From assembly GCF_009695545.1 (NCBI RefSeq), contig NZ_VUNS01000023.1, positions 1 to 64,000 of the forward strand: a stretch of DNA of 64,000 nt. Reading direction: 5' to 3'. This DNA is from Victivallis lenta (GTDB taxonomy: Bacteria; Verrucomicrobiota; Lentisphaeria; Victivallales; Victivallaceae). Within the stretch, counting starts at the first letter, position 1, and each line of letters begins with the position of its first letter. The notes under the pieces were generated by a model. That model saw only the letters and a list, made by a program, of their open reading frames with translations. It did no database searches and was not told the origin of the DNA. The position numbers and the translations under genes were made by a program. Positions 1 to 64,000 of this stretch are shown one piece after another.

Positions 1-1459
1 TCTTGAAGTAGGCTTTGTCCTTGATCTGCGACAACGCAGTATCGTCATCGTCCAGCTTGAACTCAAACAGATAGATATGATCGTCCGTCTGGACAACCGC
101 ATCGATCCGACCGTCATTCGTGCAGGATTCCGCTTCGATGTTGAATCCGAGCAGACGGAAAATCGCATAGAAAATGGACTGGAACGTCGCTTCGCTTTTT
201 TTGTGGATTGTGTAAGGCACCCCGGCGAAGAACGATTCGAGAACTTTCCTTGCCTGATTCAGATTGCCCTCCAGGAACGCGGTTGCAAGATCAGCGGAGA
301 AGCTGCTGACTTCCCGTTGCGTTCTGCCTACATAACTGTTCAGCAGATACGTGCTGAAAGATTCTGCCACTTCCTCATTGGGGAAGTCGAGCCAGAACCA
401 GCGTTTGTTGAAACGAATCTCGCTGGATTTGATCGTCAGATACCCTGTCTGCAACAGCAGCGTTACAGGATCGATGTTGTGAATCTCGAACGCATCGAAT
501 GTCACGCCGGGAACCGCTCTCGATACCGCATCCTCAAAGTTGAAATCGGTCTTCTTGGCAAGCTCCATCAGGAACGAGGGCGTTCCCGTGGCGAACCAGT
601 AGTTGTCGAACTTGCCGTCATTCTCAAAGAACTTCGCTATGGACACCGGGTTGTAAACCGTCTCCGAAGTCTCCTCGAAACAGTAGCCGTCATACCACGC
701 CTTGAGCTTCCGTTTCAGCTCCTCCACCGAAACCTTCTGCGCCTGTGCGGTCGCTTCGATCCGGTCGCTGAAATAGTGTTCCAGTTCCGATTGCGTATAG
801 CCGAACATCGTCGCATAGTCGGAACGCATGGTGATGTCCGTAAGATTATTCAGATCGGAGAACAGCGATACATGGCAGAACTTCGTCACTCCCGTGATGA
901 ATACGAAACGCAACGTGTCTTCAAAGGCTTTGATGACAGAGTAAAACGCTTTGAGTTCGTTCAGGATGTCTTGAACATGAGGCGCACTGACATTATTCAG
1001 AATCGGCTTGTCATACTCGTCGATGAGAACAACCACCTTCTGCTCTCCCGCAGATAGTGTGCGAATGAGTTCCCGGAACATTTCACAAGGCTCTGTCGCA
1101 TTCAAAGCGATATGGTGATCCTCGGCACATTCCTGAACGAGTCCGCTCAAGCTGTTCCGTGTTTCTTTCAGCCCATGAAAGCTCCAACCGTTGAGATCAA
1201 GATGAATGACCGGATACGGCTTCCAGTCATACTCTTTCTTTGAGATCGCCAAGCCGTCGAACAGCTCTTTGCGTCCCTCGAAGATCGCTTTGAGAGTGGA
1301 AACCGTCAAGGACTTGCCGAAACGACGGGGACGTGACAGGAAGTAGAGACCTTTATAAGAACGAACGAGCTTCCAGACATATTCAGTCTTATCAACATAC
1401 AGGTATTTCCCTTGCCGGAGATCGGCGAATGCGTAAACACTGTCTGTGAGTTCCTTCAT
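1..1459 (-). CDS. AAA-ATPase-like protein with C-terminal PD-(D/E)XK nuclease fold (partial)
   Basis: Reading the minus strand from the ATG at 1459 gives at least 486 codons without a stop; the gene runs off the left edge. The start is supported by GGAGG nine bases upstream. The N-terminus (about residues 14-52) has the pattern of the Pfam AAA-ATPase_like family (YVDKTE, then a Walker-A-like RPRRFGKSLT at 43-52). A Walker B/DEYD box, LIDEYDKP, sits near 145-152. The visible C-terminal part has GRIDAVVQ followed by YLFEFKL, the D...ExK core of the PDDEXK_9 domain that usually follows. These proteins are common, often multicopy, in Bacteroidetes and related gut bacteria; their function is not established. 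Whether it belongs to the element or only rides on it cannot be told here. Confidence 0.85.
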   Translation of the reverse strand, partial: MKELTDSVYAFADLRQGKYLYVDKTEYVWKLVRSYKGLYFLSRPRRFGKSLTVSTLKAIFEGRKELFDGLAISKKEYDWKPYPVIHLDLNGWSFHGLKETRNSLSGLVQECAEDHHIALNATEPCEMFRELIRTLSAGEQKVVVLIDEYDKPILNNVSAPHVQDILNELKAFYSVIKAFEDTLRFVFITGVTKFCHVSLFSDLNNLTDITMRSDYATMFGYTQSELEHYFSDRIEATAQAQKVSVEELKRKLKAWYDGYCFEETSETVYNPVSIAKFFENDGKFDNYWFATGTPSFLMELAKKTDFNFEDAVSRAVPGVTFDAFEIHNIDPVTLLLQTGYLTIKSSEIRFNKRWFWLDFPNEEVAESFSTYLLNSYVGRTQREVSSFSADLATAFLEGNLNQARKVLESFFAGVPYTIHKKSEATFQSIFYAIFRLLGFNIEAESCTNDGRIDAVVQTDDHIYLFEFKLDDDDTALSQIKDKAYFK

Positions 1460-1540
1460 CGGTCATATCCTCCAATACCTTACTATACAGCGATTCCGGT
1501 GATTTTCAAGCATGGATGCGACAAGATTGCTATGAGTTCA

Positions 1541-1577
1541 GTTCCTCCTTGAAGACAACCGGTCTTCAAGGAGGAAC
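1541..1577. repeat. Perfect 16-bp inverted repeat with 5-nt loop
   Basis: GTTCCTCCTTGAAGAC at 1541-1556 is followed by AACCG and then its exact reverse complement at 1562-1577. No T-run follows on either strand, so it is not a standard intrinsic terminator. The arms contain AAGGAGG, a Shine-Dalgarno core, paired with its own complement. It lies in the 560-base gap between the AAA/nuclease gene and the structured RNA. The short open frames that cross it (60 and 73 codons, opposite strands) look like noise. It could be a processing hairpin, a protein-binding palindrome or a relic of a mobile element end. Confidence 0.7.
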
Positions 1578-1848
1578 CGTCATCTGTCATGATGAAGCCG
1601 AAAACATCAACTTTTGTTCCTGTCCCAGCAGGGACTTTCGATCTCCAGACCGTCTGTTTTGCGCTTCTCTGCTCTACTGTCTTCAGGAGGCTAATTGAAG
1701 GCATATTAACCTTGCCAAAGCGAACATTCTTTCAGTAAATTGCAACGATGTGATTTGACAAAGCTGCGAATGTCACATATATTACAGAAGTTCTTGTAAC
1801 GCACTAACCTAACGGGAGGAATGAACGAAACAGAGTATCAATAATCAA

Positions 1849-1877
1849 TTGACAATCAGATAACGTAAGCTTTAAGC
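1849..1877 (+). promoter_or_regulatory. Possible promoter for the structured RNA
   Basis: A perfect TTGACA lies at 1849-1854. Seventeen bases downstream is only a weak -10 candidate (TTAAGC at 1872-1877). If used, transcription would begin about where the first stem of the structured RNA begins (1882). The good -35 and the coincidence with the stem support it; the poor -10 argues for caution. Confidence 0.35.
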
Positions 1878-1881
1878 AGAC

Positions 1882-2021
1882 TTCACCTCAGGAAACGCCA
1901 AAACCACGTGAACAAGTCAAGCTTAAGAGTTTGCGCCCATATTTGGGCGCTCTCTGTGCGTATAGACTTGTTCAGGCATTGGCGTGCCTCTGAGGTGAAT
2001 ACAACAGAGGGCGTCTTTTTT
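1882..2021 (+). ncRNA. Structured RNA / leader with rod-like fold and alternative terminator
   Basis: Four nested helices can be drawn by eye: TTCACCTCAG (1882-1891) with CTGAGGTGAA (1990-1999); ACGCCA (1895-1900) with TGGCGT (1980-1985); TGAACAAGTC (1909-1918) with GACTTGTTCA (1965-1974); and GCGCCCA (1933-1939) with TGGGCGC (1944-1950), the last closing a TATT loop and extended by AGAG/CTCT. All listed pairs are perfect. A competing hairpin uses CCTCTG (1987-1992) with CAGAGG (2005-2010), followed by GGCGTC and seven T (2015-2021), an intrinsic-terminator layout. It shares bases 1990-1992 with the outer helix, so rod and terminator exclude each other in part. Either a free-standing small RNA ending in the T-run or a transcription attenuator for the operon starting at 2023 would explain this. 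I do not recognise it as a known riboswitch, 6S or T-box. Confidence 0.6.
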
Positions 2022-2022
2022 T

Positions 2023-2415
2023 ATGCCGTGCACAACCGATCTTCTAAATATTAATTCCCCTTTATCCGAGGTTAGCAAGCCTGTGTCAAAACACTTGTCG
2101 GCTAACTTCAATAATCACCAGTCGACAGAAAAAAGAGCACTCGAAACATTTCCATGCAACCGATGTGGCTCATGTTGTCGAGCCTTGGAGAATAACATTG
2201 TTTTTGAAGAATTAAATAGAGGAGATGGTACATGTAAGTATTTTGACGAAACTCATTCTCTTTGCAAAATTTACGACAGGCGTCCTGAATGTTGCAATGT
2301 GAGGATAATGTGGGAGAAACATTTTTCTCAAAAATTCTCCTGGCAGCATTTTATTGCAATTAATAAGGCGATATGTACAAATCTGAAAACCAAAATGGAA
2401 AGAGGTAAAAAATGA
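2023..2415 (+). CDS. YkgJ/FliB-like CxxCxxCC cysteine-cluster protein
   Basis: A 130-aa protein with CNRCGSCC at residues 45-52 and further cysteines at 71, 81, 90 and 91. This is the signature of the Pfam PF03692 zinc/iron-chelating family (YkgJ; part of flagellin N-methylase FliB). It is probably a metal or Fe-S binding protein; the substrate is unknown. It is first of seven same-strand genes ending at 6148 and its stop overlaps the next start (ATGA). The start is uncertain: the ATG at 2023 touches the T-run of the upstream RNA and has no Shine-Dalgarno, whereas an in-frame GTG at 2083 has GAGG 11 bases upstream. The cysteine domain is complete either way. Confidence 0.8.
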   Translation: MPCTTDLLNINSPLSEVSKPVSKHLSANFNNHQSTEKRALETFPCNRCGSCCRALENNIVFEELNRGDGTCKYFDETHSLCKIYDRRPECCNVRIMWEKHFSQKFSWQHFIAINKAICTNLKTKMERGKK

Positions 2416-2807
2416 ATCATTTTTTTCAAAATGGTAATCAAATGTCGGAAAAGAACGGGGACGATTTGTTGGCCCTCATCAAAGGAATTATGGCCAGCCT
2501 GAAATCATGCTGGCAGTTTCTCCAGAATCTCCGAGCCAGCACCACTCAAAGAATCACTTACGCAGGATTGATCTCTGACATTGTAAGAAATAAACCGAAT
2601 GATCCATACATCAAACGCTGCTCCGTCATTCGCAATCAAAACGCGGATGGGACAACCGAACTGATGATTGTTTATCTTGATGATTTAAATCAACCGGTAT
2701 GGGGGCCAGATCCGCGGAATCCGTTTGGTTGGAAAATGAAGACCAGGGAACTGGACTTCGAGTTGGAGGATGCGTTCGGGAATAACAATATGCTGATATT
2801 AGATTGA
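2412..2807 (+). CDS. Small protein, first member of a three-gene related set
   Basis: A 131-aa protein with no signal peptide. The start ATG overlaps the stop of the cysteine-cluster gene and has AGAGG six bases upstream. An alternative start is Met11. The C-terminal third (KTRELDFELEDAFGNNNMLI) resembles the ends of the next two proteins, in which a polar strand, an LD(Q/D)EL helix and a hydrophobic strand occur in the same order. A weakly hydrophobic stretch near residues 20-45 is not a clear membrane helix. I do not recognise a named family. It may be a soluble paralogue or adaptor of the two membrane-anchored proteins that follow. Confidence 0.75.
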   Translation: MNHFFQNGNQMSEKNGDDLLALIKGIMASLKSCWQFLQNLRASTTQRITYAGLISDIVRNKPNDPYIKRCSVIRNQNADGTTELMIVYLDDLNQPVWGPDPRNPFGWKMKTRELDFELEDAFGNNNMLILD

Positions 2808-2830
2808 CTTGAAATAAGGAGATTTTCATT

Positions 2831-3139
2831 ATGCCACTGCCTCTGCTTGCAATCTTTGGAGCCTCGCTGGTCATTGGGACTTTGGTGGTTGTTGCTCTCT
2901 TGAAGTGGAAAGAAATCGTCAACTGGTTTCGCAACAAGGGAACGTTGAAACAAAGTGACAAGGATAACATTGCTGTCATGGTTAAAACTCAGTTAGCCTC
3001 AGGGCATGTTCGCGAAATTCACGGCATTTTCAACACCAGAACCGAAGAGGTTCTGGATGGGCAGCAGTTCGAAGCGAAAGAACTTGATCAAGAACTGCAG
3101 GAAGTGTTCGGTAAAGAGGATGTCGTTGTTTTATCATAA
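2831..3139 (+). CDS. Small single-pass membrane protein, paralogue pair member 1
   Basis: A 102-aa protein with AAGGAG nine bases before ATG. Residues 4-24 form one strong membrane helix, followed by KWKEIVNWFRN and a soluble domain. Its order of elements (helix, KW..I..WF, then VKTQLASG, GIFNTRTEEVL, LDQELQEVFG and a VVVL end) is repeated in the next gene. Both must come from a duplication. The soluble domain of about 75 residues would face the cytoplasm if the positive-inside rule is followed (K and R after the helix). Function unknown. It sits directly before the AAA+ ATPase and could be a membrane anchor, adaptor or substrate of the ATPase/M48 pair. Confidence 0.8.
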   Translation: MPLPLLAIFGASLVIGTLVVVALLKWKEIVNWFRNKGTLKQSDKDNIAVMVKTQLASGHVREIHGIFNTRTEEVLDGQQFEAKELDQELQEVFGKEDVVVLS

Positions 3140-3159
3140 GCAATTAATTGGAATGCAAA

Positions 3160-3450
3160 ATGTTGCCTTTAATCGTAGCCCTTGCTGCCGTTACGGTTGC
3201 CTGTGTCGTTTTTATGTTGAAATTCGGAATGGTGAAAAAATGGTTCAATCAGAATCAGAAAATCACCAATCCGAATGCCGTAAATGTTCTATTAAAACAA
3301 AAACTCAAATCTGGGGAGTATAAAACAATAGGTGGGATTTTTGACACACAAACAGAAAATATCCTTTCGGCAACAGCATGGCAATCTCAAAAATTGGATG
3401 ATGAACTTAATAAACTGGAACGAGTTTCTGTCTTACGAAATTTAAATTAA
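3160..3450 (+). CDS. Small single-pass membrane protein, paralogue pair member 2
   Basis: A 96-aa protein from the ATG at 3160; a TTG at 3148 is an alternative. It is a clear paralogue of the preceding protein: an N-terminal membrane helix (residues 2-20), then KFGMVKKWFNQN, a lysine-rich loop, GGIFDTQTENIL and QKLDDELNKL. It ends in a short hydrophobic strand. No Shine-Dalgarno of quality is visible, so translation may be coupled to the upstream gene, whose stop is 20 bases away. No known family is recognised. The retained GIF(D/N)T(Q/R)TE segment is the most conserved part between the copies and a good seed for a profile search. Confidence 0.75.
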   Translation: MLPLIVALAAVTVACVVFMLKFGMVKKWFNQNQKITNPNAVNVLLKQKLKSGEYKTIGGIFDTQTENILSATAWQSQKLDDELNKLERVSVLRNLN

Positions 3451-3472
3451 GATTCATGAAAGATTGCAGAAG

Positions 3473-4573
3473 ATGGACAAAGTACAGATTTGGGGAATTC
3501 CATCAAATTTGCCTACAGATAAAGCCGCGGTGTTTCGTTCCAGATTACTTTTGGCCTATAACGATATCCGGCCCTTGTTATCGGAGCCTCTTCCAATTAT
3601 TTCCATCGGCGATATCAGGCAGAAACAACAGCCAGAGGCCTCTCCTTCCGGAGAAAAAAAAAGTATATCCGATCCTTCTGATATCCGTTATCTTCCACAA
3701 GAACCTTTGTATTCATTCAAACAATTGATTCTTCCCGAAGAAACCTTGAACGCAATCAGAAACGCAATCGAACTTTTAAAGGTTGAAAAAACAGTTTTTG
3801 ATGATTGGGGGCTGCGGACGATTGAACCTAATCCTCGGGTGGCACTGAATTTTTATGGCCCCCCGGGAACGGGAAAAACTTTGGCTGCCCACGCCATTGC
3901 TGATTATTTGCATAAAACCATTCTCATTGCCAGTTATGCTGAAATTGAGAGCAAGTATCATGGAGATGGGCCCAAAAATGTCAAAGCGATTTTCGCTGCC
4001 GCAGAAAAGCAAGATGCCATTCTCTTTATCGATGAAGCTGATTCGTTGTTGTCTAAACGCCTGTTGAATGTTACTCAAGGTTCAGAACAGGCAATTAATT
4101 CAATGCGAAGCCAGTTGCTGATCTGTCTGGAACAGTTTCACGGAACCGTTATTTTTGCAACAAATTTAATTGAAAACTACGATAAGGCATTTGAAACTCG
4201 TATCCAGCATATCGCTTTCAAAATGCCGGATATATTCTGTCGCGAAAAGATCTGGCAAGCGCATTTGCTTCCCCAATTGCCTCTGGCTCCAGAACTTTCT
4301 TGTACTGACTTGGCCCAGGCAGTCGAAGACGTTTGTGGTCGTGACATAAAAAATGCTGTCATCAGAACTGCCGTTCAGGCAGCAATACGTCATACCCTTA
4401 TTACTCAACAAGATTTGATAAATACGATAAAAAATATCAAAGCGGCAAGGATTTCTGTTATCGGCAATAATGGCAATTTAAGTCAGGAAGACAAAAACCT
4501 GCTTCTTGAAAAGGCCAAACAGGCATTGATGCATAGTTCAGCAACTACGAAGGAGGATACTCATGGGAGATAA
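3473..4573 (+). CDS. Classical AAA+ ATPase (Cdc48/FtsH/spastin-like clade)
   Basis: A 366-aa protein. After about 120 residues of family-specific N-terminus come Walker A GPPGTGKT (129-136), a pore-loop-like SKYHGDGPKNV (160-170, aromatic Tyr162), Walker B ILFIDEAD (183-190), sensor 1 ATN (229-231), an arginine-finger candidate in ETRI (241-244) and a sensor-2-like CGRDIKNA. All catalytic elements of a substrate-threading AAA+ ring are present. It has no protease domain of its own, unlike FtsH. The M48 peptidase two genes downstream could be its partner, making a split membrane unfoldase/protease; that is inference. The start is ATG 3473, weakly supported; an upstream in-frame TTG (3464) adds three residues. 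The last 11 bases overlap the next gene. Confidence 0.9.
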   Translation: MDKVQIWGIPSNLPTDKAAVFRSRLLLAYNDIRPLLSEPLPIISIGDIRQKQQPEASPSGEKKSISDPSDIRYLPQEPLYSFKQLILPEETLNAIRNAIELLKVEKTVFDDWGLRTIEPNPRVALNFYGPPGTGKTLAAHAIADYLHKTILIASYAEIESKYHGDGPKNVKAIFAAAEKQDAILFIDEADSLLSKRLLNVTQGSEQAINSMRSQLLICLEQFHGTVIFATNLIENYDKAFETRIQHIAFKMPDIFCREKIWQAHLLPQLPLAPELSCTDLAQAVEDVCGRDIKNAVIRTAVQAAIRHTLITQQDLINTIKNIKAARISVIGNNGNLSQEDKNLLLEKAKQALMHSSATTKEDTHGR

Positions 4574-5024
4574 TGTAACGAAAACAGAAAAAGCTGCGGG
4601 GTGTGGCTGTTTCATCGGTCTGGCCATTGGTGTTGTACTTTCTTTACTTGCCATAATTGGGGGAAATATGAGAGATCCCCGACCATTACTATTTTTCATC
4701 CCTTTGTTAGGACTATTTTGTGCCAGTATTCCCCTGGCAATCTTCAGTCCGGAAAAAGGAGTTCGTGGTTGTGCCGGTTGCATCTGTTATCCGATATTTA
4801 TTATTGTTGCTCTGGCGGCTTTTTTCAATAACGCGATGTCTGTATTCTGGGGTGTGATTATTGCTATTGTGATTTTGCTGTTATTAAATCTGGGCCGAAT
4901 TTGCTATGAAAAGGAACAAAAAGCAAAAGACAGACAAATTGCCAATAAATTTGAAGCGGCATTATCAAAACAGTGCAGCGATCTCTTTCCGGATGAATAC
5001 CCTGCTGATAACTCGAAAAAGTAA
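4563..5024 (+). CDS. Four-helix membrane protein of the AAA+/M48 operon
   Basis: A 153-aa protein with an excellent ribosome site (AAGGAGG, six bases before ATG) inside the end of the ATPase gene. Four hydrophobic segments lie near residues 13-34, 41-61, 73-89 and 92-112, followed by a charged tail (EKEQKAKDRQ) and an acidic/lysine C-terminus. Cysteines are frequent near the membrane edges (14, 16, 53, 70, 73, 75, 114). No family is recognised. Its place between the ATPase and the membrane-bound protease suggests a membrane scaffold linking them. Confidence 0.8.
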   Translation: MGDNVTKTEKAAGCGCFIGLAIGVVLSLLAIIGGNMRDPRPLLFFIPLLGLFCASIPLAIFSPEKGVRGCAGCICYPIFIIVALAAFFNNAMSVFWGVIIAIVILLLLNLGRICYEKEQKAKDRQIANKFEAALSKQCSDLFPDEYPADNSKK

Positions 5025-5074
5025 AAAACATTGAATTTAATTTCACACGAAATAAAACAGAAAGGGAAAATGCA

Positions 5075-6148
5075 ATGAAATCCACTAGTACAGAGAATCC
5101 CATTTCATCAGAGGTGGTTTCCGATAAGTTTGACATGAGTACAATTCGTTCGGCGCCTCCACAACCAAAACTTTGGAAGCAAATAGTTTTTCTATATTTT
5201 CTTACCGGCTTCGGCATTATATTCCCTATTTTACTGGTTGTTCGTATTCTTTCTGAGAATCATGATTTTACGATAAGCATTGGAAGAGCAATAATTGTAT
5301 TTGGAGTTCCCATATGCCTTGTAATTGCATTAATTAAGCTATGGTTCTCGGTCGATATCATAAAAAAACAATTAGGTGTGAAATTACTTGATAAAGATAC
5401 GACCAATCCTAAGGAACTGTGGTTGATCGATCTAATTACAGCTCTTTCTAAAAAAGCGAATCTTCCCAATGTACCATTGATCGGTATTTATGAATCAGGG
5501 GAACTGAATGCCTTTGCCGCCGGACCGACTCGTTCCCGGGCAATGGTGGCATTTTCTTCTGGTATTTTAGAACAAATGGAACAACCGCAACTAGCTGCCG
5601 TTGCCGCTCATGAAGTTGGCCATATAGCCAGCGGAGATATGCTGTCCATGCAAATAGTTCAAGGTGTTATTTGGGGAAGCGCCTTGATTGGAAATCTCGT
5701 TGGAAACTCAATTAAAATGTTCTTTGAACAAACAAGGACCAAGAAAAGCGAATACAAGGGCTTTGAAAAACTTGATCAACAAATGAAAGATCTCAAGTAC
5801 GATTTCTTTGGTGAAAACATTCTAGGGACCTGCATCACATCGTTTGGCAATATTGTATCATTAGCTTTTTCGCGTCATCGGGAATTCAAAGCGGATAACT
5901 TTTCGGCAACAATGACTTCACCCCTGTTAATGAGTTCCGCTCTTCAATACTTACTGAACGATCAAAAAGCGGGAACAACAACACAAGCGAATTCCCCTTA
6001 TGCGGCCTTAATGATTTCTGCTCCTGAAGGATGGGCTGATTGGCTTTCGACACATCCATCTCTGGAACGTCGGATCGAACACTTGAAATCATTTCAGGCA
6101 GACGTTTTGCATGTACCAGAAGCAATAGTACCTGAGCAAAAAAAATAA
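5075..6148 (+). CDS. M48 family membrane metallopeptidase (HtpX-like)
   Basis: A 357-aa zinc endopeptidase of the HtpX/Ste24 family. Two hydrophobic segments lie at about 36-58 and 68-92. GELNAFAAG (142-150) is the typical edge-strand motif, HEVGH (179-183) carries two zinc ligands and the catalytic glutamate, and RHREFKAD (267-274) supplies the third ligand, Glu270. HPSLERRIEHL near the C-terminus is also standard. HtpX proteins degrade damaged membrane proteins and act with FtsH in E. coli. Here the gene closes an operon with an AAA+ ATPase and small membrane proteins, which suggests a dedicated membrane-protein surveillance or effector device on the element. Start ATG 5075 has an AAAGGG site upstream. 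Confidence 0.92.
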   Translation: MKSTSTENPISSEVVSDKFDMSTIRSAPPQPKLWKQIVFLYFLTGFGIIFPILLVVRILSENHDFTISIGRAIIVFGVPICLVIALIKLWFSVDIIKKQLGVKLLDKDTTNPKELWLIDLITALSKKANLPNVPLIGIYESGELNAFAAGPTRSRAMVAFSSGILEQMEQPQLAAVAAHEVGHIASGDMLSMQIVQGVIWGSALIGNLVGNSIKMFFEQTRTKKSEYKGFEKLDQQMKDLKYDFFGENILGTCITSFGNIVSLAFSRHREFKADNFSATMTSPLLMSSALQYLLNDQKAGTTTQANSPYAALMISAPEGWADWLSTHPSLERRIEHLKSFQADVLHVPEAIVPEQKK

Positions 6149-6205
6149 TACCTTTCAACAAGCTCTTTTAAGTTGAGGGCAAACTAGACAAAAGGAGAAT
6201 GTAGC

Positions 6206-6382
6206 ATGGCACAGTATCAGGCATTAGTGGAGTACAAGAGAATCGCCAAAGGGGAGACTTCTGTCCACAATATGAAGGAATTCGTTTATGTCGGCATGAA
6301 GAACGTCCAGCTTGCAAAAGGAAAGATCAAGTCCAAGTATCCGAATGACAAGATCATGTTCGTGAACGTCACTTGGAAATAA
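6206..6382 (+). CDS. Single-repeat small protein related to the secreted protein at 6912-7340
   Basis: A 58-aa protein with AAAGGAG eight bases before ATG. It consists of one repeat unit: a first strand (YQALVEYKR), a helix with LAKGKIKSKYPND and a last strand (IMFVNVTW). The same layout occurs twice in the protein at 6912-7340 (QYQLK...QLAARHPNGQIRIL and RYQMK...QLKAKFPGTSIRIL). No signal peptide is present here, so this copy should stay in the cytoplasm. Function unknown. It begins a run of five small plus-strand genes. Confidence 0.75.
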   Translation: MAQYQALVEYKRIAKGETSVHNMKEFVYVGMKNVQLAKGKIKSKYPNDKIMFVNVTWK

Positions 6383-6406
6383 CAGCCAGACGGGAGCGGA
6401 AGAGTT

Positions 6407-6640
6407 ATGGCGGTACAGAAGACGCCTTGGACAAGAGTCAACGCCAAGGTCTGCTGCACCTGTGAATACTGGGACGGGGAACGGGAACTGCAATTCCTTC
6501 CGGGAGTGAGGTTGAACGCGATCCTCGCCCAGTTCAATCCACAGGGGCGCTGTCTGGCAAAGATGAACTGTCTGATGGCTTACGACAACCCCGGAGCGGC
6601 ATATTGCGCGACTTACAAACGATGGCACAAGTTGCCGTAA
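6407..6640 (+). CDS. Small cysteine-containing protein, unknown
   Basis: A 77-aa protein, 24 bases after the previous gene. It has CCTCEYWDG at residues 16-24 and single cysteines near 49, 55 and 67, a spacing that could bind a metal ion. No family is recognised; CTCEYW...RCLAK resembles small phage or element proteins with a CxxCxYW motif. The ribosome site is weak (GGAAGAG region), so expression may depend on coupling. It is intact and in line with its neighbours, which argues for a real gene. Confidence 0.65.
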   Translation: MAVQKTPWTRVNAKVCCTCEYWDGERELQFLPGVRLNAILAQFNPQGRCLAKMNCLMAYDNPGAAYCATYKRWHKLP

Positions 6641-6649
6641 GGATGTAAG

Positions 6650-6871
6650 ATGAATGACTTCATACGGCTCCCCGGATTCTTTCGGAAAAAGATTGAACCG
6701 GTGTATTACCGTGTATGCTGTCCGGAGTGCGGTTACACGGAGATGCTGGAACAGGAGAAGGAATGCGGTGATTCGGAAGAGCATCGGAGAGAGACGGCAT
6801 TGCCGAAGGTCTGTCCTGTATGCGGAGCCGGGGTGACACGGAAGCGTATTCCGGTCTTGCTTCGATATTGA
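6650..6871 (+). CDS. Small zinc-ribbon protein
   Basis: A 73-aa protein with two cysteine pairs, CCPECGY near residues 23-29 and CPVCGAG near 55-61, the layout of a zinc ribbon. The segment between them is acidic (EQEKECGDSEEHRRE). It starts 10 bases after the previous stop with a GGATG-type site. It probably binds nucleic acid or a protein partner; nothing more specific can be said. Confidence 0.65.
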   Translation: MNDFIRLPGFFRKKIEPVYYRVCCPECGYTEMLEQEKECGDSEEHRRETALPKVCPVCGAGVTRKRIPVLLRY

Positions 6872-6911
6872 CAGATTGGATGGTGAAGTTGAAATTGAAA
6901 CATGGTGATAT

Positions 6912-7340
6912 ATGAGAAAGATATTTACCATAGCAATCACGACGATTACAATCTTCTTGGGCTGCATCTCGCCTGCGATGGCGAACCGGGAGATCGTTCC
7001 TGCGGATGTCACGGTCAAGGTGCAGTATCAACTGAAGATGGACGGTTACAATTCATGGACGACAACGAACGCCTCTTTGAGAGGAGCGGTCACCGAATCT
7101 ATGATGATCGGCCAGCTTGCAGCCAGACATCCCAACGGACAGATTCGCATTCTGTCGGCATCCTATGGCAAGACTGTTGCCCATACTGTCCGCTACCAGA
7201 TGAAGAGGGGAAAGTCTGCCTGGACGAATGGCACCGTAACGTTGAACAATGCCTTGACCGAATCCATGGCAAGGAATCAGCTCAAAGCAAAGTTCCCCGG
7301 AACGTCAATCCGAATCCTGAGCTTCGTAAAAAAGAAATGA
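6912..7340 (+). CDS. Secreted two-repeat protein
   Basis: A 142-aa protein. Residues 1-24 are a signal peptide with probable signal peptidase I cleavage after AMA. The mature part holds two copies of a unit of about 50 residues: strand, WT(T/N)...(S/T)L, a helix with TES(M)..(N/G)QL, P-G, and a closing strand IRILS. The cytoplasmic protein at 6206-6382 is a single diverged copy. The fold (beta-beta-alpha-beta, inferred) and role are unknown. Secretion from an accessory element suggests a role at the cell envelope, such as surface modification or immunity to a toxin. Confidence 0.75.
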   Translation: MRKIFTIAITTITIFLGCISPAMANREIVPADVTVKVQYQLKMDGYNSWTTTNASLRGAVTESMMIGQLAARHPNGQIRILSASYGKTVAHTVRYQMKRGKSAWTNGTVTLNNALTESMARNQLKAKFPGTSIRILSFVKKK

Positions 7341-7355
7341 CAGAGGAGAGTTCCC

Positions 7356-7634
7356 ATGCGATTGCCCGTAGCGGAAGACAGGAATTGTTTTACGACAAGG
7401 CTCAAGTACAGACTTGAACCGAAGAAGCTGGCTCAACAGCGGTTTGACTCCTGGTGGAAAAGTGAGGAACCATATCGAATGCAGAGAAGTGTAATTACCA
7501 GTATCAATGGGTTTTATCTGATCCACCGCATGGTAATGATTCCTTACCCGCCTCCGATATGGTTTGCCAAGTCGAAACTGCGTCCCGATCAGATCGCATA
7601 CCTTGAGAAACGCAGAACGGAAGCTGCTGAATGA
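7356..7634 (+). CDS. Small basic protein, unknown
   Basis: A 92-aa basic protein, 16 bases after the secreted repeat protein, with AGAGGAG upstream of ATG. It contains LAQQRFDSWWKSEEPY and ends in a charged helix. No family is recognised. It is the last gene of the plus-strand small-gene run and is followed at once by a terminator hairpin shared with the convergent gene. Confidence 0.6.
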   Translation: MRLPVAEDRNCFTTRLKYRLEPKKLAQQRFDSWWKSEEPYRMQRSVITSINGFYLIHRMVMIPYPPPIWFAKSKLRPDQIAYLEKRRTEAAE

Positions 7635-7658
7635 ATCAAAAAAAGATCACTCTGTCAA

Positions 7659-7685
7659 CCGGGACACTCACAACGAGTGCCCCGG
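7659..7685. terminator. Bidirectional terminator-like hairpin
   Basis: CCGGGACACTC (7659-7669) pairs with GAGTGCCCCGG (7675-7685) except for one central A-C mismatch, with a five-base loop. An A-run (7638-7644) precedes it, giving a U-run for minus-strand transcripts. It lies between the convergent genes ending at 7634 and 7692. Confidence 0.6.
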
Positions 7686-7691
7686 TCTGGT

Positions 7692-8003
7692 TTATGCTTT
7701 GAACCGCAGATGACACTTGGGGCAGTGGTACAATCCGATCACGTTTTCATCAATCAGCTTGCCAGCCTGAGCACCGAGCAGACCTCCGGAGGTGACACCC
7801 CAGAGGAGATTCAGGATTCCTCCGGCAACAGCACCGATGGTCGTGCCGACAACTCCCAACGCACTTCCGGCACGGGCACCGCGAACCATGCCGACAATCA
7901 CAACGGCCCCTCCTGCGGTAATCCCAGTTGCGGTTCCAACCGTACTGGCACGATGAAGCGGGTTCGCAATCGATGCACAATTCGGACAAAAGACTTTCGC
8001 CAT
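7692..8003 (-). CDS. Glycine-zipper membrane protein with split zinc ribbon
   Basis: A 103-aa protein starting at ATG 8003 with GAAGGAG eight bases upstream. CPNC at residues 6-9 and CPKC near 95-98 flank a long glycine/alanine-rich hydrophobic region with GxxxG spacing, as in glycine-zipper membrane proteins. The two cysteine pairs at opposite ends could come together to bind one zinc, holding the hydrophobic hairpin. Function unknown. It is downstream of the DUF932 gene on the same strand, separated by 116 bases with a hairpin. Confidence 0.7.
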   Translation of the reverse strand: MAKVFCPNCASIANPLHRASTVGTATGITAGGAVVIVGMVRGARAGSALGVVGTTIGAVAGGILNLLWGVTSGGLLGAQAGKLIDENVIGLYHCPKCHLRFKA

Positions 8004-8064
8004 AGTAACGACTCCTTCTTTCAGTTGATAAAACCGGCGACCGAAGCCGCCGGGGTGCGAGGTA

Positions 8065-8093
8065 CTCTGTCGTTTGCACCACTTCCGACAGAG
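8065..8093 (-). promoter_or_regulatory. Intergenic hairpin between DUF932 gene and zinc-ribbon gene
   Basis: CTCTGTCG (8065-8072) and CGACAGAG (8086-8093) form a perfect 8-bp stem with a 13-base loop. No U-run follows on the minus strand. It could reduce read-through or mark an RNA processing site between the two co-directional genes. Confidence 0.4.
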
Positions 8094-8119
8094 GGCCTGC
8101 CAGGGTGAATACCCGTGGA

Positions 8120-8845
8120 CTACTTCCACAGTTCCGCCGGTTTGCCGTCCAGTCCGAACAGTCGGGTCAGACTGCGGTAGCACTGGTCGGCACGGGCGGG
8201 ACTGTACTTCTTGGCGGTTTCGGTGAAGGCGTTCAACAGACTCCACCGGGTCGGTTCCGCAAACTCCTCGTGCCGGGGATGTTTGAATTCATTCCAGACG
8301 GTCAGAATATCGCATGACGGAATCGCCTGACGTTCCGCCGCCACCACCAGCGAAGCACGAACTTCATCATCATTGAGTTCATCGATCTTCAACTCCTCTG
8401 CTACATTTTCCAAGGTTAAAAACTCCAGTTCAAGAGAGTTTACCGCCTCCAGAACCAGGCCGTTCAGTTCGATCCGGGAGGTGTGGCGACGCTTCAATAT
8501 CGTACTACCTCCAAACATGAGATTTGAACAGACTCTGACACTCAACCCGGCACTCAATCCGAGCGCCAGCGTGCGGTCATGACTGTTGCGGATGCCGATG
8601 CAGCGGCTCCACTCCGTGCTCGACGTGCGGTTGATCCGCATCACGCCGAACATCCGCTGACCGTCCCGGGCGAGACCGTACTGCTCCTCCAAAATCTGCC
8701 AGTTGTGTGCCTTGACCACCTCCGTCACCGCGTCGATCACGTCGCTGTGCGGAACCGGTTTCCAGCTCGCGGTAGCGGTCGGTGTCGGAACCAGCGCGAT
8801 CTCATCGCGTCCGACGAACTTCCCCTCACTCATCATCAATCCCAT
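8120..8845 (-). CDS. DUF932 family protein
   Basis: A 241-aa protein starting at ATG 8845 (AGGAG nine bases upstream). It matches the pattern of the DUF932 / phage-plasmid-like protein family: an N-terminal VPTPTATASWKPVPHSDVI segment, a central GIRNSHDRTLALGL and SVCSNL-type strand (here RVCSNLMFGG), and a helical C-terminus. Members are found on plasmids, phages and integrative elements, usually with RecB-like nucleases and ssDNA proteins; biochemical function is not established. Here a RecB-like nuclease gene lies 1 kb away on the same strand. Confidence 0.85.
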   Translation of the reverse strand: MGLMMSEGKFVGRDEIALVPTPTATASWKPVPHSDVIDAVTEVVKAHNWQILEEQYGLARDGQRMFGVMRINRTSSTEWSRCIGIRNSHDRTLALGLSAGLSVRVCSNLMFGGSTILKRRHTSRIELNGLVLEAVNSLELEFLTLENVAEELKIDELNDDEVRASLVVAAERQAIPSCDILTVWNEFKHPRHEEFAEPTRWSLLNAFTETAKKYSPARADQCYRSLTRLFGLDGKPAELWK

Positions 8846-8863
8846 AATCTTTTGCTCCTGTTG

Positions 8864-8891
8864 TTGTTTTTTGTTAAAATGATTGTATATT
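8864..8891 (+). promoter_or_regulatory. Promoter of the antitoxin/zeta operon
   Basis: TTGTTT (8864-8869), a 16-base spacer and TATATT (8886-8891). The antitoxin start follows at 8915 behind AGGAGG. The -35 box lies within the leader of the divergent DUF932 gene. The same pair of boxes and spacing recurs at 11124-11151. Confidence 0.6.
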
Positions 8892-8914
8892 AGAGGAAAC
8901 AGGAGGGATACGCC

Positions 8915-9151
8915 ATGAGTCCGACAAAAATCACCGAAGTAACTTTGCCGAATGGAGTAACCGTTCCTGTCGTTTCTGCCGTGGAAACAGATGATGCCAC
9001 CACAGAAACCTTGCGAAATGTTGCCGCGAAAGCCGGTTCTCATGCGGTTGAAAACGCCTTGTCGCGCGGCGTGTCCGTTACTGTCGCCAAAGCAGACAAG
9101 ATTGTAACAATCCATCCGGACGGCAGCGAAAGCGTCATCGGAGCGCTGTAG
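8915..9151 (+). CDS. Probable antitoxin of zeta-type kinase
   Basis: A 78-aa protein with a strong site (AGGAGG, eight bases before ATG), four bases upstream of the zeta-type gene. The C-terminus has a lysine-then-hydrophobic pattern (VAKADKIVTIHPDGSESVI), typical of the small proteins that precede zeta-like AAA kinases in many bacteria and end in DG..xxI. It is not the helical epsilon antitoxin of Gram-positive plasmids. Assignment rests mainly on position and on this tail. Confidence 0.65.
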   Translation: MSPTKITEVTLPNGVTVPVVSAVETDDATTETLRNVAAKAGSHAVENALSRGVSVTVAKADKIVTIHPDGSESVIGAL

Positions 9152-9155
9152 ACCG

Positions 9156-9878
9156 ATGACTCCGCGCCTGAGAATGCTTGCCGGTCCCAATGGCTCAGGC
9201 AAATCGACTCTTGCTGCCCAGCTGAGTTCAGATTATGCCGTCAATCTCTATCGCTTTGTGAATGCGGATCTGCTCTTTGCCGAAGTGGTGCAAAGCCATC
9301 GGACGGCCTGTCCGTTTTCAATCGACAATGCCGAACTCGTGGAGTTCGTTGCCCAGTCAACCTATCCCCGAGAATATAAACGACCCTTTGAATCGGGGGA
9401 GATTTACATTGACGAAGAAGATTACCTGCACTTTTCTGCGAACGGCATCAATTCCTATTCCGTAGCAATCGTCGCAGACTTCTTCAAAGAGCAATACTTG
9501 AAACACCGGATCAGTTTTTCTTTTGAAACGGTGTTTTCACATCCTGCCAAGATCGATATCCTCAGACGGGCACAGGCAGCCGGATTTAAGACCTACATGT
9601 ACTTCGTTGCGACCGAGAATCCCGTGATCAACGTAAACCGGATCAAGGAACGGGTCGCTCTGGGAGGACATGATGTTCCGGAAGAGAAAACCCGGTCGCG
9701 ATATTTGCGCTGCATGGAACAAGTCCGTTATGCTTTGCCATATTTAAACCGGGCCTACTTTTTCGACAACTCAACGCAACAGTCGCTTTATCTGGCGGAG
9801 TACGAATCGGAGGTCGGCTTCTCTCTGCATTCAGAGCTCCTGCCATCCTGGTTCAGACGCTTCGTGCTGGGTGAATAG
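9156..9878 (+). CDS. Zeta toxin family kinase
   Basis: A 240-aa P-loop kinase. GPNGSGKST (10-18) is the Walker A, followed by VNADLLFA, SFETVFSH in the middle, and ERVALGGHDVPEEKTRSRY, the arginine-rich lid typical of the zeta family. Zeta toxins phosphorylate UDP-N-acetyl-hexosamines (shown for PezT/zeta), blocking cell-wall precursor synthesis; related chromosomal proteins may act on other targets. It is coupled to the small gene four bases upstream, as a toxin-antitoxin pair would be, and could stabilise the element. Its 3' end overlaps the end of the convergent nuclease gene by 91 bases. Confidence 0.85.
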   Translation: MTPRLRMLAGPNGSGKSTLAAQLSSDYAVNLYRFVNADLLFAEVVQSHRTACPFSIDNAELVEFVAQSTYPREYKRPFESGEIYIDEEDYLHFSANGINSYSVAIVADFFKEQYLKHRISFSFETVFSHPAKIDILRRAQAAGFKTYMYFVATENPVINVNRIKERVALGGHDVPEEKTRSRYLRCMEQVRYALPYLNRAYFFDNSTQQSLYLAEYESEVGFSLHSELLPSWFRRFVLGE

Positions 9879-10678
9879 ACCAAAGTCGAATGCCAGGATT
9901 TGCAACGCTCCCGATACGGACACTCCGCACAGGCGAAGCTCGTTTCGTTCGGCAGAAACACGCCCTTGTCCACCGCGTCCTGCACCCGCGCCGCCAGCGA
10001 CTCGAACCGCCGGAACGCGGCTTCATCGCGGCAGGTGTAGTGCGTTTCGCAGACCGGATTCTTCGCCTTGATGATCACGTCGAACCGGAAGAGCGGCGTC
10101 GTGCCGTTCAGTTTCTCGTAGGCATAGCTGAACACGGTCGCCTGTAAGTCACGATCGGCTTTCCTGGCGGGCCAGCGGCTCGCGGAAGTTTTCCAGTCCA
10201 CGATGCAGACATCCCGCCCGTCCTGCACGAGAAAATCCCATTCGCCAATCAGCGGCTTTTTGAGTCCAGGGACATTGATTTTGAACGCCTGCGCGACGCC
10301 TTTGATCGTGTAGAAGTCCGACCAGTTCGCGAGCGCGGCATCGAGCATCCGGGTTGCCAGCGCGATCATCGAATCGAAATTCTCCCCCTCCTTGTAGATC
10401 AGGTTCGGTGCGATTTCGGTTTCGATCTGGAACGACTCCGCAAAGAGGTTGACGATCTCCTCCCTGGTCAGCGAACTCCCCATCAGGCACTCCCATGCCT
10501 GCGCGGTCAAGGCCGCGTGAAACGCCTTGCCGAACGGGAGGCAGATCGAAGTCCGCTCGATCTCCGGCTGCTCCACATAACGGTAGAAGTATTGCAGCTG
10601 ACAGACGTTGAGGTAGGTGTTCAACGCCGAATAGGACCAGTGCGGTTCCTGCCGCAGTTCATCGATGGTCGCCATCAT
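9788..10678 (-). CDS. RecB-like PD-(D/E)XK nuclease
   Basis: A 296-aa protein. The start ATG overlaps the stop of the upstream gene (ATGA), so the two are translationally coupled. WSYSALNTYLNVCQLQYFYRY-like opening, GKAFHAAL near 53-60, a core GEWDFLVQDGRDVCIVDWKT (D...D-W-K) and a C-terminal cluster CAECPYRERC give the pattern of the PDDEXK_1 / Cas4-RecB family with a 4Fe-4S cysteine set. It probably resects or cleaves DNA for the element's replication or recombination. The last 91 bases overlap the convergent zeta gene, so the exact C-terminal tail may be dispensable. Confidence 0.88.
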   Translation of the reverse strand: MMATIDELRQEPHWSYSALNTYLNVCQLQYFYRYVEQPEIERTSICLPFGKAFHAALTAQAWECLMGSSLTREEIVNLFAESFQIETEIAPNLIYKEGENFDSMIALATRMLDAALANWSDFYTIKGVAQAFKINVPGLKKPLIGEWDFLVQDGRDVCIVDWKTSASRWPARKADRDLQATVFSYAYEKLNGTTPLFRFDVIIKAKNPVCETHYTCRDEAAFRRFESLAARVQDAVDKGVFLPNETSFACAECPYRERCKSWHSTLVYSPSTKRLNQDGRSSECREKPTSDSYSAR

Positions 10679-11106
10679 GCCGCCCTCCAGCTGTTGATGA
10701 GTTCCGAACACTGTCGCTTGCTCAGCTGCCGCACATCCGGCACACCATGTTGCGCGGCGATCTGCTGCGGAGTCACTCCGCGCTGCCGGGCGAGATCGAG
10801 CAGATACGAGAGCTGTTTCGAACTCGCCGGAACGTCGTTCTGACGACCCGCTGCCCGGTTGCCCTGCGGCGCGGTTTTGCGCTCTTCTGCGGCGGGATAC
10901 CCCTCATGATTGCGGGGCACATTTTCGTGAAGTTCTGCTTCGACCGAGTTCCGTACGAGGTCGAAGGTTTCATGAATCCGGGTTTGCAGCTGATCCTGAG
11001 TGAGCCCGTCCGGAAGTTCGACCTCGACCGAAGCGTGATAGCTCTGACTCGAATACTCTTCTCCGGCGGGAACCTTCTTGGAATACGACGCATTGAGTTT
11101 CAACAT
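10675..11106 (-). CDS. Conserved element protein coupled to the RecB-like nuclease
   Basis: A 143-aa protein from ATG 11106 with AGGAGG nine bases upstream. The N-terminal half (MLKLNASYSKKVPAGEEYSS, then HASVEVELPDGLT) looks like a beta-rich domain seen in phage and plasmid proteins. The middle is a low-complexity linker rich in E, N and R. The C-terminus (SSKQLSYLLDLARQRGVTP) resembles the small helical domain at the ends of element-borne RecT/nuclease-associated proteins. It may load or guide the nuclease encoded by the overlapping downstream gene. Function is not established. Confidence 0.75.
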   Translation of the reverse strand: MLKLNASYSKKVPAGEEYSSQSYHASVEVELPDGLTQDQLQTRIHETFDLVRNSVEAELHENVPRNHEGYPAAEERKTAPQGNRAAGRQNDVPASSKQLSYLLDLARQRGVTPQQIAAQHGVPDVRQLSKRQCSELINSWRAA

Positions 11107-11123
11107 AATACAGATCCTCCTTC

Positions 11124-11151
11124 TTGTTTTTCCAGAAAAATCAGCTATATT
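11124..11151 (+). promoter_or_regulatory. Promoter of the nucleotidyltransferase operon
   Basis: TTGTTT (11124-11129), 16-base spacer, TATATT (11146-11151), identical boxes and spacing to the promoter at 8864-8891. The first start codon follows at 11182. The -35 overlaps the leader of the divergent gene at 11106. Confidence 0.55.
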
Positions 11152-11181
11152 TAGAATGCAAAGAGAAAGCGGCAGATCATC

Positions 11182-11370
11182 ATGGATATTCGAGAACAGA
11201 AAATACGGCTTTGGCTGGAACATCCACCGGTTATGAAGTTTCCGGAGCCGTGCAATCTGCCCCCGTTTTCCAAGCAGTCCTTCCGAAACTACGAGGAAAT
11301 GAACGCCTGGAAACGGGAATATCTGAAGCGGATCGCCGCTCAAGGGGGAATCAAATGGAAGAACTCCTGA
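11182..11370 (+). CDS. Small protein upstream of nucleotidyltransferase
   Basis: A 62-aa protein, rich in W, P, R and K, with EMNAWKREYLKRI near the C-terminus. Its last 16 bases overlap the nucleotidyltransferase gene in another frame, a sign of translational coupling. No clear ribosome site. It may be a small partner of the transferase. No family recognised. Confidence 0.6.
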   Translation: MDIREQKIRLWLEHPPVMKFPEPCNLPPFSKQSFRNYEEMNAWKREYLKRIAAQGGIKWKNS

Positions 11371-11807
11371 AAAAGCTGAATGACGCCGGTGTCCGTTATG
11401 TGGTGATCGGCGGTCAGGCGATGCTTCAGGAAGGGATGCCCCGATTCACGCTGGACTGGGATCTTTTCATTCCCCCATTCGATCAGGCCAATTTCGACAA
11501 GCTCAACGCCGCTCTGGCCAACGAGCTGGATATGAGCGTGGAACCGCTGGATGTTCAGACCGGAGACGGGTTTGTACAAACCTTTCAAACCTCCGGCGGG
11601 ATCCTCCAGTTCCATCTGTCGCCGCCGGGCCTGCCCAAGTTCTCCACAGTGGAAGCGCGGGCGGTTGTCCACGAGTTTCACGGCGTGCCGGTAAAATACC
11701 TCTGTCTGGACGACCTCCTGAGTTCAAAACTGGCGGTGGAACGCGACAAGGATTCCGACGACATTCTGTTTCTGACCATTAAGAAACAGAGTCAGCAGAA
11801 CGGTTAA
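11355..11807 (+). CDS. Nucleotidyltransferase-fold protein (MNT/AbiEii-like)
   Basis: A 150-aa protein. VVIGGQAML (17-25) and TLDWDLFI (32-39, Asp34 and Asp36) form the G-G...D-x-D active-site pattern of the DNA polymerase beta-like nucleotidyltransferase fold, followed by VKYLCLDDLLSSKLAVERDKDSDD, the conserved helix that often carries a third acidic residue and a lysine. Members of this kind act as toxins or antitoxins (MntA, AbiEii) or transfer nucleotides to RNA or proteins. The partner, if any, would be the overlapping upstream gene. Its stop overlaps the stop of the convergent beta clamp gene (TTAA). Confidence 0.8.
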   Translation: MEELLKKLNDAGVRYVVIGGQAMLQEGMPRFTLDWDLFIPPFDQANFDKLNAALANELDMSVEPLDVQTGDGFVQTFQTSGGILQFHLSPPGLPKFSTVEARAVVHEFHGVPVKYLCLDDLLSSKLAVERDKDSDDILFLTIKKQSQQNG

Positions 11808-13081
11808 ATCGCCATCTTGATCCGTTCGATGGCGCGCTTGGCGAGGATGAAGTCCCGCTCTTTCTGCTTCTGCTTCAAAACGGCTTCCTTGACCTTGCGG
11901 GTCAGAACGCCGGTTTCGTCGAGCAACAGCTTGAGCTTGCCGCGCAGTTCGTCGATGCCGTGATTCAGCTCCTCCATCGGGTCGGGAGTTTCGTTCGCGG
12001 ACTCCCGGCGGGAGTCGGTTTCTTTGATTTCGTTCGTTTCCATTTTGTTTGCCTCCTGGTTGGGTTGTGGATTGGATTTGGGACTAAGGTGAATCGGCAT
12101 CGCAACGTAACAGCCGGCGCCGCCCTCGGCCACGACCGGCATCCGCCCGTCCGAATGGGCGCGGAACTTCGTGTAACACTGCTGAAGCATCCGCAGCAGG
12201 ATGTACTTGTTGAGTACCAGCACCGCCCGCGGCTGAACGCCCAGAAATTCCGTTTCCGTTTCGAACGACATCTCGGGAGTATCGACCGGAATAAACGTCA
12301 CGCCATGCGGCGTCACATTGAGTTCGATTCCGTGGAACGGCTCATGGTCGGGAACCGTTTTCAGGAACGCAATGATCCGTTCCGGCTCGAAGAATTCCAG
12401 CGAATAATCCAAAGCGTTGCCGGACGGAATCACCTGCTTCCAGGCGGGAAATTTCCCGGAGAGCGCTTTCCCCTGCCACAGAAAGCCGCCAATCTCGATC
12501 CGGAAGAGCCGTTTGTTGCACCGATTCCAGAGGTGGAGTACACCGGGAGCGGCGGGCTTCGCAGTCAACAACGCGAGCGGAAACGGCAGCGTAACCTCCT
12601 CCGGAACCGCCAGCGGACAAGGAAGATGCAGCAGCTCTCTGCCGTTCGTCACAGTGATGCCCTCCGGTGAAAGGTTGACGCCCCGCAGAATGAGCCGCAC
12701 ACCATCGCGATCCGTAACCGGAGCCGCCAGTGCAAGCAACTCCCCGAACGTGGCCGGAAGCTCGACTTTGACCGCCTCCTCGGGGACAACCTCCAGCTCC
12801 GGCCATTCAAGCGGCTTCCCCGTAATCTCGACCTCGCCACCCCGCGTGGAACGGATCAGCTCCCGCAACGCCCGATACTCGACCGCGAAATCGACCGCCT
12901 CAGCAACCTCACACTCCACACTTACTGCAACACACTCCACGCCGTCAGTCGCCATGAGCCGCAACCGTTCTCCATCCCCGACAAAGCGAACCGACCGCAC
13001 CACCTCCACCGGCGAAGTCTGCGCCACAACCTTCCCGAGCACCTTCAACGCCTCCAGCAACACACTCTTTTTGATCTTCAT
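11804..13081 (-). CDS. DNA polymerase III beta clamp homologue with extra C-terminal region
   Basis: A 425-aa protein from ATG 13081 (GGAGG eight bases upstream). The first ~340 residues follow the DnaN sliding-clamp pattern: LLEALKVLGKVVAQ, RSVRFVGDGERLRLMATDGVECVAV, and later FPLALL, KFPAWKQVIP, and the M-P-V-x(7)-Y segment near the end of domain III. About 85 additional residues follow, charged and probably coiled-coil (ETNEIKETDSRRESANETPD then ELRGKLKLLL...). Host clamps lack this tail. The element thus encodes its own clamp, which could recruit host or element polymerase, or act as a decoy. The C-terminal extension may recruit an element-specific partner. Confidence 0.85.
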   Translation of the reverse strand: MKIKKSVLLEALKVLGKVVAQTSPVEVVRSVRFVGDGERLRLMATDGVECVAVSVECEVAEAVDFAVEYRALRELIRSTRGGEVEITGKPLEWPELEVVPEEAVKVELPATFGELLALAAPVTDRDGVRLILRGVNLSPEGITVTNGRELLHLPCPLAVPEEVTLPFPLALLTAKPAAPGVLHLWNRCNKRLFRIEIGGFLWQGKALSGKFPAWKQVIPSGNALDYSLEFFEPERIIAFLKTVPDHEPFHGIELNVTPHGVTFIPVDTPEMSFETETEFLGVQPRAVLVLNKYILLRMLQQCYTKFRAHSDGRMPVVAEGGAGCYVAMPIHLSPKSNPQPNQEANKMETNEIKETDSRRESANETPDPMEELNHGIDELRGKLKLLLDETGVLTRKVKEAVLKQKQKERDFILAKRAIERIKMAI

Positions 13082-13109
13082 CTTCACCACCTCCATGCGA
13101 TTAAAACCA

Positions 13110-13147
13110 ATCAGCCCCGCCGGTCCGCAAGGACCGACAGGGCTGAT
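13110..13147 (-). promoter_or_regulatory. Two-tier hairpin in the leader of the beta clamp gene
   Basis: On the minus strand ATCAGCCC pairs with GGGCTGAT (outer 8 bp) and CGGTCC with GGACCG (inner 6 bp), separated by an internal loop and closed by a tetraloop. It ends 28 bases before the start codon and is followed by TGGTTTTAATC, a short U-rich stretch. This could be an attenuator or an operator-like palindrome controlling clamp synthesis. Upstream, TATATA near 13191-13196 on the minus strand is a possible -10. Confidence 0.55.
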
Positions 13148-13421
13148 CACTCATTCAGGCCGTTATTTTAGCCTGCCATCACAATGGTTATATATAGACG
13201 AAATCAGTTTGAACTGCACAACACGGAAAGGCATAAAAGTGATTTTCTGTTCGGGAAATTACTAAATACAATAGCATACATCTTCCCCAAAGGTTGTATT
13301 CCAGAATAAGTTGTGTTATTTTACCAGTAAAACAATATCCGGCGGGGGGAGTACAAGATTTGCGTAGGACTCGTTGCTCTCCCTATCAATATGGAAATTA
13401 AGTAAGGGAATCATAAAGATC

Positions 13422-15509
13422 ATGGCCAATTCACATAAAGAGATCGTCAATTTCATCTGGGGAATCTGCAATCTTCTGCGAGGTCCTTATAAGCGTAATG
13501 AATATCGCAAAGTAATTCTACCGCTGACTGTTCTGCGTCGCTTTGATTTGACGCTGGCGCCAACCAAAGCGAAAGTGCTCGAAGCTTTTCCGCAATTAAA
13601 AGGGAAATCGGAATCCATCATTATGGCCCAATTGAAAACGATCACCAATGTGCCGTTTTACAATCTGTCGCGCATGACGTTTCAATCCCTGCTGGATGAT
13701 CCGAACAACCTTGCTCCGAACCTGAACAGCTACATCAATGCATTTTCGCCCAACATTCGGAATATTTTTGAGCGGTTTGAGTTTGGAACGCAAGTAAACA
13801 AAATGGCGGAAAAAAATCTGCTTTATCAAGTTTTGAAAAAATTTGCCTCCAATGAAATCGACTTGTCACCGCAAACAGTGAGCAATATGGAAATGGGGCG
13901 GGTGTTTGAGGAACTGATCCGGATTGGAGCGGAACAGGCCAATGAAGAGGCCGGAGAACACTTCACCCCGCGCGAAGTAATCCGCCTGATGGTAAATCTG
14001 CTTCTGGCACCGGAAGAAGATTTGCGGCGCAGTCATGTGGTAAAAACCATTTATGACCCGGCCTGCGGAACTGGAGGGATGCTTTCCACGGCGGAAGAGT
14101 ATATCAAAAGCCTCAATAATGAGGCAATGCCGCAACTCTACGGGCAGGACTGGAATGATGACGCCTACGCAGTCTGTCTCTCGGACATGTTGATCAAGGG
14201 AGAAAACGGCGACAACATTAAACTGGGCTGTACCTTCGAGCATGACGGATTCCAAAATATGAAATTCGACTACATGCTTGCAAATCCGCCGTTTGGTGTA
14301 GAGTGGAAACAGCAGGAGCATTTCATCAAAAGCGAAGCCGAACATCTGGGCTTCGACGGACGTTTCGGAACGGGACTGCCGCGAATCAATGATGGAGCCT
14401 TGCTCTTTCTACAGCACATGATTTCCAAAATGGTTCCGGCGGAAAAGGGCGGAAGCCGACTGGGAATCGTCTTCAACGGTTCACCGCTCTTCACCGGAGA
14501 TGCAGGGAGCGGGGAATCCAATATCCGACAGTGGATCATCGAGAACGACTGGCTGGAGGCGATTGTCGCCTTGCCTGATCAATTGTTTTACAACACTGGA
14601 ATCTCAACTTACATCTGGATTTTGACCAATCGTAAAATCCCGCAGCGGCAAGGGAAAATCCAGTTGATTGATGCACGCAATTTCTGGAACAAAATGCCAA
14701 AAAGTCTGGGGAACAAACGTCATCTGCTCGGCGACGAGTTCAATGAGGAACGTAAAGAATACCCTCATATCCAGCAGATCACCCGGATTTACGGGGAGTT
14801 TCAGGACAATCAGACTTTCACCACCGAATGTGACGGCAAACCCTGGACGGGGATTGTATCGAAGATTTTCGACAATGAATATTTCGGTTATCGGAAGATT
14901 ACGGTGGAACGCCCATTGCGATTGAATTTTGCGGCGCCCCCGGAGCGAATTGCCCGGCTTGAAGAAATTACAGCATTCCAGAAGCTGGCAAGCAGCACGA
15001 AAAAGAATCCGAAACAACATTCCGAGGAGATTGAGGCGGGGAAAAAACGGCAGGAGGAAATCCGAACTTTCCTGCGTGATCTGGGGAAAGCAACCGGGGA
15101 GACCATCTATCGTGACCGCAAAGAGTTTCTGACTCAGATGAAATCTCTGGACAAGGCTTCCGGAATCCGGTTGAGTGCTCCGGAACTGAAAGCGATTTTG
15201 AGTGCGCTTGGCGAACGAGATGAAACGGCGGAAATCTGCCGGGATGCAAAAGGGAATCCGGAGCCGGACGCAGAGCTGCGCGATACAGAAAATGTGCCGT
15301 TAACTCAGGACTATCACGATTATTTCGCGGCTGAGGTTCTGCCGCATGTACCGGATGCCTGGATCGATGAAAGCAAGACGAAGATCGGCTACGAAATCCC
15401 GTTGAATCGCCTGTTTTACCAATATACTCCCCCCCGTGACCTGACTGTCATTGAGGAAGAAATCAAAGAGCTGGAAGAAGAAATTTTGACGCTTCTGGAG
15501 GAGAAATAA
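13422..15509 (+). CDS. hsdM: Type I restriction-modification DNA methyltransferase subunit
   Basis: A 695-aa M subunit. An N-terminal helical HsdM_N domain (1-140) is followed by the methylase: VFEELIR...EHFTPREVIRLM (161-190), motif I DPACGTGGM (212-220) that binds AdoMet, and motif IV NPPF (288-291) for N6-adenine methylation. The C-terminal ~200 residues are longer than in EcoKI-type HsdM and end in a coiled coil (EEEIKELEEEILTLLEE), probably for docking to HsdS. Start chosen at ATG 13422; a TTG at 13374 in frame adds 16 unlikely residues. It opens a five-gene operon and is followed two bases later by a KAP NTPase gene. Confidence 0.95.
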   Translation: MANSHKEIVNFIWGICNLLRGPYKRNEYRKVILPLTVLRRFDLTLAPTKAKVLEAFPQLKGKSESIIMAQLKTITNVPFYNLSRMTFQSLLDDPNNLAPNLNSYINAFSPNIRNIFERFEFGTQVNKMAEKNLLYQVLKKFASNEIDLSPQTVSNMEMGRVFEELIRIGAEQANEEAGEHFTPREVIRLMVNLLLAPEEDLRRSHVVKTIYDPACGTGGMLSTAEEYIKSLNNEAMPQLYGQDWNDDAYAVCLSDMLIKGENGDNIKLGCTFEHDGFQNMKFDYMLANPPFGVEWKQQEHFIKSEAEHLGFDGRFGTGLPRINDGALLFLQHMISKMVPAEKGGSRLGIVFNGSPLFTGDAGSGESNIRQWIIENDWLEAIVALPDQLFYNTGISTYIWILTNRKIPQRQGKIQLIDARNFWNKMPKSLGNKRHLLGDEFNEERKEYPHIQQITRIYGEFQDNQTFTTECDGKPWTGIVSKIFDNEYFGYRKITVERPLRLNFAAPPERIARLEEITAFQKLASSTKKNPKQHSEEIEAGKKRQEEIRTFLRDLGKATGETIYRDRKEFLTQMKSLDKASGIRLSAPELKAILSALGERDETAEICRDAKGNPEPDAELRDTENVPLTQDYHDYFAAEVLPHVPDAWIDESKTKIGYEIPLNRLFYQYTPPRDLTVIEEEIKELEEEILTLLEEK

Positions 15510-15510
15510 A

Positions 15511-16965
15511 ATGGAAAATCCTCAAATCAAATTAGCAGAAGAGGCGATCAATGAAGAGAATCCATGGAGTGATGACAAACTGAAACGCCAAGAGGCAGCA
15601 AAAGACCTGACTAATCTGTTGGAGAATCAGGAAGACGCATTAACCATCAGTTTAAATGGAGAATGGGGAAGTGGAAAAACTTTCATGCTGAAACGCTGGC
15701 AACAGCAACTCAAAAATGATGGTTATTTTGCTATTTATTTTAATGCCTGGGAAGATGATTTTCTCACAGATCCCTTTGTCGCAATTATTGGGCAGCTATG
15801 GAAAGAATTGCGTGCAAGTTCCTTGAAAGAGCTGTGTCAGACGGTAAAGGATGCAGCTATCCCATTTCTAAAACACGCCGGGGTCAACCTGCTCAACAAT
15901 GCCTTTGAAAAACTGACGGGAACTAATTTGACAACAATAACGGAAAAAGAACTGAAAACGGCTTCAGAATCTGCTTTTGACGAATATGTTTCCTTAATCA
16001 GTTACCGAGAGGATCTCAAAAGGCGTTTGCAGGATTTGGCTGACTCTATTTTTACAGAAAGTGGAAGACCTTTAATTTTCATTATTGATGAATTGGATCG
16101 TTGCCGGCCGACATTTGCAATCGAAGTTTTAGAGCGAATAAAACATCTTTTTCATATCAAACATATTATTTTTGTACTGGGCATTGATCGTAAGCAACTT
16201 GGTAAATCAATCCAGGCCGTATATGGCGAAATTGATGTAGAGAATTATCTGCACCGATTTATCGATCTGGATTTCTCTATTCCTCTGAATGATCCTGAGA
16301 TTTTTTTCAATGCCTTATGGGAACGATATAGTATTCCTCAACATTTAGCAGACAAAGCCAATTTTGAAAATCGGAACACTTTTGATATAGATGAAGGGGA
16401 ATCATTTCGGTGGGCTTGTTACGCAATATTATCGTGGCATCATTTCTCTCTACGTGAAATTGAACAAATTTTAAAAATATATACTTTATTGTTACGATCT
16501 ACAAAACCGCACCACTTTACTTGGCCACATTTTGCCCCGATTTTAATTTTCTTAAAATTGAAATATCCAGAATTATATCACCAATATATTGCAGGCAAAT
16601 GCACCGTTTCTGAAATTGCCGATACCATAATTCCTGCAAATTGTCCACAAAAGGAGGATGATAGAATTTATGAGGTTTTAGTAGCTGTTGTTTACGCATC
16701 TTTTGTTTCTGATTATCCTCGCACGGAACAAGAAACAAGCATTCTAGAATTACTTGAACAAATAAAACAAAAAAAAACATTATCAACATCAGCTTATTGT
16801 GCTCAATGCCTTTTGAATAAAACAGAAAGCTTTTATATAAACTTTGTCGACATCTTTTCAAGACTACGGAATACTTTTCAACATAGTAGTGAATATAATT
16901 CAGAAACACTCCGACGGTTAGCAAATAAAATTGATCTTATTAAAAGTGGGAGCAGTGATTTCTGA
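15511..16965 (+). CDS. KAP family P-loop NTPase inside the type I RM operon
   Basis: A 484-aa protein. GEWGSGKT (50-57) is Walker A, YFNAWEDD (76-83) the conserved KAP tryptophan segment, and IIDELDRCRP (191-200) Walker B with the DRC extension. FVLGIDRKQL (221-230) completes the KAP pattern. KAP NTPases are often membrane-linked and occur in several phage-defence gene sets; no membrane helices are evident here. The gene sits between hsdM and hsdS with a two-base and a one-base junction, so it is produced with the RM proteins. It is more AT-rich than hsdM and hsdR, suggesting separate ancestry. The KAP protein may sense infection and gate restriction, or be an independent effector carried in the operon. 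Confidence 0.9.
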   Translation: MENPQIKLAEEAINEENPWSDDKLKRQEAAKDLTNLLENQEDALTISLNGEWGSGKTFMLKRWQQQLKNDGYFAIYFNAWEDDFLTDPFVAIIGQLWKELRASSLKELCQTVKDAAIPFLKHAGVNLLNNAFEKLTGTNLTTITEKELKTASESAFDEYVSLISYREDLKRRLQDLADSIFTESGRPLIFIIDELDRCRPTFAIEVLERIKHLFHIKHIIFVLGIDRKQLGKSIQAVYGEIDVENYLHRFIDLDFSIPLNDPEIFFNALWERYSIPQHLADKANFENRNTFDIDEGESFRWACYAILSWHHFSLREIEQILKIYTLLLRSTKPHHFTWPHFAPILIFLKLKYPELYHQYIAGKCTVSEIADTIIPANCPQKEDDRIYEVLVAVVYASFVSDYPRTEQETSILELLEQIKQKKTLSTSAYCAQCLLNKTESFYINFVDIFSRLRNTFQHSSEYNSETLRRLANKIDLIKSGSSDF

Positions 16966-18302
16966 TGAGAAAATATTCCAGATACGAAAAATATAAACTC
17001 TCCAATATCGACTGGCTCGGAGAGATTCCAGAGCATTGGAATGATTGCGGTCTTACTCATCGAATGGAATCTATTGTTGACTATAGAGGGAAAACTCCTG
17101 AAAAGGTAGATAGCGGCATATTTCTAATCACAGCAAAAAACATCAAAGATGGATATATTGACTACGATGCGTCGCAAGAATTTGTAAGAGAGGAAGATTA
17201 TTTTGAAATTATGCAACGAGGGCTTCCCTGTATCGGGGATATTCTTATGACAACAGAAGCCCCCTTGGGCAATATTGCTCAGGTTGACAATACCAATGTT
17301 GCGTTAGCACAGCGCATTATCAAATTTTCTGCCCGTAAAGATAGTTTTCAAAATCATTTTCTTTATTATCAACTACGTTCGTCATTCTTTAAATCGCAAC
17401 TCGAAAAATTTGCGACAGGATCAACTGCGTTAGGAATAAAAGCTGAACGCTTCTGCTATCTCAAATTATTATATCCGCCTCTTCTTGAGCAACAAAAGAT
17501 TGCTGACTTTCTGGATCGGGAAACCGCTAAGATTGATTCTTTGATTCAGAAGCGGAATGATTTGATCAAGTTGTTGCAGGAAAAACGTTCCGCCGTGATT
17601 TCCCATGCCGTCACCAGGGGGATTGATCCTACGGTCAGACTCAAGCCCTCCAATATCGACTGGCTCGGAGAGATTCCAGAACACTGGGAGGCCATACCAT
17701 TAAAATATTTATTATACGAAAAGTTAAAATACGGGGCAAATGAATTAGCCATTGATGAGGATGAAACTCAACCTCGATTTGTAAGAATAACCGATATTTC
17801 CGATGATGGGACATTGCGTCCAGATACTTTCAAATCAATAGACATCCAAATAGCAAAAGAATATTTATTGGCAGAAAATGATTTGCTTTTTGCCCGGAGT
17901 GGAGCCACTGTGGGAAAAACATTCCTTTACCAGAAATCCTGGGGAGTTACTGCTTTTGCCGGGTATTTAATAAGAGCGCGTTTTTCTCTTCATAAGGCAA
18001 ATTCAAAATTTATTTTCTTTTGTACAAGAAGTAGCTTTTATTGGCAATGGATCAAGGCTGCAACAATTCAAGCAACAATTCAAAATGTCAGTGCTGAAAA
18101 ATATGCGAGTTTTTGTTTTCCATTACCACCTCTTCTGGAGCAGCAGAAGATTGTCGACTTTCTGGCTCGGGAAACCGCTAAGATTGATTCTTTGATTGAA
18201 AAAGAGAAGCAAATCATTGAGAAAATGAAAGAATATCGCACCGCCCTGATCAGCGCCGCTGTCACCGGAAAAGTTGATGTGAGAGGAGAAGAAAATGCCT
18301 AA
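16965..18302 (+). CDS. hsdS: Type I restriction-modification specificity subunit
   Basis: A 445-aa S subunit with the usual two halves. Each half starts with SNIDWLGEIPEHW, contains a variable target recognition domain and ends with a conserved helix LLEQQKI(A/V)DFL.RETAKIDSLI. Two recognition domains define a bipartite DNA target; the sequence cannot be predicted by eye. The start overlaps the KAP stop (TGATG) and the end overlaps the next gene by eight bases. Long exact DNA repeats join the two halves (see the repeat entry), which would allow domain swapping by recombination. Confidence 0.95.
   Translation: MRKYSRYEKYKLSNIDWLGEIPEHWNDCGLTHRMESIVDYRGKTPEKVDSGIFLITAKNIKDGYIDYDASQEFVREEDYFEIMQRGLPCIGDILMTTEAPLGNIAQVDNTNVALAQRIIKFSARKDSFQNHFLYYQLRSSFFKSQLEKFATGSTALGIKAERFCYLKLLYPPLLEQQKIADFLDRETAKIDSLIQKRNDLIKLLQEKRSAVISHAVTRGIDPTVRLKPSNIDWLGEIPEHWEAIPLKYLLYEKLKYGANELAIDEDETQPRFVRITDISDDGTLRPDTFKSIDIQIAKEYLLAENDLLFARSGATVGKTFLYQKSWGVTAFAGYLIRARFSLHKANSKFIFFCTRSSFYWQWIKAATIQATIQNVSAEKYASFCFPLPPLLEQQKIVDFLARETAKIDSLIEKEKQIIEKMKEYRTALISAAVTGKVDVRGEENA
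17000..17680 (+). repeat. Direct repeats within hsdS
   Basis: A 33-bp exact repeat starts at 17000 and at 17648 (beginning CTCCAATATCGACTGG). A second exact repeat of 30 bp occurs at 17517-17546 and 18168-18197 (beginning CGGGAAACCGCTAAG). They flank the two recognition domains in equivalent places. Such repeats are substrates for homologous exchange of recognition domains in type I systems. Confidence 0.85.
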
Positions 18303-20058
18303 CTGTATATCACGAATCAGGATTAAAAACGTTAAGGGGTTTTCAGATCAAACTTTTAATACTGAAATTATTGCTAACAAATTGCATATTTTTGTTGCGC
18401 CAAACGGGTTTGGGAAAACTTCGTTTGCAACCGCGTTCAATTCGTTGAACCGAAACAGAATCGACCTAGATGAAAAAAAAACTCATAGATGCAACATCAG
18501 CAAGAAACCAGAAATAGAATTGGATTATAATGCTGATTCAGAAGTAACTACCTATAAGGCGACAGAAAAATCAAATACTATTTCTGGAATTTTTGACATT
18601 TTTGTAATCAAAAGTCGTTTGGAATCTCATGCACAAAGACAGAATCATGGTCGCTATTCCACTGCGATTGCTTCAATGCGAATAAAACCAATTACACTGA
18701 TTAACACAATTCCCCCTCTGCGTAGTTTTACTTACTCCATAAGAACAATTCGCAATGTTTTTGGCGCTAATGCCAATAAGCTTATCTTAAACATATCTCC
18801 TATTTTAAACAACAAAGAAGTGATATGTTATTTAGATTCTGTAATCAACTGGCATGAGTTATCTTTGAAAAGAACATTAATAATATTTGATGATATTCTT
18901 AATCAATCACGAGAGATAAATGGCAGTAAAGATTACATTGTTGAAAAACTACAAACAACTTGTTTACCTAATATAGAAAGCAATCTAACCATAAAAAATG
19001 CTATTGATCATATCGTGACCTCTTGTAATATTACTTCTCGAATGGAAGCTTTTTTTGTCCTATGGCAGTTGAACTATTTAAAGCTACATGACTCTAATTT
19101 TTCTTCTGTATTGAAATATTATGAATTTTGTATTTTAAAAGAACAATACACCAAAACAATACAAGATTTCAATTCGTCATGGAACAACATTGAACCTAAG
19201 AAACTCGGACAATCATTAGTCGTTAGTTTTCCAGAAGCAGATTACATGTCAAATGGTCAAAGAGATCTCTTATCTTTTGTACTATTGCTAAAAAAAGCAG
19301 AGCAGCATTTCAAAAAAGAAAAATGTATCTTGATAATCGATGAAATTTTTGATTATTTAGATGATGCAAATCTTGTTGCTTTTCAATACTATATTTCAAA
19401 ATTTATTCAAGATTTCAAGTCGCAAAAGCGTGAGTTATATCCAATTCTCATGACACATCTTGATCCAATGCTATTTGCTCATTTCCGGCTTAATGGTTAT
19501 AAAACTCATTACCTAGATGATAGAAAATTTTCTGATAGCCTTCATCTTTTAAAGCTTATAAAAGAACGAAGCAACGACAAAATTAAAGATTTTGTAGACC
19601 ATTACTTATTTCATTACGATCCTGAACCTGCAGAAAGATCTACAGAATTTTTGTCACTAGGAATCAAAAAAAATTTCTCTGATACAGCAACGTTTCATCC
19701 ATTGATCATTAAAGAAGTAAAACAATATCTGAATGGTCAACCTGCAGACCCATTTGCTGTTTGTATTGCGACAAGAGTTCGAATTGAAAAAAATGCATGT
19801 GATCAATTATCTACCCCTGAACTAAAAAGAGAATTTATCACCACTCATGAGACTATCAAGAAATTAGAGTTTTGCCTCAAAAAAGGAGTAGAAATTCCGG
19901 AAATATATTTCCTACTTAGCATTATTTATAACTCAACACTGCATGCTACTGATAAGAATGCGGAAACAATAGCAAAGCAACTTTTACGAAATTTAACTAA
20001 TATAACTATAAAAAATATGATTGCCTCGCTTTTTCCTGAATTTAAGGAGGAAAGATAA
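18295..20058 (+). CDS. ABC-type (SMC/RecF-like) ATPase inside the type I RM operon
   Basis: A 587-aa protein. Walker A APNGFGKTS (35-43), an ABC-signature-like MSNGQRDLLSF near 318-328, Walker B ILIIDEIFDYLDD near 345-357 and an MTHLDP switch-histidine segment near 386. No long coiled-coil is evident between the halves, unlike SMC or Rad50. ATPases of this broad type include PrrC and RloC, anticodon nucleases that guard type I RM systems, and OLD/Gabija ATPases. I see no motif that proves a nuclease here. The gene is markedly AT-rich compared with hsdM and hsdR, has a good ribosome site (AGAGGAG) and overlaps hsdS. A guard or back-up effector tied to RM status is plausible but unproved. Confidence 0.85.
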   Translation: MPNCISRIRIKNVKGFSDQTFNTEIIANKLHIFVAPNGFGKTSFATAFNSLNRNRIDLDEKKTHRCNISKKPEIELDYNADSEVTTYKATEKSNTISGIFDIFVIKSRLESHAQRQNHGRYSTAIASMRIKPITLINTIPPLRSFTYSIRTIRNVFGANANKLILNISPILNNKEVICYLDSVINWHELSLKRTLIIFDDILNQSREINGSKDYIVEKLQTTCLPNIESNLTIKNAIDHIVTSCNITSRMEAFFVLWQLNYLKLHDSNFSSVLKYYEFCILKEQYTKTIQDFNSSWNNIEPKKLGQSLVVSFPEADYMSNGQRDLLSFVLLLKKAEQHFKKEKCILIIDEIFDYLDDANLVAFQYYISKFIQDFKSQKRELYPILMTHLDPMLFAHFRLNGYKTHYLDDRKFSDSLHLLKLIKERSNDKIKDFVDHYLFHYDPEPAERSTEFLSLGIKKNFSDTATFHPLIIKEVKQYLNGQPADPFAVCIATRVRIEKNACDQLSTPELKREFITTHETIKKLEFCLKKGVEIPEIYFLLSIIYNSTLHATDKNAETIAKQLLRNLTNITIKNMIASLFPEFKEER

Positions 20059-20061
20059 ATT

Positions 20062-23000
20062 ATGCTGCATACCTCTGAAAAGGCTTTTGAGAATTATATT
20101 CAGGAAGCTATGGCTGCCGGGGGATGGAGCGTTGGCGACAAGACGCTTTGGGATAAAGAAGCCGCGATCTTTCCGGAATATGTCCTCCGTTTCATAAAGG
20201 GGACTCAGCCTCAGCTCTGGACACAGATGGAACAGCTCCACGGGGTGGAGCTGCCCGGTCTCCTCATCAAAACTCTGCTCAAAGAGCGGATCAACAAGGG
20301 GACCATGCACATCATCCGGCACGGATTCAAATTTTACGGGAAAACATTCAAACTTGCTTATTTCAAACCCGCACACGGAATGAATCCGGAAGCTCTGGCA
20401 CTTTACGATCAGAATCAATTTCATGTCACCCGGCAAATTCCCTGCCACCCCAATGACAACAGCACCATCGATATGCTGCTCTCTCTGAACGGTATCCCCC
20501 TGATGACGCTGGAACTCAAAAATCCCGCGACCGGCCAAACCTGGCGCGATGCCGTCAACCAATATCAGACCGACCGAAACCCGCATGCTCCTCTGTTCCT
20601 CTTCCAGAAAGGCGCTGTCGTACATTTTGCCGTCGACCCCGAAGAGGTCTACATGACCACCAAGCTCAATGGAGCAAAAACATTTTTCCTGCCGTTCAAT
20701 CGCGGCAGCAATCCCGGCGATATCGACTGCGGCGCCGGCAATCCAGCCAATCCCGACGGATACCGGACCGCCTATTTGTGGGAGGAGGTTCTGAACCGTG
20801 ACAGCTTCATGGATCTCATCAACCACTTCATCTTCCTTGAGACCAAGAAAGAGATTCAATACGACGATGCCGGAATCCGGCGGGAAGTCACCAAGGAGAC
20901 GATGATCTTTCCCCGTTATCATCAGCTGCTTTGCATCCGGGATTTAACCCGTCTGGCCGCACAGGAGGGCGCAGGGCATAACTATCTCATTCAACACTCC
21001 GCCGGGTCCGGGAAAACCAATTCCATTTCATGGCTTTCGCATCGGCTGGCTTCTCTTCACAACCAGGAGGATCAGAAAATCTTCGACTGTGTGGTCGTTA
21101 TCACTGATCGCCGGGTTCTGGATAAACAGCTCCAAGATGCGATTTACCAGATCGAACATGCCGCAGGAGTCGTCGTTCCCGTCGATGAGAATACGACTCA
21201 GCTCGCCAATGCCCTGATCGACGGAACCAAAATTGTCATTACTACTCTGCAGAAATTCCCCTTTGTCCTGCAGTCTCTTCTGCGGATCGCGGGTGCGGAA
21301 AACGTGGATGCCCCCTCTGCCGAGGCCCTCACCCAAGCACGGAAATTTGCCAGCACCATCAGCACTCGGCGATATGCGGTGATCGTTGATGAGGCGCATT
21401 CCAGTCAGTCCGGAGAATCCGCCCGAGAACTCAAGCAGATCCTCGGAGCCGCTCCGATTGAAGAAGAGGAAGACTGGCAGGACAACCTTTGCCGAATCAT
21501 GGAGTCACGCAAACAACAGCAGAATGTCAGCTTCTTCGCATTTACCGCTACGCCCAAAGGAAAAACCCTCGAAATCTTCGGACGTAAAAATGCCTCGGGG
21601 AAACCGGAGCCCACCTGCTTCTATTCCATGAAACAGGCCATCGAAGAACATTTCATTCTTGATGTTCTCCAGAACTATGTCACTTATAAAACCTATTTCG
21701 GGTTGGTGAAGAAAATCGAAGACGATCCCACAATGCCCAAGAAAAAGGCAACGAAAAAACTGGGCAAGTTTCTAAATATCATGCCTTACAATATCGAGCA
21801 GAAAATCGAGATCATCATCGAACATTTCCGCGCCCATATCAAACCCCTTCTGGGGGGGCGCGCCAAAGCAATGGTGGTAACTTCATCTCGTTTGCAGGCA
21901 GTTCGTTACATGAAGGCTTTTCAGCGTTATATTGCAGAAAACCACTATACAGATGTTCGCCCGCTTGTTGCCTTCAGCGGCAAAGTCAAAGACGATGACA
22001 TTGAATATACTGAACCGGGAATGAATATCGATCTGGTCACCGGAAAATCCATTTCCGAAGCTCAACTTCCGGACAAATTCAGCACGCCGGATTATCAGGT
22101 TTTGCTGGTTGCAAATAAATATCAAACCGGATTTGACCAGCCTTTGCTCTGTGCAATGTATGTGGATAAACATCTGGATGGAGTTCAGGCTGTCCAAACC
22201 CTTTCCCGGTTAAATCGGATTGCCCCCGGCAAAGAGAGTGTTTTTGTCATGGATTTTGCCAATGAAGCGGAAAATATCCTGAAGGCCTTCAGTCCGTTTT
22301 ATCGCGTAACTCAACTTGACGAAGTATCCGACCCGACGCATCTGGAATTGCTCAAGCATGAGCTGAATGCGACCCAGATCTATCTATGGTCGGAAGTGGA
22401 GAATTTCTGCCGTATTTTCTATAAGCCACTGGCAAAACAGAGTTCCACAGACCATGCCCAGATGGAACATTTTGTACAGCCGGCAACGGATCGCTTCAAG
22501 AATGCCGACAAGGAGTTGCAGGAAGAATTTTACAGCAAACTCGGGGCCTATATTTCTCTCTACTCTTTTCTCAGTCAGATTATGCCATACTCCGATGAAG
22601 AGCTGGAGATGCTTTACGCTTATGCGCGCTATCTCAAAACTCATATCCACCCCGACACCGGAATAGTTGAGCCTCACCCGGAAAAAGGAGTCGAATTGGA
22701 ATATTATCGCCTGAGCAAAACCATGGAAGGCAGCATTAATCTTGCCAGTAGCGAAACGGTGCCGGTAAAGAGCCCGACGGCGGTGGGAACAGGCAGTCAG
22801 GAAGATGAAGAGAAACCTCTTTCCGAAATCATCAAGGTTCTGAACGATAAACTGGGAACCGACTTTACCGATGAGGATCGGTTGTTTTTTGAACAGATTC
22901 AGGAAAAAGCCATCCATGACGAACGAATCATTCAAATCCAGAAGGCTAACCCGCTGGATAAATTTGCACTGGGGATCAAAGAAATCATCGAATCCCTGAT

Positions 23001-23142
23001 GATACAGCGAATGTCGGAAAACGATGCGATTGTTTCCCGCTACATGGATGACAAGGATTTTCAGAAAACAATATTCCCAATTCTCGCAAAAAATATTTTC
23101 AACAATATTCAGACTATGAATAGCGAAAGGAGTAACCTGTAA
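20062..23142 (+). CDS. hsdR: Type I restriction endonuclease subunit R
   Basis: A 1026-aa R subunit. The N-terminal nuclease domain has Asp137 and ELK at 151-153 (D...ExK), typical of HsdR. The translocase follows: Walker A HSAGSGKT near 312-319, VIVDEAH near 440-446, FFAFTATPKG (motif III) and a second RecA domain with QTGFDQPLL and QTLSRLNR (motif VI). The C-terminal helical region that binds the methylase complex extends to the end. Length is normal for the family. It closes the hsdM-KAP-hsdS-ATPase-hsdR operon, four bases after the ATPase gene, and is followed by two terminator-like hairpins. Confidence 0.95.
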   Translation: MLHTSEKAFENYIQEAMAAGGWSVGDKTLWDKEAAIFPEYVLRFIKGTQPQLWTQMEQLHGVELPGLLIKTLLKERINKGTMHIIRHGFKFYGKTFKLAYFKPAHGMNPEALALYDQNQFHVTRQIPCHPNDNSTIDMLLSLNGIPLMTLELKNPATGQTWRDAVNQYQTDRNPHAPLFLFQKGAVVHFAVDPEEVYMTTKLNGAKTFFLPFNRGSNPGDIDCGAGNPANPDGYRTAYLWEEVLNRDSFMDLINHFIFLETKKEIQYDDAGIRREVTKETMIFPRYHQLLCIRDLTRLAAQEGAGHNYLIQHSAGSGKTNSISWLSHRLASLHNQEDQKIFDCVVVITDRRVLDKQLQDAIYQIEHAAGVVVPVDENTTQLANALIDGTKIVITTLQKFPFVLQSLLRIAGAENVDAPSAEALTQARKFASTISTRRYAVIVDEAHSSQSGESARELKQILGAAPIEEEEDWQDNLCRIMESRKQQQNVSFFAFTATPKGKTLEIFGRKNASGKPEPTCFYSMKQAIEEHFILDVLQNYVTYKTYFGLVKKIEDDPTMPKKKATKKLGKFLNIMPYNIEQKIEIIIEHFRAHIKPLLGGRAKAMVVTSSRLQAVRYMKAFQRYIAENHYTDVRPLVAFSGKVKDDDIEYTEPGMNIDLVTGKSISEAQLPDKFSTPDYQVLLVANKYQTGFDQPLLCAMYVDKHLDGVQAVQTLSRLNRIAPGKESVFVMDFANEAENILKAFSPFYRVTQLDEVSDPTHLELLKHELNATQIYLWSEVENFCRIFYKPLAKQSSTDHAQMEHFVQPATDRFKNADKELQEEFYSKLGAYISLYSFLSQIMPYSDEELEMLYAYARYLKTHIHPDTGIVEPHPEKGVELEYYRLSKTMEGSINLASSETVPVKSPTAVGTGSQEDEEKPLSEIIKVLNDKLGTDFTDEDRLFFEQIQEKAIHDERIIQIQKANPLDKFALGIKEIIESLMIQRMSENDAIVSRYMDDKDFQKTIFPILAKNIFNNIQTMNSERSNL

Positions 23143-23209
23143 TAGGCTAAACCCCTTATTCCTCTCTTATGAGTATCAGATAAATTCTCCCATGAACAGT
23201 ATAAGAACA

Positions 23210-23250
23210 CCCTCTACCGGATCGTGGCCGGTGGAGGGCTTGTTGTTTCT
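23210..23250 (+). terminator. Terminator after hsdR
   Basis: CCCTCTACCGG (23210-23220) and CCGGTGGAGGG (23228-23238) form an 11-bp stem with one T-G pair and a seven-base loop. It is followed by CTTGTTGTTTCTTT, a T-rich tail. Confidence 0.7.
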
Positions 23251-23262
23251 TTGCGGGAAAGT

Positions 23263-23284
23263 GTCGCCCGTGGGCGACGTTTTT
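23263..23284 (+). terminator. Second terminator-like hairpin after hsdR
   Basis: GTCGCC (23263-23268) and GGCGAC (23273-23278) with a CGTG loop, followed by GTTTTT. It touches the stop codon of the convergent gene at 23283. Confidence 0.5.
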
Positions 23285-23987
23285 ACCAGAGTTTTTCCAA
23301 TTCCTGTTCCTGGCGGCGGAGAATTTCGATTCTCAGCTGCTCTTTTTCCTCTGGAACAAAGGCGATTCCGAGAGGTTTCAGCTCCTTTACCGCAGTAATC
23401 AGGGCCTGTCTTGATTTCGTGCTTTCTATCAGCTCGGACACCGTTGTGCGTGTGTCGAGCTTTCGTTTCAGCACATAGCTGAAAAAACTTTCTTCATCGC
23501 ATGGGCCGAATTTTTCGATCAGCTCATCATCGAGAATCCGTTTACGATATTCATCAACTTGCTTTTCAAGCTGTCTGCGGTTCGGGATCCCGCCGTTTGC
23601 GGCCTCCCGAGCATTGTTCCAAATTTTTACGACTGCTTCCGGAGGCAGCGAGGCAAGTGGGCGAATCAATCGCTCCGGAATCAGCGTTCGGGAATCCTCC
23701 GGCAAAAGACTCCGCACCCGGTAACAGGTAATCAAACGATAACCATAGGAGCGATCGATGTGAAACATCTCCTCGCAGTAACACTGGAACGATTTATACC
23801 CGCGCAGCAGATAGAGCTTCTCCTTTCTGATCCGTTCAAGCAGCATGCCGATTTCAAAACAGTGCCCGACTCCGGTTCTGATCCGATCTTCGAGGTTGAC
23901 CAGCTCGTCCAACTCCTGCTCCTCAGGAGTCTCGATTACAGCCACCGCTGAGTTTTGACTTTCATTTTGTTCCTCTTTCACCATCAT
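23283..23987 (-). CDS. Element maintenance protein with HTH-like RSYAYR segment
   Basis: A 234-aa protein. Residues 31-90 (NLEDRIRTG, then EIGMLLERIR, then YKSFQCYCEE and IDRSYGYRLI) match a pattern common in plasmid and integrative-element proteins in which a helix-turn-helix segment S-R-S-x-A/G-Y-R-L-I follows F..YC. Such proteins are often called ParB-like or DUF3102-like. The C-terminal half is helical and charged. It is the last gene of the minus-strand replication module and may act in replication control or partition. Start uncertain: ATG 23987 or 23984 (AAGAGG close upstream) or ATG 24020. Confidence 0.65.
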   Translation of the reverse strand: MMVKEEQNESQNSAVAVIETPEEQELDELVNLEDRIRTGVGHCFEIGMLLERIRKEKLYLLRGYKSFQCYCEEMFHIDRSYGYRLITCYRVRSLLPEDSRTLIPERLIRPLASLPPEAVVKIWNNAREAANGGIPNRRQLEKQVDEYRKRILDDELIEKFGPCDEESFFSYVLKRKLDTRTTVSELIESTKSRQALITAVKELKPLGIAFVPEEKEQLRIEILRRQEQELEKLW

Positions 23988-24104
23988 CCTCTTCTCACTC
24001 TTCCTTTTTGCTTCTAGCATAACAGCCCGGACCAGACTACGAAAAACGCATTCGTGAATCCGGGCTCCATGAAACCAGGCGGAAAAGACGCTTCTTCTTC
24101 ACCC

Positions 24105-25520
24105 TTACGCATGATTTTTTTTCACGAACCGGCACCCGATATATCCTCGAACCGCGCGCCCCTCATAACTGATATTTTTACTCTGCATAATGCCGTAAAG
24201 TTCAAACATCATCTCCTTGATCCGGCTCTGGATTTTTCGTTCGCTGGCAAGCGGCCATTTGCAACTTTGGGAAAAATCCCGGAATTTCCGGACCATCAGC
24301 TCGACCGTCAAATTGCTGTCCGGGTCAAGTTCGACATAATTGCTGATGAAATAACTGACCGGATCGGAACTCATGAGCAGAGACTCCGCTTTTTTCATCT
24401 GCTCTTCGCTCCGTTGAATCTGTCTATTCTGACTCAGCAGTTCTGCGGCCCCGGCCAACGCGAAATTGAGAATGCCGCTCCCCTCCGTTGCCATGAGAAC
24501 TTTATCGAACTGGTCAATTCTTTTCTCTGTCGGCAACGGCGGGCGTTCATAATTGATCACCAGCAATCGGCGTCTCCAGGCCCCCTCGTCCGACTCAAAG
24601 CGCAGCAGCAACCGGGAATTGCTGACGATGATGACGTTGAATTCCCCAATAACGACCTCTATCGAATTCTCTCCCTTGAATTCCGCAGTCAACGTGTCGT
24701 TTCCGGTGAGCGATTTCAACTTCTGCGCCCCGGCTCTCTGCAGGAAGTCCGACGGGACATCCCTACCGATCAGGAGTTTTTTGCCGAGGTAGCGACCGAC
24801 TTCAAATCGCCCGGTCAGACAGTTGGTCCGCAACTCCACGCTGTTATCGCGACCGATCAACTGTTCAATCACGTTGACCAGAGTCCCCTTCCCTCCCCCC
24901 GGAGTTCCCGAGAGAATTAGAAACGTCTGGGAGATATTCCGCCCCAGCAGACACTGCCCCATGTATTGCTTCAGGGTTTGAACGTCATCCTCCGTCATCG
25001 CCGTCAGCAGCAATTCGTTGAGGAATCGATCATACCGGGCCCCGGGATCGAACGATACCGGCAGCTGATTCCGGCTGAAGTAATCCGGGGAAAATGGCAG
25101 CAACTGCCACTCCCCGTTCTGAAACTCCAATACGCCATTCTGAACATGGATGAATGGGCAAGAAGGAGGAACCATTTCACGGTTTACCGGTTGTCCTTTC
25201 CACTGCGTGAGCACATCCCGCAGAAATGATGTTGTCACCTTTTCCGCAAACTGTTCATGACGACGGATGATGGCTCGCAACATCTGGTTCATCAATGCCG
25301 GTTCTCCGATCTTTCGCCACAAACCACTTCGACCGTCATATTGCCAGAAACAACCTTCCTGGAAAATGACATTTGTAGTCCGGGCAAACCTGGCGGCCCA
25401 GTAATGTTCATTCAGTCTTTTGAGTTGCCCCGTTTTCTCATTGTAGAAGGCTGGCGCTCCATATGTTTTCCGCAACAAACGCAACGATCTGACGTCAACA
25501 TGTTTTTTCTCGGTGTTCAT
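24105..25520 (-). CDS. D5/P4-type superfamily 3 helicase (primase C-terminal type)
   Basis: A 471-aa protein. A D5_N region (VQNGVLEF near 126-133, then YMGQCLLGRN) precedes the SF3 core: Walker A SGTPGGGKGT (204-213), a Walker-B-like KKLLIGRDVPS near 245, and motif C VIIVSNSRL near 290. YERPPLP and a helical C-terminus follow, as in phage P4 alpha and other D5-like proteins. It should unwind DNA at the element's replication origin. An N-terminal primase domain is missing; the partner gene upstream may supply it. The start ATG overlaps the stop of that gene (ATGA). Confidence 0.88.
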   Translation of the reverse strand: MNTEKKHVDVRSLRLLRKTYGAPAFYNEKTGQLKRLNEHYWAARFARTTNVIFQEGCFWQYDGRSGLWRKIGEPALMNQMLRAIIRRHEQFAEKVTTSFLRDVLTQWKGQPVNREMVPPSCPFIHVQNGVLEFQNGEWQLLPFSPDYFSRNQLPVSFDPGARYDRFLNELLLTAMTEDDVQTLKQYMGQCLLGRNISQTFLILSGTPGGGKGTLVNVIEQLIGRDNSVELRTNCLTGRFEVGRYLGKKLLIGRDVPSDFLQRAGAQKLKSLTGNDTLTAEFKGENSIEVVIGEFNVIIVSNSRLLLRFESDEGAWRRRLLVINYERPPLPTEKRIDQFDKVLMATEGSGILNFALAGAAELLSQNRQIQRSEEQMKKAESLLMSSDPVSYFISNYVELDPDSNLTVELMVRKFRDFSQSCKWPLASERKIQSRIKEMMFELYGIMQSKNISYEGRAVRGYIGCRFVKKNHA

Positions 25521-27403
25521 AATTCCGCCTGCATAAATCGATTTCGTTTGAACGACAAATCATCCCCCTGATCAACGGTTCGTGAATGTCCATGAAACAG
25601 CGCCCGCTCTTCCGGAGTGGCCGGTTTGCTCCCTCCGAGAAAGCCTTTCACCAATGTCACCATAGAGCATCGGACTTCCCCGGTTTCGTCTTGTTCTTCC
25701 AGCATAACTTTCAACCGATTATTTTTTCTGGCGGAAAGCAACCTGCAACAGCGATCAGCCGACGACTCGAACTCCGTCCCCGCCTTTTTCTCCTCAGATC
25801 CGAGACGTGATTCGACCAGCAGCGACAGGTTTTCCCGACGACAATACCACATCAACGGAGCCAGAATATTTTTCCCAATTTTAGAGGAAGGCACCGCGAG
25901 CAGGATGAGTGAAGCCCTTACCCGCTCGACCGCCCGTCGAACGTGTGCTTGCAACTCATCCCCGTTCCAATTGCACGGCAAAGAGCAGACGGTCGTTGTA
26001 TCGTCAGCATCAAGCAACTGTGCAAAGTTCATCGCATCTTCCTGCGTGCAGAATACCACAAGCTTCGGCAAGCGGGCCGGAATGGCGTGCCCGAGGAACC
26101 GTTTACATTTTTGCCGCCTGATCTTCAGGAGCGTTTTACTCACAATCCAGGCAGGGACGGCCGGAGACTCTTCTATGACGGTCACCTCGCCGCGCTGAAT
26201 CAGATCGCAAATGATGGCGGCATGTTCGCGGCGCGTGGACATCGCAGCAGGATCGACAAATCCGCAATTTCGAAGACTCAGGCTGTCAGGGATGGGAATA
26301 CTGCCGATTTGAGCCTGCTTTATCAGGTCGTCCAATGGAATTATTTGATTATTAATATCATCTGAAGATGATGCAAGACTTATATTTCCAGAACAGTTAA
26401 GAATTTGCGCCCTTTTTCCTATTTTATTAATCACGTCAAGAAAGTTTATCACATTCTGATAATCAGCATAAGAGAACATCGACATTGCCCAGTAAAGTTT
26501 CCGTCCTTTCAGGATGGCCAGCGATTCTTCGGAATTTTCCCGTACATCGCCAAAGCACCCCAAAACAATGGAATCTTGGCGGAAATAATGATTGAGATAT
26601 AAATCTGGATCTTCTGTGATGACTACAGGCAAGTCTGGACATTGCGCCAAACACTCCTGATTGAAAAACATCCCTCCAGACGGCCGTTTGAACAAAAGGA
26701 TGGGTTGACCTCCTTTGGTAAAGGTCTCAATCAGCATCACAATCCGATTCCATCCATCCGGCCTCCATGCCAAGGCACAATGGGAAATAGAACCATCAGT
26801 TTTCCGTAACAAAATTTTTTCTCCGGGAAGTAGAAGTTGAGGGTAGATTTCCAAAGGCCAGGTTTCTTTCACGCAAGTATTGCCCTCTCCGCAACGTTCA
26901 AACCCAATTTCCTCCAATCGATTGTAAAAATAAAGTCCCATTTGGATTTCAATATCTGACACCCGACATTCAGGTTCAACACTGAATCCGGCCAAAGAAC
27001 AGCAAATTCTAAGCCGGGGAAACAGTGAGGCAGGAAATGCACCGCAAGTTTTTTTCTCGGAATTAAATTCAATTGCACCTGTGTTAAGTCGGATTACAGA
27101 AGGATTCCACGCTGAAAATCCATTGATGTAGGTTACAGGATCAGCATTTACAGGATGCAAAGCAGCCGACGGGAAGACGGGAAGACATTTCTGTGGCCAA
27201 ACATCATAAATTTCATTCTGCCTGTCGACGGATATAGCTCCTCTGCTCGCCCCTGGTCTAATATTGCTTATAACGTAAGCAATTGTTTCCCGGCCCCAAT
27301 TCTGCGCACAAAAAAGCTCTACGTCAGAAAGTTTGGTTAGGATATCTGCCAATTTGATACATTTTTCTGTATCACGCAACCAAGGTGCTTCAATGGCTCT
27401 CAT
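25517..27403 (-). CDS. Large unknown protein coupled to D5 helicase
   Basis: A 628-aa protein from ATG 27403 (GGGAGG seven bases upstream), overlapping the end of the HTH gene by 14 bases and the start of the helicase gene by four. No catalytic motif of a known primase or polymerase is obvious. Notable parts: KGGQPILLFKRPSGGMFFNQ, then PDLPVVITEDPDLYLNHYF, which recalls a Toprim-like E...DxD arrangement, and a C-terminal P-loop-free Rossmann-like region (LKIRRQKCKRFLG, VVFCTQEDAMNFAQLL). Position suggests the priming or origin-recognition half of a split replication protein. This is inference. Confidence 0.75.
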   Translation of the reverse strand: MRAIEAPWLRDTEKCIKLADILTKLSDVELFCAQNWGRETIAYVISNIRPGASRGAISVDRQNEIYDVWPQKCLPVFPSAALHPVNADPVTYINGFSAWNPSVIRLNTGAIEFNSEKKTCGAFPASLFPRLRICCSLAGFSVEPECRVSDIEIQMGLYFYNRLEEIGFERCGEGNTCVKETWPLEIYPQLLLPGEKILLRKTDGSISHCALAWRPDGWNRIVMLIETFTKGGQPILLFKRPSGGMFFNQECLAQCPDLPVVITEDPDLYLNHYFRQDSIVLGCFGDVRENSEESLAILKGRKLYWAMSMFSYADYQNVINFLDVINKIGKRAQILNCSGNISLASSSDDINNQIIPLDDLIKQAQIGSIPIPDSLSLRNCGFVDPAAMSTRREHAAIICDLIQRGEVTVIEESPAVPAWIVSKTLLKIRRQKCKRFLGHAIPARLPKLVVFCTQEDAMNFAQLLDADDTTTVCSLPCNWNGDELQAHVRRAVERVRASLILLAVPSSKIGKNILAPLMWYCRRENLSLLVESRLGSEEKKAGTEFESSADRCCRLLSARKNNRLKVMLEEQDETGEVRCSMVTLVKGFLGGSKPATPEERALFHGHSRTVDQGDDLSFKRNRFMQAEL

Positions 27404-27737
27404 ATCCAGTCCTCCCATCGTTTCCGCGGCAGCAGTCCATCCACGCTTCAAATGACGCGACGGCAATTCTGACGGCCCCCGGCTTGGACGGGGAGAGCTT
27501 CACGGCAATGAGGCTCTTGTCTTTGATGCGACGTACGATTGTTGCCCGGCTGCATTTGGCCAGTCGCGCGGCTTCCCGGATCGAAAGGAATTTTTCCTCG
27601 GGTGCGCAGATGTGATTCGACGGGGCTCCGGCTGTTGCCAGAACCTGCTCAATGTCGATGCCGTTGTCGGCAAGTTCCTGACGGATGTATTCCCGCGTAT
27701 GTCGCGGAATCCCCTGCCAGATGTGCATGCTATTCAT
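27390..27737 (-). CDS. Helix-turn-helix protein, excisionase-like
   Basis: A 115-aa protein from ATG 27737 with AAAGGAGG five bases upstream. Residues ~55-115 (FLSIREAARLAKCSRATIVR, then RIKDKSLIAVKL and VRIAVASFEAWM) form the winged-helix pattern of MerR-like excisionase/DNA-binding domains. The N-terminus (GIPRHTREYIRQELADNGID) is a short helical extension. As first gene of the minus-strand replication module it may control excision and replication. A 17-bp palindrome lies 32 bases upstream and could be its operator. Confidence 0.82.
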   Translation of the reverse strand: MNSMHIWQGIPRHTREYIRQELADNGIDIEQVLATAGAPSNHICAPEEKFLSIREAARLAKCSRATIVRRIKDKSLIAVKLSPSKPGAVRIAVASFEAWMDCCRGNDGRTGYESH

Positions 27738-27768
27738 TATATCCTCCTTTATTCGCGGACTGCCGGAG

Positions 27769-27785
27769 CCGACCACCGTGGTCGG
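27769..27785. promoter_or_regulatory. Palindromic operator candidate
   Basis: CCGACCAC-C-GTGGTCGG, perfect 8-bp arms about one base, placed between the HTH gene and its likely promoter (TATATT-like boxes on the minus strand near 27815-27825). A second small palindrome, TCGGATCCGA, follows at 27782-27791. Confidence 0.5.
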
Positions 27786-27925
27786 ATCCGACTTGGCCGC
27801 GTTTCTATAAGAGAATATAATGCGAAAAATTCAGCGCGTTGAAAAATCGGAAACAGGGGGATACCCCCTTAATTTTTTTTTCCATTTTTGCATTCATGAA
27901 TGCGTAATTATGTAAGTTTCGTATC

Positions 27926-28963
27926 CTAATTTTCCTTGTTTTTTCGATCCTGTTCTGTTTTTTTTCGTTTCCCGGCATAGCCTTGCTCAGCAGATAACCA
28001 TTCCGAATACATTAGTAATCCGTGATGTATTCCAGCTAAAACATCCACGACATTAAGTTCTTTGTTTTTCAATAACTCAGCAGTTTCCTTGTCAAAATTT
28101 TTTTCAAAATGGGGACTATCCAAAAAATTTCCAATATAGGCAGCTTTCAGCAAATTAAAAGCAGCCCCCTTCTCAAGATAATCCTCACCATCCCCGTCAG
28201 AAGAAAGAATATGGTAGATATCTGAATTTTTCCAACTTTCTTTAAATGCCCGTTTGGTATCCGGGTCATGCATCCATTCTTTATGCAAGCACTCATACTC
28301 GTAAAACAGGTTATCTTTAATCGGATTCAATAAATTATTAACAATATTCAAAACCTTAGGGAAATTAGTATATACCTGCTTAACATTGTTTTGCTGAGCA
28401 GATGGGACGATCTGTTCAAGGCACTCAAAACAAGCAAAAAGAGGGTATGTATATGGAATCTTCGCGAACTTGTCCAACAAATACTTGAACCAATACACCG
28501 CCATTACATTGTAGCGTGCAGTTTCCAGGGAAAAAGGTTTATCGCTATCACACGGCAACGTCTCACAGAGGAAACGGCAACACTTGGCCAAGGTGTATTT
28601 AAAATCTTTTTTTTCAGCGTCCTCTTCCAAAAGCTTCGGTAAACCCCGCCATTTTTCCCTATATTCACAAGGAATATCAGCGATCTTAAACCTTTTATTT
28701 TTTACGTCCAGCATAATTTCGAATACTTCGCAGAGAGCTTTCGGTGTCGTAGGCGTTGGTATGAAAGACTCGTCCTGTCCGAATTTCTTCAGACATGTTT
28801 TAATTCTTTTCTCAGAAATCTCCTGCTCGTAAAAAAACTCACAAATCGTTTTTATTTCTCTGAAATGAAAGCTCGCATTTCCGCCCAACGCCAATATGAC
28901 TATTTCCTGCTCTTTTTCTAAAATCTTACAGAGTTTTTGAAATTCACGATCAAGATTCAGCAT
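27926..28963 (-). CDS. Hypothetical helical protein
   Basis: A 345-aa protein from ATG 28963 (GGAGG eight bases upstream). It is AT-rich, largely helical and cytoplasmic, with no catalytic motif I can name. The middle has YNVMAVYWFKYLLDKF and FACFECLEQIVPS, the end DVLAGIHHGLLMYSEWL followed by a basic tail. It is upstream of the replication module on the same strand but has its own leader. It might be an abortive-infection or element-specific protein; there is no direct support. Confidence 0.7.
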   Translation of the reverse strand: MLNLDREFQKLCKILEKEQEIVILALGGNASFHFREIKTICEFFYEQEISEKRIKTCLKKFGQDESFIPTPTTPKALCEVFEIMLDVKNKRFKIADIPCEYREKWRGLPKLLEEDAEKKDFKYTLAKCCRFLCETLPCDSDKPFSLETARYNVMAVYWFKYLLDKFAKIPYTYPLFACFECLEQIVPSAQQNNVKQVYTNFPKVLNIVNNLLNPIKDNLFYEYECLHKEWMHDPDTKRAFKESWKNSDIYHILSSDGDGEDYLEKGAAFNLLKAAYIGNFLDSPHFEKNFDKETAELLKNKELNVVDVLAGIHHGLLMYSEWLSAEQGYAGKRKKTEQDRKNKEN

Positions 28964-29041
28964 TTTTGACACCTCCATCATTTTGCCCGAAAGTTTTTAA
29001 GTCCCATCTTGCAAGATACAATAACAATCCTATATTTCAAT

Positions 29042-29144
29042 ATGTCAGCAAAAAAATAATTCTGGATTTCAAGAGACCATTGCTGCCCTCGATGAGTTTC
29101 AGGCAATAGAAGCTGCATCCGCTGAGCTTGACAATAGGGAATAA
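29042..29144 (+). pseudogene. Frameshifted remnant of a small protein
   Basis: ATG at 29042 opens MSAKK and stops after a run of seven A. One frame over, an open stretch continues as NNSGFQETIAALDEFQAIEA and ends at TAA 29142-29144. A one-base change in the A-run would join them into a 34-residue acidic helical peptide. It could also be a deliberate slippery site. It lies in the 326-base gap before the first Fic gene; the rest of the gap shows nothing convincing. Confidence 0.35.
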
Positions 29145-29289
29145 GATGTTATTTTACCGTTGGATGTGGTTCGTCACGGATTCGCGAGAAAACAATTTGG
29201 AGTGTCTGCCGGTTTCATCCGGCTCACAACAACGCAACGGCAATCCGCGATGAGATTAGAACAGATTTCAAAGGAAGAAAAATTTCATT

Positions 29290-30270
29290 ATGGGTGAAAA
29301 ACCACCATTTACCGTGTCGCCCAAAGCGATCTCGATGATTGCGGAGATCTCCGCGCTCACCGAGCGTTACGCCATCCATCTGGAGCGGCACGATTCCTTG
29401 AAACTGCGCAAGGCGAATCAGATCAAAACCATCCAGTCGTCGCTGGCGATCGAGGGGAATACACTTACCGAGAACCAGGTCACCGATATTCTGGACGGAA
29501 AAAGAGTCGTAGCTCCTCTCCGTGAAATTCAGGAGGTCAGAAACGCCATCGCCACTTACGATCTCTTCCCGAAGCTCGACCCGTTTTCCATCAACGACCT
29601 GCTCAAGGCACACGGCGTCATGATGTCCGCCCTGATTGACGATGCCGGACAGTTCCGTCATGGCGGGGTCGGCGTTTTCGCAGGAAAACAACCGATTCAT
29701 ATTGCCCCGCCCGCCGAACGGGTTCCGGAATTGATCGCCAACCTTTTCGACTGGCTGAAACATGCCGAAGATCACCTGCTGATCCGCAGCTGCGTGTTCC
29801 ACTACGAGTTCGAATTCATTCATCCGTTTGCCGACGGCAACGGACGCATGGGCAGACTCTGGCAATCGCTGATTCTCGCCCGGCTGAATCCCGTTTTCCA
29901 GCATCTCCCGGTCGAAAGCATGGTTCATGACAATCAGCAGCGCTATTACGAGGCGATCAATGCCAGTACCGAAGCGAGTGACTCCGGAATCTTCATCGAC
30001 TTCATGCTTCAGGAATTGCTTCAGGCACTCAAGCAACATCAACTTCTCCCTGGCGGAGTAGATGGCGGAGTAAATGGCGGAGTAACGCCGGAAGAGGTCT
30101 CGGAATTCATCCGGAGGAATCCGGGATTGCGGGCCAATGCCATTGCGGCGGCTCTCGCCATTCCGGTTCGTTCGCTGGAACGTCACTTGAAGCGTCTCCG
30201 GGAAGAGAATGTGATCGAATTCCGGGGAGCGCCCCGCAACGGCGGATATTTCCGGAAAGAAGAGCATTGA
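29290..30270 (+). CDS. Fic family protein, class II-like, with C-terminal winged helix
   Basis: A 326-aa protein. The inhibitory helix motif SLAIEGN (51-57, Ser51 and Glu55) lies N-terminal to the Fic core, as in class II proteins. The active-site loop [12 protein letters not shown] (178-189) is complete, so the enzyme should transfer AMP from ATP to target hydroxyl side chains. The C-terminal 60 residues form a winged-helix domain ([20 protein letters not shown]), preceded by a repeat linker [11 protein letters not shown]. Such Fic-wHTH proteins are common in gut bacteria. The Shine-Dalgarno is far from ATG, so the start is moderately sure. Confidence 0.92.
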
Positions 30271-30322
30271 TCGAAACGAAAGGGTCCGAACGATTCCATC
30301 ACCCCCGGGGATTGAACAAGTC

Positions 30323-31213
30323 ATGAGTAAAATTTCCATTCGCTTTTTTAATGACCGTGAAGTACGGGCCATCTGGGATGACGAACATTCCAAATGGTTC
30401 TTCTCCGTGCTGGATATCGTAGGTGTGCTCAACGATCAATCCGACTACGAGAAAAACCGCAACTACTGGAAATACCTGAAAGCCAAGCTCAAGAAAGAAG
30501 GAAATGAACTGGGTAGTGTCACTACCCTGTTGAAATTGACTGCTCCTGATGGTAAGAAACGCTACTCCTCTGTCCTCGATTATGAGGGGATTATTGCGCT
30601 TGCCAAAGTATTTCCGTCCAGCAGGGCGAACCGCTTTATCGAGTGGTTCACTTACAGCGACGAGACCATCGACGGCAAAAGCAAGCAGAAAGCGTATGCT
30701 CTGTTTGAAAGTTCTTTCATCGACAGCATCGAAGTCGGCACGGTAAAAGGATTGCAGCAAATCCACGCCTATCTCTTCGGCGGGCTCTACGATTTTGCTG
30801 GTCAAATCCGAACCGTGAACATCTCCAAAGGCGGTTTCACTTTCGCCCCGGCGATGTTTCTGGCGGAGTCATTGAAAAAGATCGAGTCCATGCCGAATGA
30901 CACCTTCGAGGAGATCCTCGAAAAATACGTTGAAATGAACGTGGCCCATCCGTTCCGGGAGGGCAATGGCCGAGCCACCCGAATCTGGCTGGATCTGATG
31001 TTGAAAAAATATCGGAAACAATGTGTGGACTGGAGCAGGATCAACAAGCGAGATTACCTCCAGGCCATGACCCGCAGCGTCACCGACAGCACACCAATCA
31101 AAAAACTGGTTCGGAACGCATTGACCAATCAGATCAATGACCGGGAAATGTTCATGAAAGGCATCGATTACTCCTACTATTATGAAGAGCCTGACGGCAC
31201 GGAACAAGCCTGA
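30323..31213 (+). CDS. BRO-N-like domain fused to class III Fic domain
   Basis: A 296-aa protein with two parts. Residues 1-115 resemble the BRO-N/DinD-like DNA-binding domain of phage and virus proteins ([20 protein letters not shown], then [16 protein letters not shown]). Residues ~118-296 form a Fic domain with [12 protein letters not shown] (209-220) and the typical IWLDLMLKK after it. The inhibitory motif is C-terminal, SYYYEE at 284-289 (class III, as in Neisseria Fic where it is SYYYEG); the inhibitory Glu is kept, the Gly is changed. A DNA-binding module joined to a self-inhibited AMP transferase suggests activation by a DNA or phage signal. It lies 53 bases after the first Fic gene. 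Confidence 0.9.
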
Positions 31214-31266
31214 AGCCGCTGTGTGCTCTCCTCTCCTCTCCTCCCCTGCCTCGTCCCAATCGATTT

Positions 31267-32619
31267 CTACTCCACCGGCTTATCCGGCAGGGTGGAACGC
31301 ACCTGCGCCAGAATCCTGCGGATTTCATCGAGCGGAAGCCGGGCAAGCAGTTCATTGAGTTCCTGCCGTTCCGGTTCCTCCGGCGGCGGGAGCTGTTGCG
31401 GAGCGGCATTCAGAAAGTCGGGAAGACGGGTGAGATATTTCTCCTTGGCTTCCCGGTCGGCGTGGGCCTGATAATGTTTGGTCATCTCCGGACTCATGTG
31501 TCCCAGCACCGACTGCACGATCGGCAGCGGAATACGATACTCTCCGGCCAGATAGGCGAAAGTGTGGCGGAGACTGTGAACGTCTTTCGAACTGACCGAA
31601 CGGCTGCGCCCCTCCGCTTTCCTTGAAGTCTTAATTCCGAGACGCTCCAGAAACTGCTTGACCCGATATGTGACGCCGGTCGGATTCGAAGCATACATGA
31701 CGGCGTGTTCCGGCAGAACGAATTCCGAGTTCTCAATCGGACGATGTTCCGCCAGGAAAGCTGCCAGCGGCGGCAGAATCGGAATGTCCAGAGCGGCCCC
31801 GGTCTTGCGCCGCTTCCGCACGATCCAGCCGTTGCGGATCTCCTCCCAGCGCAGATTGCAGATATCTCCCTCGCTGAGTCCGGTACAGATTCCGATGAGA
31901 AAGATCGGTTTGACGAAAGGGTCGTCATCGAGATGTGCTCCGATCAGCCGGAGCTCTTCGGGCGTGAACGCCTCCCGGCTCTCATACTGATTGTCGAGGA
32001 ACTGGATGTCGAACGGATTTTCAATGATTCCCGCGTCGGCGGCAAGCCAGGCGAAGACCGCTTTCACGGTCTTGTGTCGCACATTGATCGTTGCGGGAGA
32101 GAGTCCCTGCGGAACGAATTCGACCGCTTTTCCGCTCGAACATTTCGTCTCTTCCATTCGCCGCCGCTGCGATTCCACATACTGAAAGGAGCCGGAAGTC
32201 CGTAGCAGTGCAATGTACTCCTCGGCATGAGAGCGGCGGACATCCCGGAGATTCACGACTTCCGGATGCGACTGGGCCATCCACGCTGTAAAATCCCCCC
32301 AGTAGGAGATCTTCTGCGCGAGCTGTTTTGCTCCCGGCATCCGTTTTTTCGGTTTCTTCAAATAGAGTTCAAGTGCATCGGCCAGAGGGACGGCACTTCC
32401 TCCGGTCAGCTGATCCGCGAAGTTGTCGATCAATGCCTTGACGCTCTTCTGCTCGCTGGCGGTTTTTGCGGTCTCCTTGATCTTCTTCTCATAAGCCAGG
32501 GCGGAACGTTCCGTGGTACATCCTTCGCAGACGCCGTAGAACCATTTCCCCCCCTGCATGAATTTATAGTGATACTCCCGGGTCTCGCCGTATTTGCTCT
32601 TACGCTTGAAAACCGACAT
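31267..32619 (-). CDS. int: Tyrosine site-specific recombinase (integrase)
   Basis: A 450-aa integrase from ATG 32619 (AGGAGG six bases upstream). An N-terminal arm domain with two cysteines (CEGC, 31-34) and a SAM-like core domain (~75-200) precede the catalytic domain. HSLRHTF (348-354) provides His348 and Arg351, LGH (372-374) the second His, and Tyr383 in MTKHY the nucleophile. The first catalytic arginine is not where expected: TGLSEGD (246-252) has Ser249 at the usual Arg position, as in some Bacteroidetes integrases. The gene start faces the tRNA-Arg fragment 118 bases away, the usual position relative to the att site. Confidence 0.93.
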   Translation of the reverse strand: MSVFKRKSKYGETREYHYKFMQGGKWFYGVCEGCTTERSALAYEKKIKETAKTASEQKSVKALIDNFADQLTGGSAVPLADALELYLKKPKKRMPGAKQLAQKISYWGDFTAWMAQSHPEVVNLRDVRRSHAEEYIALLRTSGSFQYVESQRRRMEETKCSSGKAVEFVPQGLSPATINVRHKTVKAVFAWLAADAGIIENPFDIQFLDNQYESREAFTPEELRLIGAHLDDDPFVKPIFLIGICTGLSEGDICNLRWEEIRNGWIVRKRRKTGAALDIPILPPLAAFLAEHRPIENSEFVLPEHAVMYASNPTGVTYRVKQFLERLGIKTSRKAEGRSRSVSSKDVHSLRHTFAYLAGEYRIPLPIVQSVLGHMSPEMTKHYQAHADREAKEKYLTRLPDFLNAAPQQLPPPEEPERQELNELLARLPLDEIRRILAQVRSTLPDKPVE

Positions 32620-32680
32620 CGCGCACCTCCTGACCGATGGTGCTACAATATACCGCAAACAGCAACATTTCAAACAGCAA

Positions 32681-32702
32681 TTAGAACATTTTTAGAACAT
32701 TT
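32681..32702. repeat. Tandem 11-bp repeats next to the att site
   Basis: TTAGAACATTT occurs twice without spacer (32681-32691, 32692-32702). A related ACATTTCAAACAGCAA lies just upstream. Their place between int and the tRNA remnant suits integrase arm-binding sites. Confidence 0.55.
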
Positions 32703-32736
32703 CCCCAAAATATCGCTATTTTAAGCTCAAAATAAA

Positions 32737-32786
32737 GCTGCCTTCTAAGCAGTTGGCCGTGGGTTCGATTCCCGCCCGGGCTACCA
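32737..32786 (+). other. tRNA-Arg(TCT) 3' half: right attachment site of the element
   Basis: The anticodon stem-loop GCTGC-CTTCTAA-GCAGT (anticodon TCT), T-arm GTGGG-TTCGATT-CCCGC, acceptor strand CCGGGCT, A and CCA are all present. No D-arm or matching AGCCCGG acceptor strand exists upstream; the sequence before 32737 is AT-rich element DNA. It is therefore a duplicated 3' end left by integration, not a working tRNA gene. Confidence 0.85.
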
Positions 32787-33276
32787 TGCTGTCCTCTTCA
32801 AGTTGAGCTAGAATCAACTCGTGATCCATCCTTGCTGCATCCACCAAGAACAATCTGATTTTTATTGATCCTGTTACAGCAAATTCCTCATTTTTTCAAA
32901 TTGTCATAAAAAGTTACTTGCATCACTATATCATGTACCTGACTCGGAAGGATCAACCTGCCGGATTGTCTCGACCCTTTACATAAAGGTTCCGCAGAAG
33001 CAAACAGAAAAATTTCGATAGCCCGTCTCATTGATCAGCTGACAAAAGACAGCTGCAATTGCCCTGCCGGAAGCATCCGATACGGAAAAGCAACCGCTCT
33101 TGAACGGTGTGCAAGGAAGAACGCGGTGGAATTCCAGAGGGGACAACCGTTGCAGCGGTTGTCGTTTTCCGGTGGCATGCTGCTGTTTTGTCCGACGGAA
33201 AAAATGATTCCTGACGCTTTATTTTCAAGATTCATTCCAGCGCTTCTCCGGAAACGGGCTTGCGCGGGCGCCCCGG
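32787..33276. other. Intergenic region at the element-chromosome junction
   Basis: No supported gene. A terminator-like hairpin on the plus strand, GACAACCG (33142-33149) with CGGTTGTC (33156-33163) followed by GTTTT, would end transcription coming from the tRNA direction. It precedes the convergent end of the XylR-type gene. Short open frames here do not look coding. Confidence 0.5.
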
Positions 33277-34416
33277 TCAGCCGCGGCGAAGCTCACGGTA
33301 GGCTCCCGGCTGCATCCCGGTGGCCCGGCGGAAAGCCAGCGACAGCGAAACCGGCGAGGAGTAGCCGGTCTGCGCGGCGATTTCCGACAGGGAAAGCTCG
33401 GTGCTGTCCAGCAGATTCTTCATCCGGTCAATCCGGAGCTGCTGCAGAAATTCAATCCCCGTCCGGCCGAGATGGCGGCGGAAGAGCCGGTTCAGCATCG
33501 ATTGCGACAGCTCCGCATACCGGGCGGCTTCGCCGATACCAACCGGCGAATCGCAGTTCTGAATCAGAAAACGGATTGCGGTCGCCAGTTTCAGATGCGG
33601 CACCGCAATAATGTCGGTACTGGCCCGGCGAATCACCGCGCTCGGTGAAATCACTTCAGGTTCAAGCGGCACGTCGCCGCCGTCGAGCATTTTCTGCATG
33701 GTTTCGGCAAGTTTCAATCCTACCGTGCCGTGTTCGCCGTTGATGCCGGAGAGCGGCACCGGCGTGTAGGTCGTATACAGTGGCCGCTGCGAGTTGCATA
33801 AGATTGCCACTTCCTCCGGCACCCGGAGCCCCAGCTCCTCCACCGCCCGCCAGACCGGCGCCACGACCTGGGGATTGACTAAAATCAGGGCCGCCGGTTT
33901 CGGCAGACTTTCCAGAAAGTTCCGAATTCCGGCCAGCATTTCCGGATAGGACGGCTCCACGCCGTCCCGCGGCACACAGTAGTGGGAATGGCATTCCAGG
34001 CCACGCCTGCCGGTCAGTTCCCGCAACGCCTGGCTGGGACAGATGGGAATTCCGCAGACTTCACCCGGGAACTCCTGAGTGGAAATCGCCGCAAAAATCT
34101 GAAATCCCTGCCCGACAAAGAAATCGACGGCCATTTCGGCCACCGCCCGGGTATCGCTCAATACGGATCGCACATTGCCGCCCGGCGGCAGGATTCGCGA
34201 TACAATCGGAATTTTCCCGATATCGCGGATGGCCGAGAGATCCTCCAGCGTCAGGTAGTCGGAAATCACGCCATCCCCCTGCCAGTCCCGCGGTATCACG
34301 TCCCGGCACAATTCGATCAGCCAGCCGTGCCGCTGGCCGAAGGCGTAGATCGGCTGAAGAAGTTGATCGTTCGGATGCATGAATGCACACAGAATATGGG
34401 GCATTTTACGGAACAT
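33277..34416 (-). CDS. XylR-type transcriptional regulator (LacI-like sensor + AraC HTH)
   Basis: A 379-aa regulator. Residues ~1-270 follow the periplasmic-binding-protein-like sugar sensor of XylR (DGVISDYLT, later LVNPQVVAPVWRAVEELGLRVPEEVAILC and PVPLSGINGEHGTVGLKLAE). Residues ~275-379 are an AraC-family double HTH ending in LSLAFRRATGMQPGAYRE. Such hybrids sense a sugar in the cytoplasm and activate nearby catabolic genes. The divergent plus-strand genes (pseudopilin, two glycoside hydrolases) are likely targets. Start ATG 34416 or 34404. Confidence 0.9.
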   Translation of the reverse strand: MFRKMPHILCAFMHPNDQLLQPIYAFGQRHGWLIELCRDVIPRDWQGDGVISDYLTLEDLSAIRDIGKIPIVSRILPPGGNVRSVLSDTRAVAEMAVDFFVGQGFQIFAAISTQEFPGEVCGIPICPSQALRELTGRRGLECHSHYCVPRDGVEPSYPEMLAGIRNFLESLPKPAALILVNPQVVAPVWRAVEELGLRVPEEVAILCNSQRPLYTTYTPVPLSGINGEHGTVGLKLAETMQKMLDGGDVPLEPEVISPSAVIRRASTDIIAVPHLKLATAIRFLIQNCDSPVGIGEAARYAELSQSMLNRLFRRHLGRTGIEFLQQLRIDRMKNLLDSTELSLSEIAAQTGYSSPVSLSLAFRRATGMQPGAYRELRRG

Positions 34417-34453
34417 GTTCGTGAAGTATATATGACTGTCTCAATTGCATGTA

Positions 34454-34481
34454 TTGATTTAATCCTTTTTTATGGTATAAT
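34454..34481 (+). promoter_or_regulatory. Strong sigma70-like promoter
   Basis: TTGATT (34454-34459), 16-base spacer and a perfect TATAAT (34476-34481). It reads toward the small ORF at 34542 and the pseudopilin gene. It lies between that gene and the divergent XylR-type regulator, a natural control point. Confidence 0.65.
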
Positions 34482-34541
34482 TATTATAAAGCAAAAGGAG
34501 GTGTATTTCAAGTACATTATTTGAATCAGAAAGGACATCTT

Positions 34542-34622
34542 ATGAAAAAATCCGTACCGGAGGCAATTTCCCGACATCACGTATCCGTGAATGCTTTACG
34601 GGGAAGCGATAAGGTTGCATAA
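34542..34622 (+). CDS. Possible 26-aa leader peptide
   Basis: ATG at 34542 with AAAGGA six bases upstream opens a basic 26-residue peptide (MKKSVPEAISRHHVSVNALR then GSDKVA). It lies downstream of the TATAAT promoter and 285 bases before the pseudopilin gene. No homology is recognised. The good ribosome site is the only coding evidence. Nothing else stands out in 34417-34907. Confidence 0.35.
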   Translation: MKKSVPEAISRHHVSVNALRGSDKVA

Positions 34623-34907
34623 TACTGGATATGTGAAGTTTTCGTGTACGGTCTGTCATGATATAACTCCTTTTAGTTGAATGAATTTATTCGGCCTCTG
34701 GCGGAAAATTGTTATGTTTGCTCTTCCTGGTTTCGTTCGTCTGCGTTGTCGTGGAATTCGCAGGGGAAATACATTTCCCCCGCCCCCCATTTCTTACTCT
34801 GTGCCGGGCTTTCATTTCCTGCGGGTTGCGTTCATATCCGCTGCATGGCGCATACCACGCTTTTTGGGTCGGGCAGCAATGCTGTTTTGTTTCACATATC
34901 CAGTATT

Positions 34908-35600
34908 ATGTATCGCAACTTCACATTGATTGAATTGCTGGTCGTGATAGCGATCATCGCCATTCTGGCGGGGATGCTGCTGCCGGCGCTGAACCGGGCG
35001 CGCCAGAAGGCGCGCGGAACCACCTGCCTCAGCAATCTTAAACAGATGATGCTCTATACGCAGCAGTATCTCGACAGTTACAACGGCACGATCACTTGCG
35101 AGGGGGACTGGGAACAGTGGGCAGGAGCCCTGTTCAAAGCCGGTTTTGTCGGACTCGGCGACTGGAAGGCGCTCAATTGCCCTGATGTCAACTTCTCGGC
35201 GGGAAATCTTGCTGGTGGAGTGGAAGACTGGAAGATCAATATGTTCGCCTATCCCGCCAATTATCTGGGCGCGGCCAAGATCAATGGAAACTATTACGGC
35301 GAGTCGTCGGCCAGTCCCTACCGGATTATCCGCGATGCAAGCCACTCTGCAATCAATTTCAAACCGGTAAAGCAGCCGTCGAACTTTCTGTTTCTTGCCG
35401 ACGGACGAAATGATCAGGGGGAGCCTTGGGCGAGACTTTATCTGAAGACTGCCTGCGGCTGGGCGAGTGCTCCGTGGCGAGGACATAGCGGCACGAGTTT
35501 CTCCGCAGCCTGGGGAGACGGTCATGCATCAATGGCGAACGAGGGAAAATTGGAAGAAACCACCTGCCCGAAAGAGGATATCGCCTGGGCAGCCGAATAA
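34908..35600 (+). CDS. Prepilin-type N-terminal methylation protein (Lentisphaerota pseudopilin)
   Basis: A 230-aa protein. After MYRN the classic [20 protein letters not shown] helix begins; Glu5 of the mature form is present. The residue before the cleavage point is Asn, not the usual Gly. The C-terminal part ([15 protein letters not shown], then [19 protein letters not shown]) has the H-x-G...DGH ending of the DUF1559-like pseudopilins that are abundant in Lentisphaerota and Planctomycetota. These proteins are thought to be surface or periplasmic assembly proteins; many copies accompany carbohydrate genes. The glycoside hydrolase gene follows 23 bases later. Confidence 0.88.
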
Positions 35601-35623
35601 GATTGAACGAAGGAAAAATTTGG

Positions 35624-38600
35624 ATGATGATGAAGAAATTGACCGCCTGGCTGCTGGTGCTGCTGGCCGTGGCAACTGCGGCTGCCGACCGGCTGCCGGC
35701 CAGCCCCTCCATCGACGATCTCGGAAACCTGACCGTCGGGAAACTCGCACTGCATTGGACTCGGTATGCCCCCGACTGGCGCAGTGAAACTCTTCAGGCG
35801 GACGATTTCAAGGCGGATGCCGGATTTCCTCGGCGCAGTCCCGGCCGGGTCGAGATTTCCGGCAAATGGAACAGCTTCCGTATCGCGATTTCGGCGGTTG
35901 CGGCCGGAAACAACGGAATCGCCTATACCGCCCGTTTCACGGCGGCTCCGCCGGTGGATACCGCGGCTCTCGCGCTGATCATGATCATGCCGGACCTCGA
36001 AGCGGGTGATGTCTGGGCTGATGGCCAGAAGATTGTATTGCCGAAGGAGTTCGAGAGAGTCTCCATTTTCAGCCGAAAGGTTCGTTCGCTCCGGTTCGGC
36101 AGCGGCGACAGGACCGTTGCCGTCGAAGGCGACTTCCTGCTGCAGATTCAGGACAACCGGAAATGGGGCAGCCGGTATTATGAGTTCAGGCTCGGAACGA
36201 CTCCGGTTTCCGGAAAAATCGGCGAGGCCTCCATCGACTTGCGCATCCGGGTCGAATCGCCGCGCACCGCTCCGATCGACCTCAAAGAGGCGTTCAATAT
36301 GGGGTTCAGGGATGAGACGCCCAACGATGGGAAAGGCGGCTGGACCGATCAGGGACCGGCCACCGACCTGCGTATGATGAAACCCGGAAAACTCTCGGCT
36401 TTCGGTGTCGATTTCGACATTGTCGATCCGGAACGAAACGGCGGACGTTCCTGTCTTGTGCTCTCATCCGGGCAGAAAAAGTTCCCGGCGGAGAAACGTG
36501 TTGTGCTCGACGGAGCCGGCGGGGAATTCCGGTATCTGTATTTGCTGCACGCCTCGGCCTGGACGCCGGCACAGATGCCGATCGGCACGATCATTGCGGA
36601 GTATGCTGACGGCAGAACGAAGGAAATTACGGTGCATGCCGGCCGCGATGTCGGCAACTGGTGGCCGCCCTGCAGTTTTGAAAACGGCGCCGTCGCCTGG
36701 ACCGGGGAGAAGGAGGAGTCTGTCGTCGGGCTTTACCTGTCGCAGTTTTCGGTCGGCACTGCTCCGTCCAGGCTGACTTTCAAAGCGGCGGACGGTTCCA
36801 ACGCCGTCTGGATGATCGTCGGCGCCGCACTCGGCGACCGCAGGCTGAATCTCCGGCAGATCGAGACTCCGTCGTATCTTGTCGCGGGAAAGGATTGGCT
36901 GCCGGTCGAATACAACGGCAATACCGCAGCGGGTTCTCCGCTCGATTTTTCGGTCTACCTCGACGCACCGGCCGGCAAGTACGGTCCGGTCATTGTCACC
37001 GAAGACGGTCATTTCGCCTTCCGTGACGCGCCGGAAAAACGAATTCGGTTCTTCGGCACTAATCTGGTCGGCTCATCGAATTGTCTCGACAAGGCACTGG
37101 CCGATGATTTCGTGGCGAAGCTGACCCGGCTCGGCTACAACTCGCTCCGTTTCCACCACTTCGAAAACGAGTTGCTCGATTTCCGCCCGGAGCTGACTTT
37201 CAACCCGAAGGCGCTCGATGAGTTCGACTATCTGTTCGCGGAACTCAAAAAACATGGTGTTTATCTTTGCCTTGACCTTTACGCGAGCCGTATCGTTGAT
37301 ATAAACAAAGATGTGAAGGAGTTCAAAGGATACTCTTTGCATGGTTTTGCGATGAAGACCCTGATTCCGATCAGCGAATCGGCGATGGATAACTGGAAGG
37401 AATTCGCCCGGCGGCTGCTGACTCACCGTAACCCGTATACCGGTCTGACCTACGCGGAGGACCCGGCGCTCTATTCGCTGAATCTCGTGAATGAAAATCC
37501 GCTCATCCTCGGCTGGAACAGTAATTCTGCGCTTGTTCCGCTTTTCGAGAAAAAATATGTCGGGTATTTGAAGACGAAAGGGCTCGACACGCCGGAGAAC
37601 CGCGCCTCCCGCGGCGGCCTCTTCATCGAGTTCCTGAACGACCTTCAGATCAGAAGCATCGAAGAGCAGAAACGATTCCTGAAGGAAGAACTGAAGCTGA
37701 CCGCGCTGATCACCGACCTCAATATGCTCAGCAACTTCACGATGAATGAAGTACGGGAGCATCTGGACTTTGTGGACAATCACCAGTATTGGGACGGGCC
37801 GTCGTTTCCGGTGCGGGACTGGCAGTTGCCGTATAGTTTCAACAATCATTCATGCATTGCAAATCGCGCGGAACTACCGCGGTACATGATGCCGGCACGG
37901 ATTTTCGGCAAACCGTACACGGTTACCGAATTCAATTTCAGCAACCCGAATCCGTACCGGGTCGAGGCGGCTCCGCTGATCGGCGGCTATGCCGGGCTGC
38001 AGGATTGGGACGGCCTCTACCGGTTCGCCTGGTCGCACAGTCGGGATTATATGAAAGCGGTCGATGTGCCGCGCGGCTTCGATCACGTCAACGATCCGCA
38101 GGCGCAACTGGCGGAACGCATCAGCAGTCTGCTTTTCATGCACGGCTACATCCGTCCGGCCGGGCCGGCCTTCGCCTTCAGCTGCACGCCGGAACAGCTC
38201 CGTTCGCTGGCGGGGCCTCCGGGAAATGACGGCGATTATCCGGCGGCGTTCACCGAACTCGGACTCTACGGCCGGATCGGAACGCTCTCTCCCGCCGCCT
38301 CGTTCCCCAGTGTGCAGAAGGTCGACGCGCTCAATGCCAACTGGGAGAAGCGGCTTCCCGCCGCTGCCCGCGCCGCCCTCGACAAACTCGAAAAAACCGG
38401 AGTCATCACGAGCGCCGGCGGACAGATCACGCTCGATTCGAAGGCGAAGACGCTGAAGATCGTCGCTCCGCAGTGCGAAGTGATGACCTTCTCCGGCAAT
38501 CTGTCCGGCAAAGTGATGAGACTTTCCGGCGCCGACCGTTACCAGACGGCCGCGTTGCTGTCGCTCGACGGCAAACCGCTGACCGAAAGCGGCAGGCTTC

Positions 38601-38875
38601 TGTTCGTTCAGATGCCGAACCTCGGCGCGACCAGGCTGAAGTTTTCGAATGAGCGCCGCAGCCTGCTCGAAAGCTGGGGGCAGCTGCCGATCCTGCTCGA
38701 AAAGTGCCGGGCCGACGTCGAACTCTCTCTGCCGAAGATGAAGGTCGAGGCGCTGAAGCTCGACGGCTCCCCGAACGGCAGCGTTCCGGCGGCTTATGAA
38801 GACGGCAGGCTCCGTTTCACGGCGGACACCGCTTCGCGTCCGGGTGGCGTGATGGTCTATCTGCTGACCCGCTGA
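35624..38875 (+). CDS. Large secreted glycoside hydrolase, TIM-barrel (clan GH-A-like)
   Basis: A 1083-aa protein with a signal peptide (KKLTAWLLVLLAVATAAA). The N-terminal ~440 residues are beta-rich accessory domains. A TIM barrel follows from FFGTNLVGS near 470: LRFHHFENELLDF, LNLVNENPL with the acid/base candidate Glu624, and YTVTEFNFSNPNP with nucleophile candidate Glu769. The beta-sandwich C-terminus ends at MVYLLTR. Similar multi-domain cellulase-like hydrolases are numerous in Victivallis-type genomes. Substrate unknown. Three ATG codons in a row (35624, 35627, 35630) follow AAGGA; the first is chosen. Confidence 0.85.
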   Translation: MMMKKLTAWLLVLLAVATAAADRLPASPSIDDLGNLTVGKLALHWTRYAPDWRSETLQADDFKADAGFPRRSPGRVEISGKWNSFRIAISAVAAGNNGIAYTARFTAAPPVDTAALALIMIMPDLEAGDVWADGQKIVLPKEFERVSIFSRKVRSLRFGSGDRTVAVEGDFLLQIQDNRKWGSRYYEFRLGTTPVSGKIGEASIDLRIRVESPRTAPIDLKEAFNMGFRDETPNDGKGGWTDQGPATDLRMMKPGKLSAFGVDFDIVDPERNGGRSCLVLSSGQKKFPAEKRVVLDGAGGEFRYLYLLHASAWTPAQMPIGTIIAEYADGRTKEITVHAGRDVGNWWPPCSFENGAVAWTGEKEESVVGLYLSQFSVGTAPSRLTFKAADGSNAVWMIVGAALGDRRLNLRQIETPSYLVAGKDWLPVEYNGNTAAGSPLDFSVYLDAPAGKYGPVIVTEDGHFAFRDAPEKRIRFFGTNLVGSSNCLDKALADDFVAKLTRLGYNSLRFHHFENELLDFRPELTFNPKALDEFDYLFAELKKHGVYLCLDLYASRIVDINKDVKEFKGYSLHGFAMKTLIPISESAMDNWKEFARRLLTHRNPYTGLTYAEDPALYSLNLVNENPLILGWNSNSALVPLFEKKYVGYLKTKGLDTPENRASRGGLFIEFLNDLQIRSIEEQKRFLKEELKLTALITDLNMLSNFTMNEVREHLDFVDNHQYWDGPSFPVRDWQLPYSFNNHSCIANRAELPRYMMPARIFGKPYTVTEFNFSNPNPYRVEAAPLIGGYAGLQDWDGLYRFAWSHSRDYMKAVDVPRGFDHVNDPQAQLAERISSLLFMHGYIRPAGPAFAFSCTPEQLRSLAGPPGNDGDYPAAFTELGLYGRIGTLSPAASFPSVQKVDALNANWEKRLPAAARAALDKLEKTGVITSAGGQITLDSKAKTLKIVAPQCEVMTFSGNLSGKVMRLSGADRYQTAALLSLDGKPLTESGRLLFVQMPNLGATRLKFSNERRSLLESWGQLPILLEKCRADVELSLPKMKVEALKLDGSPNGSVPAAYEDGRLRFTADTASRPGGVMVYLLTR

Positions 38876-38886
38876 CCGCAGCGCAA

Positions 38887-38931
38887 AATTCCCGGTGCGG
38901 AACAGGATTTGTCCTTCTCCGGGAATTTTTT
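38887..38931 (+). terminator. Intrinsic terminator after the secreted glycoside hydrolase
   Basis: AATTCCCGG (38887-38895) pairs with CCGGGAATT (38919-38927) followed by TTTT (38928-38931). An inner AGGA/TCCT pair sits in the loop. Confidence 0.8.
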
Positions 38932-38990
38932 CGCTCAAACGGTTACCGGCAGCAATCTGCGCAATAAACAACCGAACATTGAGAGGAATG

Positions 38991-41900
38991 ATGAAACATT
39001 TATACTCTGACGATCAGGATGTCTCCTTTTCCCGGCTCTTCGCCAACCCCGGAGCCCTCTACCGCGACACCCCTTTCTGGGCCTGGAACTGCCGTCTCGA
39101 CGGCGAGGAGCTTCATCGTCAGATCGGAATCTTCCACCAGATGGGCATGGGCGGATTTCACATGCACGCCCGCACCGGCCTGGGGACTCCGTACCTCGGC
39201 CCCGAATTCATGAAGCTGGTCCGGCAGTGCGTCGACGATGCCAGGGCCGGATCGATGCTCGCCTGGCTTTACGATGAGGACCGCTTTCCCTCCGGCGCAG
39301 CCGGCGGACTCGTCACCCGCGATCCAGCATTCCGCGCCCGCCACCTGCTCCTGACCTCCACCCGCCGGACCGAAGCGCCCGACCCCGCCAACGATGGTTC
39401 CGGGAAGCTTCTCGCCGTCTATGCGATCCGTTTCGATCAGGAACACCGGCTGGCGGATTACCGGCTGCTTGCCGACGGGGATCCCGCCGCGCCCGGCTTC
39501 GAACGGTTCTACGCTTATTTGATCGTCGAATCACGCAATTCCTGGTTCAATGACCAGGCTTACGTCGATACCCTCAATCCGCGTGCGATCCGCCGGTTCG
39601 TCGAACTGACCTACGAGGCTTATTTCAAGGCGGTCGGTGACGAGTTCGGCAAATCGATCCCCGCGATCTTTACCGACGAACCGCACTTCACCCATAAAAC
39701 CGTGCTGCGGTTTGCCGCCGAACGGCGCGATGTCCAGCTCCCCTATACCGATGACCTGCCCGAAACCTACCGCCGTGAATACGGCGCCGAATTCTTCGAC
39801 ACCCTGCCGGAACTGGTCTGGGAACGGGCCGACGGCGCCTGGTCGGCCGCCCGCTACCGGTATCACGATCATATTGCGGAGCGGTTCGCTTCGGCGTTCG
39901 CCGATACCGTCGGCAACTGGTGTGAACGCCACGGCATCCGTTTCTCCGGACACCTGCTGGAGGAACCGAGGCTGGAATCGCAGACCGCCGTCCTCGGCGA
40001 TGTGATGCGCAGTTACCGCTCATTCCAGCTGCCCGGGGTTGACATGCTCTGCGACTGGGTCGAACTTTCCACCGTCAAGCAGGCGGCCAGCGCTTCCCGT
40101 CAATACGGCTGCGGCGGGGTTCTCTGCGAACTGGACGGCGTGACCGACTGGGACTTCAACTTTTCCGGTCACAAGGGCCACGGCGACTGGCAGGCCGCGC
40201 TCGGTGTCACCGTCCGGGTTCCCCACCTGGCATGGCTGTCGATGGCAGGTGAGGCAAAGCGCGACTATCCCGCCTCCATCAGCGAGCAGTCGCCGTGGTG
40301 GCGGAAGTATCCGGTGATCGCCGATCACTTCGCGCGCGTCAACACCGCAATGAGCCGCGGCCGCGCCCTCTGCCGCGTCGGAGTGATTCACCCGGTCGAA
40401 TCTTATTGGCTGGTCTACGGCCCGCAGGATCAGACCGCCGGCGCCCGCCGTCAGGCCGAGCAGGATTTCAGTTCGCTGTGCCGCTGGGTGCTTCACGGGC
40501 TGATCGATTTCGACTTCATCGCGGAGTCGCTGCTGCCGACGCAGAACCTCATGGAATCCGGCGCCGCTTTCAAAGTCGGACAGATGAGCTATGAAACCGT
40601 CGTCGTCCCGCCGGCGATCACGCTGCGCGGCACGACCCTCGACCGGCTCGAGGCGTTTGCCGACGCCGGAGGCGACCTGATCTTCGCCGGCCGGATTCCC
40701 GTCTGCTGCGACGCAGTGCTTTGCGACCGCGCCGCCCGGCTGGCCGCCCGCTGCCGCCGGATCGATTTCTCGGAAGCGGCGCTGCTCGAAGCGCTCCGGG
40801 AGCGCCGCGATGTCGAAGTCGTGCGCAGCGATGACGGTTTTCCCGCGTCCTCACTGCTTTATCAGTTGCGCGATGCCGGAAACGAACGTTTCCTTCTTCT
40901 GGTCAACACCGAACGTTTCGGCGAGACGTTCACCGGGCGGGTGCGCATTCGCGGCAGCTGGCAGCTGGAGTTTCTCGATACCGCCACCGGCGAACAGAAG
41001 CCGCTGGCCGCCGCTCATGAACACGGCTGGACGGTATTGGAATACGATTTCTATGCGCACGGCCATTTGCTGCTGCGTCTGACTCCGGCCGCGGCGAGCG
41101 TCGGAGGAGAGTTGCTGCGGCCTCCTTATGCCGATGCGGAGGTGGAGGCGCGGATTCTCGGTCGTCTGAACGGTTTCGCGCTGCCGGTCACGCTGGACGA
41201 ACCGAACGTACTGGTGCTCGATCAGGCGCAATGGCGCACCGATGACGGCAACTGGGAGCCGGCGGAAGAGATTCTGCGGCTCGACAATCTTGTCCGGGCC
41301 AGATTCGGTCTGCGGCCGAAGAGCGGCCAGATCGTCCAGCCGTGGGTCAACCCGCCGGACGGCAAGACGTACGGCCGTCTGGAACTGCGTTACCCGATCG
41401 AATGTGCAGTCCCGGTAACCGGTACAATGCTCGCGCTGGAACAGCCTGAAAACACCGAACTGGAGCTTGACGGTCAGCCGCTGACCTTTGCGGACGCCGG
41501 ATTCTGGACTGACCGCTCGGTCCGGAAAACCACGCTGCCTGAATTGACGGCGGGAATCCACACCTTGATTCTGCGCCGCGATTACCGTCTTGATACCGAT
41601 ATCGAACGAATCTATCTGCTCGGTGATTTCGGAGTGGAACTCGGCGGCGACCGGATGCGGCTCACAGCGCCGGCGCGTACCCTGCACTGGGGAGACGTCG
41701 CCCCGCAGGGGTTGCCGTTCTACTCCGGAAACCTGACCTATCACTGCAAGTTCACGCTGGCGGAAGCCGGCGCGACGGCTCTGCGCTTTCCTTCGCGCGG
41801 CACCCGGCTGGCGGAGGGACTCCGCAACAACGATGCGGCGCGCGAATGTGACTTCGCCGGTTTCCGGGCGACGGTGATCGGCGTATCGGTCGACGGCGGC

Positions 41901-42152
41901 GAGGAACAATCGGTGGCGTTCGCCCCGTTCCAGTGCGAACTCGGAACGCTTGCCGCCGGGGAGCATACGCTGGCAATCACCGTCTACGGCAGCCGCGTCA
42001 ACAGCTTCGGCGCCCTCCACCTTTCCTGGCCGGTTCCGTGGATCGGACCGGAGGCGTGGCGTACCGAAGGCGACCGTTTCACGCGCGACTACCGGGTGCG
42101 GAAATTCGGCGTGACGATCGCTCCGCTGCTGGTCAAAGGCGCCGGAGCCTGA
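38991..42152 (+). CDS. GH106-like glycoside hydrolase (alpha-L-rhamnosidase type)
   Basis: A 1053-aa protein without signal peptide. The N-terminus FANPGALYRDTPFWAWNCRL then GMGGFHMHARTGLGTPYLG is the hallmark of the Glyco_hydro_106 family, whose studied members release L-rhamnose from plant polysaccharides. FTDEPHF (near 222-228), HLLEEPR and GVLCELDG carry acidic residues of the catalytic barrel. C-terminal beta domains with jelly-roll character follow. It is cytoplasmic by sequence, so it would act on imported oligosaccharides made by the secreted hydrolase upstream. Start at ATG 38991 (GAGAGG four bases before); ATG 38988 is possible. Confidence 0.82.
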   Translation: MKHLYSDDQDVSFSRLFANPGALYRDTPFWAWNCRLDGEELHRQIGIFHQMGMGGFHMHARTGLGTPYLGPEFMKLVRQCVDDARAGSMLAWLYDEDRFPSGAAGGLVTRDPAFRARHLLLTSTRRTEAPDPANDGSGKLLAVYAIRFDQEHRLADYRLLADGDPAAPGFERFYAYLIVESRNSWFNDQAYVDTLNPRAIRRFVELTYEAYFKAVGDEFGKSIPAIFTDEPHFTHKTVLRFAAERRDVQLPYTDDLPETYRREYGAEFFDTLPELVWERADGAWSAARYRYHDHIAERFASAFADTVGNWCERHGIRFSGHLLEEPRLESQTAVLGDVMRSYRSFQLPGVDMLCDWVELSTVKQAASASRQYGCGGVLCELDGVTDWDFNFSGHKGHGDWQAALGVTVRVPHLAWLSMAGEAKRDYPASISEQSPWWRKYPVIADHFARVNTAMSRGRALCRVGVIHPVESYWLVYGPQDQTAGARRQAEQDFSSLCRWVLHGLIDFDFIAESLLPTQNLMESGAAFKVGQMSYETVVVPPAITLRGTTLDRLEAFADAGGDLIFAGRIPVCCDAVLCDRAARLAARCRRIDFSEAALLEALRERRDVEVVRSDDGFPASSLLYQLRDAGNERFLLLVNTERFGETFTGRVRIRGSWQLEFLDTATGEQKPLAAAHEHGWTVLEYDFYAHGHLLLRLTPAAASVGGELLRPPYADAEVEARILGRLNGFALPVTLDEPNVLVLDQAQWRTDDGNWEPAEEILRLDNLVRARFGLRPKSGQIVQPWVNPPDGKTYGRLELRYPIECAVPVTGTMLALEQPENTELELDGQPLTFADAGFWTDRSVRKTTLPELTAGIHTLILRRDYRLDTDIERIYLLGDFGVELGGDRMRLTAPARTLHWGDVAPQGLPFYSGNLTYHCKFTLAEAGATALRFPSRGTRLAEGLRNNDAARECDFAGFRATVIGVSVDGGEEQSVAFAPFQCELGTLAAGEHTLAITVYGSRVNSFGALHLSWPVPWIGPEAWRTEGDRFTRDYRVRKFGVTIAPLLVKGAGA

Positions 42153-42526
42153 AAATGAAACTCTGCGGCGGCGCATCCGCCGAAGAAGCGGAACCCGCCG
42201 GAAGCAGCCGGGCCATCTCGATTGTCGAATTCAAATGGCCCGTCAGAAATGGAACATCCGTTCAGTCGCGGCAAAGTATCAATCACTCAGGCAAGTGATC
42301 AAGGAAATCGAAAAATGCCGTCTTGCCCGCAAAAAAGAGGTTTGATTCAGGTCTCAAGCCGGAGAAGAAAGATCGGGAAAACTCAAGCCGGAAAGGGGGC
42401 ACAAGTCATGCCTCGGCGAAACGACACTCGAAGCGGGCGACGGCATCGGCGGGAATTGGCACGTTTCCTTTTTCGGCAGGGGTAAATTTCAAACCGGCTC
42501 CTCATTGTACCCGTACTGTTTCGGCA
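42153..42526. other. Gene-poor stretch at the left edge of the second island
   Basis: Contains one short basic open frame at 42235-42345 on the plus strand (36 aa, MARQKWNIRSVAAKYQSLRQ then VIKEIEKCRLARKKEV) without a ribosome site, perhaps the relic of a larger gene. The hairpin GGCGGCG-CAT-CCGCC near 42162 lacks a T-run. Nothing else is supported. Base composition changes here from the GC-rich host gene to the more AT-rich island. Confidence 0.45.
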
Positions 42527-44569
42527 TCATATCTCTTCAATGCCTATTTGTTTCAGGTATTGATACGTCCCGTCGTAAAACTCCGGCAGACGGGTGGCGT
42601 CATCGGGATTGCCTTCGGGAATGCAGAGCACCATGCCTTGACGCGCTCGCGTCAAAAGCACGCGATACGCGTTGATCTGATAGGCTTTGCGTTCCGGCGC
42701 GCGGATATTCTGCCACTTGTTTCCAGTAAAAGAATAATTACCCCATCTCGTTCCCTGCCAACGCAAATCGCCATCCCAAACCAAACACGTCCAGTCGAGT
42801 TCCAATCCCTGCACATCAAATTCCGAAGCGGCATCCTCCAGGAAAAGCGACGAACGAATATCCGTAATATCATCCAGGAACCAATGCACGGTATCGGGTT
42901 TACATCGCACGTCGATCGCCAGCGGCCGCAAGCGTTGGGCCTGTGACGAAACCACCATGCCGTAGCGCTCCGTGCCGCGTTTCTGCCGCCGCAGCCATGC
43001 TTTGGCCTGATCCAGCGAACGGGTCAGCACAATCGGATATTTTCCTTCCAGCATCCGAAACCGTTCTTGTGCTTCGGGAATATCGCCTTCCAACAGAAAA
43101 TGAACAAAATTCGAAAGTTGTTCCGCCCGGAAGGAACGCATTGAGACCGCCAAATGTAAATCGCTGCTGCGTTCCAATCTGGAATTGGCTTGCAACAAAT
43201 CTTCCAATTCGCCCTCGGCATACTCTTTGCCGGTCAACTCATCGGAGATAAACACATTCCAGTTGGGAAAGTTCGCATTGATCGCCCGCAACCACTCGCC
43301 GATTCCTGCCTCCCCTGTATTGATTTCCTGTCCGCCGCCGACCAGACAAACGATAACGCCCCAGTCTTCACGCAAATTCAGCGACCAGATCAAAAACTCC
43401 GGTTCTGACATCGGGAAATCATGAATGCCTTGTTTGCGGCTCAGCCAATTTGCCAACTGTTGTTTGGTCCATGCCCGCTGTGCTTCGTCAAAAATCGCCA
43501 CATGCTCGACTTCGGAATATCCATCATCCTGATGCTTGGTGACTTTCGCCGGATCAATTTCCAATACCCCGTCGCGAATCGGCTTCTTGAGCTTGTTCAA
43601 TGTCTCGTTACGGTAATGATGCACGATTTGAATAAAGGATTTGACATCGCGCCGAGCCGTGGTGAGATTGTAACGAACGCCCGGATTACGTTCCTCTTCC
43701 TGCCGCTTCTTGTCGCGCGCCAGGGCTTCGCTCAACACCGAAACCAGCGGCTGATTGCCGGAGAGATATACTGCAAGGCTCTTTTTCTCAAACTGCCGAA
43801 CCGCGATATTCAACCCGACCAGTGTTTTTCCCGCGCCGGGAACGCCGGTAACAAAACAGATGGATTTCTCGTGATTGGCCTGCGAGTGTTCAATCACGCG
43901 CATGACAAATTCGCTGGTACGCTGTAAATTCTCGCCGGAAGCTTCGCTGCGAGTAATATCCTCGACGGAATGATTCAAATACAAGGAGCTTGCCGCCTGA
44001 ATGATGGTCGGCGTCGGCATGTAGCGACTATACCCCCAACGACTCAAATCGGCGTGCTTGCCATGTTCCTGTGTGATTTTGGCAATCACCTCACGAAGAC
44101 CGCCGGCATTGCAGAGAATCGGCTCAAACACATGATCATCATAAAGACAAAATTCCTGCGTTGCAGAGGAATCCGGCGCTTCAGTGGCGATCAATACGGG
44201 AACAATGGTCAAGTCCCGACTGGCCTCATGGAAGTTTTTCAAATCGAGCGCATAATCCCAAACCTGCTCGGAATCCTGCCGGTAATAGACCTCCGCTCCG
44301 ACCTTGAATTCCAGCGCAAAAACAATACCCTGAAACAAAAGAACCACATCAATACGCTTCCCCAGTCGTGGAATGGAATATTCAAAAAGAATCTGTCCAT
44401 CGGCCTTGTTTCGCAGAATCTCTTTGAGCATCTGAATCTCAAATTGCCACGCATTGCGTTGCAAATCCACGAGATCAAACGAATTTTCCGCCGCCAAAGC
44501 CCCGAGAATCTCATTCTCGGAACTCCCGACAAAATTCGTTATGCTATCTGCGTAGAAATATCGATTCAC
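42527..44569 (-). CDS. DUF2075 family SF1 helicase/NTPase with N-terminal nuclease-like domain
   Basis: A 680-aa protein. The first ~200 residues show a PD-(D/E)XK pattern: KRIDVVLLF (Asp74) then FALEFK (Glu87, Lys89). Walker A GVPGAGKT lies at 242-249; AIFDEAQRAW near 373 is Walker B, and MRSFRAEQLSNF, YGMVVSSQAQRLRPLA and RVLLTRARQGMVL are later helicase motifs. DUF2075 proteins occur in defence islands; the nuclease-plus-helicase layout suggests cleavage of foreign DNA, but activity is unproved for this form. It is the last intact gene of the minus-strand island operon. Confidence 0.88.
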   Translation of the reverse strand: MNRYFYADSITNFVGSSENEILGALAAENSFDLVDLQRNAWQFEIQMLKEILRNKADGQILFEYSIPRLGKRIDVVLLFQGIVFALEFKVGAEVYYRQDSEQVWDYALDLKNFHEASRDLTIVPVLIATEAPDSSATQEFCLYDDHVFEPILCNAGGLREVIAKITQEHGKHADLSRWGYSRYMPTPTIIQAASSLYLNHSVEDITRSEASGENLQRTSEFVMRVIEHSQANHEKSICFVTGVPGAGKTLVGLNIAVRQFEKKSLAVYLSGNQPLVSVLSEALARDKKRQEEERNPGVRYNLTTARRDVKSFIQIVHHYRNETLNKLKKPIRDGVLEIDPAKVTKHQDDGYSEVEHVAIFDEAQRAWTKQQLANWLSRKQGIHDFPMSEPEFLIWSLNLREDWGVIVCLVGGGQEINTGEAGIGEWLRAINANFPNWNVFISDELTGKEYAEGELEDLLQANSRLERSSDLHLAVSMRSFRAEQLSNFVHFLLEGDIPEAQERFRMLEGKYPIVLTRSLDQAKAWLRRQKRGTERYGMVVSSQAQRLRPLAIDVRCKPDTVHWFLDDITDIRSSLFLEDAASEFDVQGLELDWTCLVWDGDLRWQGTRWGNYSFTGNKWQNIRAPERKAYQINAYRVLLTRARQGMVLCIPEGNPDDATRLPEFYDGTYQYLKQIGIEEI

Positions 44570-44906
44570 TGGTATTCGTCCTTATTCGTTCACGATTCCG
44601 CGGTCCTTCGGGTAGTTGGATCTTCCCCTGAAGTATTTGCCGGCATTCGCGCCACTTTTCGCCGGCCGGCAGCTCCTGCCTGCACCACACTCCGGACAAA
44701 TTCGGTTCGACAGGCAGTTCTTTTTTCGATAATTTCCTTCACATGAGCAGCGTGAGCTTTTTTATTTTGAAATATATTGCTGATACAGCCGGAAATAATC
44801 GTATTTTACCTTTGACCGCCGGTTGCTTGAATATCCATGCGATCAAAAACGCGATACCGAAGATTACAAAGCTTTTATCATATCTTCCTCTCAATCAAAA
44901 ATACAA
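44570..44906. other. Intergenic region between DUF2075 and DUF262 genes
   Basis: No supported gene. The minus strand has open stretches in two frames (for example KELPVEPNLSGVW and later GEKWRECRQILQGK near 44610-44700) that could be a decayed coding sequence, but no start, ribosome site or recognisable family is present. The DUF2075 leader probably includes a promoter here; none is obvious. Confidence 0.4.
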
Positions 44907-46697
44907 TTAGCCTTGACATAGTCTTTTATATGCTTTCTGAATAAGCTTTGCCATCAGAACTCGACGTTCTTTTAAGAATTCATTATACTCCATTGTATCG
45001 AACCCCTGCGGCAAAGCATGGTTTTCGCACATCAACTTAAAGTTATCTTCGCCAAGTTTTTGAATGAACTCATTGATATAATCTGCCGGTGGACGGTCGG
45101 AAATAGCAATATTGGTCTGATAGTCTAAATAGGTATAGTTTGCAATTTGATTACGTTCGCGATCTGAATCAATACCAATAGATGTCAAATAATTCTTTGG
45201 AAAAATATGATGCTTGTCGACAGCATTTTTGTTGCCGTGGGCTCCTGGAAGTAAAAACATTGCAAGATGACTTGTGCTGAACAACATAGGAATATTTAAA
45301 ATATTTTGAGAAGCCAAATATGCATACCAATGAGGTGAAATCGCTGCCGACGACTCCAAATCTTTCGGCAAAGTGATTGCAAAGTAATCTTCCGTCAGGC
45401 GGGAATCAATCACAGAACTCAGGTAAGCCGCCAGCTCGTCTGCGTTTTTTAAAGTTTTCATATCAGCAAATAATTTTTCAGCATCTGTCTCTACTGACGA
45501 ACTGAAATATGAGGTAACGCTTACCATAAAAAACCATCTTCTGAACAAAGAGCTTAACTTCTGATTTTCAAGATGGAATTCATATTTGGCAATTAAATAG
45601 AGAATATAACTAAATACAATTGAGTTATCGGCTGCAATCAATTTACTGCTGACATATCCGCCTTGTGCAATAATATTCAAAAAAGCATGCCAATTATTCA
45701 AATCGATGACAGTTGACAATGCCGCGCCGAATACAGCAAGATTTTCGTTACGCCGCTCTTCGGTAACAATGCCTGAATCCAAATCTTTTCCTCGCAATAA
45801 CATATATGCGTATCTCAAGCGGGCGCGCTTAAATCCGACTCCAACAATCATACGAACCAAATGTACCGGTTCAACGATTAAAAGGTTGTTATAAGATGTT
45901 CCAGCGGCTGGAATATGAGACTTTTCACAGAAGGAATCAATTTTGTCCCGATCTTCTTTGGCATACACAGAGAGCAGAGTAAGAATGAAGTCGTTTTCAT
46001 TCAGCTTCTGGCCCCCGGAATTCACCCGAACAAAAATTTCCGCAACCTCTTCTTCACTTGCGGAACGATAAATATCCAATACAGGAACCGGATATTTTTC
46101 CAATCCCAATAATTCATTCAATCGGTTTTCGATGAGATCCTCTTGTTCATCGGTTAAGATTGGAAGATTATTTTTTTCATAACTTTCATTCAGTCGCTTA
46201 ATATAAGCCCTGCGGAGTCTGGACAGCGTATTTTGCTCTTTGGCCAGAAATACAACGCTGAGATCGGAAATCCACTCCGGATTGCGTTCATAAGCTACGC
46301 TCCAGTTTTCAAAACGATCAACTTCACGAAGCGGATTGTAACATATCTTGATATTGCGTTCTTTGAAATTCTTATCTTTAACTTTTATTCCATACATGGT
46401 TGCGACTAGCGCCGTTAACCGTTGCTGGCCATCAATAATAAGACTTTTGGGCGATTTTAATTCTTTATCATTGAGTCCGATATCTTCCATTTTGCTGGAA
46501 TAGTTTTCGGGGGACTCCCACAGCATAATATACCCGATAGGGAACCCTTTGAGCATGGAATCATATAAATTTCTTACTTTTTCATTTGCCCATACAAATG
46601 GCCTCTGCAAATCCGGCAAGCCAATCCGGCCGAGCTTGATCTCTTTCAAGAGAAAATCCAGATCAATATTATGGGATTCAAAAATTTTATTTGCCAT
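44907..46697 (-). CDS. DUF262 family protein with HNH-like C-terminus (GmrSD-related)
   Basis: A 596-aa protein. QRPFVW (31-36) and IIDGQQRLTAL (87-97) are the ParB/Srx-like motifs of DUF262, the domain that uses a nucleotide in GmrS. The C-terminal part contains DKHHIFPKNYL near 491-501, the H-H core of an HNH/DUF1524-type nuclease (GmrD-like). GmrSD enzymes cut phage DNA with glucosylated hydroxymethyl-cytosine; many DUF262 proteins have other or unknown targets (for example BrxU). This protein is AT-rich relative to the host. The start ATG 46697 has no strong Shine-Dalgarno and follows a decayed gene by 10 bases. Confidence 0.88.
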   Translation of the reverse strand: MANKIFESHNIDLDFLLKEIKLGRIGLPDLQRPFVWANEKVRNLYDSMLKGFPIGYIMLWESPENYSSKMEDIGLNDKELKSPKSLIIDGQQRLTALVATMYGIKVKDKNFKERNIKICYNPLREVDRFENWSVAYERNPEWISDLSVVFLAKEQNTLSRLRRAYIKRLNESYEKNNLPILTDEQEDLIENRLNELLGLEKYPVPVLDIYRSASEEEVAEIFVRVNSGGQKLNENDFILTLLSVYAKEDRDKIDSFCEKSHIPAAGTSYNNLLIVEPVHLVRMIVGVGFKRARLRYAYMLLRGKDLDSGIVTEERRNENLAVFGAALSTVIDLNNWHAFLNIIAQGGYVSSKLIAADNSIVFSYILYLIAKYEFHLENQKLSSLFRRWFFMVSVTSYFSSSVETDAEKLFADMKTLKNADELAAYLSSVIDSRLTEDYFAITLPKDLESSAAISPHWYAYLASQNILNIPMLFSTSHLAMFLLPGAHGNKNAVDKHHIFPKNYLTSIGIDSDRERNQIANYTYLDYQTNIAISDRPPADYINEFIQKLGEDNFKLMCENHALPQGFDTMEYNEFLKERRVLMAKLIQKAYKRLCQG

Positions 46698-46707
46698 TAG
46701 TCATTTC

Positions 46708-47105
46708 TCATAAGTTAATAATCGCATCCTGAATGCACTGGCGGTCGTGCCAAATAGCGTCGAACCATTCTTTCAATTCCGCAATGTTTTCCGGTTCGTC
46801 AAAACCGGTACTCATAGCGTGCCGGATAGGGTTCACTAAACCAAGTCCGGAAGCAGTATACTGCTACGTTAAACGATTGCGCAATTTGCGTTCATCCGAA
46901 TCGCCGACAAACGCCAGACGATCCAGGATATCCGCAGTTTATCAATGGACGGCAATACATTTTCGAGCATCTCAAGAGGAACGGAAAACAATGCGGTAAT
47001 GACAGAAAAACAGGAATTCTGCGGCAACCCTGTTGAAAGCAGTTCCCCCGCCTTGAGTCGTTTATGATTGATCAACTGCATCATTGCCCTTGTATTTTCT
47101 CTCAA
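46708..47105 (-). pseudogene. Broken gene upstream of DUF262
   Basis: The minus strand reads KRLKAGELLSTGLPQNSCFS, later MLENVLPSIDK, to about 46943. It then continues one frame over as ADILDRLAFVGDSDERKLRN, meets TAG at 46864-46866, and goes on in the same frame (SGLGLVNPIRHAMSTGFDEP then ENIAELKEWFDAIW) to TGA at 46708. One frameshift and one nonsense codon thus interrupt a protein of about 130 residues or more. I cannot name the family. It sits where an operon partner of DUF262 would be expected. Confidence 0.65.
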
Positions 47106-47168
47106 TAACAGCCCTGGCCTCTGAACAGTTCTTGTCCACTCGGCTCATCCATTTCCGGGAAGTCTGCA

Positions 47169-47332
47169 TTATTCCCCGGCCTTACCGGATTTGCCCCAGA
47201 CATCGGCCTCATCTTTCTTGAACTTCCAGTAACGGCCGATACGGCGGCCTGGCATGCCTTTGCCTTCGGTCCATTTGTAAATGGTCTCGCGGCAAGCACC
47301 AAGGTATTCCGCGCTTTCTACCGATCTTCCAT
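47169..47332 (-). pseudogene. Frameshifted helix-turn-helix (excisionase-type) gene
   Basis: ATG at 47332 has GAGG seven bases upstream, but the frame ends after four codons (TAG at 47318-47320). One frame over the sequence reads VESAEYLGACRETIYKW, then GKGMPGRRIGRYWKFKK and a GKSGKAGE end at TAA 47169. This is the DNA-binding domain that in other genomes precedes restriction or defence genes (SVKEVAEYLG..RETIYKW type). A single-base indel explains the break. It was probably the first gene of the island operon. Confidence 0.75.
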
Positions 47333-47550
47333 ATTATGACCTCAGCTCATCCATATAAAAACATATTTCAGCGCACTACTATACTGCTAAAATATTGCAC
47401 TTTATGGAAAATGCAAGCGTCTATATGGATTTGATAGTGATTTTTAGTAATTTTTAATTGATTCAAGAATTGTATGGGATGATTTAAAAATAAAGAAGGC
47501 CCATTCTCGGAAAAGGAAAGTCGCAGAAACAGCACAAAGAGATAACATAC

Positions 47551-47574
47551 AAAAAAGCCGGTCACATGACCGGC
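47551..47574 (-). terminator. Terminator of the tRNA operon
   Basis: On the minus strand GCCGGTC-ATGT-GACCGGC is followed by six T. It lies 13 bases beyond the 3' end of the initiator tRNA. Confidence 0.85.
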
Positions 47575-47586
47575 ATAATCTTTCAA

Positions 47587-47661
47587 TGGTAGCGGGGAAT
47601 GGAATCGAACCATTGACCTTCAGGTTATGAGCCTGACGAGCTGCCACTGCTCTACCCCGCG
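47587..47661 (-). tRNA. tRNA-Met(CAT), initiator type
   Basis: The cloverleaf is complete: acceptor CGCGGGG/CCCCGCT, anticodon arm TCAGG-CTCATAA-CCTGA, T-arm AATGG-TTCGATT-CCATT, encoded CCA. The first acceptor pair is a C-U mismatch; an unpaired 1-72 position is the mark of bacterial initiator tRNAs (usually C-A). The AGCTCGTC segment of the D-arm is also typical of initiators. Confidence 0.92.
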
Positions 47662-47669
47662 CTGTAAAA

Positions 47670-47747
47670 TGGGGTGGTAGACCGGACTTGAACCGGCGAC
47701 CTCCTGGGCCACAACCAGGCGCTCTAACCAACTGAGCTACAACCACC
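47670..47747 (-). tRNA. tRNA-His(GTG)
   Basis: Anticodon arm CCTGG-TTGTGGC-CCAGG reads GTG. The extra G at position -1 opposite C73, unique to tRNA-His, is encoded. Acceptor GTGGTTG/CTACCAC has one T-T mismatch at 6-67. The CCA end is encoded. It is transcribed with the initiator tRNA eight bases downstream. Confidence 0.92.
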
Positions 47748-47869
47748 ATATCGGTTACGTTTTATGAATATACCCCCGATTACGGAAAAATCAAGCTCAA
47801 ATTGCCGGAAAGATCGGATATTTTACGATTTTTCCGGCAAAATCACCCGAAATCCTCCGGCAACCGGCT

Positions 47870-49048
47870 TCAGAGAGCGTCCCGGACCGCGTAAATGTCC
47901 TGCCGCCCTCCGGCTCCGCGACGAAACCAGTTGGCCGGCGCCTGCTCAAGTTTCACCTTGACCTCACGCGTTTCTCCGGAGCGGCGGAGCTGCAGCGTCA
48001 CCTCATCCCCGGGCGCAGCGGAGAAAATCCGGCTCTGCAGATCCCCCGGACCATTGACCGGTTCGCCGCCGACGGCGAGAATCACGTCGCCGCGCTGCAG
48101 CACCTGAGCCGCCGGAGAGTCACGGTAGATCTGCGCGACCGCCACACCGGATTCAAGCTTCAGCCGCGTCCTGACCTCACGCGGAATCGGCTCGAAAAGA
48201 ACACCGAGCCACGGCCGCCTGACCTGTCCGTGCCGGATCATCTCCTCCGCCACGTGCTTCGCCAGATCCGCGCTGATCGCGAAACTGATGCCGATGCTGC
48301 CGCCCGAAGGCGACAGGATGAAGTCGTTGACCCCGATCACCTCACCCGCCAGATTCAGCAGCGGACCGCCGGAATTGCCGGGGTTGATCGACGCATCGGT
48401 CTGGATATAGCTCTCATGCAAATTTACCCCGACTCCGCGCCGTTTCATGCCGGAAACCACCCCCACCGTAACCGTACGCGACAGGCTGAACGGCGCACCG
48501 ATCGCAATCGCCCAATGGCCGATTTTCACCCGGTCGATATCGGCGAACTTCAGCACGTCGAATTTCCGGTCGCCGTCGATCTTGAGCAATGCGAGGTCGG
48601 AGGGGGGATCGACCCCGACCACCTTCGCGTCGAACTCCGACCCGTCGTTCGTGGTCACGAAAAACGAATCCTGGTCGCGCACGACATGGAAATTGGTCAG
48701 AATATAGCCGTCCTCGCGGACAAAAAAGCCGGACCCCTGCCCGCTCGGGACATCCTTGTACTCGACCCGGCTCCGATAGTAATCGATCGGCGAAAGCACT
48801 CCCACGCGCTTCTGCGACGTGATCAGCACGACACCCGGCATCACTTTCTCGACGGCGCCGGCGAATTCCTCCTGCAGCTCCGCCGCCGCTCCGCTCAACG
48901 ATACTGCGGCGGGCTCCGGCTCCGGCGGAACCGGGGAAGCCGCCGCGGCCGTCTCCGGAAATCCCTTCACAATACCCAGCGTCAGAAGCGTTCCGGCGCA
49001 GGCGGCGCAGAACGCGGTCACATATAAAGTCCGGTCTCTCATTGTCAA
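47870..49048 (-). CDS. Membrane-anchored serine protease with one PDZ domain (HtrA/DegS-like)
   Basis: A 392-aa protein. Residues ~3-30 form a signal anchor (LYVTAFCAACAGTLLTLGIV), followed by a proline-rich linker. The trypsin-like domain has His121 (TNFHVV), Asp151 (SDLALLKI) and Ser226 (GNSGGPL). One PDZ domain follows (RPWLGVLF, GDVILAVGGEPV). One PDZ and an anchor fit DegS or small HtrA forms that act in envelope stress. Start chosen at TTG 49048, seven bases after GGAGG; an ATG at 49042 is too far from that site and ATG 49063 lacks one. It follows the prc-like gene on the same strand, behind a terminator. Confidence 0.92.
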   Translation of the reverse strand: MTMRDRTLYVTAFCAACAGTLLTLGIVKGFPETAAAASPVPPEPEPAAVSLSGAAAELQEEFAGAVEKVMPGVVLITSQKRVGVLSPIDYYRSRVEYKDVPSGQGSGFFVREDGYILTNFHVVRDQDSFFVTTNDGSEFDAKVVGVDPPSDLALLKIDGDRKFDVLKFADIDRVKIGHWAIAIGAPFSLSRTVTVGVVSGMKRRGVGVNLHESYIQTDASINPGNSGGPLLNLAGEVIGVNDFILSPSGGSIGISFAISADLAKHVAEEMIRHGQVRRPWLGVLFEPIPREVRTRLKLESGVAVAQIYRDSPAAQVLQRGDVILAVGGEPVNGPGDLQSRIFSAAPGDEVTLQLRRSGETREVKVKLEQAPANWFRRGAGGRQDIYAVRDAL

Positions 49049-49136
49049 GCTCGATCCTCCCATTTCAATATCGATTATTTATGACAATCTATAATGATCC
49101 GGACGAAAATCAACGTCGAAAAACCGCAAAACAGAC

Positions 49137-49185
49137 AAAAAAATCCCGAAAGCCGCTCCGTTCCCCGGAGACGGTTTTCGGGATT
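49137..49185 (-). terminator. Terminator of the prc-like gene
   Basis: On the minus strand AATCCCGAAAACCG...CGGCTTTCGGGATT forms a long stem with an inner CTCCG/CGGAG pair, followed by seven T (49143 to 49137). It lies 17 bases past the prc stop. Confidence 0.85.
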
Positions 49186-49201
49186 GCAGTCAACCGCAGC
49201 G

Positions 49202-51304
49202 TTACTTGAGCGCGGCGAAGTCGGAGGCGATATTCACGGCCTCGTCGAGAACCGGATCGCTGTTCTTCTTCTTTCCGTCGGCGGTACGGTCCAGATAGAT
49301 CTTCTCCGCCTCGTCCTGAAGCTGCTTTTCCTCCTTGTACTCTTTCCAGCGCACCTCTTCATTCAGGGAGACGCTCTTTTTGTCCTTGTACTTGTTGTAC
49401 ATCTCAAGCTTCTTGCGGAACGCGCTGTATTCGGGGTCCGCCGCGACCCGCGCCTGCGACGCCGCCCTGAGCTTTTCGACCTTCGCCGCGAAGTCCGGCG
49501 TATAGGAGCCGGCCTTGACCGGTTTGACCGAATCCCACGGCAGGTGGTTGTTCATGAACATCTCGCCGATCTCCATCTGATCGGTCAGCGACGGCAGACG
49601 GATATCCGAAGCAATGCCGAGCTGCTGCACGGAACCGCCCGACGTCCGGAAGAACATCGCCGTCTCATAGGTGGCGGAACCGGCCTGGAACTCCTCGCCG
49701 ATGAACTTCAGATAACGGTCGAGCGGAACCACGTCGAGCACGGTCCCCTTCCCGAACGTGCGGCTGTCGCCGACGACGACTCCGCGCTCGCTGTCGCGGA
49801 TCGCGGCAGTGAAAATTTCGGCCGCCGAAGCGGAAAGCTTGCTGGTCAGAACAACCAGCGGCCCGGCATAGGCCTGATCGCCGTCGTCATCCTCCTTGAC
49901 CTGAATCGGCTTGTTCGGGCTGCGGATCTGCACGACCGGACCGGACGGAATGAAGAGTCCGGTCAGCGTGATCGCCTCCGGCAGGCTGCCGCCGCCGTTG
50001 CGCCGCAGGTCCATCACGACCGCATCGACCTTCTGTTTCCTGAAATCCTCGAGAATGCGACGGACGTCGCGGGTGCAGCTCTTGAAATTCGGGTCGCCTT
50101 TCATGGCCGCATCGAAATCCATGTAGAAGCCGGGCAGATTGATGATGCCGACCCTGCGCTCAACGCCGTCGGCCCCCTTGACCGTCCTGACCTCCCCCTT
50201 CGCCTCACTGTCGACGAGCACGATCTTGTCGCGGGTGATGGTGACGGTTTCGGGAACCGCGCTGCGCCCCTTCTCACCCGGCAGGATCGTCAGAGTGACC
50301 TTCGTCTTCTCGGGGCCGCGGATCAGGCGGACCGCCTTGGTCAGCGGCATGTCGATCACATCCACCGGCTCGCCGTTCTCCTGGGCGACGGCGATGATGC
50401 GGTCTTCGACCTTCAGCCTCCCGTCCCGCGCGGCGGGACCGCCCGGCGTCAGGGCGACGATCTTGATGTAGCCGCCGTCGCTCGACAGCGTCGCGCCGAT
50501 GCCGGAGAGCGAGAGGTTCATCGACATCTCGAAATCCTCCTCCTGCTTCGGCGGGTAGAAGTTCGAATGCGGACCGTACACCTGCGCGAGCGAGTTCAGA
50601 TAGATGCCGAGAATATCGACGCGGTCCTTCTGCTGGATATCGTTGTTGATGTCGCGGAGGCGCGACAGAACCTTCTCCGCCGGATTCCGGATCTCCCACT
50701 TCGCCGCGGCGGCGTTTTCCCGCTCCTCGCCGGAGGCTTTTTCCGGCTGCTTCGCGCGCTCCTCCTCCTGCACGCGGTTCATGAGCCGGTAGGCGAGGAC
50801 GTCGTTCTTCAGCCGCAGATACCAGAGCTTTTCGAGCTCGGCGCGGTCTTTCGCGCGCGGCGCCTTGGTGCGGTCGAGCATGAAGCTCTCGTCGAGCGTG
50901 AAATCAAACGGCTCCTTCAGCCGTTTTTCGGCGAAGGCGCGGAACTCGCCGTTCCGGGTGCGGAAACAGTCGTAAACCTTGAAGGCAAACGAGCTGTCGC
51001 CGGATTGAAGCTGCCTGCAGAGCAAATCCCGGTCGGCGGAGAACTTCGCAACATCCTCCTCCGTGAAATAGATCTTCGCCGGGTCGAGCTCATCGAGATA
51101 CTCGTCGAACAGCTGCTTCGACAGCCCGGCGTCGAGCGCCTGCTGCCGGTAGTGGTTCCGCGACAGAAGCTGCGCCATGATGCGGGTGATCAGCGCGAGC
51201 TCCTTGTCTCCGTATTCATTTCCCTTCGCCGGAGCCGCCGAAACCGTCAGCCCGGCGGCGAACAAAACAAAAGCAAGCAACAGCTGCAGAAATTTTCTGC
51301 TCAT
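49202..51304 (-). CDS. prc: C-terminal processing protease (Prc/Tsp, S41)
   Basis: A 700-aa periplasmic protease with a signal peptide (FLQLLLAFVLFAAGLTVSA). The N-terminal TSP_NTD domain (DELDPAKIYF) precedes a PDZ domain with LSGIGATLSSDGGYIKI. The S41 core has KLSASAAEIF with catalytic Ser493 and FGKGTV with Lys519, matching Ser430 and Lys455 of E. coli Tsp. The DUF3340 C-terminus is present. Prc trims or degrades envelope proteins from the C-terminus. Start ATG 51304 follows GGGGG by nine bases. Confidence 0.95.
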   Translation of the reverse strand: MSRKFLQLLLAFVLFAAGLTVSAAPAKGNEYGDKELALITRIMAQLLSRNHYRQQALDAGLSKQLFDEYLDELDPAKIYFTEEDVAKFSADRDLLCRQLQSGDSSFAFKVYDCFRTRNGEFRAFAEKRLKEPFDFTLDESFMLDRTKAPRAKDRAELEKLWYLRLKNDVLAYRLMNRVQEEERAKQPEKASGEERENAAAAKWEIRNPAEKVLSRLRDINNDIQQKDRVDILGIYLNSLAQVYGPHSNFYPPKQEEDFEMSMNLSLSGIGATLSSDGGYIKIVALTPGGPAARDGRLKVEDRIIAVAQENGEPVDVIDMPLTKAVRLIRGPEKTKVTLTILPGEKGRSAVPETVTITRDKIVLVDSEAKGEVRTVKGADGVERRVGIINLPGFYMDFDAAMKGDPNFKSCTRDVRRILEDFRKQKVDAVVMDLRRNGGGSLPEAITLTGLFIPSGPVVQIRSPNKPIQVKEDDDGDQAYAGPLVVLTSKLSASAAEIFTAAIRDSERGVVVGDSRTFGKGTVLDVVPLDRYLKFIGEEFQAGSATYETAMFFRTSGGSVQQLGIASDIRLPSLTDQMEIGEMFMNNHLPWDSVKPVKAGSYTPDFAAKVEKLRAASQARVAADPEYSAFRKKLEMYNKYKDKKSVSLNEEVRWKEYKEEKQLQDEAEKIYLDRTADGKKKNSDPVLDEAVNIASDFAALK

Positions 51305-51492
51305 TACAAAACACCCCCTGTTTTATGCATCAGCACTCCTTGTTGTCAAGACAAATAACTTACAGGATAAAATAACACGTTTCACCGGAAAATAAAGGTT
51401 CAAAAAACGCAACTTGCTTTTTTTTTTCATTTCCGGGGTTATATTACTCCAGAAGAAATCAATGCAAAGCACTTGGGGAAGATACGGATATC

Positions 51493-54400
51493 ATGCACCA
51501 GAGCATATGCCCGGACCGGGCGATATTTTACGCGGGAGACACGGTCACCTTCACCCTTTCGGGACTCGAAGGACGGGCCGGGCGCGCCGTCCTGCGAAGC
51601 ACCATCGGGCGCGCCGCAGTCCGCAGGCAGGAGCTCATCGACCACAACGAAACCGGAGCCCCGCTGCTCGGGCTCGACTGGCACGACCTTGAGATGGAAG
51701 CCGTTTCGGACGGCACGTTTTCACTCACGCTGCCGCTGGTCGAGGTCGGCGTCTTCGAAGCGAAGTGCTGTTTCATGCCGGCCGGCCGCCCCGGCATCGA
51801 GTGGCCCGACTCCAGCAACTTCCGGCTGAAGGTCGAAGCCGCCGCCGGCGTCTGCGGCAACACGATGTATTCGGCCTTCGTGCGGCAGTTCGGCGTGAAC
51901 TGCGCAAGGCCGGTTTCGGAGCCGCCGCCGGAGACGGTCGAAAAACTCGACGCCGAAAACTACACCGTCATTCCGCCCTCGGGAACGTTCCGGCAGCTCG
52001 CCGCGAAGCTCGACCATATTTTCGACCGGCTCGGCTGCCGGATTCTGCAGCTGCTGCCGATTCACCCGATGCCGACGCAGTACGGGCGCATGGGCCGGTA
52101 CGGCAGCCCGTTCGCCGCGCTCGACTACTTCAGCATCGACCCGGCGCTGGCCGATTTCGACACGAAAGCGACGCCGATGGAGCAGTTCGGCGAACTCGTC
52201 GATCAGGTGCATGCCCGCGGCGGACGCATCTTCATGGATATCCCGGTCAATCACACCGGCTGGGCGTCGAAGCTGCAGATGGAGCATCCGGATTACTTTG
52301 TGCGCCAGCCGGACGGAACCTTCGTGAGTCCCGGCGCGTGGGGCGTCACCTGGTCCGACCTCTGCAAGCTGAACTACAGGGAGCCGAAGGTGCACCGGCT
52401 CATGGCCAAGGTTTTCCTGTTCTGGTGCCGGCGGCGGGTTGACGGCTTCCGCTGCGACGCGGGCTACATGCTGCCGGCCGAGGCGTGGGAGTACATCGTC
52501 CCGAAGGTCCGCAGCGAATATCCGGACACGGTCTTTCTGCTGGAGGGACTCGGCGGTCCGCTGAAGGTGCAGGAGGACCTGCTCGGCCGGGCCGGTCTCA
52601 ACTGGGGATACTCCGAACTCTTCCAGAACTATACCCGCGACGAGATCACGCGCTATTTTCCGTATGTCGACCGCTGCAGCCAGACCTGCGGGACGCTCGT
52701 CAACTTCGCCGAAACCCATGACAACGCCCGGCTCGCCGCTTCGGGAAAAACCTATGCGAAGCTCCGGTTCATGGTTGCCGCAATGCTCTCCGAAGACGGC
52801 GCGCTCGGCTTTGCGAACGGAGCGGAATTCTACGCCACCGAGAAGATCGACGTGCACGGCAACGCCGCGCTGAACTGGGGAGCGGAACCGAACCTCGTCG
52901 AACTGATCCGCAAGCTCAATACGCTGCTCGCCGACCATGCCGCCTTTCAGGCCTACGCGCAGGTCGAGCTGATCCAGGAGGGGCCCGGCAACGTGCTGGC
53001 CGTCCGCCGCACTGCGCCCGACGGGAACGTGATCCTCGCGCTGCTGAACCTCGACTGCGATCATCCGTCGAGCGTGAGCTGGAAAAGCGACCTGACGCCG
53101 GACGGCGGCACCGAGCTGCTGACCGAACAGCCGGTCCGCTTCCTGCGCAGCGGCCCGCTGTTTTCGCACGAACTTGAGCCGGGCGGCGCACTCTGCATCG
53201 GATTCGACAACTACCGGATCGCCGCAGCTCCCCCCGGATACGAACCGGAGCGGACGCGCCGCCAGCGCGCCGAGGCGATGGCGATGTCCGTCCAGATCAA
53301 GCTCGCCGGGCTGACCGCCGGAAAAGCCGGCGCCGGCGCCGCCATGCTGGCCGACCCCGAAGGTTTCTGCGCGTCGCTTGCCGAAACCGTTCTGCCGCCG
53401 GTGACCCACTACCGGACCGAATGCGACGCGACGCGGCATGTCATGATTCCGCCCGGCGACATCCTGCTGGCCGAGTGCGAAAACCGCTTCCGCCTGACCG
53501 TTTTCGCTGACGGCAGGGCCGTGTTCACCGGCAGCAGCCTGACGGCGGAAGACGGCCGCGACATCGTTCTCGCCGTGCTGCCCGAAAACACGGCTTCGCA
53601 CGGCCGCGACCTCGGAATTCAGATCTGCAGCTTCGGCCCGGACGGGAAGGTCCGGAGGACGGACGGCCACCTGCTGCAGCTGCCGCCCGGTGCGCGCTGC
53701 CGCATCCGCCTGTCGAATTCCGGCACGGAAATCCGGAACGGCGAGCTGCTCGCCTTCGCGGCGAACAACCTCGGAGGCATGAGCTTCTTCCGCGCCGCCT
53801 GGGGCGAAATCGCAAGCAAGTACGAAGCGATTCTCTCCGCAAACGTGAATCCGGACTATCCGGTCGACCGCCGCACGATGTTCACGCGGCTGCGCGGCTG
53901 GCTTCAGGTCAACGGTTATTCGCAGCCGCTCGACCTGCGTTCGATCGCTTCTTTCTCCGCCATGCCGGACAACCGGGCGCGCTGGGTCTTCTCGGTCCCG
54001 GCCGGCCAGGGCTGCCGTGTGCGGCTCGTCGTCGACTTCGCCGGAGCCGAAAAAGGCGATGCGGTCCGCTTCCGCTTCCACCGGCCGGCCGCCGATCCGG
54101 AGGGTGAACCGGGCGAACTCGGCGACGCGACCCCGGTGCGGCTGATCCTGCGGCCCGACCTCGAGGACCGCATCAACCACGAGCTGACCAAAGCCTACAC
54201 GGGTCCCGAAAAGCGCTTCCCGGAATCTGTCCGGGAAACCGGGAGCGGCTTTGAATTCACCCCGTCCGACCGCACGCTTGAGGTGAAAATCGAAAACGGC
54301 GCCTTCCACCGCGAACCGGAGTGGTATTATCTGGTGGACCTGCCCGCCGAACGTTATTACGGGCTCGAGGATAAGACCGATCTCTTCAGCCCCGGCTATA

Positions 54401-55707
54401 TCGAGATCGACCTCGCCGGCGGCGGCAGCGCCGGGCTCACCGCCGAAATCCGCCCGTCCGGGACCGCGCCCGGGAGCGCGAAGTTTCCGCCCGGCTGCGA
54501 CGACTGCATCCCGGCGGAGGTGAATCCGGCCGCGCTCTTCGCACCGGCCATGCGGCGGTTCATCGTGAAGCGCGACCGCGAAAACACGATCATCGCCGGC
54601 TACCCCTGGTTCCTCGACTGGGGGCGCGACACGCTGATCGCGCTGCGCGGGCTCGTCAAAGGGGAATTCGAGACGGAGGCCGCGGCGATCATCCGCCAGT
54701 TCGCCTGCTTCGAAAAAGACGGCACGATCCCGAATGTGATCCGCGGCCTCGACGACCGGAACCGCGACACGAGCGACGCGCCGCTCTACCTCATCGTGGC
54801 GGCACGCGACTATACGGAACACCATTCGAACCGGATTCTCGACGCCTCCTGCGGCGGGCGCAAGCTGCGCGACGTGCTCCGGTCGATCGTCGAACATTAC
54901 CGGGCCGGAACGCCGAACGGCATCGTCATGGACGAAGAATCCGGCCTGATCTTCAGCCCGCCGCACTTCACCTGGATGGATACGAATTTTCCGGCCGGAA
55001 CTCCGCGCGAAGGCTATCCGATCGAGATTCAGGCGCTCTGGTATGCGTCGCTTGAATTCCTCGGGCGGGAGGAACCCGAATATCAGGCGCTCGCCGCCCG
55101 GGTCGCAGCAAGCATCGAAGAGCTCTATTTCCGTTCCGCCGCCGGCCCGCTCTTCTGCAGCGACTGTCTGCACGCCGGACGCGGCGTCCCGGCGCGCGAC
55201 GCCGTTCCTGACGACCACAACCGGCCGAACCAGCTGCTCGCCGTGACGCTCGGAGCCGTGAAGGACCCGGTCCGCCGGCGCGGCATACTCGCCTCCGCCG
55301 AAGAACTGCTCGTGCCGGGCGGCATCCGCAGCCTCGCCGACCGGCCGGTGCAGTACCGGCTGCCGGTCGAGCGCGACGGCAGGCTGCTGAATGATCCGGA
55401 GCGTCCGTACCGCGGCTCCTACCGCGGCCCCGAGGACACCTCCCGCAAGGTCGCTTACCACAACGGCACCGTCTGGTGCTGGCCGTTCCCGGCCTATTGC
55501 GAGGCGCTCTACCTGGTCGGCGGCGAACCGGTGCGGCAGCGCGCGTTCTCCCTGCTGCTGTCTTCGGCGCATTACTTCGAAACCGGAGTGCCGGGGCAGC
55601 TGCCGGAGGTGGCGGACGGCGACTATCCGCACCGGGCCGGCGGCTGCGCGGCGCAGGCGTGGAGCGTTTCGGAGTTCTTCCGCGTCTACGGGATTCTGAA
55701 ACCATGA
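51493..55707 (+). CDS. Alpha-amylase family / glycogen debranching enzyme fusion
   Basis: A 1404-aa cytoplasmic protein. After a beta-rich N-terminus comes a GH13 barrel with the four conserved regions: DIPVNHTG (~249), GFRCDAGYM (~317), FLLEGLGG (~348) and FAETHDN (~405); the nucleophile Asp and acid Glu are kept. The C-terminal ~380 residues are an amylo-alpha-1,6-glucosidase domain (GYPWFLDWGRDTLIALRGL, ~1035), here of the GDE_C type. This two-activity layout resembles eukaryotic and some bacterial debranching enzymes and should degrade glycogen or maltodextrin branch points. The stop overlaps the start of the next gene. Confidence 0.9.
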   Translation: MHQSICPDRAIFYAGDTVTFTLSGLEGRAGRAVLRSTIGRAAVRRQELIDHNETGAPLLGLDWHDLEMEAVSDGTFSLTLPLVEVGVFEAKCCFMPAGRPGIEWPDSSNFRLKVEAAAGVCGNTMYSAFVRQFGVNCARPVSEPPPETVEKLDAENYTVIPPSGTFRQLAAKLDHIFDRLGCRILQLLPIHPMPTQYGRMGRYGSPFAALDYFSIDPALADFDTKATPMEQFGELVDQVHARGGRIFMDIPVNHTGWASKLQMEHPDYFVRQPDGTFVSPGAWGVTWSDLCKLNYREPKVHRLMAKVFLFWCRRRVDGFRCDAGYMLPAEAWEYIVPKVRSEYPDTVFLLEGLGGPLKVQEDLLGRAGLNWGYSELFQNYTRDEITRYFPYVDRCSQTCGTLVNFAETHDNARLAASGKTYAKLRFMVAAMLSEDGALGFANGAEFYATEKIDVHGNAALNWGAEPNLVELIRKLNTLLADHAAFQAYAQVELIQEGPGNVLAVRRTAPDGNVILALLNLDCDHPSSVSWKSDLTPDGGTELLTEQPVRFLRSGPLFSHELEPGGALCIGFDNYRIAAAPPGYEPERTRRQRAEAMAMSVQIKLAGLTAGKAGAGAAMLADPEGFCASLAETVLPPVTHYRTECDATRHVMIPPGDILLAECENRFRLTVFADGRAVFTGSSLTAEDGRDIVLAVLPENTASHGRDLGIQICSFGPDGKVRRTDGHLLQLPPGARCRIRLSNSGTEIRNGELLAFAANNLGGMSFFRAAWGEIASKYEAILSANVNPDYPVDRRTMFTRLRGWLQVNGYSQPLDLRSIASFSAMPDNRARWVFSVPAGQGCRVRLVVDFAGAEKGDAVRFRFHRPAADPEGEPGELGDATPVRLILRPDLEDRINHELTKAYTGPEKRFPESVRETGSGFEFTPSDRTLEVKIENGAFHREPEWYYLVDLPAERYYGLEDKTDLFSPGYIEIDLAGGGSAGLTAEIRPSGTAPGSAKFPPGCDDCIPAEVNPAALFAPAMRRFIVKRDRENTIIAGYPWFLDWGRDTLIALRGLVKGEFETEAAAIIRQFACFEKDGTIPNVIRGLDDRNRDTSDAPLYLIVAARDYTEHHSNRILDASCGGRKLRDVLRSIVEHYRAGTPNGIVMDEESGLIFSPPHFTWMDTNFPAGTPREGYPIEIQALWYASLEFLGREEPEYQALAARVAASIEELYFRSAAGPLFCSDCLHAGRGVPARDAVPDDHNRPNQLLAVTLGAVKDPVRRRGILASAEELLVPGGIRSLADRPVQYRLPVERDGRLLNDPERPYRGSYRGPEDTSRKVAYHNGTVWCWPFPAYCEALYLVGGEPVRQRAFSLLLSSAHYFETGVPGQLPEVADGDYPHRAGGCAAQAWSVSEFFRVYGILKP

Positions 55708-57227
55708 GGACGCTGTTCCGCGATCTCTGGCTGGCCGACGGAAGCGGCGCGCCGCTCCGCCGTTCCGCGGTACTGGCCGGCGACGGGAAAATCCTCGCCG
55801 TCGAGCCGGATCTGCCGCGCTCCGCGGCGGAACGGACCGTCGAACTCGGCGGCAGAATCCTCGCGCCCGGATTCATCGACGTCCACGGCCACTCGGACCT
55901 CGCGCTCCCGGCCCGGCCGGAGGGATTCGGCAAGATTTCGCAGGGGATCACGACCGAGATCATGGGGAACTGCGGACTTTCCGCCTTTCCTCTGACCGGC
56001 CGCAACCGCGAACACCTGCAGGAGCTCTGGGCGCAGTACGGCGTGACACTCGACTGGTCCGACTTCCGGGGGTGGCGCGCCGCGCTGTCGGCCCGTGCCC
56101 CGAAGCTCCGCGCCGAAGCGCTCGCCGGACACAACACGCTCCGCGCCGCCGTGGCCGGCTACGAAACCGAAACCCTCACTTCCGCACAGCTCGAAGAGAT
56201 GAAAACGCTGCTCGACGCCGAGCTCGCCGCCGGCGCAGCCGGACTGTCGAGCGGGCTGCTCTATGTGCCGGGCAAATTCGCTCCGCCCGGAGAAATCGTC
56301 GAACTCATGCGCGTCGCCGCCCGGCGCGACCGGCCTTATGCGACCCACCTCCGGAGCGAGGGGAACGAACTGCTGGAGGCTCTCGGAGAAACGATCGACT
56401 GCGCCCGGGAGGCGGGCCTCAGGCGGCTTCACATCAGCCACTTCAAAACCGCCGGAGCCGCGAACTGGGAGAAACTCGACGCCGCGCTCGAACTGCTGGA
56501 AGAAGCGCAAAAAGGCGGAATCGCCGTCACCGTCGACCGCTACCCGTACACCGAATCGATGACGCAGCTCAGCGTAATCCTGCCGGGCAAGGCCGGCGAC
56601 CTCGACGACTCCGCGCTTTCGCGGCTGCTGCGCAGCACGGAGGAGCGCGAAAAGCTCGCTCTGGAGCTCGCCGCCTCCCGCCCCGCCGCCTACTGGAAAA
56701 CCGTCACGCTCGTCTCGACCCGGAGTTCCGCCGGACGAAACCACGCCGGGCAGACCATCGCGGCGCTCGCGGAACGCGCCGGCAGGACGCCCGCCGAATT
56801 CGCGGTCGAACTGCTGGCGGAGGACGCCGCCGGGACGACCGCCGCCTTCCGCGGCATGTCGCCGGAGAATATGCGGCGGATTCTCGGTCTGCCGTTCTGC
56901 ATGATGGGCAGCGACGAAAATGCGCGTCCGGCCGACGATTCGATCGGGCGCTGTCACCCGCGCGGCTTCGGCAGCGCGGCGCGGTTCCTGCGGCTCCGGC
57001 TCGACACAGGCTCTCCGATCGAAGCGGCGGTGCGGCAGATGACCGGGCTCGCGGCCGAAACCTTTCAACTCGCGGACCGGGGGCTGGTCCGGCCCGGGCT
57101 CTGCGCCGATCTCGCGGCATTCGACCCGGACGAAGTGGACGGAACCGCCGATTTTTCGAATCCGCACACGCCGGCGGCCGGAATCATCTTCACCGTGACC
57201 GGCGGCGAATTCGTCTACCGTTCCTGA
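55704..57227 (+). CDS. N-acyl-D-amino-acid deacylase (D-aminoacylase)
   Basis: A 507-aa amidohydrolase. APGFIDVHGHSDL (54-66) holds the first two metal histidines; GNCGLSAFP, ATHLRSEGNELLEAL, LHISHFKTAG and the late MGSDENARPADD match the D-aminoacylase family. It frees D-amino acids or related acyl compounds, perhaps from peptidoglycan-derived material. The ATG overlaps the stop of the debranching enzyme (ATGA), a surprising translational coupling between sugar and D-amino-acid metabolism. It ends two bases before the convergent MFS gene. Confidence 0.9.
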   Translation: MRTLFRDLWLADGSGAPLRRSAVLAGDGKILAVEPDLPRSAAERTVELGGRILAPGFIDVHGHSDLALPARPEGFGKISQGITTEIMGNCGLSAFPLTGRNREHLQELWAQYGVTLDWSDFRGWRAALSARAPKLRAEALAGHNTLRAAVAGYETETLTSAQLEEMKTLLDAELAAGAAGLSSGLLYVPGKFAPPGEIVELMRVAARRDRPYATHLRSEGNELLEALGETIDCAREAGLRRLHISHFKTAGAANWEKLDAALELLEEAQKGGIAVTVDRYPYTESMTQLSVILPGKAGDLDDSALSRLLRSTEEREKLALELAASRPAAYWKTVTLVSTRSSAGRNHAGQTIAALAERAGRTPAEFAVELLAEDAAGTTAAFRGMSPENMRRILGLPFCMMGSDENARPADDSIGRCHPRGFGSAARFLRLRLDTGSPIEAAVRQMTGLAAETFQLADRGLVRPGLCADLAAFDPDEVDGTADFSNPHTPAAGIIFTVTGGEFVYRS

Positions 57228-57229
57228 AA

Positions 57230-58534
57230 CTACACCGTCTCGTTCCAGCTCTTCCTGATCTTCCGGCGTTCAGGCGGCAGCGGCGTCAGGCGCGAGATGA
57301 CCCAGATCCCGGCCGACAGCAGCAGGACCGACAGCGCGAAATAGAGCCGGTAACCGGTCAGCGGCGAATCCGCCTCTATGCCGGTGCAGCGGTCGAGCAG
57401 CACACCGGCGAGCAGCATGCCGACGATGCCGGCTCCGGCGCCGTTGACGACCGCGATGAACATCGAGGCGGCCACGCGCTTCTCCTCCGGCACCGTCTGC
57501 AGGAAATAGTGCGTGACCGAGTTCGCGGTCCCGACATTGGTCGCTCCCGCGATCAGGAACGGCAGCGTCAGGTAGACGGGGCTGAAGCCCGACGGAGCAA
57601 TCACCCAGAGCACACCGGCGCCGAGCAGCAGAAGATACGAATAGAGCAGCGTCCTGCGCGGCCCGATCGTGTTTGAAATCCGCCCCGAGAGGAACGACGC
57701 CCCGGCACTCGCGCCGAACTGGGCCAGCGCGAAGAGCAGCGCTTCCGTGTCGCTGACGCCGCAGCCGCGCTTCAAAGCCAGCATCGAAATCGGAATCAGC
57801 ATGATGACCGCGAGATTGACTGCAAATCCCGAAGCCAGCAGCCGCAGCAGCGACTTGTCGTGAAAAAGCAGCCTGAACTCCCCGGCGATCGGCTTCCGGG
57901 CCGAATCGCGGATGGCTTCGGTCTCGCAGATCCGGTTGATGAAGCGCGACGCGGTGAAACCGAGCAGCGCGCCGGCGACCACAATGCCGGTCAGCATCGC
58001 CAGGCTGTCGCAGAGTTTCAGGAGAATGCTGATCGTGACCAGCGCGGCGAGGCACGACAGATAGAAGAATCCGGCGTTGACGCCGATCACCTTCGCCCGG
58101 TCTTTCTCGTTCGTGATGTTCCCGACCAGCGGCTGCGACATGACCACGCCCGCAGCCCGGAAACCGTAGAAGAAGAACGCCCCGGCCAGCAGCAGCGCCG
58201 TGGCCGTGCGCGGCATGCCCGAGATGCTGACCACAGCCGCCAGCGCGACCAGCAGCGCGGCCGCATTCCGGGCGACCCAGAAGATCGACTGGCTCTTCGC
58301 GGCCCCGGCCCGGGCGGTGACGACCTTGCCGAGCGGCAGCAGCAGAAACCCGAAGTAGATCATCGCCCCGAGCGTCGAAACGATGTAATCCGGGCAGCCG
58401 AGCCGGACGGCGAGCAGAATCAGCACCGTTTCGCCGAGACACATGTACGAGAGCCCGTTGATCAGGCTGAAAATATGGTAGTTATGCTGAGACGACGCCA
58501 GCTGCGCCGGCGTCAGCGGTCCCTTGCAGATCAT
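57230..58534 (-). CDS. MFS transporter
   Basis: A 434-aa protein with about 12 hydrophobic helices. Two halves are joined by a cytoplasmic loop near ETEAIRDSARKPIAGEF. GNITNEKDRAKVIGVNAGFF and SGRISNTIGPRRTLL carry the charged loops after helices typical of MFS. Substrate unknown. It is 21 bases upstream-spaced from the MATE gene on the same strand, so the two may be co-transcribed. Confidence 0.85.
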   Translation of the reverse strand: MICKGPLTPAQLASSQHNYHIFSLINGLSYMCLGETVLILLAVRLGCPDYIVSTLGAMIYFGFLLLPLGKVVTARAGAAKSQSIFWVARNAAALLVALAAVVSISGMPRTATALLLAGAFFFYGFRAAGVVMSQPLVGNITNEKDRAKVIGVNAGFFYLSCLAALVTISILLKLCDSLAMLTGIVVAGALLGFTASRFINRICETEAIRDSARKPIAGEFRLLFHDKSLLRLLASGFAVNLAVIMLIPISMLALKRGCGVSDTEALLFALAQFGASAGASFLSGRISNTIGPRRTLLYSYLLLLGAGVLWVIAPSGFSPVYLTLPFLIAGATNVGTANSVTHYFLQTVPEEKRVAASMFIAVVNGAGAGIVGMLLAGVLLDRCTGIEADSPLTGYRLYFALSVLLLSAGIWVISRLTPLPPERRKIRKSWNETV

Positions 58535-58555
58535 CCGTCCCCTCCCCTGTTCCCG

Positions 58556-60034
58556 TCAGGCCGATGCGTCTTCGGGGTGCTCGCGCAGCTCCGCGGCCGG
58601 AGAAGCGGGCGGCAGCCCGATCAGGTTGATCTTTTTCCAGGCGCCCGACCGCCGCCGCCAGACCATCAGCGCGGCATCGACCGCGATATAGAAGGTGATG
58701 AGCGCCCAGACCGCGCCGATGCTGGCGCGATACACGTAGACGAGCAGCACGGTTCCCGGAATCTGGATCAGCCACGAAGTCGCCATGCCGATCCAGAGCG
58801 GAACGGTCGTGTCTCCGGCGCCGCGCAGGCTGCCCATGGCGATGAAGCGGGTCGCGTCGAGAATGTTGAAAACGGCCGCGAAACGGAGAATCGTGACCGC
58901 ATAGTCGGTCACCTGCGACATATCCATGCTGGCGGACGCGGTATTCCGCGACCCGAAGAGACGGATCAGGAACTCCGGCGCGAGCCAGTAAAGCAGCCCC
59001 ATCGAAAGCGTCCAGCACATCAGCATCCGCCACGAACGGCCGGAGATCCGCTCGACGACGAGCAGCCGCCGCTGGCCGATGAACTGGCCGGTGACCACGC
59101 TGGTCGCATCCATGAGCCCGATCATCGGCATGTTGCCGATCATGTTGATCGAAAGAGCGATGCTCGTGGCGGTCAGCTCTTCGTTCCCGAGGTGCCCGAT
59201 CATCATGACCACGACCGCGAAGGCCGCGTTGCGCAGAAAGGTCTGGAATCCGGCCGGCATGCCGAACCGCAGCAGCCGCCGGATGAACACCCGGTCGAAT
59301 GCCTTGTAACTCCTGGTGGGAAACTCACTCTGGCGGACCAGCAGGAAAAACGAAAGCGCGATCGCGAACGTGCAGAGATTCGCGAACGAGTTCGCCAGCC
59401 CCGCCCCGAGAATCCCGAGCGCCGGCAGCCCGAAACCGCCGAAGATCAGCAGGTAGTTCATCGGGATGCAGACAATGCAGCCGATGATCTTGATTCCGGC
59501 CACGAGCGCGGTTTTGCCGCGGCCCGTGAAGAACGAGAGAAACGCGGTCTCCATGCAGGTCAGCCCGGCGCAGGGGGCCATGGCGACGAAATAGTCCGCC
59601 TCCTGCAGCGCGATGACCGGGTCGTGCCCGTTGTGCATGATGATCCAGTACCCGGCCGCGGGGAGAGCAAAGGCGAGCAGCGCCGCGACCGCCGCGCCGA
59701 AATAAAAGCCGTTCCAGGCCGCCTTCACGCAGCCGATGCCGTCGCGGTGGCCGTGAAACTGGGCGACGATGGTGGCGGTGAAGCCTGTGGTGATCAGGAA
59801 AAACGCCATCAGCGTGAAAAACATCTGGCCGGCCGGCATGGCCGCCGCGATCTCCTCGGGGGAACTCCTGGCGATGAAAACGCGGTTCGTGATCATCATG
59901 ACCGTATTGCTTGCATTCAACACGACGAGCGGCCACGCGATCCGCCAGATCTCGCGGTATCCGCCCGGCTCCAGGAATTGACGACGGCTGAAGCAGCCGG
60001 TGAATCTGGTAAATAACTGTCTCAACATCTCCAA
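58556..60034 (-). CDS. MATE family efflux transporter
   Basis: A 492-aa protein with about 12 membrane helices in two MatE repeats. IAWPLVVLNASNTVMMITNR and TGFTATIVAQFHGHRD open the first, RLLRFGMPAGFQTFLRNAAF the second. Family members export cationic drugs or metabolites with Na+ or H+. Start ATG 60034 or 60028. Confidence 0.9.
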   Translation of the reverse strand: MEMLRQLFTRFTGCFSRRQFLEPGGYREIWRIAWPLVVLNASNTVMMITNRVFIARSSPEEIAAAMPAGQMFFTLMAFFLITTGFTATIVAQFHGHRDGIGCVKAAWNGFYFGAAVAALLAFALPAAGYWIIMHNGHDPVIALQEADYFVAMAPCAGLTCMETAFLSFFTGRGKTALVAGIKIIGCIVCIPMNYLLIFGGFGLPALGILGAGLANSFANLCTFAIALSFFLLVRQSEFPTRSYKAFDRVFIRRLLRFGMPAGFQTFLRNAAFAVVVMMIGHLGNEELTATSIALSINMIGNMPMIGLMDATSVVTGQFIGQRRLLVVERISGRSWRMLMCWTLSMGLLYWLAPEFLIRLFGSRNTASASMDMSQVTDYAVTILRFAAVFNILDATRFIAMGSLRGAGDTTVPLWIGMATSWLIQIPGTVLLVYVYRASIGAVWALITFYIAVDAALMVWRRRSGAWKKINLIGLPPASPAAELREHPEDASA

Positions 60035-60183
60035 CGCTCTCTCTCCGGCGGAAGGCCGTGCATTTCCTGTAATATAATTCGATATTCCGAAATTACCATG
60101 CCGGAACGATTGAATTTCGCGGTAATTTGTGGTATAGTTCCCGCATGCTGCAAAAACGGAGTCAACCCGATTGGAGAGGAAAG

Positions 60184-60807
60184 ATGAAAAAACTGCTGCA
60201 CATCGCCGCGTCCCCGCGGCTTGAGCGTTCGCATTCGAGGCGGCTTGCGAATGCGTTCATCGCCGAATTCCTGAAACGCAACCCGGATTACCGGCTGGCG
60301 GAGATCGATATCGGTGCAGTCGCCCAGCCCCGGTTCGGCGAAGCCGGCGCCGCCGCGAAATTCAAGGCGCCCCGCGAGCTTGAGCTCACCCCCGCCGAAG
60401 CGCGGGAGTGGCGGAACGCGCAAAGCAGCTTCGAACAGCTCCGGGAGGCCGACCGGCTCGTCGTCAGCACGCCGATGTGGAATTTCTCGATGCCCTATCA
60501 CCTGAAACAGTGGATCGACCGCGTCATGCAGTCCGGCTGGAGCTTCGGCATGGAACCCGGCAAGGGATACGTGCCGCTGCTCGGCGGAAAAAAGGCGTTG
60601 TTCGTCTGCGCCTGCGGCGGCGTCTACGATACGCCGGAGATGCTGAAACTCGACCACCTGCGCCCGTACCTGCGCTTCTGGGCGGAATTCAACGGGCTTG
60701 ACGCCGCCGTGGTCTCCCTCGAAGGAACGAACCTCGACCAGGAGCGCCTCGCCGGAAACGAAGCGGCCGCGCGATCGGCGCTCTCGAAGCTGGCGGAGAA
60801 GTTCTGA
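60184..60807 (+). CDS. FMN-dependent NAD(P)H oxidoreductase (AzoR-like)
   Basis: A 207-aa flavodoxin-fold enzyme. ASPRLERSHSR (9-19) binds the FMN phosphate; TPMWNFSMPYHLKQWIDRV (about 97-115) is the AzoR signature near the flavin; CACGGVY supplies a further FMN contact. It reduces azo compounds or quinones with NAD(P)H. GAGAGGA lies upstream of ATG. It lies two bases before the exchanger gene and may form an operon with it. Confidence 0.9.
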   Translation: MKKLLHIAASPRLERSHSRRLANAFIAEFLKRNPDYRLAEIDIGAVAQPRFGEAGAAAKFKAPRELELTPAEAREWRNAQSSFEQLREADRLVVSTPMWNFSMPYHLKQWIDRVMQSGWSFGMEPGKGYVPLLGGKKALFVCACGGVYDTPEMLKLDHLRPYLRFWAEFNGLDAAVVSLEGTNLDQERLAGNEAAARSALSKLAEKF

Positions 60808-60809
60808 CC

Positions 60810-61766
60810 ATGCTGACCATCCTCCTCCAGCTGGCGGGCGGAACCGCATTTCTCTATTACGGCGCCGACTTCCTGGTGAAAGGCGGCGTGTCGATCGCAA
60901 CCCGCTTCGGAGTTTCCGCACTCGTGATCGGCCTGACGCTCGTCGCATTCGCCACAAGCGCGCCGGAGCTCGTGGTCAGCGTTCAGGCCGCGCTGGCGGG
61001 TTCAAGCGACATCAGCATCGGCAACGTGATCGGCTCGAACATCTGCAACATCGCGCTGATCCTCGGACTTTCGGCCGTCATCGCGCCGCTTTCGGTGCAC
61101 AGCAAGGTGCTGCGGTTCGACCTGCCGGTCATGACGGCGGTCACGCTGGCCATGGCAGCGATCGGCCTTCTGCTCGGCGGCTTCAACCGGCTCACCGGCG
61201 CCGTGTTCTTCGCCGGGCTGCTGGCCTACATCGCCTGGAACATCCGCCTTGAGAAGCGCGACGGGAGCGGCGATGCGGAAACCGAAATCAGGGAGGAGGT
61301 GGAGAACAGCCGGAAATATCCGCTGTGGCTCGCCGCCGCCTTCGTCATCGGCGGCGCCGCCGCCCTCGTTCTCGGCGGCAAATTCATCGTTGACGGCGCA
61401 GTCGGGCTCGGGCGCATGGCGCATCTTTCCGAAGCCGTGATCGGACTCACTATCGTCGCGGTCGGAACCAGTCTGCCCGAACTGGCGACCAGCCTGGTCG
61501 CCGCCGCACGCGGCGAGCAGGACATCGCGGTCGGCAACGTAGTCGGCTCCAACCTGTTCAACATGCTCGGAATCATGGGAATCGCGCCGATGATCCGGCC
61601 GGTTTCGGCCGCCGGCATCACTCCGGTCGACTGGGGGATGCTGCTGGTATCGACGCTGCTGCTCGTGCCGTTCATGCACACCGGGCGGAAGGTCGTGCGC
61701 CGGGAAGGCGCCGTGCTGCTGGCGCTTTACTGCGCATACATCGCATTTCTGGCGGTCAACGCTTGA
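60810..61766 (+). CDS. Na+/Ca2+ exchanger (CaCA family, YrbG-like)
   Basis: A 318-aa membrane protein with about ten helices in two repeats. The two alpha-repeats are visible as VAFATSAPELVVS with GNVIGSNICNIALILG, and VAVGTSLPELATS with GNVVGSNLFNMLGIMG. The acidic residues of both PEL motifs coordinate Ca2+. A charged cytoplasmic loop (EKRDGSGDAETEIREEVENS) lies between them. It should export Ca2+ in exchange for Na+ or H+. Confidence 0.93.
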   Translation: MLTILLQLAGGTAFLYYGADFLVKGGVSIATRFGVSALVIGLTLVAFATSAPELVVSVQAALAGSSDISIGNVIGSNICNIALILGLSAVIAPLSVHSKVLRFDLPVMTAVTLAMAAIGLLLGGFNRLTGAVFFAGLLAYIAWNIRLEKRDGSGDAETEIREEVENSRKYPLWLAAAFVIGGAAALVLGGKFIVDGAVGLGRMAHLSEAVIGLTIVAVGTSLPELATSLVAAARGEQDIAVGNVVGSNLFNMLGIMGIAPMIRPVSAAGITPVDWGMLLVSTLLLVPFMHTGRKVVRREGAVLLALYCAYIAFLAVNA

Positions 61767-61790
61767 CTTTGTCCTGGCCGGTGCTATCTT
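61763..61790 (+). promoter_or_regulatory. Promoter of the small lysine-rich gene
   Basis: TTGACT (61763-61768), 16-base spacer, TATCTT (61785-61790). The -35 overlaps the exchanger stop codon. It is followed by a short leader and a strong ribosome site. Confidence 0.65.
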
Positions 61791-61822
61791 AAGTTCAACT
61801 TCAAAAAAGGAGGGTTACCATT

Positions 61823-61918
61823 ATGAGCAAAAGTCAGGACGCAAAGAAGGAAACCAAGAAGGCCCCCACCAAGACCCTGAAGGAGAAGCGCGCCGAAAAA
61901 CGCGCCAAGCGCGGATGA
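61823..61918 (+). CDS. 31-aa lysine/arginine-rich small protein
   Basis: MSKSQDAKKETKKAP opens a highly basic 31-residue protein ending KRAEKRAKRG. It has a very good ribosome site (AAGGAGG nine bases before ATG), its own promoter and a strong terminator, so it is very likely expressed. Similar tiny proteins with KKETKKAP..T.KEK occur in Bacteroidetes and Lentisphaerota by my recollection; their role is unknown. Nucleic acid or ribosome binding is a reasonable guess from charge. Confidence 0.75.
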   Translation: MSKSQDAKKETKKAPTKTLKEKRAEKRAKRG

Positions 61919-61946
61919 TTGCGCTCCCGGCCATTCCGTAATTTCA

Positions 61947-61980
61947 CGCATGCCGACACTCAGTCCGGCATGCGTTTTTT
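61947..61980 (+). terminator. Intrinsic terminator of the small basic gene
   Basis: CGCATGCCG (61947-61955), ten-base loop, CGGCATGCG (61966-61974) and six T (61975-61980). Confidence 0.92.
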
Positions 61981-61989
61981 CCAGCCGGA

Positions 61990-62367
61990 TCACGATACCG
62001 TTTTCTCTCCGATCCGCATCATTGCAATTAAAATCAATACCGGCAGCAGGAAAGTCAGGTCGATTTTTTCTCCCCGTGTTTCAATCACCGCAAGCAGGAA
62101 ATCCCAAGAGGAACAGACCGCTCACCACACGTTCAACCCAAGAAACAGATATCTCCCGATACGCGGGCGACAAAAGCAAAGAATCCCGTTTAAAATAAGA
62201 AACAGGAAAAGAGAAACAGCGGAAACGATGGATAATAGTGACGGCGCCCCGGCAATGTCCAATCCGAACAGCTTCACATCCAACGTATCCGTAATGCTTG
62301 CCGCAGCAAGCACAAAAAGGATGGCGACGGCGTTGACCCAGAGGATGGTCGGCAACGTTTCTTTCAT
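61990..62367 (-). pseudogene. Membrane protein gene with in-frame TGA
   Basis: From ATG 62367 (GGGAG eight bases upstream) the minus strand codes 81 residues with two or three membrane helices, ending in GRYLFLGLNVW before TGA at 62122-62124. In the same frame it continues for 43 sense codons without a stop (AVCSSWDFLLAVIETRGEK then IDLTFLLPVLILIAMMRIG), including another good membrane helix, to TGA at 61990. A TGG-to-TGA change would explain it, restoring WW. Other genes here use TGA as a normal stop, so recoding is unlikely. A longer frame upstream to 62508 exists but is not supported by a ribosome site. Family not recognised. Confidence 0.65.
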
Positions 62368-62440
62368 CTTCGGAACTCCCTGACTTGCCCCCTTCAATCG
62401 CAGCGATTTGCCTGATGAGACGCCGCAGCCTCGGGAGTTC

Positions 62441-62469
62441 TTAGCGAAATGCTGTTGATATTTCGCTAA
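62441..62469. repeat. 10-bp inverted repeat
   Basis: TTAGCGAAAT and ATTTCGCTAA separated by nine bases, in the leader between the divergent membrane-protein and Ca-ATPase genes. It could be an operator; a regulator cannot be named. Confidence 0.5.
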
Positions 62470-62635
62470 AAGCTCAAACAGTCGCGACGTGTTGCACTCC
62501 GTCTTCATAGTGTCGATATGCCGCCCGGCGCGAATTATTAGAATCTCGTTAATTTTCCATTCCGATCTGGAAAAGAACCGGCGCGGATGTATGTTGTATT
62601 AAATTTAAATTCGATCGTATACATCAGGGAAATTC

Positions 62636-64000
62636 ATGAGTGAAAAAAACAGTCGTTCCGCCATCCGTTACCGCGGCCTGACCGCCGCCGAAGTGGAAAA
62701 CAGCCGCCGCCTGCACGGCGAAAACCTGCTGGCTCCCCCCGAACGGGAACCGTGGTACAAACAGTTCCTCGCCAAATTCGACGACCCGGTGATCCGGATT
62801 CTGATCATCGCCGCCCTGATCTCGACGGCGACCGGCGGCCTGGTCGAAGGAGCCGGCATCGTCATCGCGGTGCTGCTGGCGACCGGCTTGTCCTTCCTGA
62901 ACGAATTCCGCGCCGAAAAGGAGTTCGACATTCTGAACAAGGTCAGCGACGATACGCCGGTCAAGGTGATCCGCGACGGTGAATTCCGCCAGATTCCGAA
63001 ACGCGAGCTCGTCGTCGGGGACATCCTGTTCCTCGAAAACGGCGAAGAGGCTCCCGCCGACGGCAAGGTGCTCGAGGCGGTCAATCTGCAGATCGACCAG
63101 TCGAAGCTGACCGGGGAATCCGATCCGGCCGTCAAAATCAGCGAGGCGGACGCCGCCGCGCAAGCTCCCGGAGAGGAGACTTATCCGCCGTTTCTCGTCC
63201 TGCGCGGCACCGCCGCCGTCGAAGGATACGGCTATCTCGAAATCACCGCCGTCGGCGCCGGCACCGAAATCGGCAGAACCGCCGTCGCCGCGAGCGAAAA
63301 AAGCGATACGGAAACCCCTCTGAACCGTCAGCTCGGCCAGCTCGGCAAACTCATCGGGCTGGTCGGTTTCATGATCGCGGCGATCACGTTCTCGGCGCTC
63401 GTTTTCGGCGGCATCGTCTCCGGCTCGCTGGTGCAGAGCGCCGCACAGTGGACCGTTTCCGGGCTGCTCCTCGTCGCGATCCTCGTCGCGCTGATTCAGG
63501 TCTGGCTGCCGATCGTCTGCGACGGCATCGGGCTCATCAGGGGGCGCTCCCCCCTTCCCGCCGGCCTGCAGAACAAAGGATTCAGAAGCTGGCTCGTCTT
63601 CCTGCTCGCCGGAATCGCGATCGCCGGGGCGGGACTCGGAATCATGGCGCTCGCCGGAACGCTCCCGGAGGCGGTGCGCGAGTGGATCGCGCCGGAGGCG
63701 CTGCCGAAGTTCGTGACCTTTTTCATGATCGCCGTCACGCTGATCGTCGTCGCGGTCCCGGAAGGGCTCGCCATGAGCGTGACGCTGAGCCTCGCCTACT
63801 CGATGCGCAAGATGACCGCCGCCAACAACCTCGTCCGCAAGATGCACGCGTGCGAAACCATCGGCGCGGCGACCGTGATCTGCACCGACAAGACCGGCAC
63901 GCTGACCATGAACCGGATGCACGTGCAGGAGGCGGCTTTCCCGCGGCTCGCGCGGCCGGAAGCGCTCGCCTTCCTCGCCGTCAATATCGCAGGGAACTCG
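62636..64000 (+). CDS. Calcium-translocating P-type ATPase (PMCA-type), partial
   Basis: 455 codons from ATG 62636, open to the window edge. A cation-ATPase N-terminus (YRGLTAAEVENSRRLHGENL) and helices 1-2 precede the actuator domain with LTGES (about 160-164). VAVPEGLAMSVTLSLAYSM (about 372-390) is the PEGL ion-binding helix, and CTDKTGTLTMNRM carries the phosphorylated Asp418. PEGL and KM...NNLVRKM fit calcium P2B/P2A-type pumps. The 3' part (nucleotide-binding and last helices) lies outside the window. Confidence 0.92.
   Translation, partial: MSEKNSRSAIRYRGLTAAEVENSRRLHGENLLAPPEREPWYKQFLAKFDDPVIRILIIAALISTATGGLVEGAGIVIAVLLATGLSFLNEFRAEKEFDILNKVSDDTPVKVIRDGEFRQIPKRELVVGDILFLENGEEAPADGKVLEAVNLQIDQSKLTGESDPAVKISEADAAAQAPGEETYPPFLVLRGTAAVEGYGYLEITAVGAGTEIGRTAVAASEKSDTETPLNRQLGQLGKLIGLVGFMIAAITFSALVFGGIVSGSLVQSAAQWTVSGLLLVAILVALIQVWLPIVCDGIGLIRGRSPLPAGLQNKGFRSWLVFLLAGIAIAGAGLGIMALAGTLPEAVREWIAPEALPKFVTFFMIAVTLIVVAVPEGLAMSVTLSLAYSMRKMTAANNLVRKMHACETIGAATVICTDKTGTLTMNRMHVQEAAFPRLARPEALAFLAVNIAGNS

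What the first reader, a model, noticed from the sequence alone, without database searches (positions are those of the whole stretch)
42153..47332. Second, decaying defence island next to tRNA genes
On the minus strand an HTH gene and a second gene are broken by small indels or a nonsense codon, while DUF262 and DUF2075 genes stay intact. The layout suggests an operon losing parts but keeping nuclease-type genes. It abuts the initiator tRNA/tRNA-His pair, a likely insertion hotspot.
Basis: partly seen in the sequence, partly recalled or inferred. Interest (0 to 1): 0.5.

Follow-up and report, generated by a model that had tools for sequence, protein, structure and literature searches.

The report
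Layered phage-defence genes, partly decayed
Next to two tRNA genes of a Victivallis-like gut bacterium, two complete genes that probably cut phage DNA lie among the wreckage of at least two other defence genes; each part belongs to a known kind, so this is an ordinary though clear case of a defence island turning over.

Summary
On the minus strand a short HTH gene (47169-47332) and a second gene are broken, while a DUF262 gene (44907-46697) and a DUF2075 gene (42527-44569) are intact. The 'second gene' is only the first ~170 residues of a ~1060-residue HKD+SNF2 helicase, with a frame change, a ~40-codon internal loss, a stop, and ~890 residues missing; read errors cannot explain that.

The reading as one operon losing parts is only partly supported. 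No relative found here carries the four genes together. HTH and helicase are neighbours in one other genome; in another an intact helicase stands before DUF4391 and type III restriction-modification genes. A DUF262-type gene lies near 2 of 70 DUF2075 relatives. I read the locus as a stack of separate modules: two surviving, probably single-gene systems (a GmrSD/BrxU-like nuclease; a Dna2-like nuclease-helicase, PADLOC PDC-S41) beside remains of others. Other copies of this tRNA-Met are integration sites in the genus, but at this copy no integrase or att repeat was found. New members of known kinds; defence function is inferred.

The parts
47670..47746 (-). tRNA-His (GTG)
   Evidence: ARAGORN; Rfam
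47587..47661 (-). tRNA-Met (CAT); positions 1 and 72 do not pair by my reading, which fits an initiator tRNA
   Evidence: ARAGORN; Rfam; sequence
47557..47574 (-). terminator-like hairpin plus T run after the tRNA pair
   Evidence: 6 such sites found, 6.9 expected by chance, so weak by itself
47169..47332 (-). Remnant of a MAD1-like helix-turn-helix gene; out-of-frame loss of 13 bases near the 5' end
   Evidence: intact 86%-identical copy in G031
46726..47084 (-). Remnant of the N-terminus (residues 1-170 of ~1060) of an HKD+SNF2 helicase gene, with frame change, ~40-codon gap and stop
44907..46697 (-). Intact DUF262 gene: 596 aa, DUF262 domain with DGQQR plus C-terminal HNH-type residues (HHIFP...N...N), BrxU/GmrSD-like
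   Evidence: pN/pS
44585..44784 (-). Probable remnant of a NERD-type nuclease gene: zinc-ribbon end 44585-44701 (54% over 39 residues to G061); only weak similarity (E 0.02) from there to 44784
   Evidence: intact relatives carry NERD, one of them also Zn_ribbon_Top1; the remnant in its own frame has no Pfam hit
42527..44569 (-). Intact DUF2075 gene: 680 aa, N-terminal PD-(D/E)XK-like nuclease part plus SF1 helicase (Schlafen group 3 helicase domain); PADLOC PDC-S41
   Evidence: pN/pS
38895..42152 (+). Left neighbour: long convergent ORF without Pfam hit. Its junction to the end of DUF2075 is also present in a second assembly (L081, 98.4% over 4268 bp, ending at window 42794); there the match stops after the last 88 codons of DUF2075 and the last 207 bp of that contig are unrelated

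Best explanation
The locus is a stack of separately acquired defence modules on the 3' side of a tRNA-Met gene. An older operon (MAD1-like HTH, then an HKD+SNF2 helicase, in a relative followed among others by DUF4391 and type III Mod/Res) has been cut down to its first two gene starts, and probably a NERD nuclease gene to its tail. Two genes survive and are probably stand-alone systems. Shown: their integrity, domains, conserved active-site residues, purifying selection, and their occurrence apart from each other. Inferred: the DUF262-HNH protein works like GmrSD/BrxU, its DGQQR domain binding NTP and licensing the C-terminal HNH part to cut DNA with modified or otherwise foreign bases; the DUF2075 protein works like Dna2-type enzymes, its SF1 motor running on DNA while the PD-(D/E)XK part cuts it. 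Both would act against incoming phage DNA.
For: Lesions in HTH and helicase far beyond read error. HTH next to intact helicase in G115; helicase, DUF4391, Mod, SLFN_AlbA and Res in one G012 locus. No trace of DUF4391, Mod, Res or integrase in 42001-47600 at E 0.1. DUF262: DGQQR and H496-H497, P500, N520, N529 invariant in the 18 rows of A2, which I chose; best fold match BrxU, Foldseek E 3.5e-13, Z 16.3 over 469 residues though at 21.6 A because the domains are placed differently; SspE C-terminal domain Z 11.6, 304 residues, 5.3 A; DndI Z 10.2, 432 residues, 6.9 A. DUF2075: D74, E87, K89, Q102, Y106 and the SF1 motifs invariant in the 28 rows of A1, which I chose; Foldseek top rows SLFN11, UPF1, Dna2 (E 4e-4 to 7e-4, TM about 0.25), McrC for the nuclease part (probability 1.0, E 4e-3); Can2 Z 9.2 for residues 1-168. 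PDC-S41 E 7.3e-269 over the full length. Independence: DUF262-type gene near 2 of 70 DUF2075 loci, HTH or helicase near 0 of 70, DUF2075 near 0 of 19 DUF262 loci (16 of these have only about 1.5 kb of flank).
Against: No activity is tested. The DUF262 protein has no Pfam DUF1524 hit and only approximates the published GmrD motif. The DUF2075 model is moderate (pLDDT 72.6, pTM 0.49), and most helicase rows have tied Z values. The helicase remnant ends 28 bp before the DUF262 start, and a DUF262 relative in G261 (L167) has a distant helicase homologue (25% over 285 residues) beside it, divergently; so an ancestral unit that included DUF262 is not excluded. One of the two DUF2075 loci with DUF262 genes (L094) is the same contig as L079, from which two of the nine profile seeds came.
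Confidence: 0.66

Rival explanations
1. One ancestral operon (HTH, helicase, DUF262, NERD, DUF2075 and lost members) that is being reduced; DUF262 and DUF2075 are its surviving effectors.
For: Same strand, tight spacing; HTH plus 123 bp upstream align to G031 (72.5% over 302 columns). DUF262 can be an embedded operon member: relatives at 47% and 38% stand directly after a methyltransferase/specificity pair (L182; best specificity row is mad5) and after HsdS (L164); in G261 a distant helicase gene lies divergently beside a DUF262 relative; in G279 a NERD gene follows DUF262, as in the window.
Against: No relative found has the set: HTH near helicase piece in 2 of 120 genomes including the own; DUF262 solo in G005; HTH or helicase near 0 of 70 DUF2075 loci; DUF2075 neighbours vary.
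Confidence: 0.2
2. A degenerate integrative element: the whole stretch came in as one island through site-specific recombination at the tRNA-Met 3' end and lost its integrase.
For: The 3' 52 nt of tRNA-Met recur alone at G000:C46 and G000:C15; in G007:C23 a full tRNA-Met and such a copy enclose about 19 kb, with an integrase fragment after the tRNA (PF00589 E 9.6e-6, just under the curated cut-off); in G000:C32 an integrase ORF (E 2.7e-9) lies beside another tRNA-Met copy. G031 has an integrase gene upstream of a related helicase gene. G003 has an integrase about 2.7 kb from the same tRNA pair, but it starts directly beside a tRNA-Asn, which is its likelier target.
Against: No repeat of the tRNA 3' end in window 34001-49000 (11-mers; only a T-run match near 48730) or elsewhere on contig C23 at E 1e-5; no integrase similarity inside the stretch with three integrase queries.
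Confidence: 0.2
3. Assembly or read errors make intact genes look broken.
For: The genome is a 78-contig draft.
Against: The helicase lost about 84% of its length and ~40 internal codons; the NERD-like gene most of its body; the neighbouring 680- and 596-codon frames are clean.
Confidence: 0.02

Closest known systems
GmrSD / BrxU type IV restriction enzymes (DUF262 + HNH); PADLOC HEC-05 / PDC-M55C
   Same: Fused ~600 aa layout, DGQQR motif, C-terminal HNH-type residues, BrxU as best fold (motifs from PMC4619093, abstract and section 13, and passages of PMC10952713)
   Different: No DUF1524 Pfam hit; KHHIFPK in place of the published (E/D)H(I/L/V)xPQ; 15-17% identity to BrxU over the fold alignments; PADLOC rows cover parts of the protein only
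PADLOC PDC-S41 (Schlafen group 3 helicase, DUF2075)
   Same: Full-length profile match, E 7.3e-269
   Different: No difference seen. No function for PDC-S41 was found in the open-access searches and passages
Dna2 / SLFN11-type nuclease-helicases
   Same: Nuclease part plus SF1 helicase in one chain; among the top Foldseek rows
   Different: About 11% identity, TM about 0.25; SLFN11's nuclease is of another fold (recalled)
C3a139 HKD+SNF2 helicase with DUF4391 and type III R-M
   Same: Remnant matches the N-terminal 170 residues
   Different: Only the stump remains; no DUF4391, Mod or Res

Membership tests
GmrSD/BrxU family | DUF262 domain with DGQQR | tested here: met
   PF03235 E 2e-30; D89-R93 invariant in the 18 rows of A2
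GmrSD/BrxU family | C-terminal HNH domain in the same chain | tested here: met
   H496 H497 P500 N520 N529 invariant in the 18 rows; whole-chain match to BrxU, Z 16.3. The separate match of residues 455-570 to a Cas9 HNH domain (Z 5.8, 3.4 A) is weak by the tool's own note
GmrSD/BrxU family | Pfam DUF1524 and exact GmrD motif (I/L/V)(E/D)H(I/L/V)xPQ | tested here: not met
   No DUF1524 row at E 0.001; window reads KHHIFPK (motif from PMC4619093 section 13). So 'GmrSD-like', not 'GmrSD'
GmrSD/BrxU family | Cuts modified phage DNA with NTP | not testable with these tools
   needs purified protein
PDC-S41 | Full-length profile match | tested here: met
   E 7.3e-269, residues 1-680 to profile 1-653 of 657
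PDC-S41 | PD-(D/E)XK residues and SF1 motifs kept | tested here: met
   D74, E87, K89, Q102, Y106, GVPGAGKT, DE.QR, GGGQEI, QGLE.D, TRARQG invariant in the 28 rows of A1; naming the first five a PD-(D/E)XK site is my reading, from memory of that superfamily
PDC-S41 | Protects against phage | not testable with these tools
   no experiment
HKD+SNF2 helicase / type III-like operon | Helicase motor, DUF4391, Mod, Res | tested here: not met
   only residues 1-170 of the helicase; none of the others at E 0.1 in 42001-47600
MADS | MAD1 above NCBIfam cut-off | tested here: not met
   48.5 bits against 80, on a truncated query
Type-2 BREX-related (BR) system | DUF499 ATPase and DUF3780 beside an N-HKD helicase (from passages of PMC12839542) | tested here: inconclusive
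   not among the six G012 proteins scanned with Pfam; not all ORFs of that locus were scanned
tRNA-integrated genomic island | Integrase in the stretch | tested here: not met
   three integrase queries, 42001-47600, E 0.1
tRNA-integrated genomic island | Repeat of the tRNA 3' end at the far border | tested here: not met
   11-mers, 34001-49000; contig C23, E 1e-5

The most novel reading that the evidence does not exclude
The DUF2075/PDC-S41 gene is a one-gene, self-sufficient Dna2-like phage-DNA nuclease-helicase that spreads between phyla of gut anaerobes and settles directly on the 3' side of tRNA genes without carrying an integrase. In 9 of 70 loci a tRNA lies in the fetched flanks; the nearest tRNA faces the gene with its 3' end in 9 of 9, and 7 lie within 700 bp (about 1.6 expected from the tRNA density of the same flanks), two of the 7 being the same orthologous site.
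Probability: 0.3. Interest if true: 0.5.

Novelty: new member of a known kind. Interest (0 to 1): 0.28.

Why it matters
It gives a readable example of how a defence island turns over: multi-gene systems decay to stumps while nuclease genes that seem able to act alone stay intact under selection. It also offers two well-conserved, untested proteins from a poorly studied phylum, and points to tRNA 3' sides as landing places for the PDC-S41 gene, which can be checked in many more genomes.

Tried and rejected
Rejected: MADS membership (HTH below cut-off; the same HTH family stands before BREX, type I R-M, Dcm-like and helicase genes in relatives, so the HTH does not name the system). Rejected: read errors (see rivals). 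Rejected: HTH rescued by a later start; its frame has no ATG/GTG/TTG before the internal ATG of GMPG (by eye).

Led nowhere: att repeats around the tRNA-adjacent DUF2075 loci (12-mers, all nine loci plus G005's DUF262 locus: none except the tandem tRNA-Val pair itself); an empty site by synteny, because DegP and the tRNA pair or tRNA-His lie on different contigs in G001, G002, G003, G005 and G007; promoter scan (15 found, 8.0 expected). Papers, listings only: DUF2075 (5 papers, none in a defence context by title; with 'defense' 0), DUF4391 (1 paper), Schlafen/helicase/anti-phage (4 papers), MADS (7 papers), DUF262/HNH (39, 15 listed). Passages only: PMC13356809 and PMC12988326, in which PDC-S41 does not occur in the main text; PMC12839542, whose reference list names a 2025 preprint on bacterial Schlafens in anti-phage defence that I did not see. 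Library is open-access only.

Results against my reading: no tRNA in the fetched flanks of 61 of 70 loci; the total of 11 tRNAs in these flanks is not above what I would expect from general knowledge, only position and direction stand out; L102 and L103 are one orthologous site. The phylum labels of the 70 loci are those of draft MAGs and may include binning errors. DUF262 pN/pS to L182 is 0.411. In L081/L162 the match to DUF2075 stops after the last 88 codons and 207 unrelated bases follow: either the gene is cut short in that strain or the contig is chimeric; not resolved. This contig is 98.4% identical to the window while the two other G005 genes compared (DegP, DUF262) are 58-60% and 77% identical in protein, so I take it for a contaminant and do not count it as an independent relative. 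In the HTH search 38 of 120 genomes match, many as weak general HTH hits. In the helicase-piece search 13 of 120 match at E 0.1; rows above 0.001 are probably chance. The zinc-ribbon remnant has no Pfam hit. McrC is not among the 50 rows shown though Foldseek gave it, which says nothing against it. More distant DUF262 proteins (L005-L007, L010, L176, L094) were left out of A2. Two HTH-led loci (L022, L024) have a next gene without PADLOC hit.

Full report
What is there. The window is part of one contig (C23) of a 5.55 Mb, 78-contig draft. A near-identical public contig is labelled 'uncultured Victivallis sp.' (L162), so the host is a Victivallis-like gut bacterium by inference. From the tRNA pair leftwards on the minus strand lie: HTH remnant, helicase remnant, DUF262 gene, a NERD-like remnant, DUF2075 gene, then a convergent long ORF without Pfam hit.

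The broken genes. The HTH frame is interrupted by the loss of 13 bases near its start compared with the copy in G031, 86% identical. The next gene is recognisable only through intact relatives: its pieces match residues 1-53 and 63-170 of the ~1060 aa helicases of G012 and G115, with a frame change, a ~40-codon gap, a stop, and no further match. These helicases match PADLOC C3a139 (HKD+Snf2), E 8.8e-122 and 1.4e-133. In G012 the helicase is followed, among other ORFs, by DUF4391, a type III methyltransferase, a SLFN_AlbA protein and a type III restriction subunit; in G115 an HTH gene with a PADLOC mad1 hit (E 7.4e-10) directly precedes it. None of the later operon members leaves a trace in the window stretch at E 0.1. 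A third remnant, 44585-44701, matches the zinc-ribbon end of a NERD protein of G061 (54% over 39 residues; NERD and Zn_ribbon_Top1 confirmed for that intact protein), but has no Pfam hit itself. Intact copies of all three exist in relatives.

The intact genes. The DUF262 protein keeps DGQQR and the HNH-type residues, invariant in the 18 aligned rows. Its model (pLDDT 85.0) matches BrxU best (Foldseek E 3.5e-13; Z 16.3), then SspE and DndI, with weak ParB-like and Cas9-HNH matches for the two ends (Z about 6). BrxU, GmrSD and SspE couple NTP use by DUF262 to DNA cutting or nicking by the HNH part (PMC10952713, passages; PMC4619093, abstract and section 13). The DUF2075 protein keeps D74, E87, K89, Q102, Y106 and the helicase motifs in the 28 aligned rows; calling the first set a PD-(D/E)XK site is my reading, supported by McrC (Foldseek probability 1.0, E 4e-3) and Can2 (Z 9.2 over residues 1-168) as fold matches. 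Synonymous change exceeds non-synonymous change in both genes (pN/pS 0.126-0.201 for DUF2075, 0.185 and 0.411 for DUF262), so they work, or did until recently.

Linkage. A scan of genome contigs gave 70 DUF2075 relatives, labelled Victivallaceae/Lentisphaeria, rumen Alphaproteobacteria, Bacteroidales, Spirochaetales, Fibrobacter, Verrucomicrobia and others, at up to 75-76% identity in another phylum, which points to transfer between phyla if the MAG labels hold. A DUF262-type gene (profile from 9 sequences, two of them from one of the hit loci) was found in the fetched flanks of 2 of 70, HTH or helicase relatives in 0 of 70; flanks are up to 6 kb, shorter at contig ends. DUF2075 was found near 0 of 19 DUF262 loci, 16 of them with about 1.5 kb flanks; one of the 19 (L167, G261) has a distant helicase homologue beside it. 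DUF262 relatives occur alone (G005), after methyltransferase/specificity genes (L182, L164), and once before a NERD gene (G279). So the DUF2075 gene behaves as a separate module; for DUF262 this is likely but less certain.

The tRNA. In the genus, other tRNA-Met copies look like attachment sites: in G007 a full tRNA-Met and a 52-nt copy of its 3' half enclose about 19 kb, with an integrase fragment after the tRNA; another copy in the own genome (C32) has an integrase ORF beside it. At the window's copy neither repeat nor integrase was found. For DUF2075 relatives in general, the nearest tRNA in the flanks faces the gene with its 3' end in 9 of 9 loci that have one; 7 are within 700 bp against 1.6 expected. 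Two of the seven are the same site in related genomes; 61 of 70 loci have no tRNA in the flanks. Insertion on the promoter side of a tRNA would be selected against, so the direction alone needs no special mechanism.

Verdict. All parts are members of known kinds.

Noticed in passing
window 13374-23142: The 'first' island: type I R-M locus with open frames for HsdM, a PDC-S20 protein, HsdS, a 587 aa protein with a sub-cut-off SMC_N match, and an HsdR-like protein.
   Followed up: partly
L015, L016, L018, L046, L050, L047, L023, L042: One family of small MAD1-like HTH genes stands directly before unrelated defence genes: BREX BrxF/BrxC, type I HsdM, a Dcm-like methyltransferase, a DrmD-like helicase, the HKD+SNF2 helicase; in L022 and L024 the next gene had no PADLOC hit. 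A shared leader regulator would be worth a survey.
   Followed up: partly
L094, L099, L100, L102, L103, L112, L114, L142, L153: DUF2075 genes lie on the 3' side of the nearest tRNA gene in all nine loci (of 70) that have a tRNA in the fetched flanks; no att repeats by 12-mers in any of the nine.
   Followed up: partly
G007:C23:8720-27792 (L208): About 19 kb island between a full tRNA-Met and a 52-nt copy of its 3' half, with an integrase fragment and no obvious defence cargo by eye.
   Followed up: partly
L162 / L081 (CALXNS010000006.1): A 4475 bp contig in the G005 assembly is 98.4% identical to the window over 4268 bp while other G005 genes are far more distant (probable contamination); its last 207 bp, where DUF2075 should continue, are unrelated.
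   Followed up: partly
L079, L082, L083, L172: A NUDIX-like gene (named by eye, no profile run) recurs beside DUF2075, DUF262 or NERD genes.
   Followed up: no
window 31267-32673 (-): A 468 aa tyrosine integrase about 10 kb left of the stretch, its target not identified.
   Followed up: no
L182, L183 (IMG/VR contigs): A 47%-identical DUF262 gene on contigs filed as viral, directly after a methyltransferase/specificity pair whose best specificity row is mad5.
   Followed up: partly
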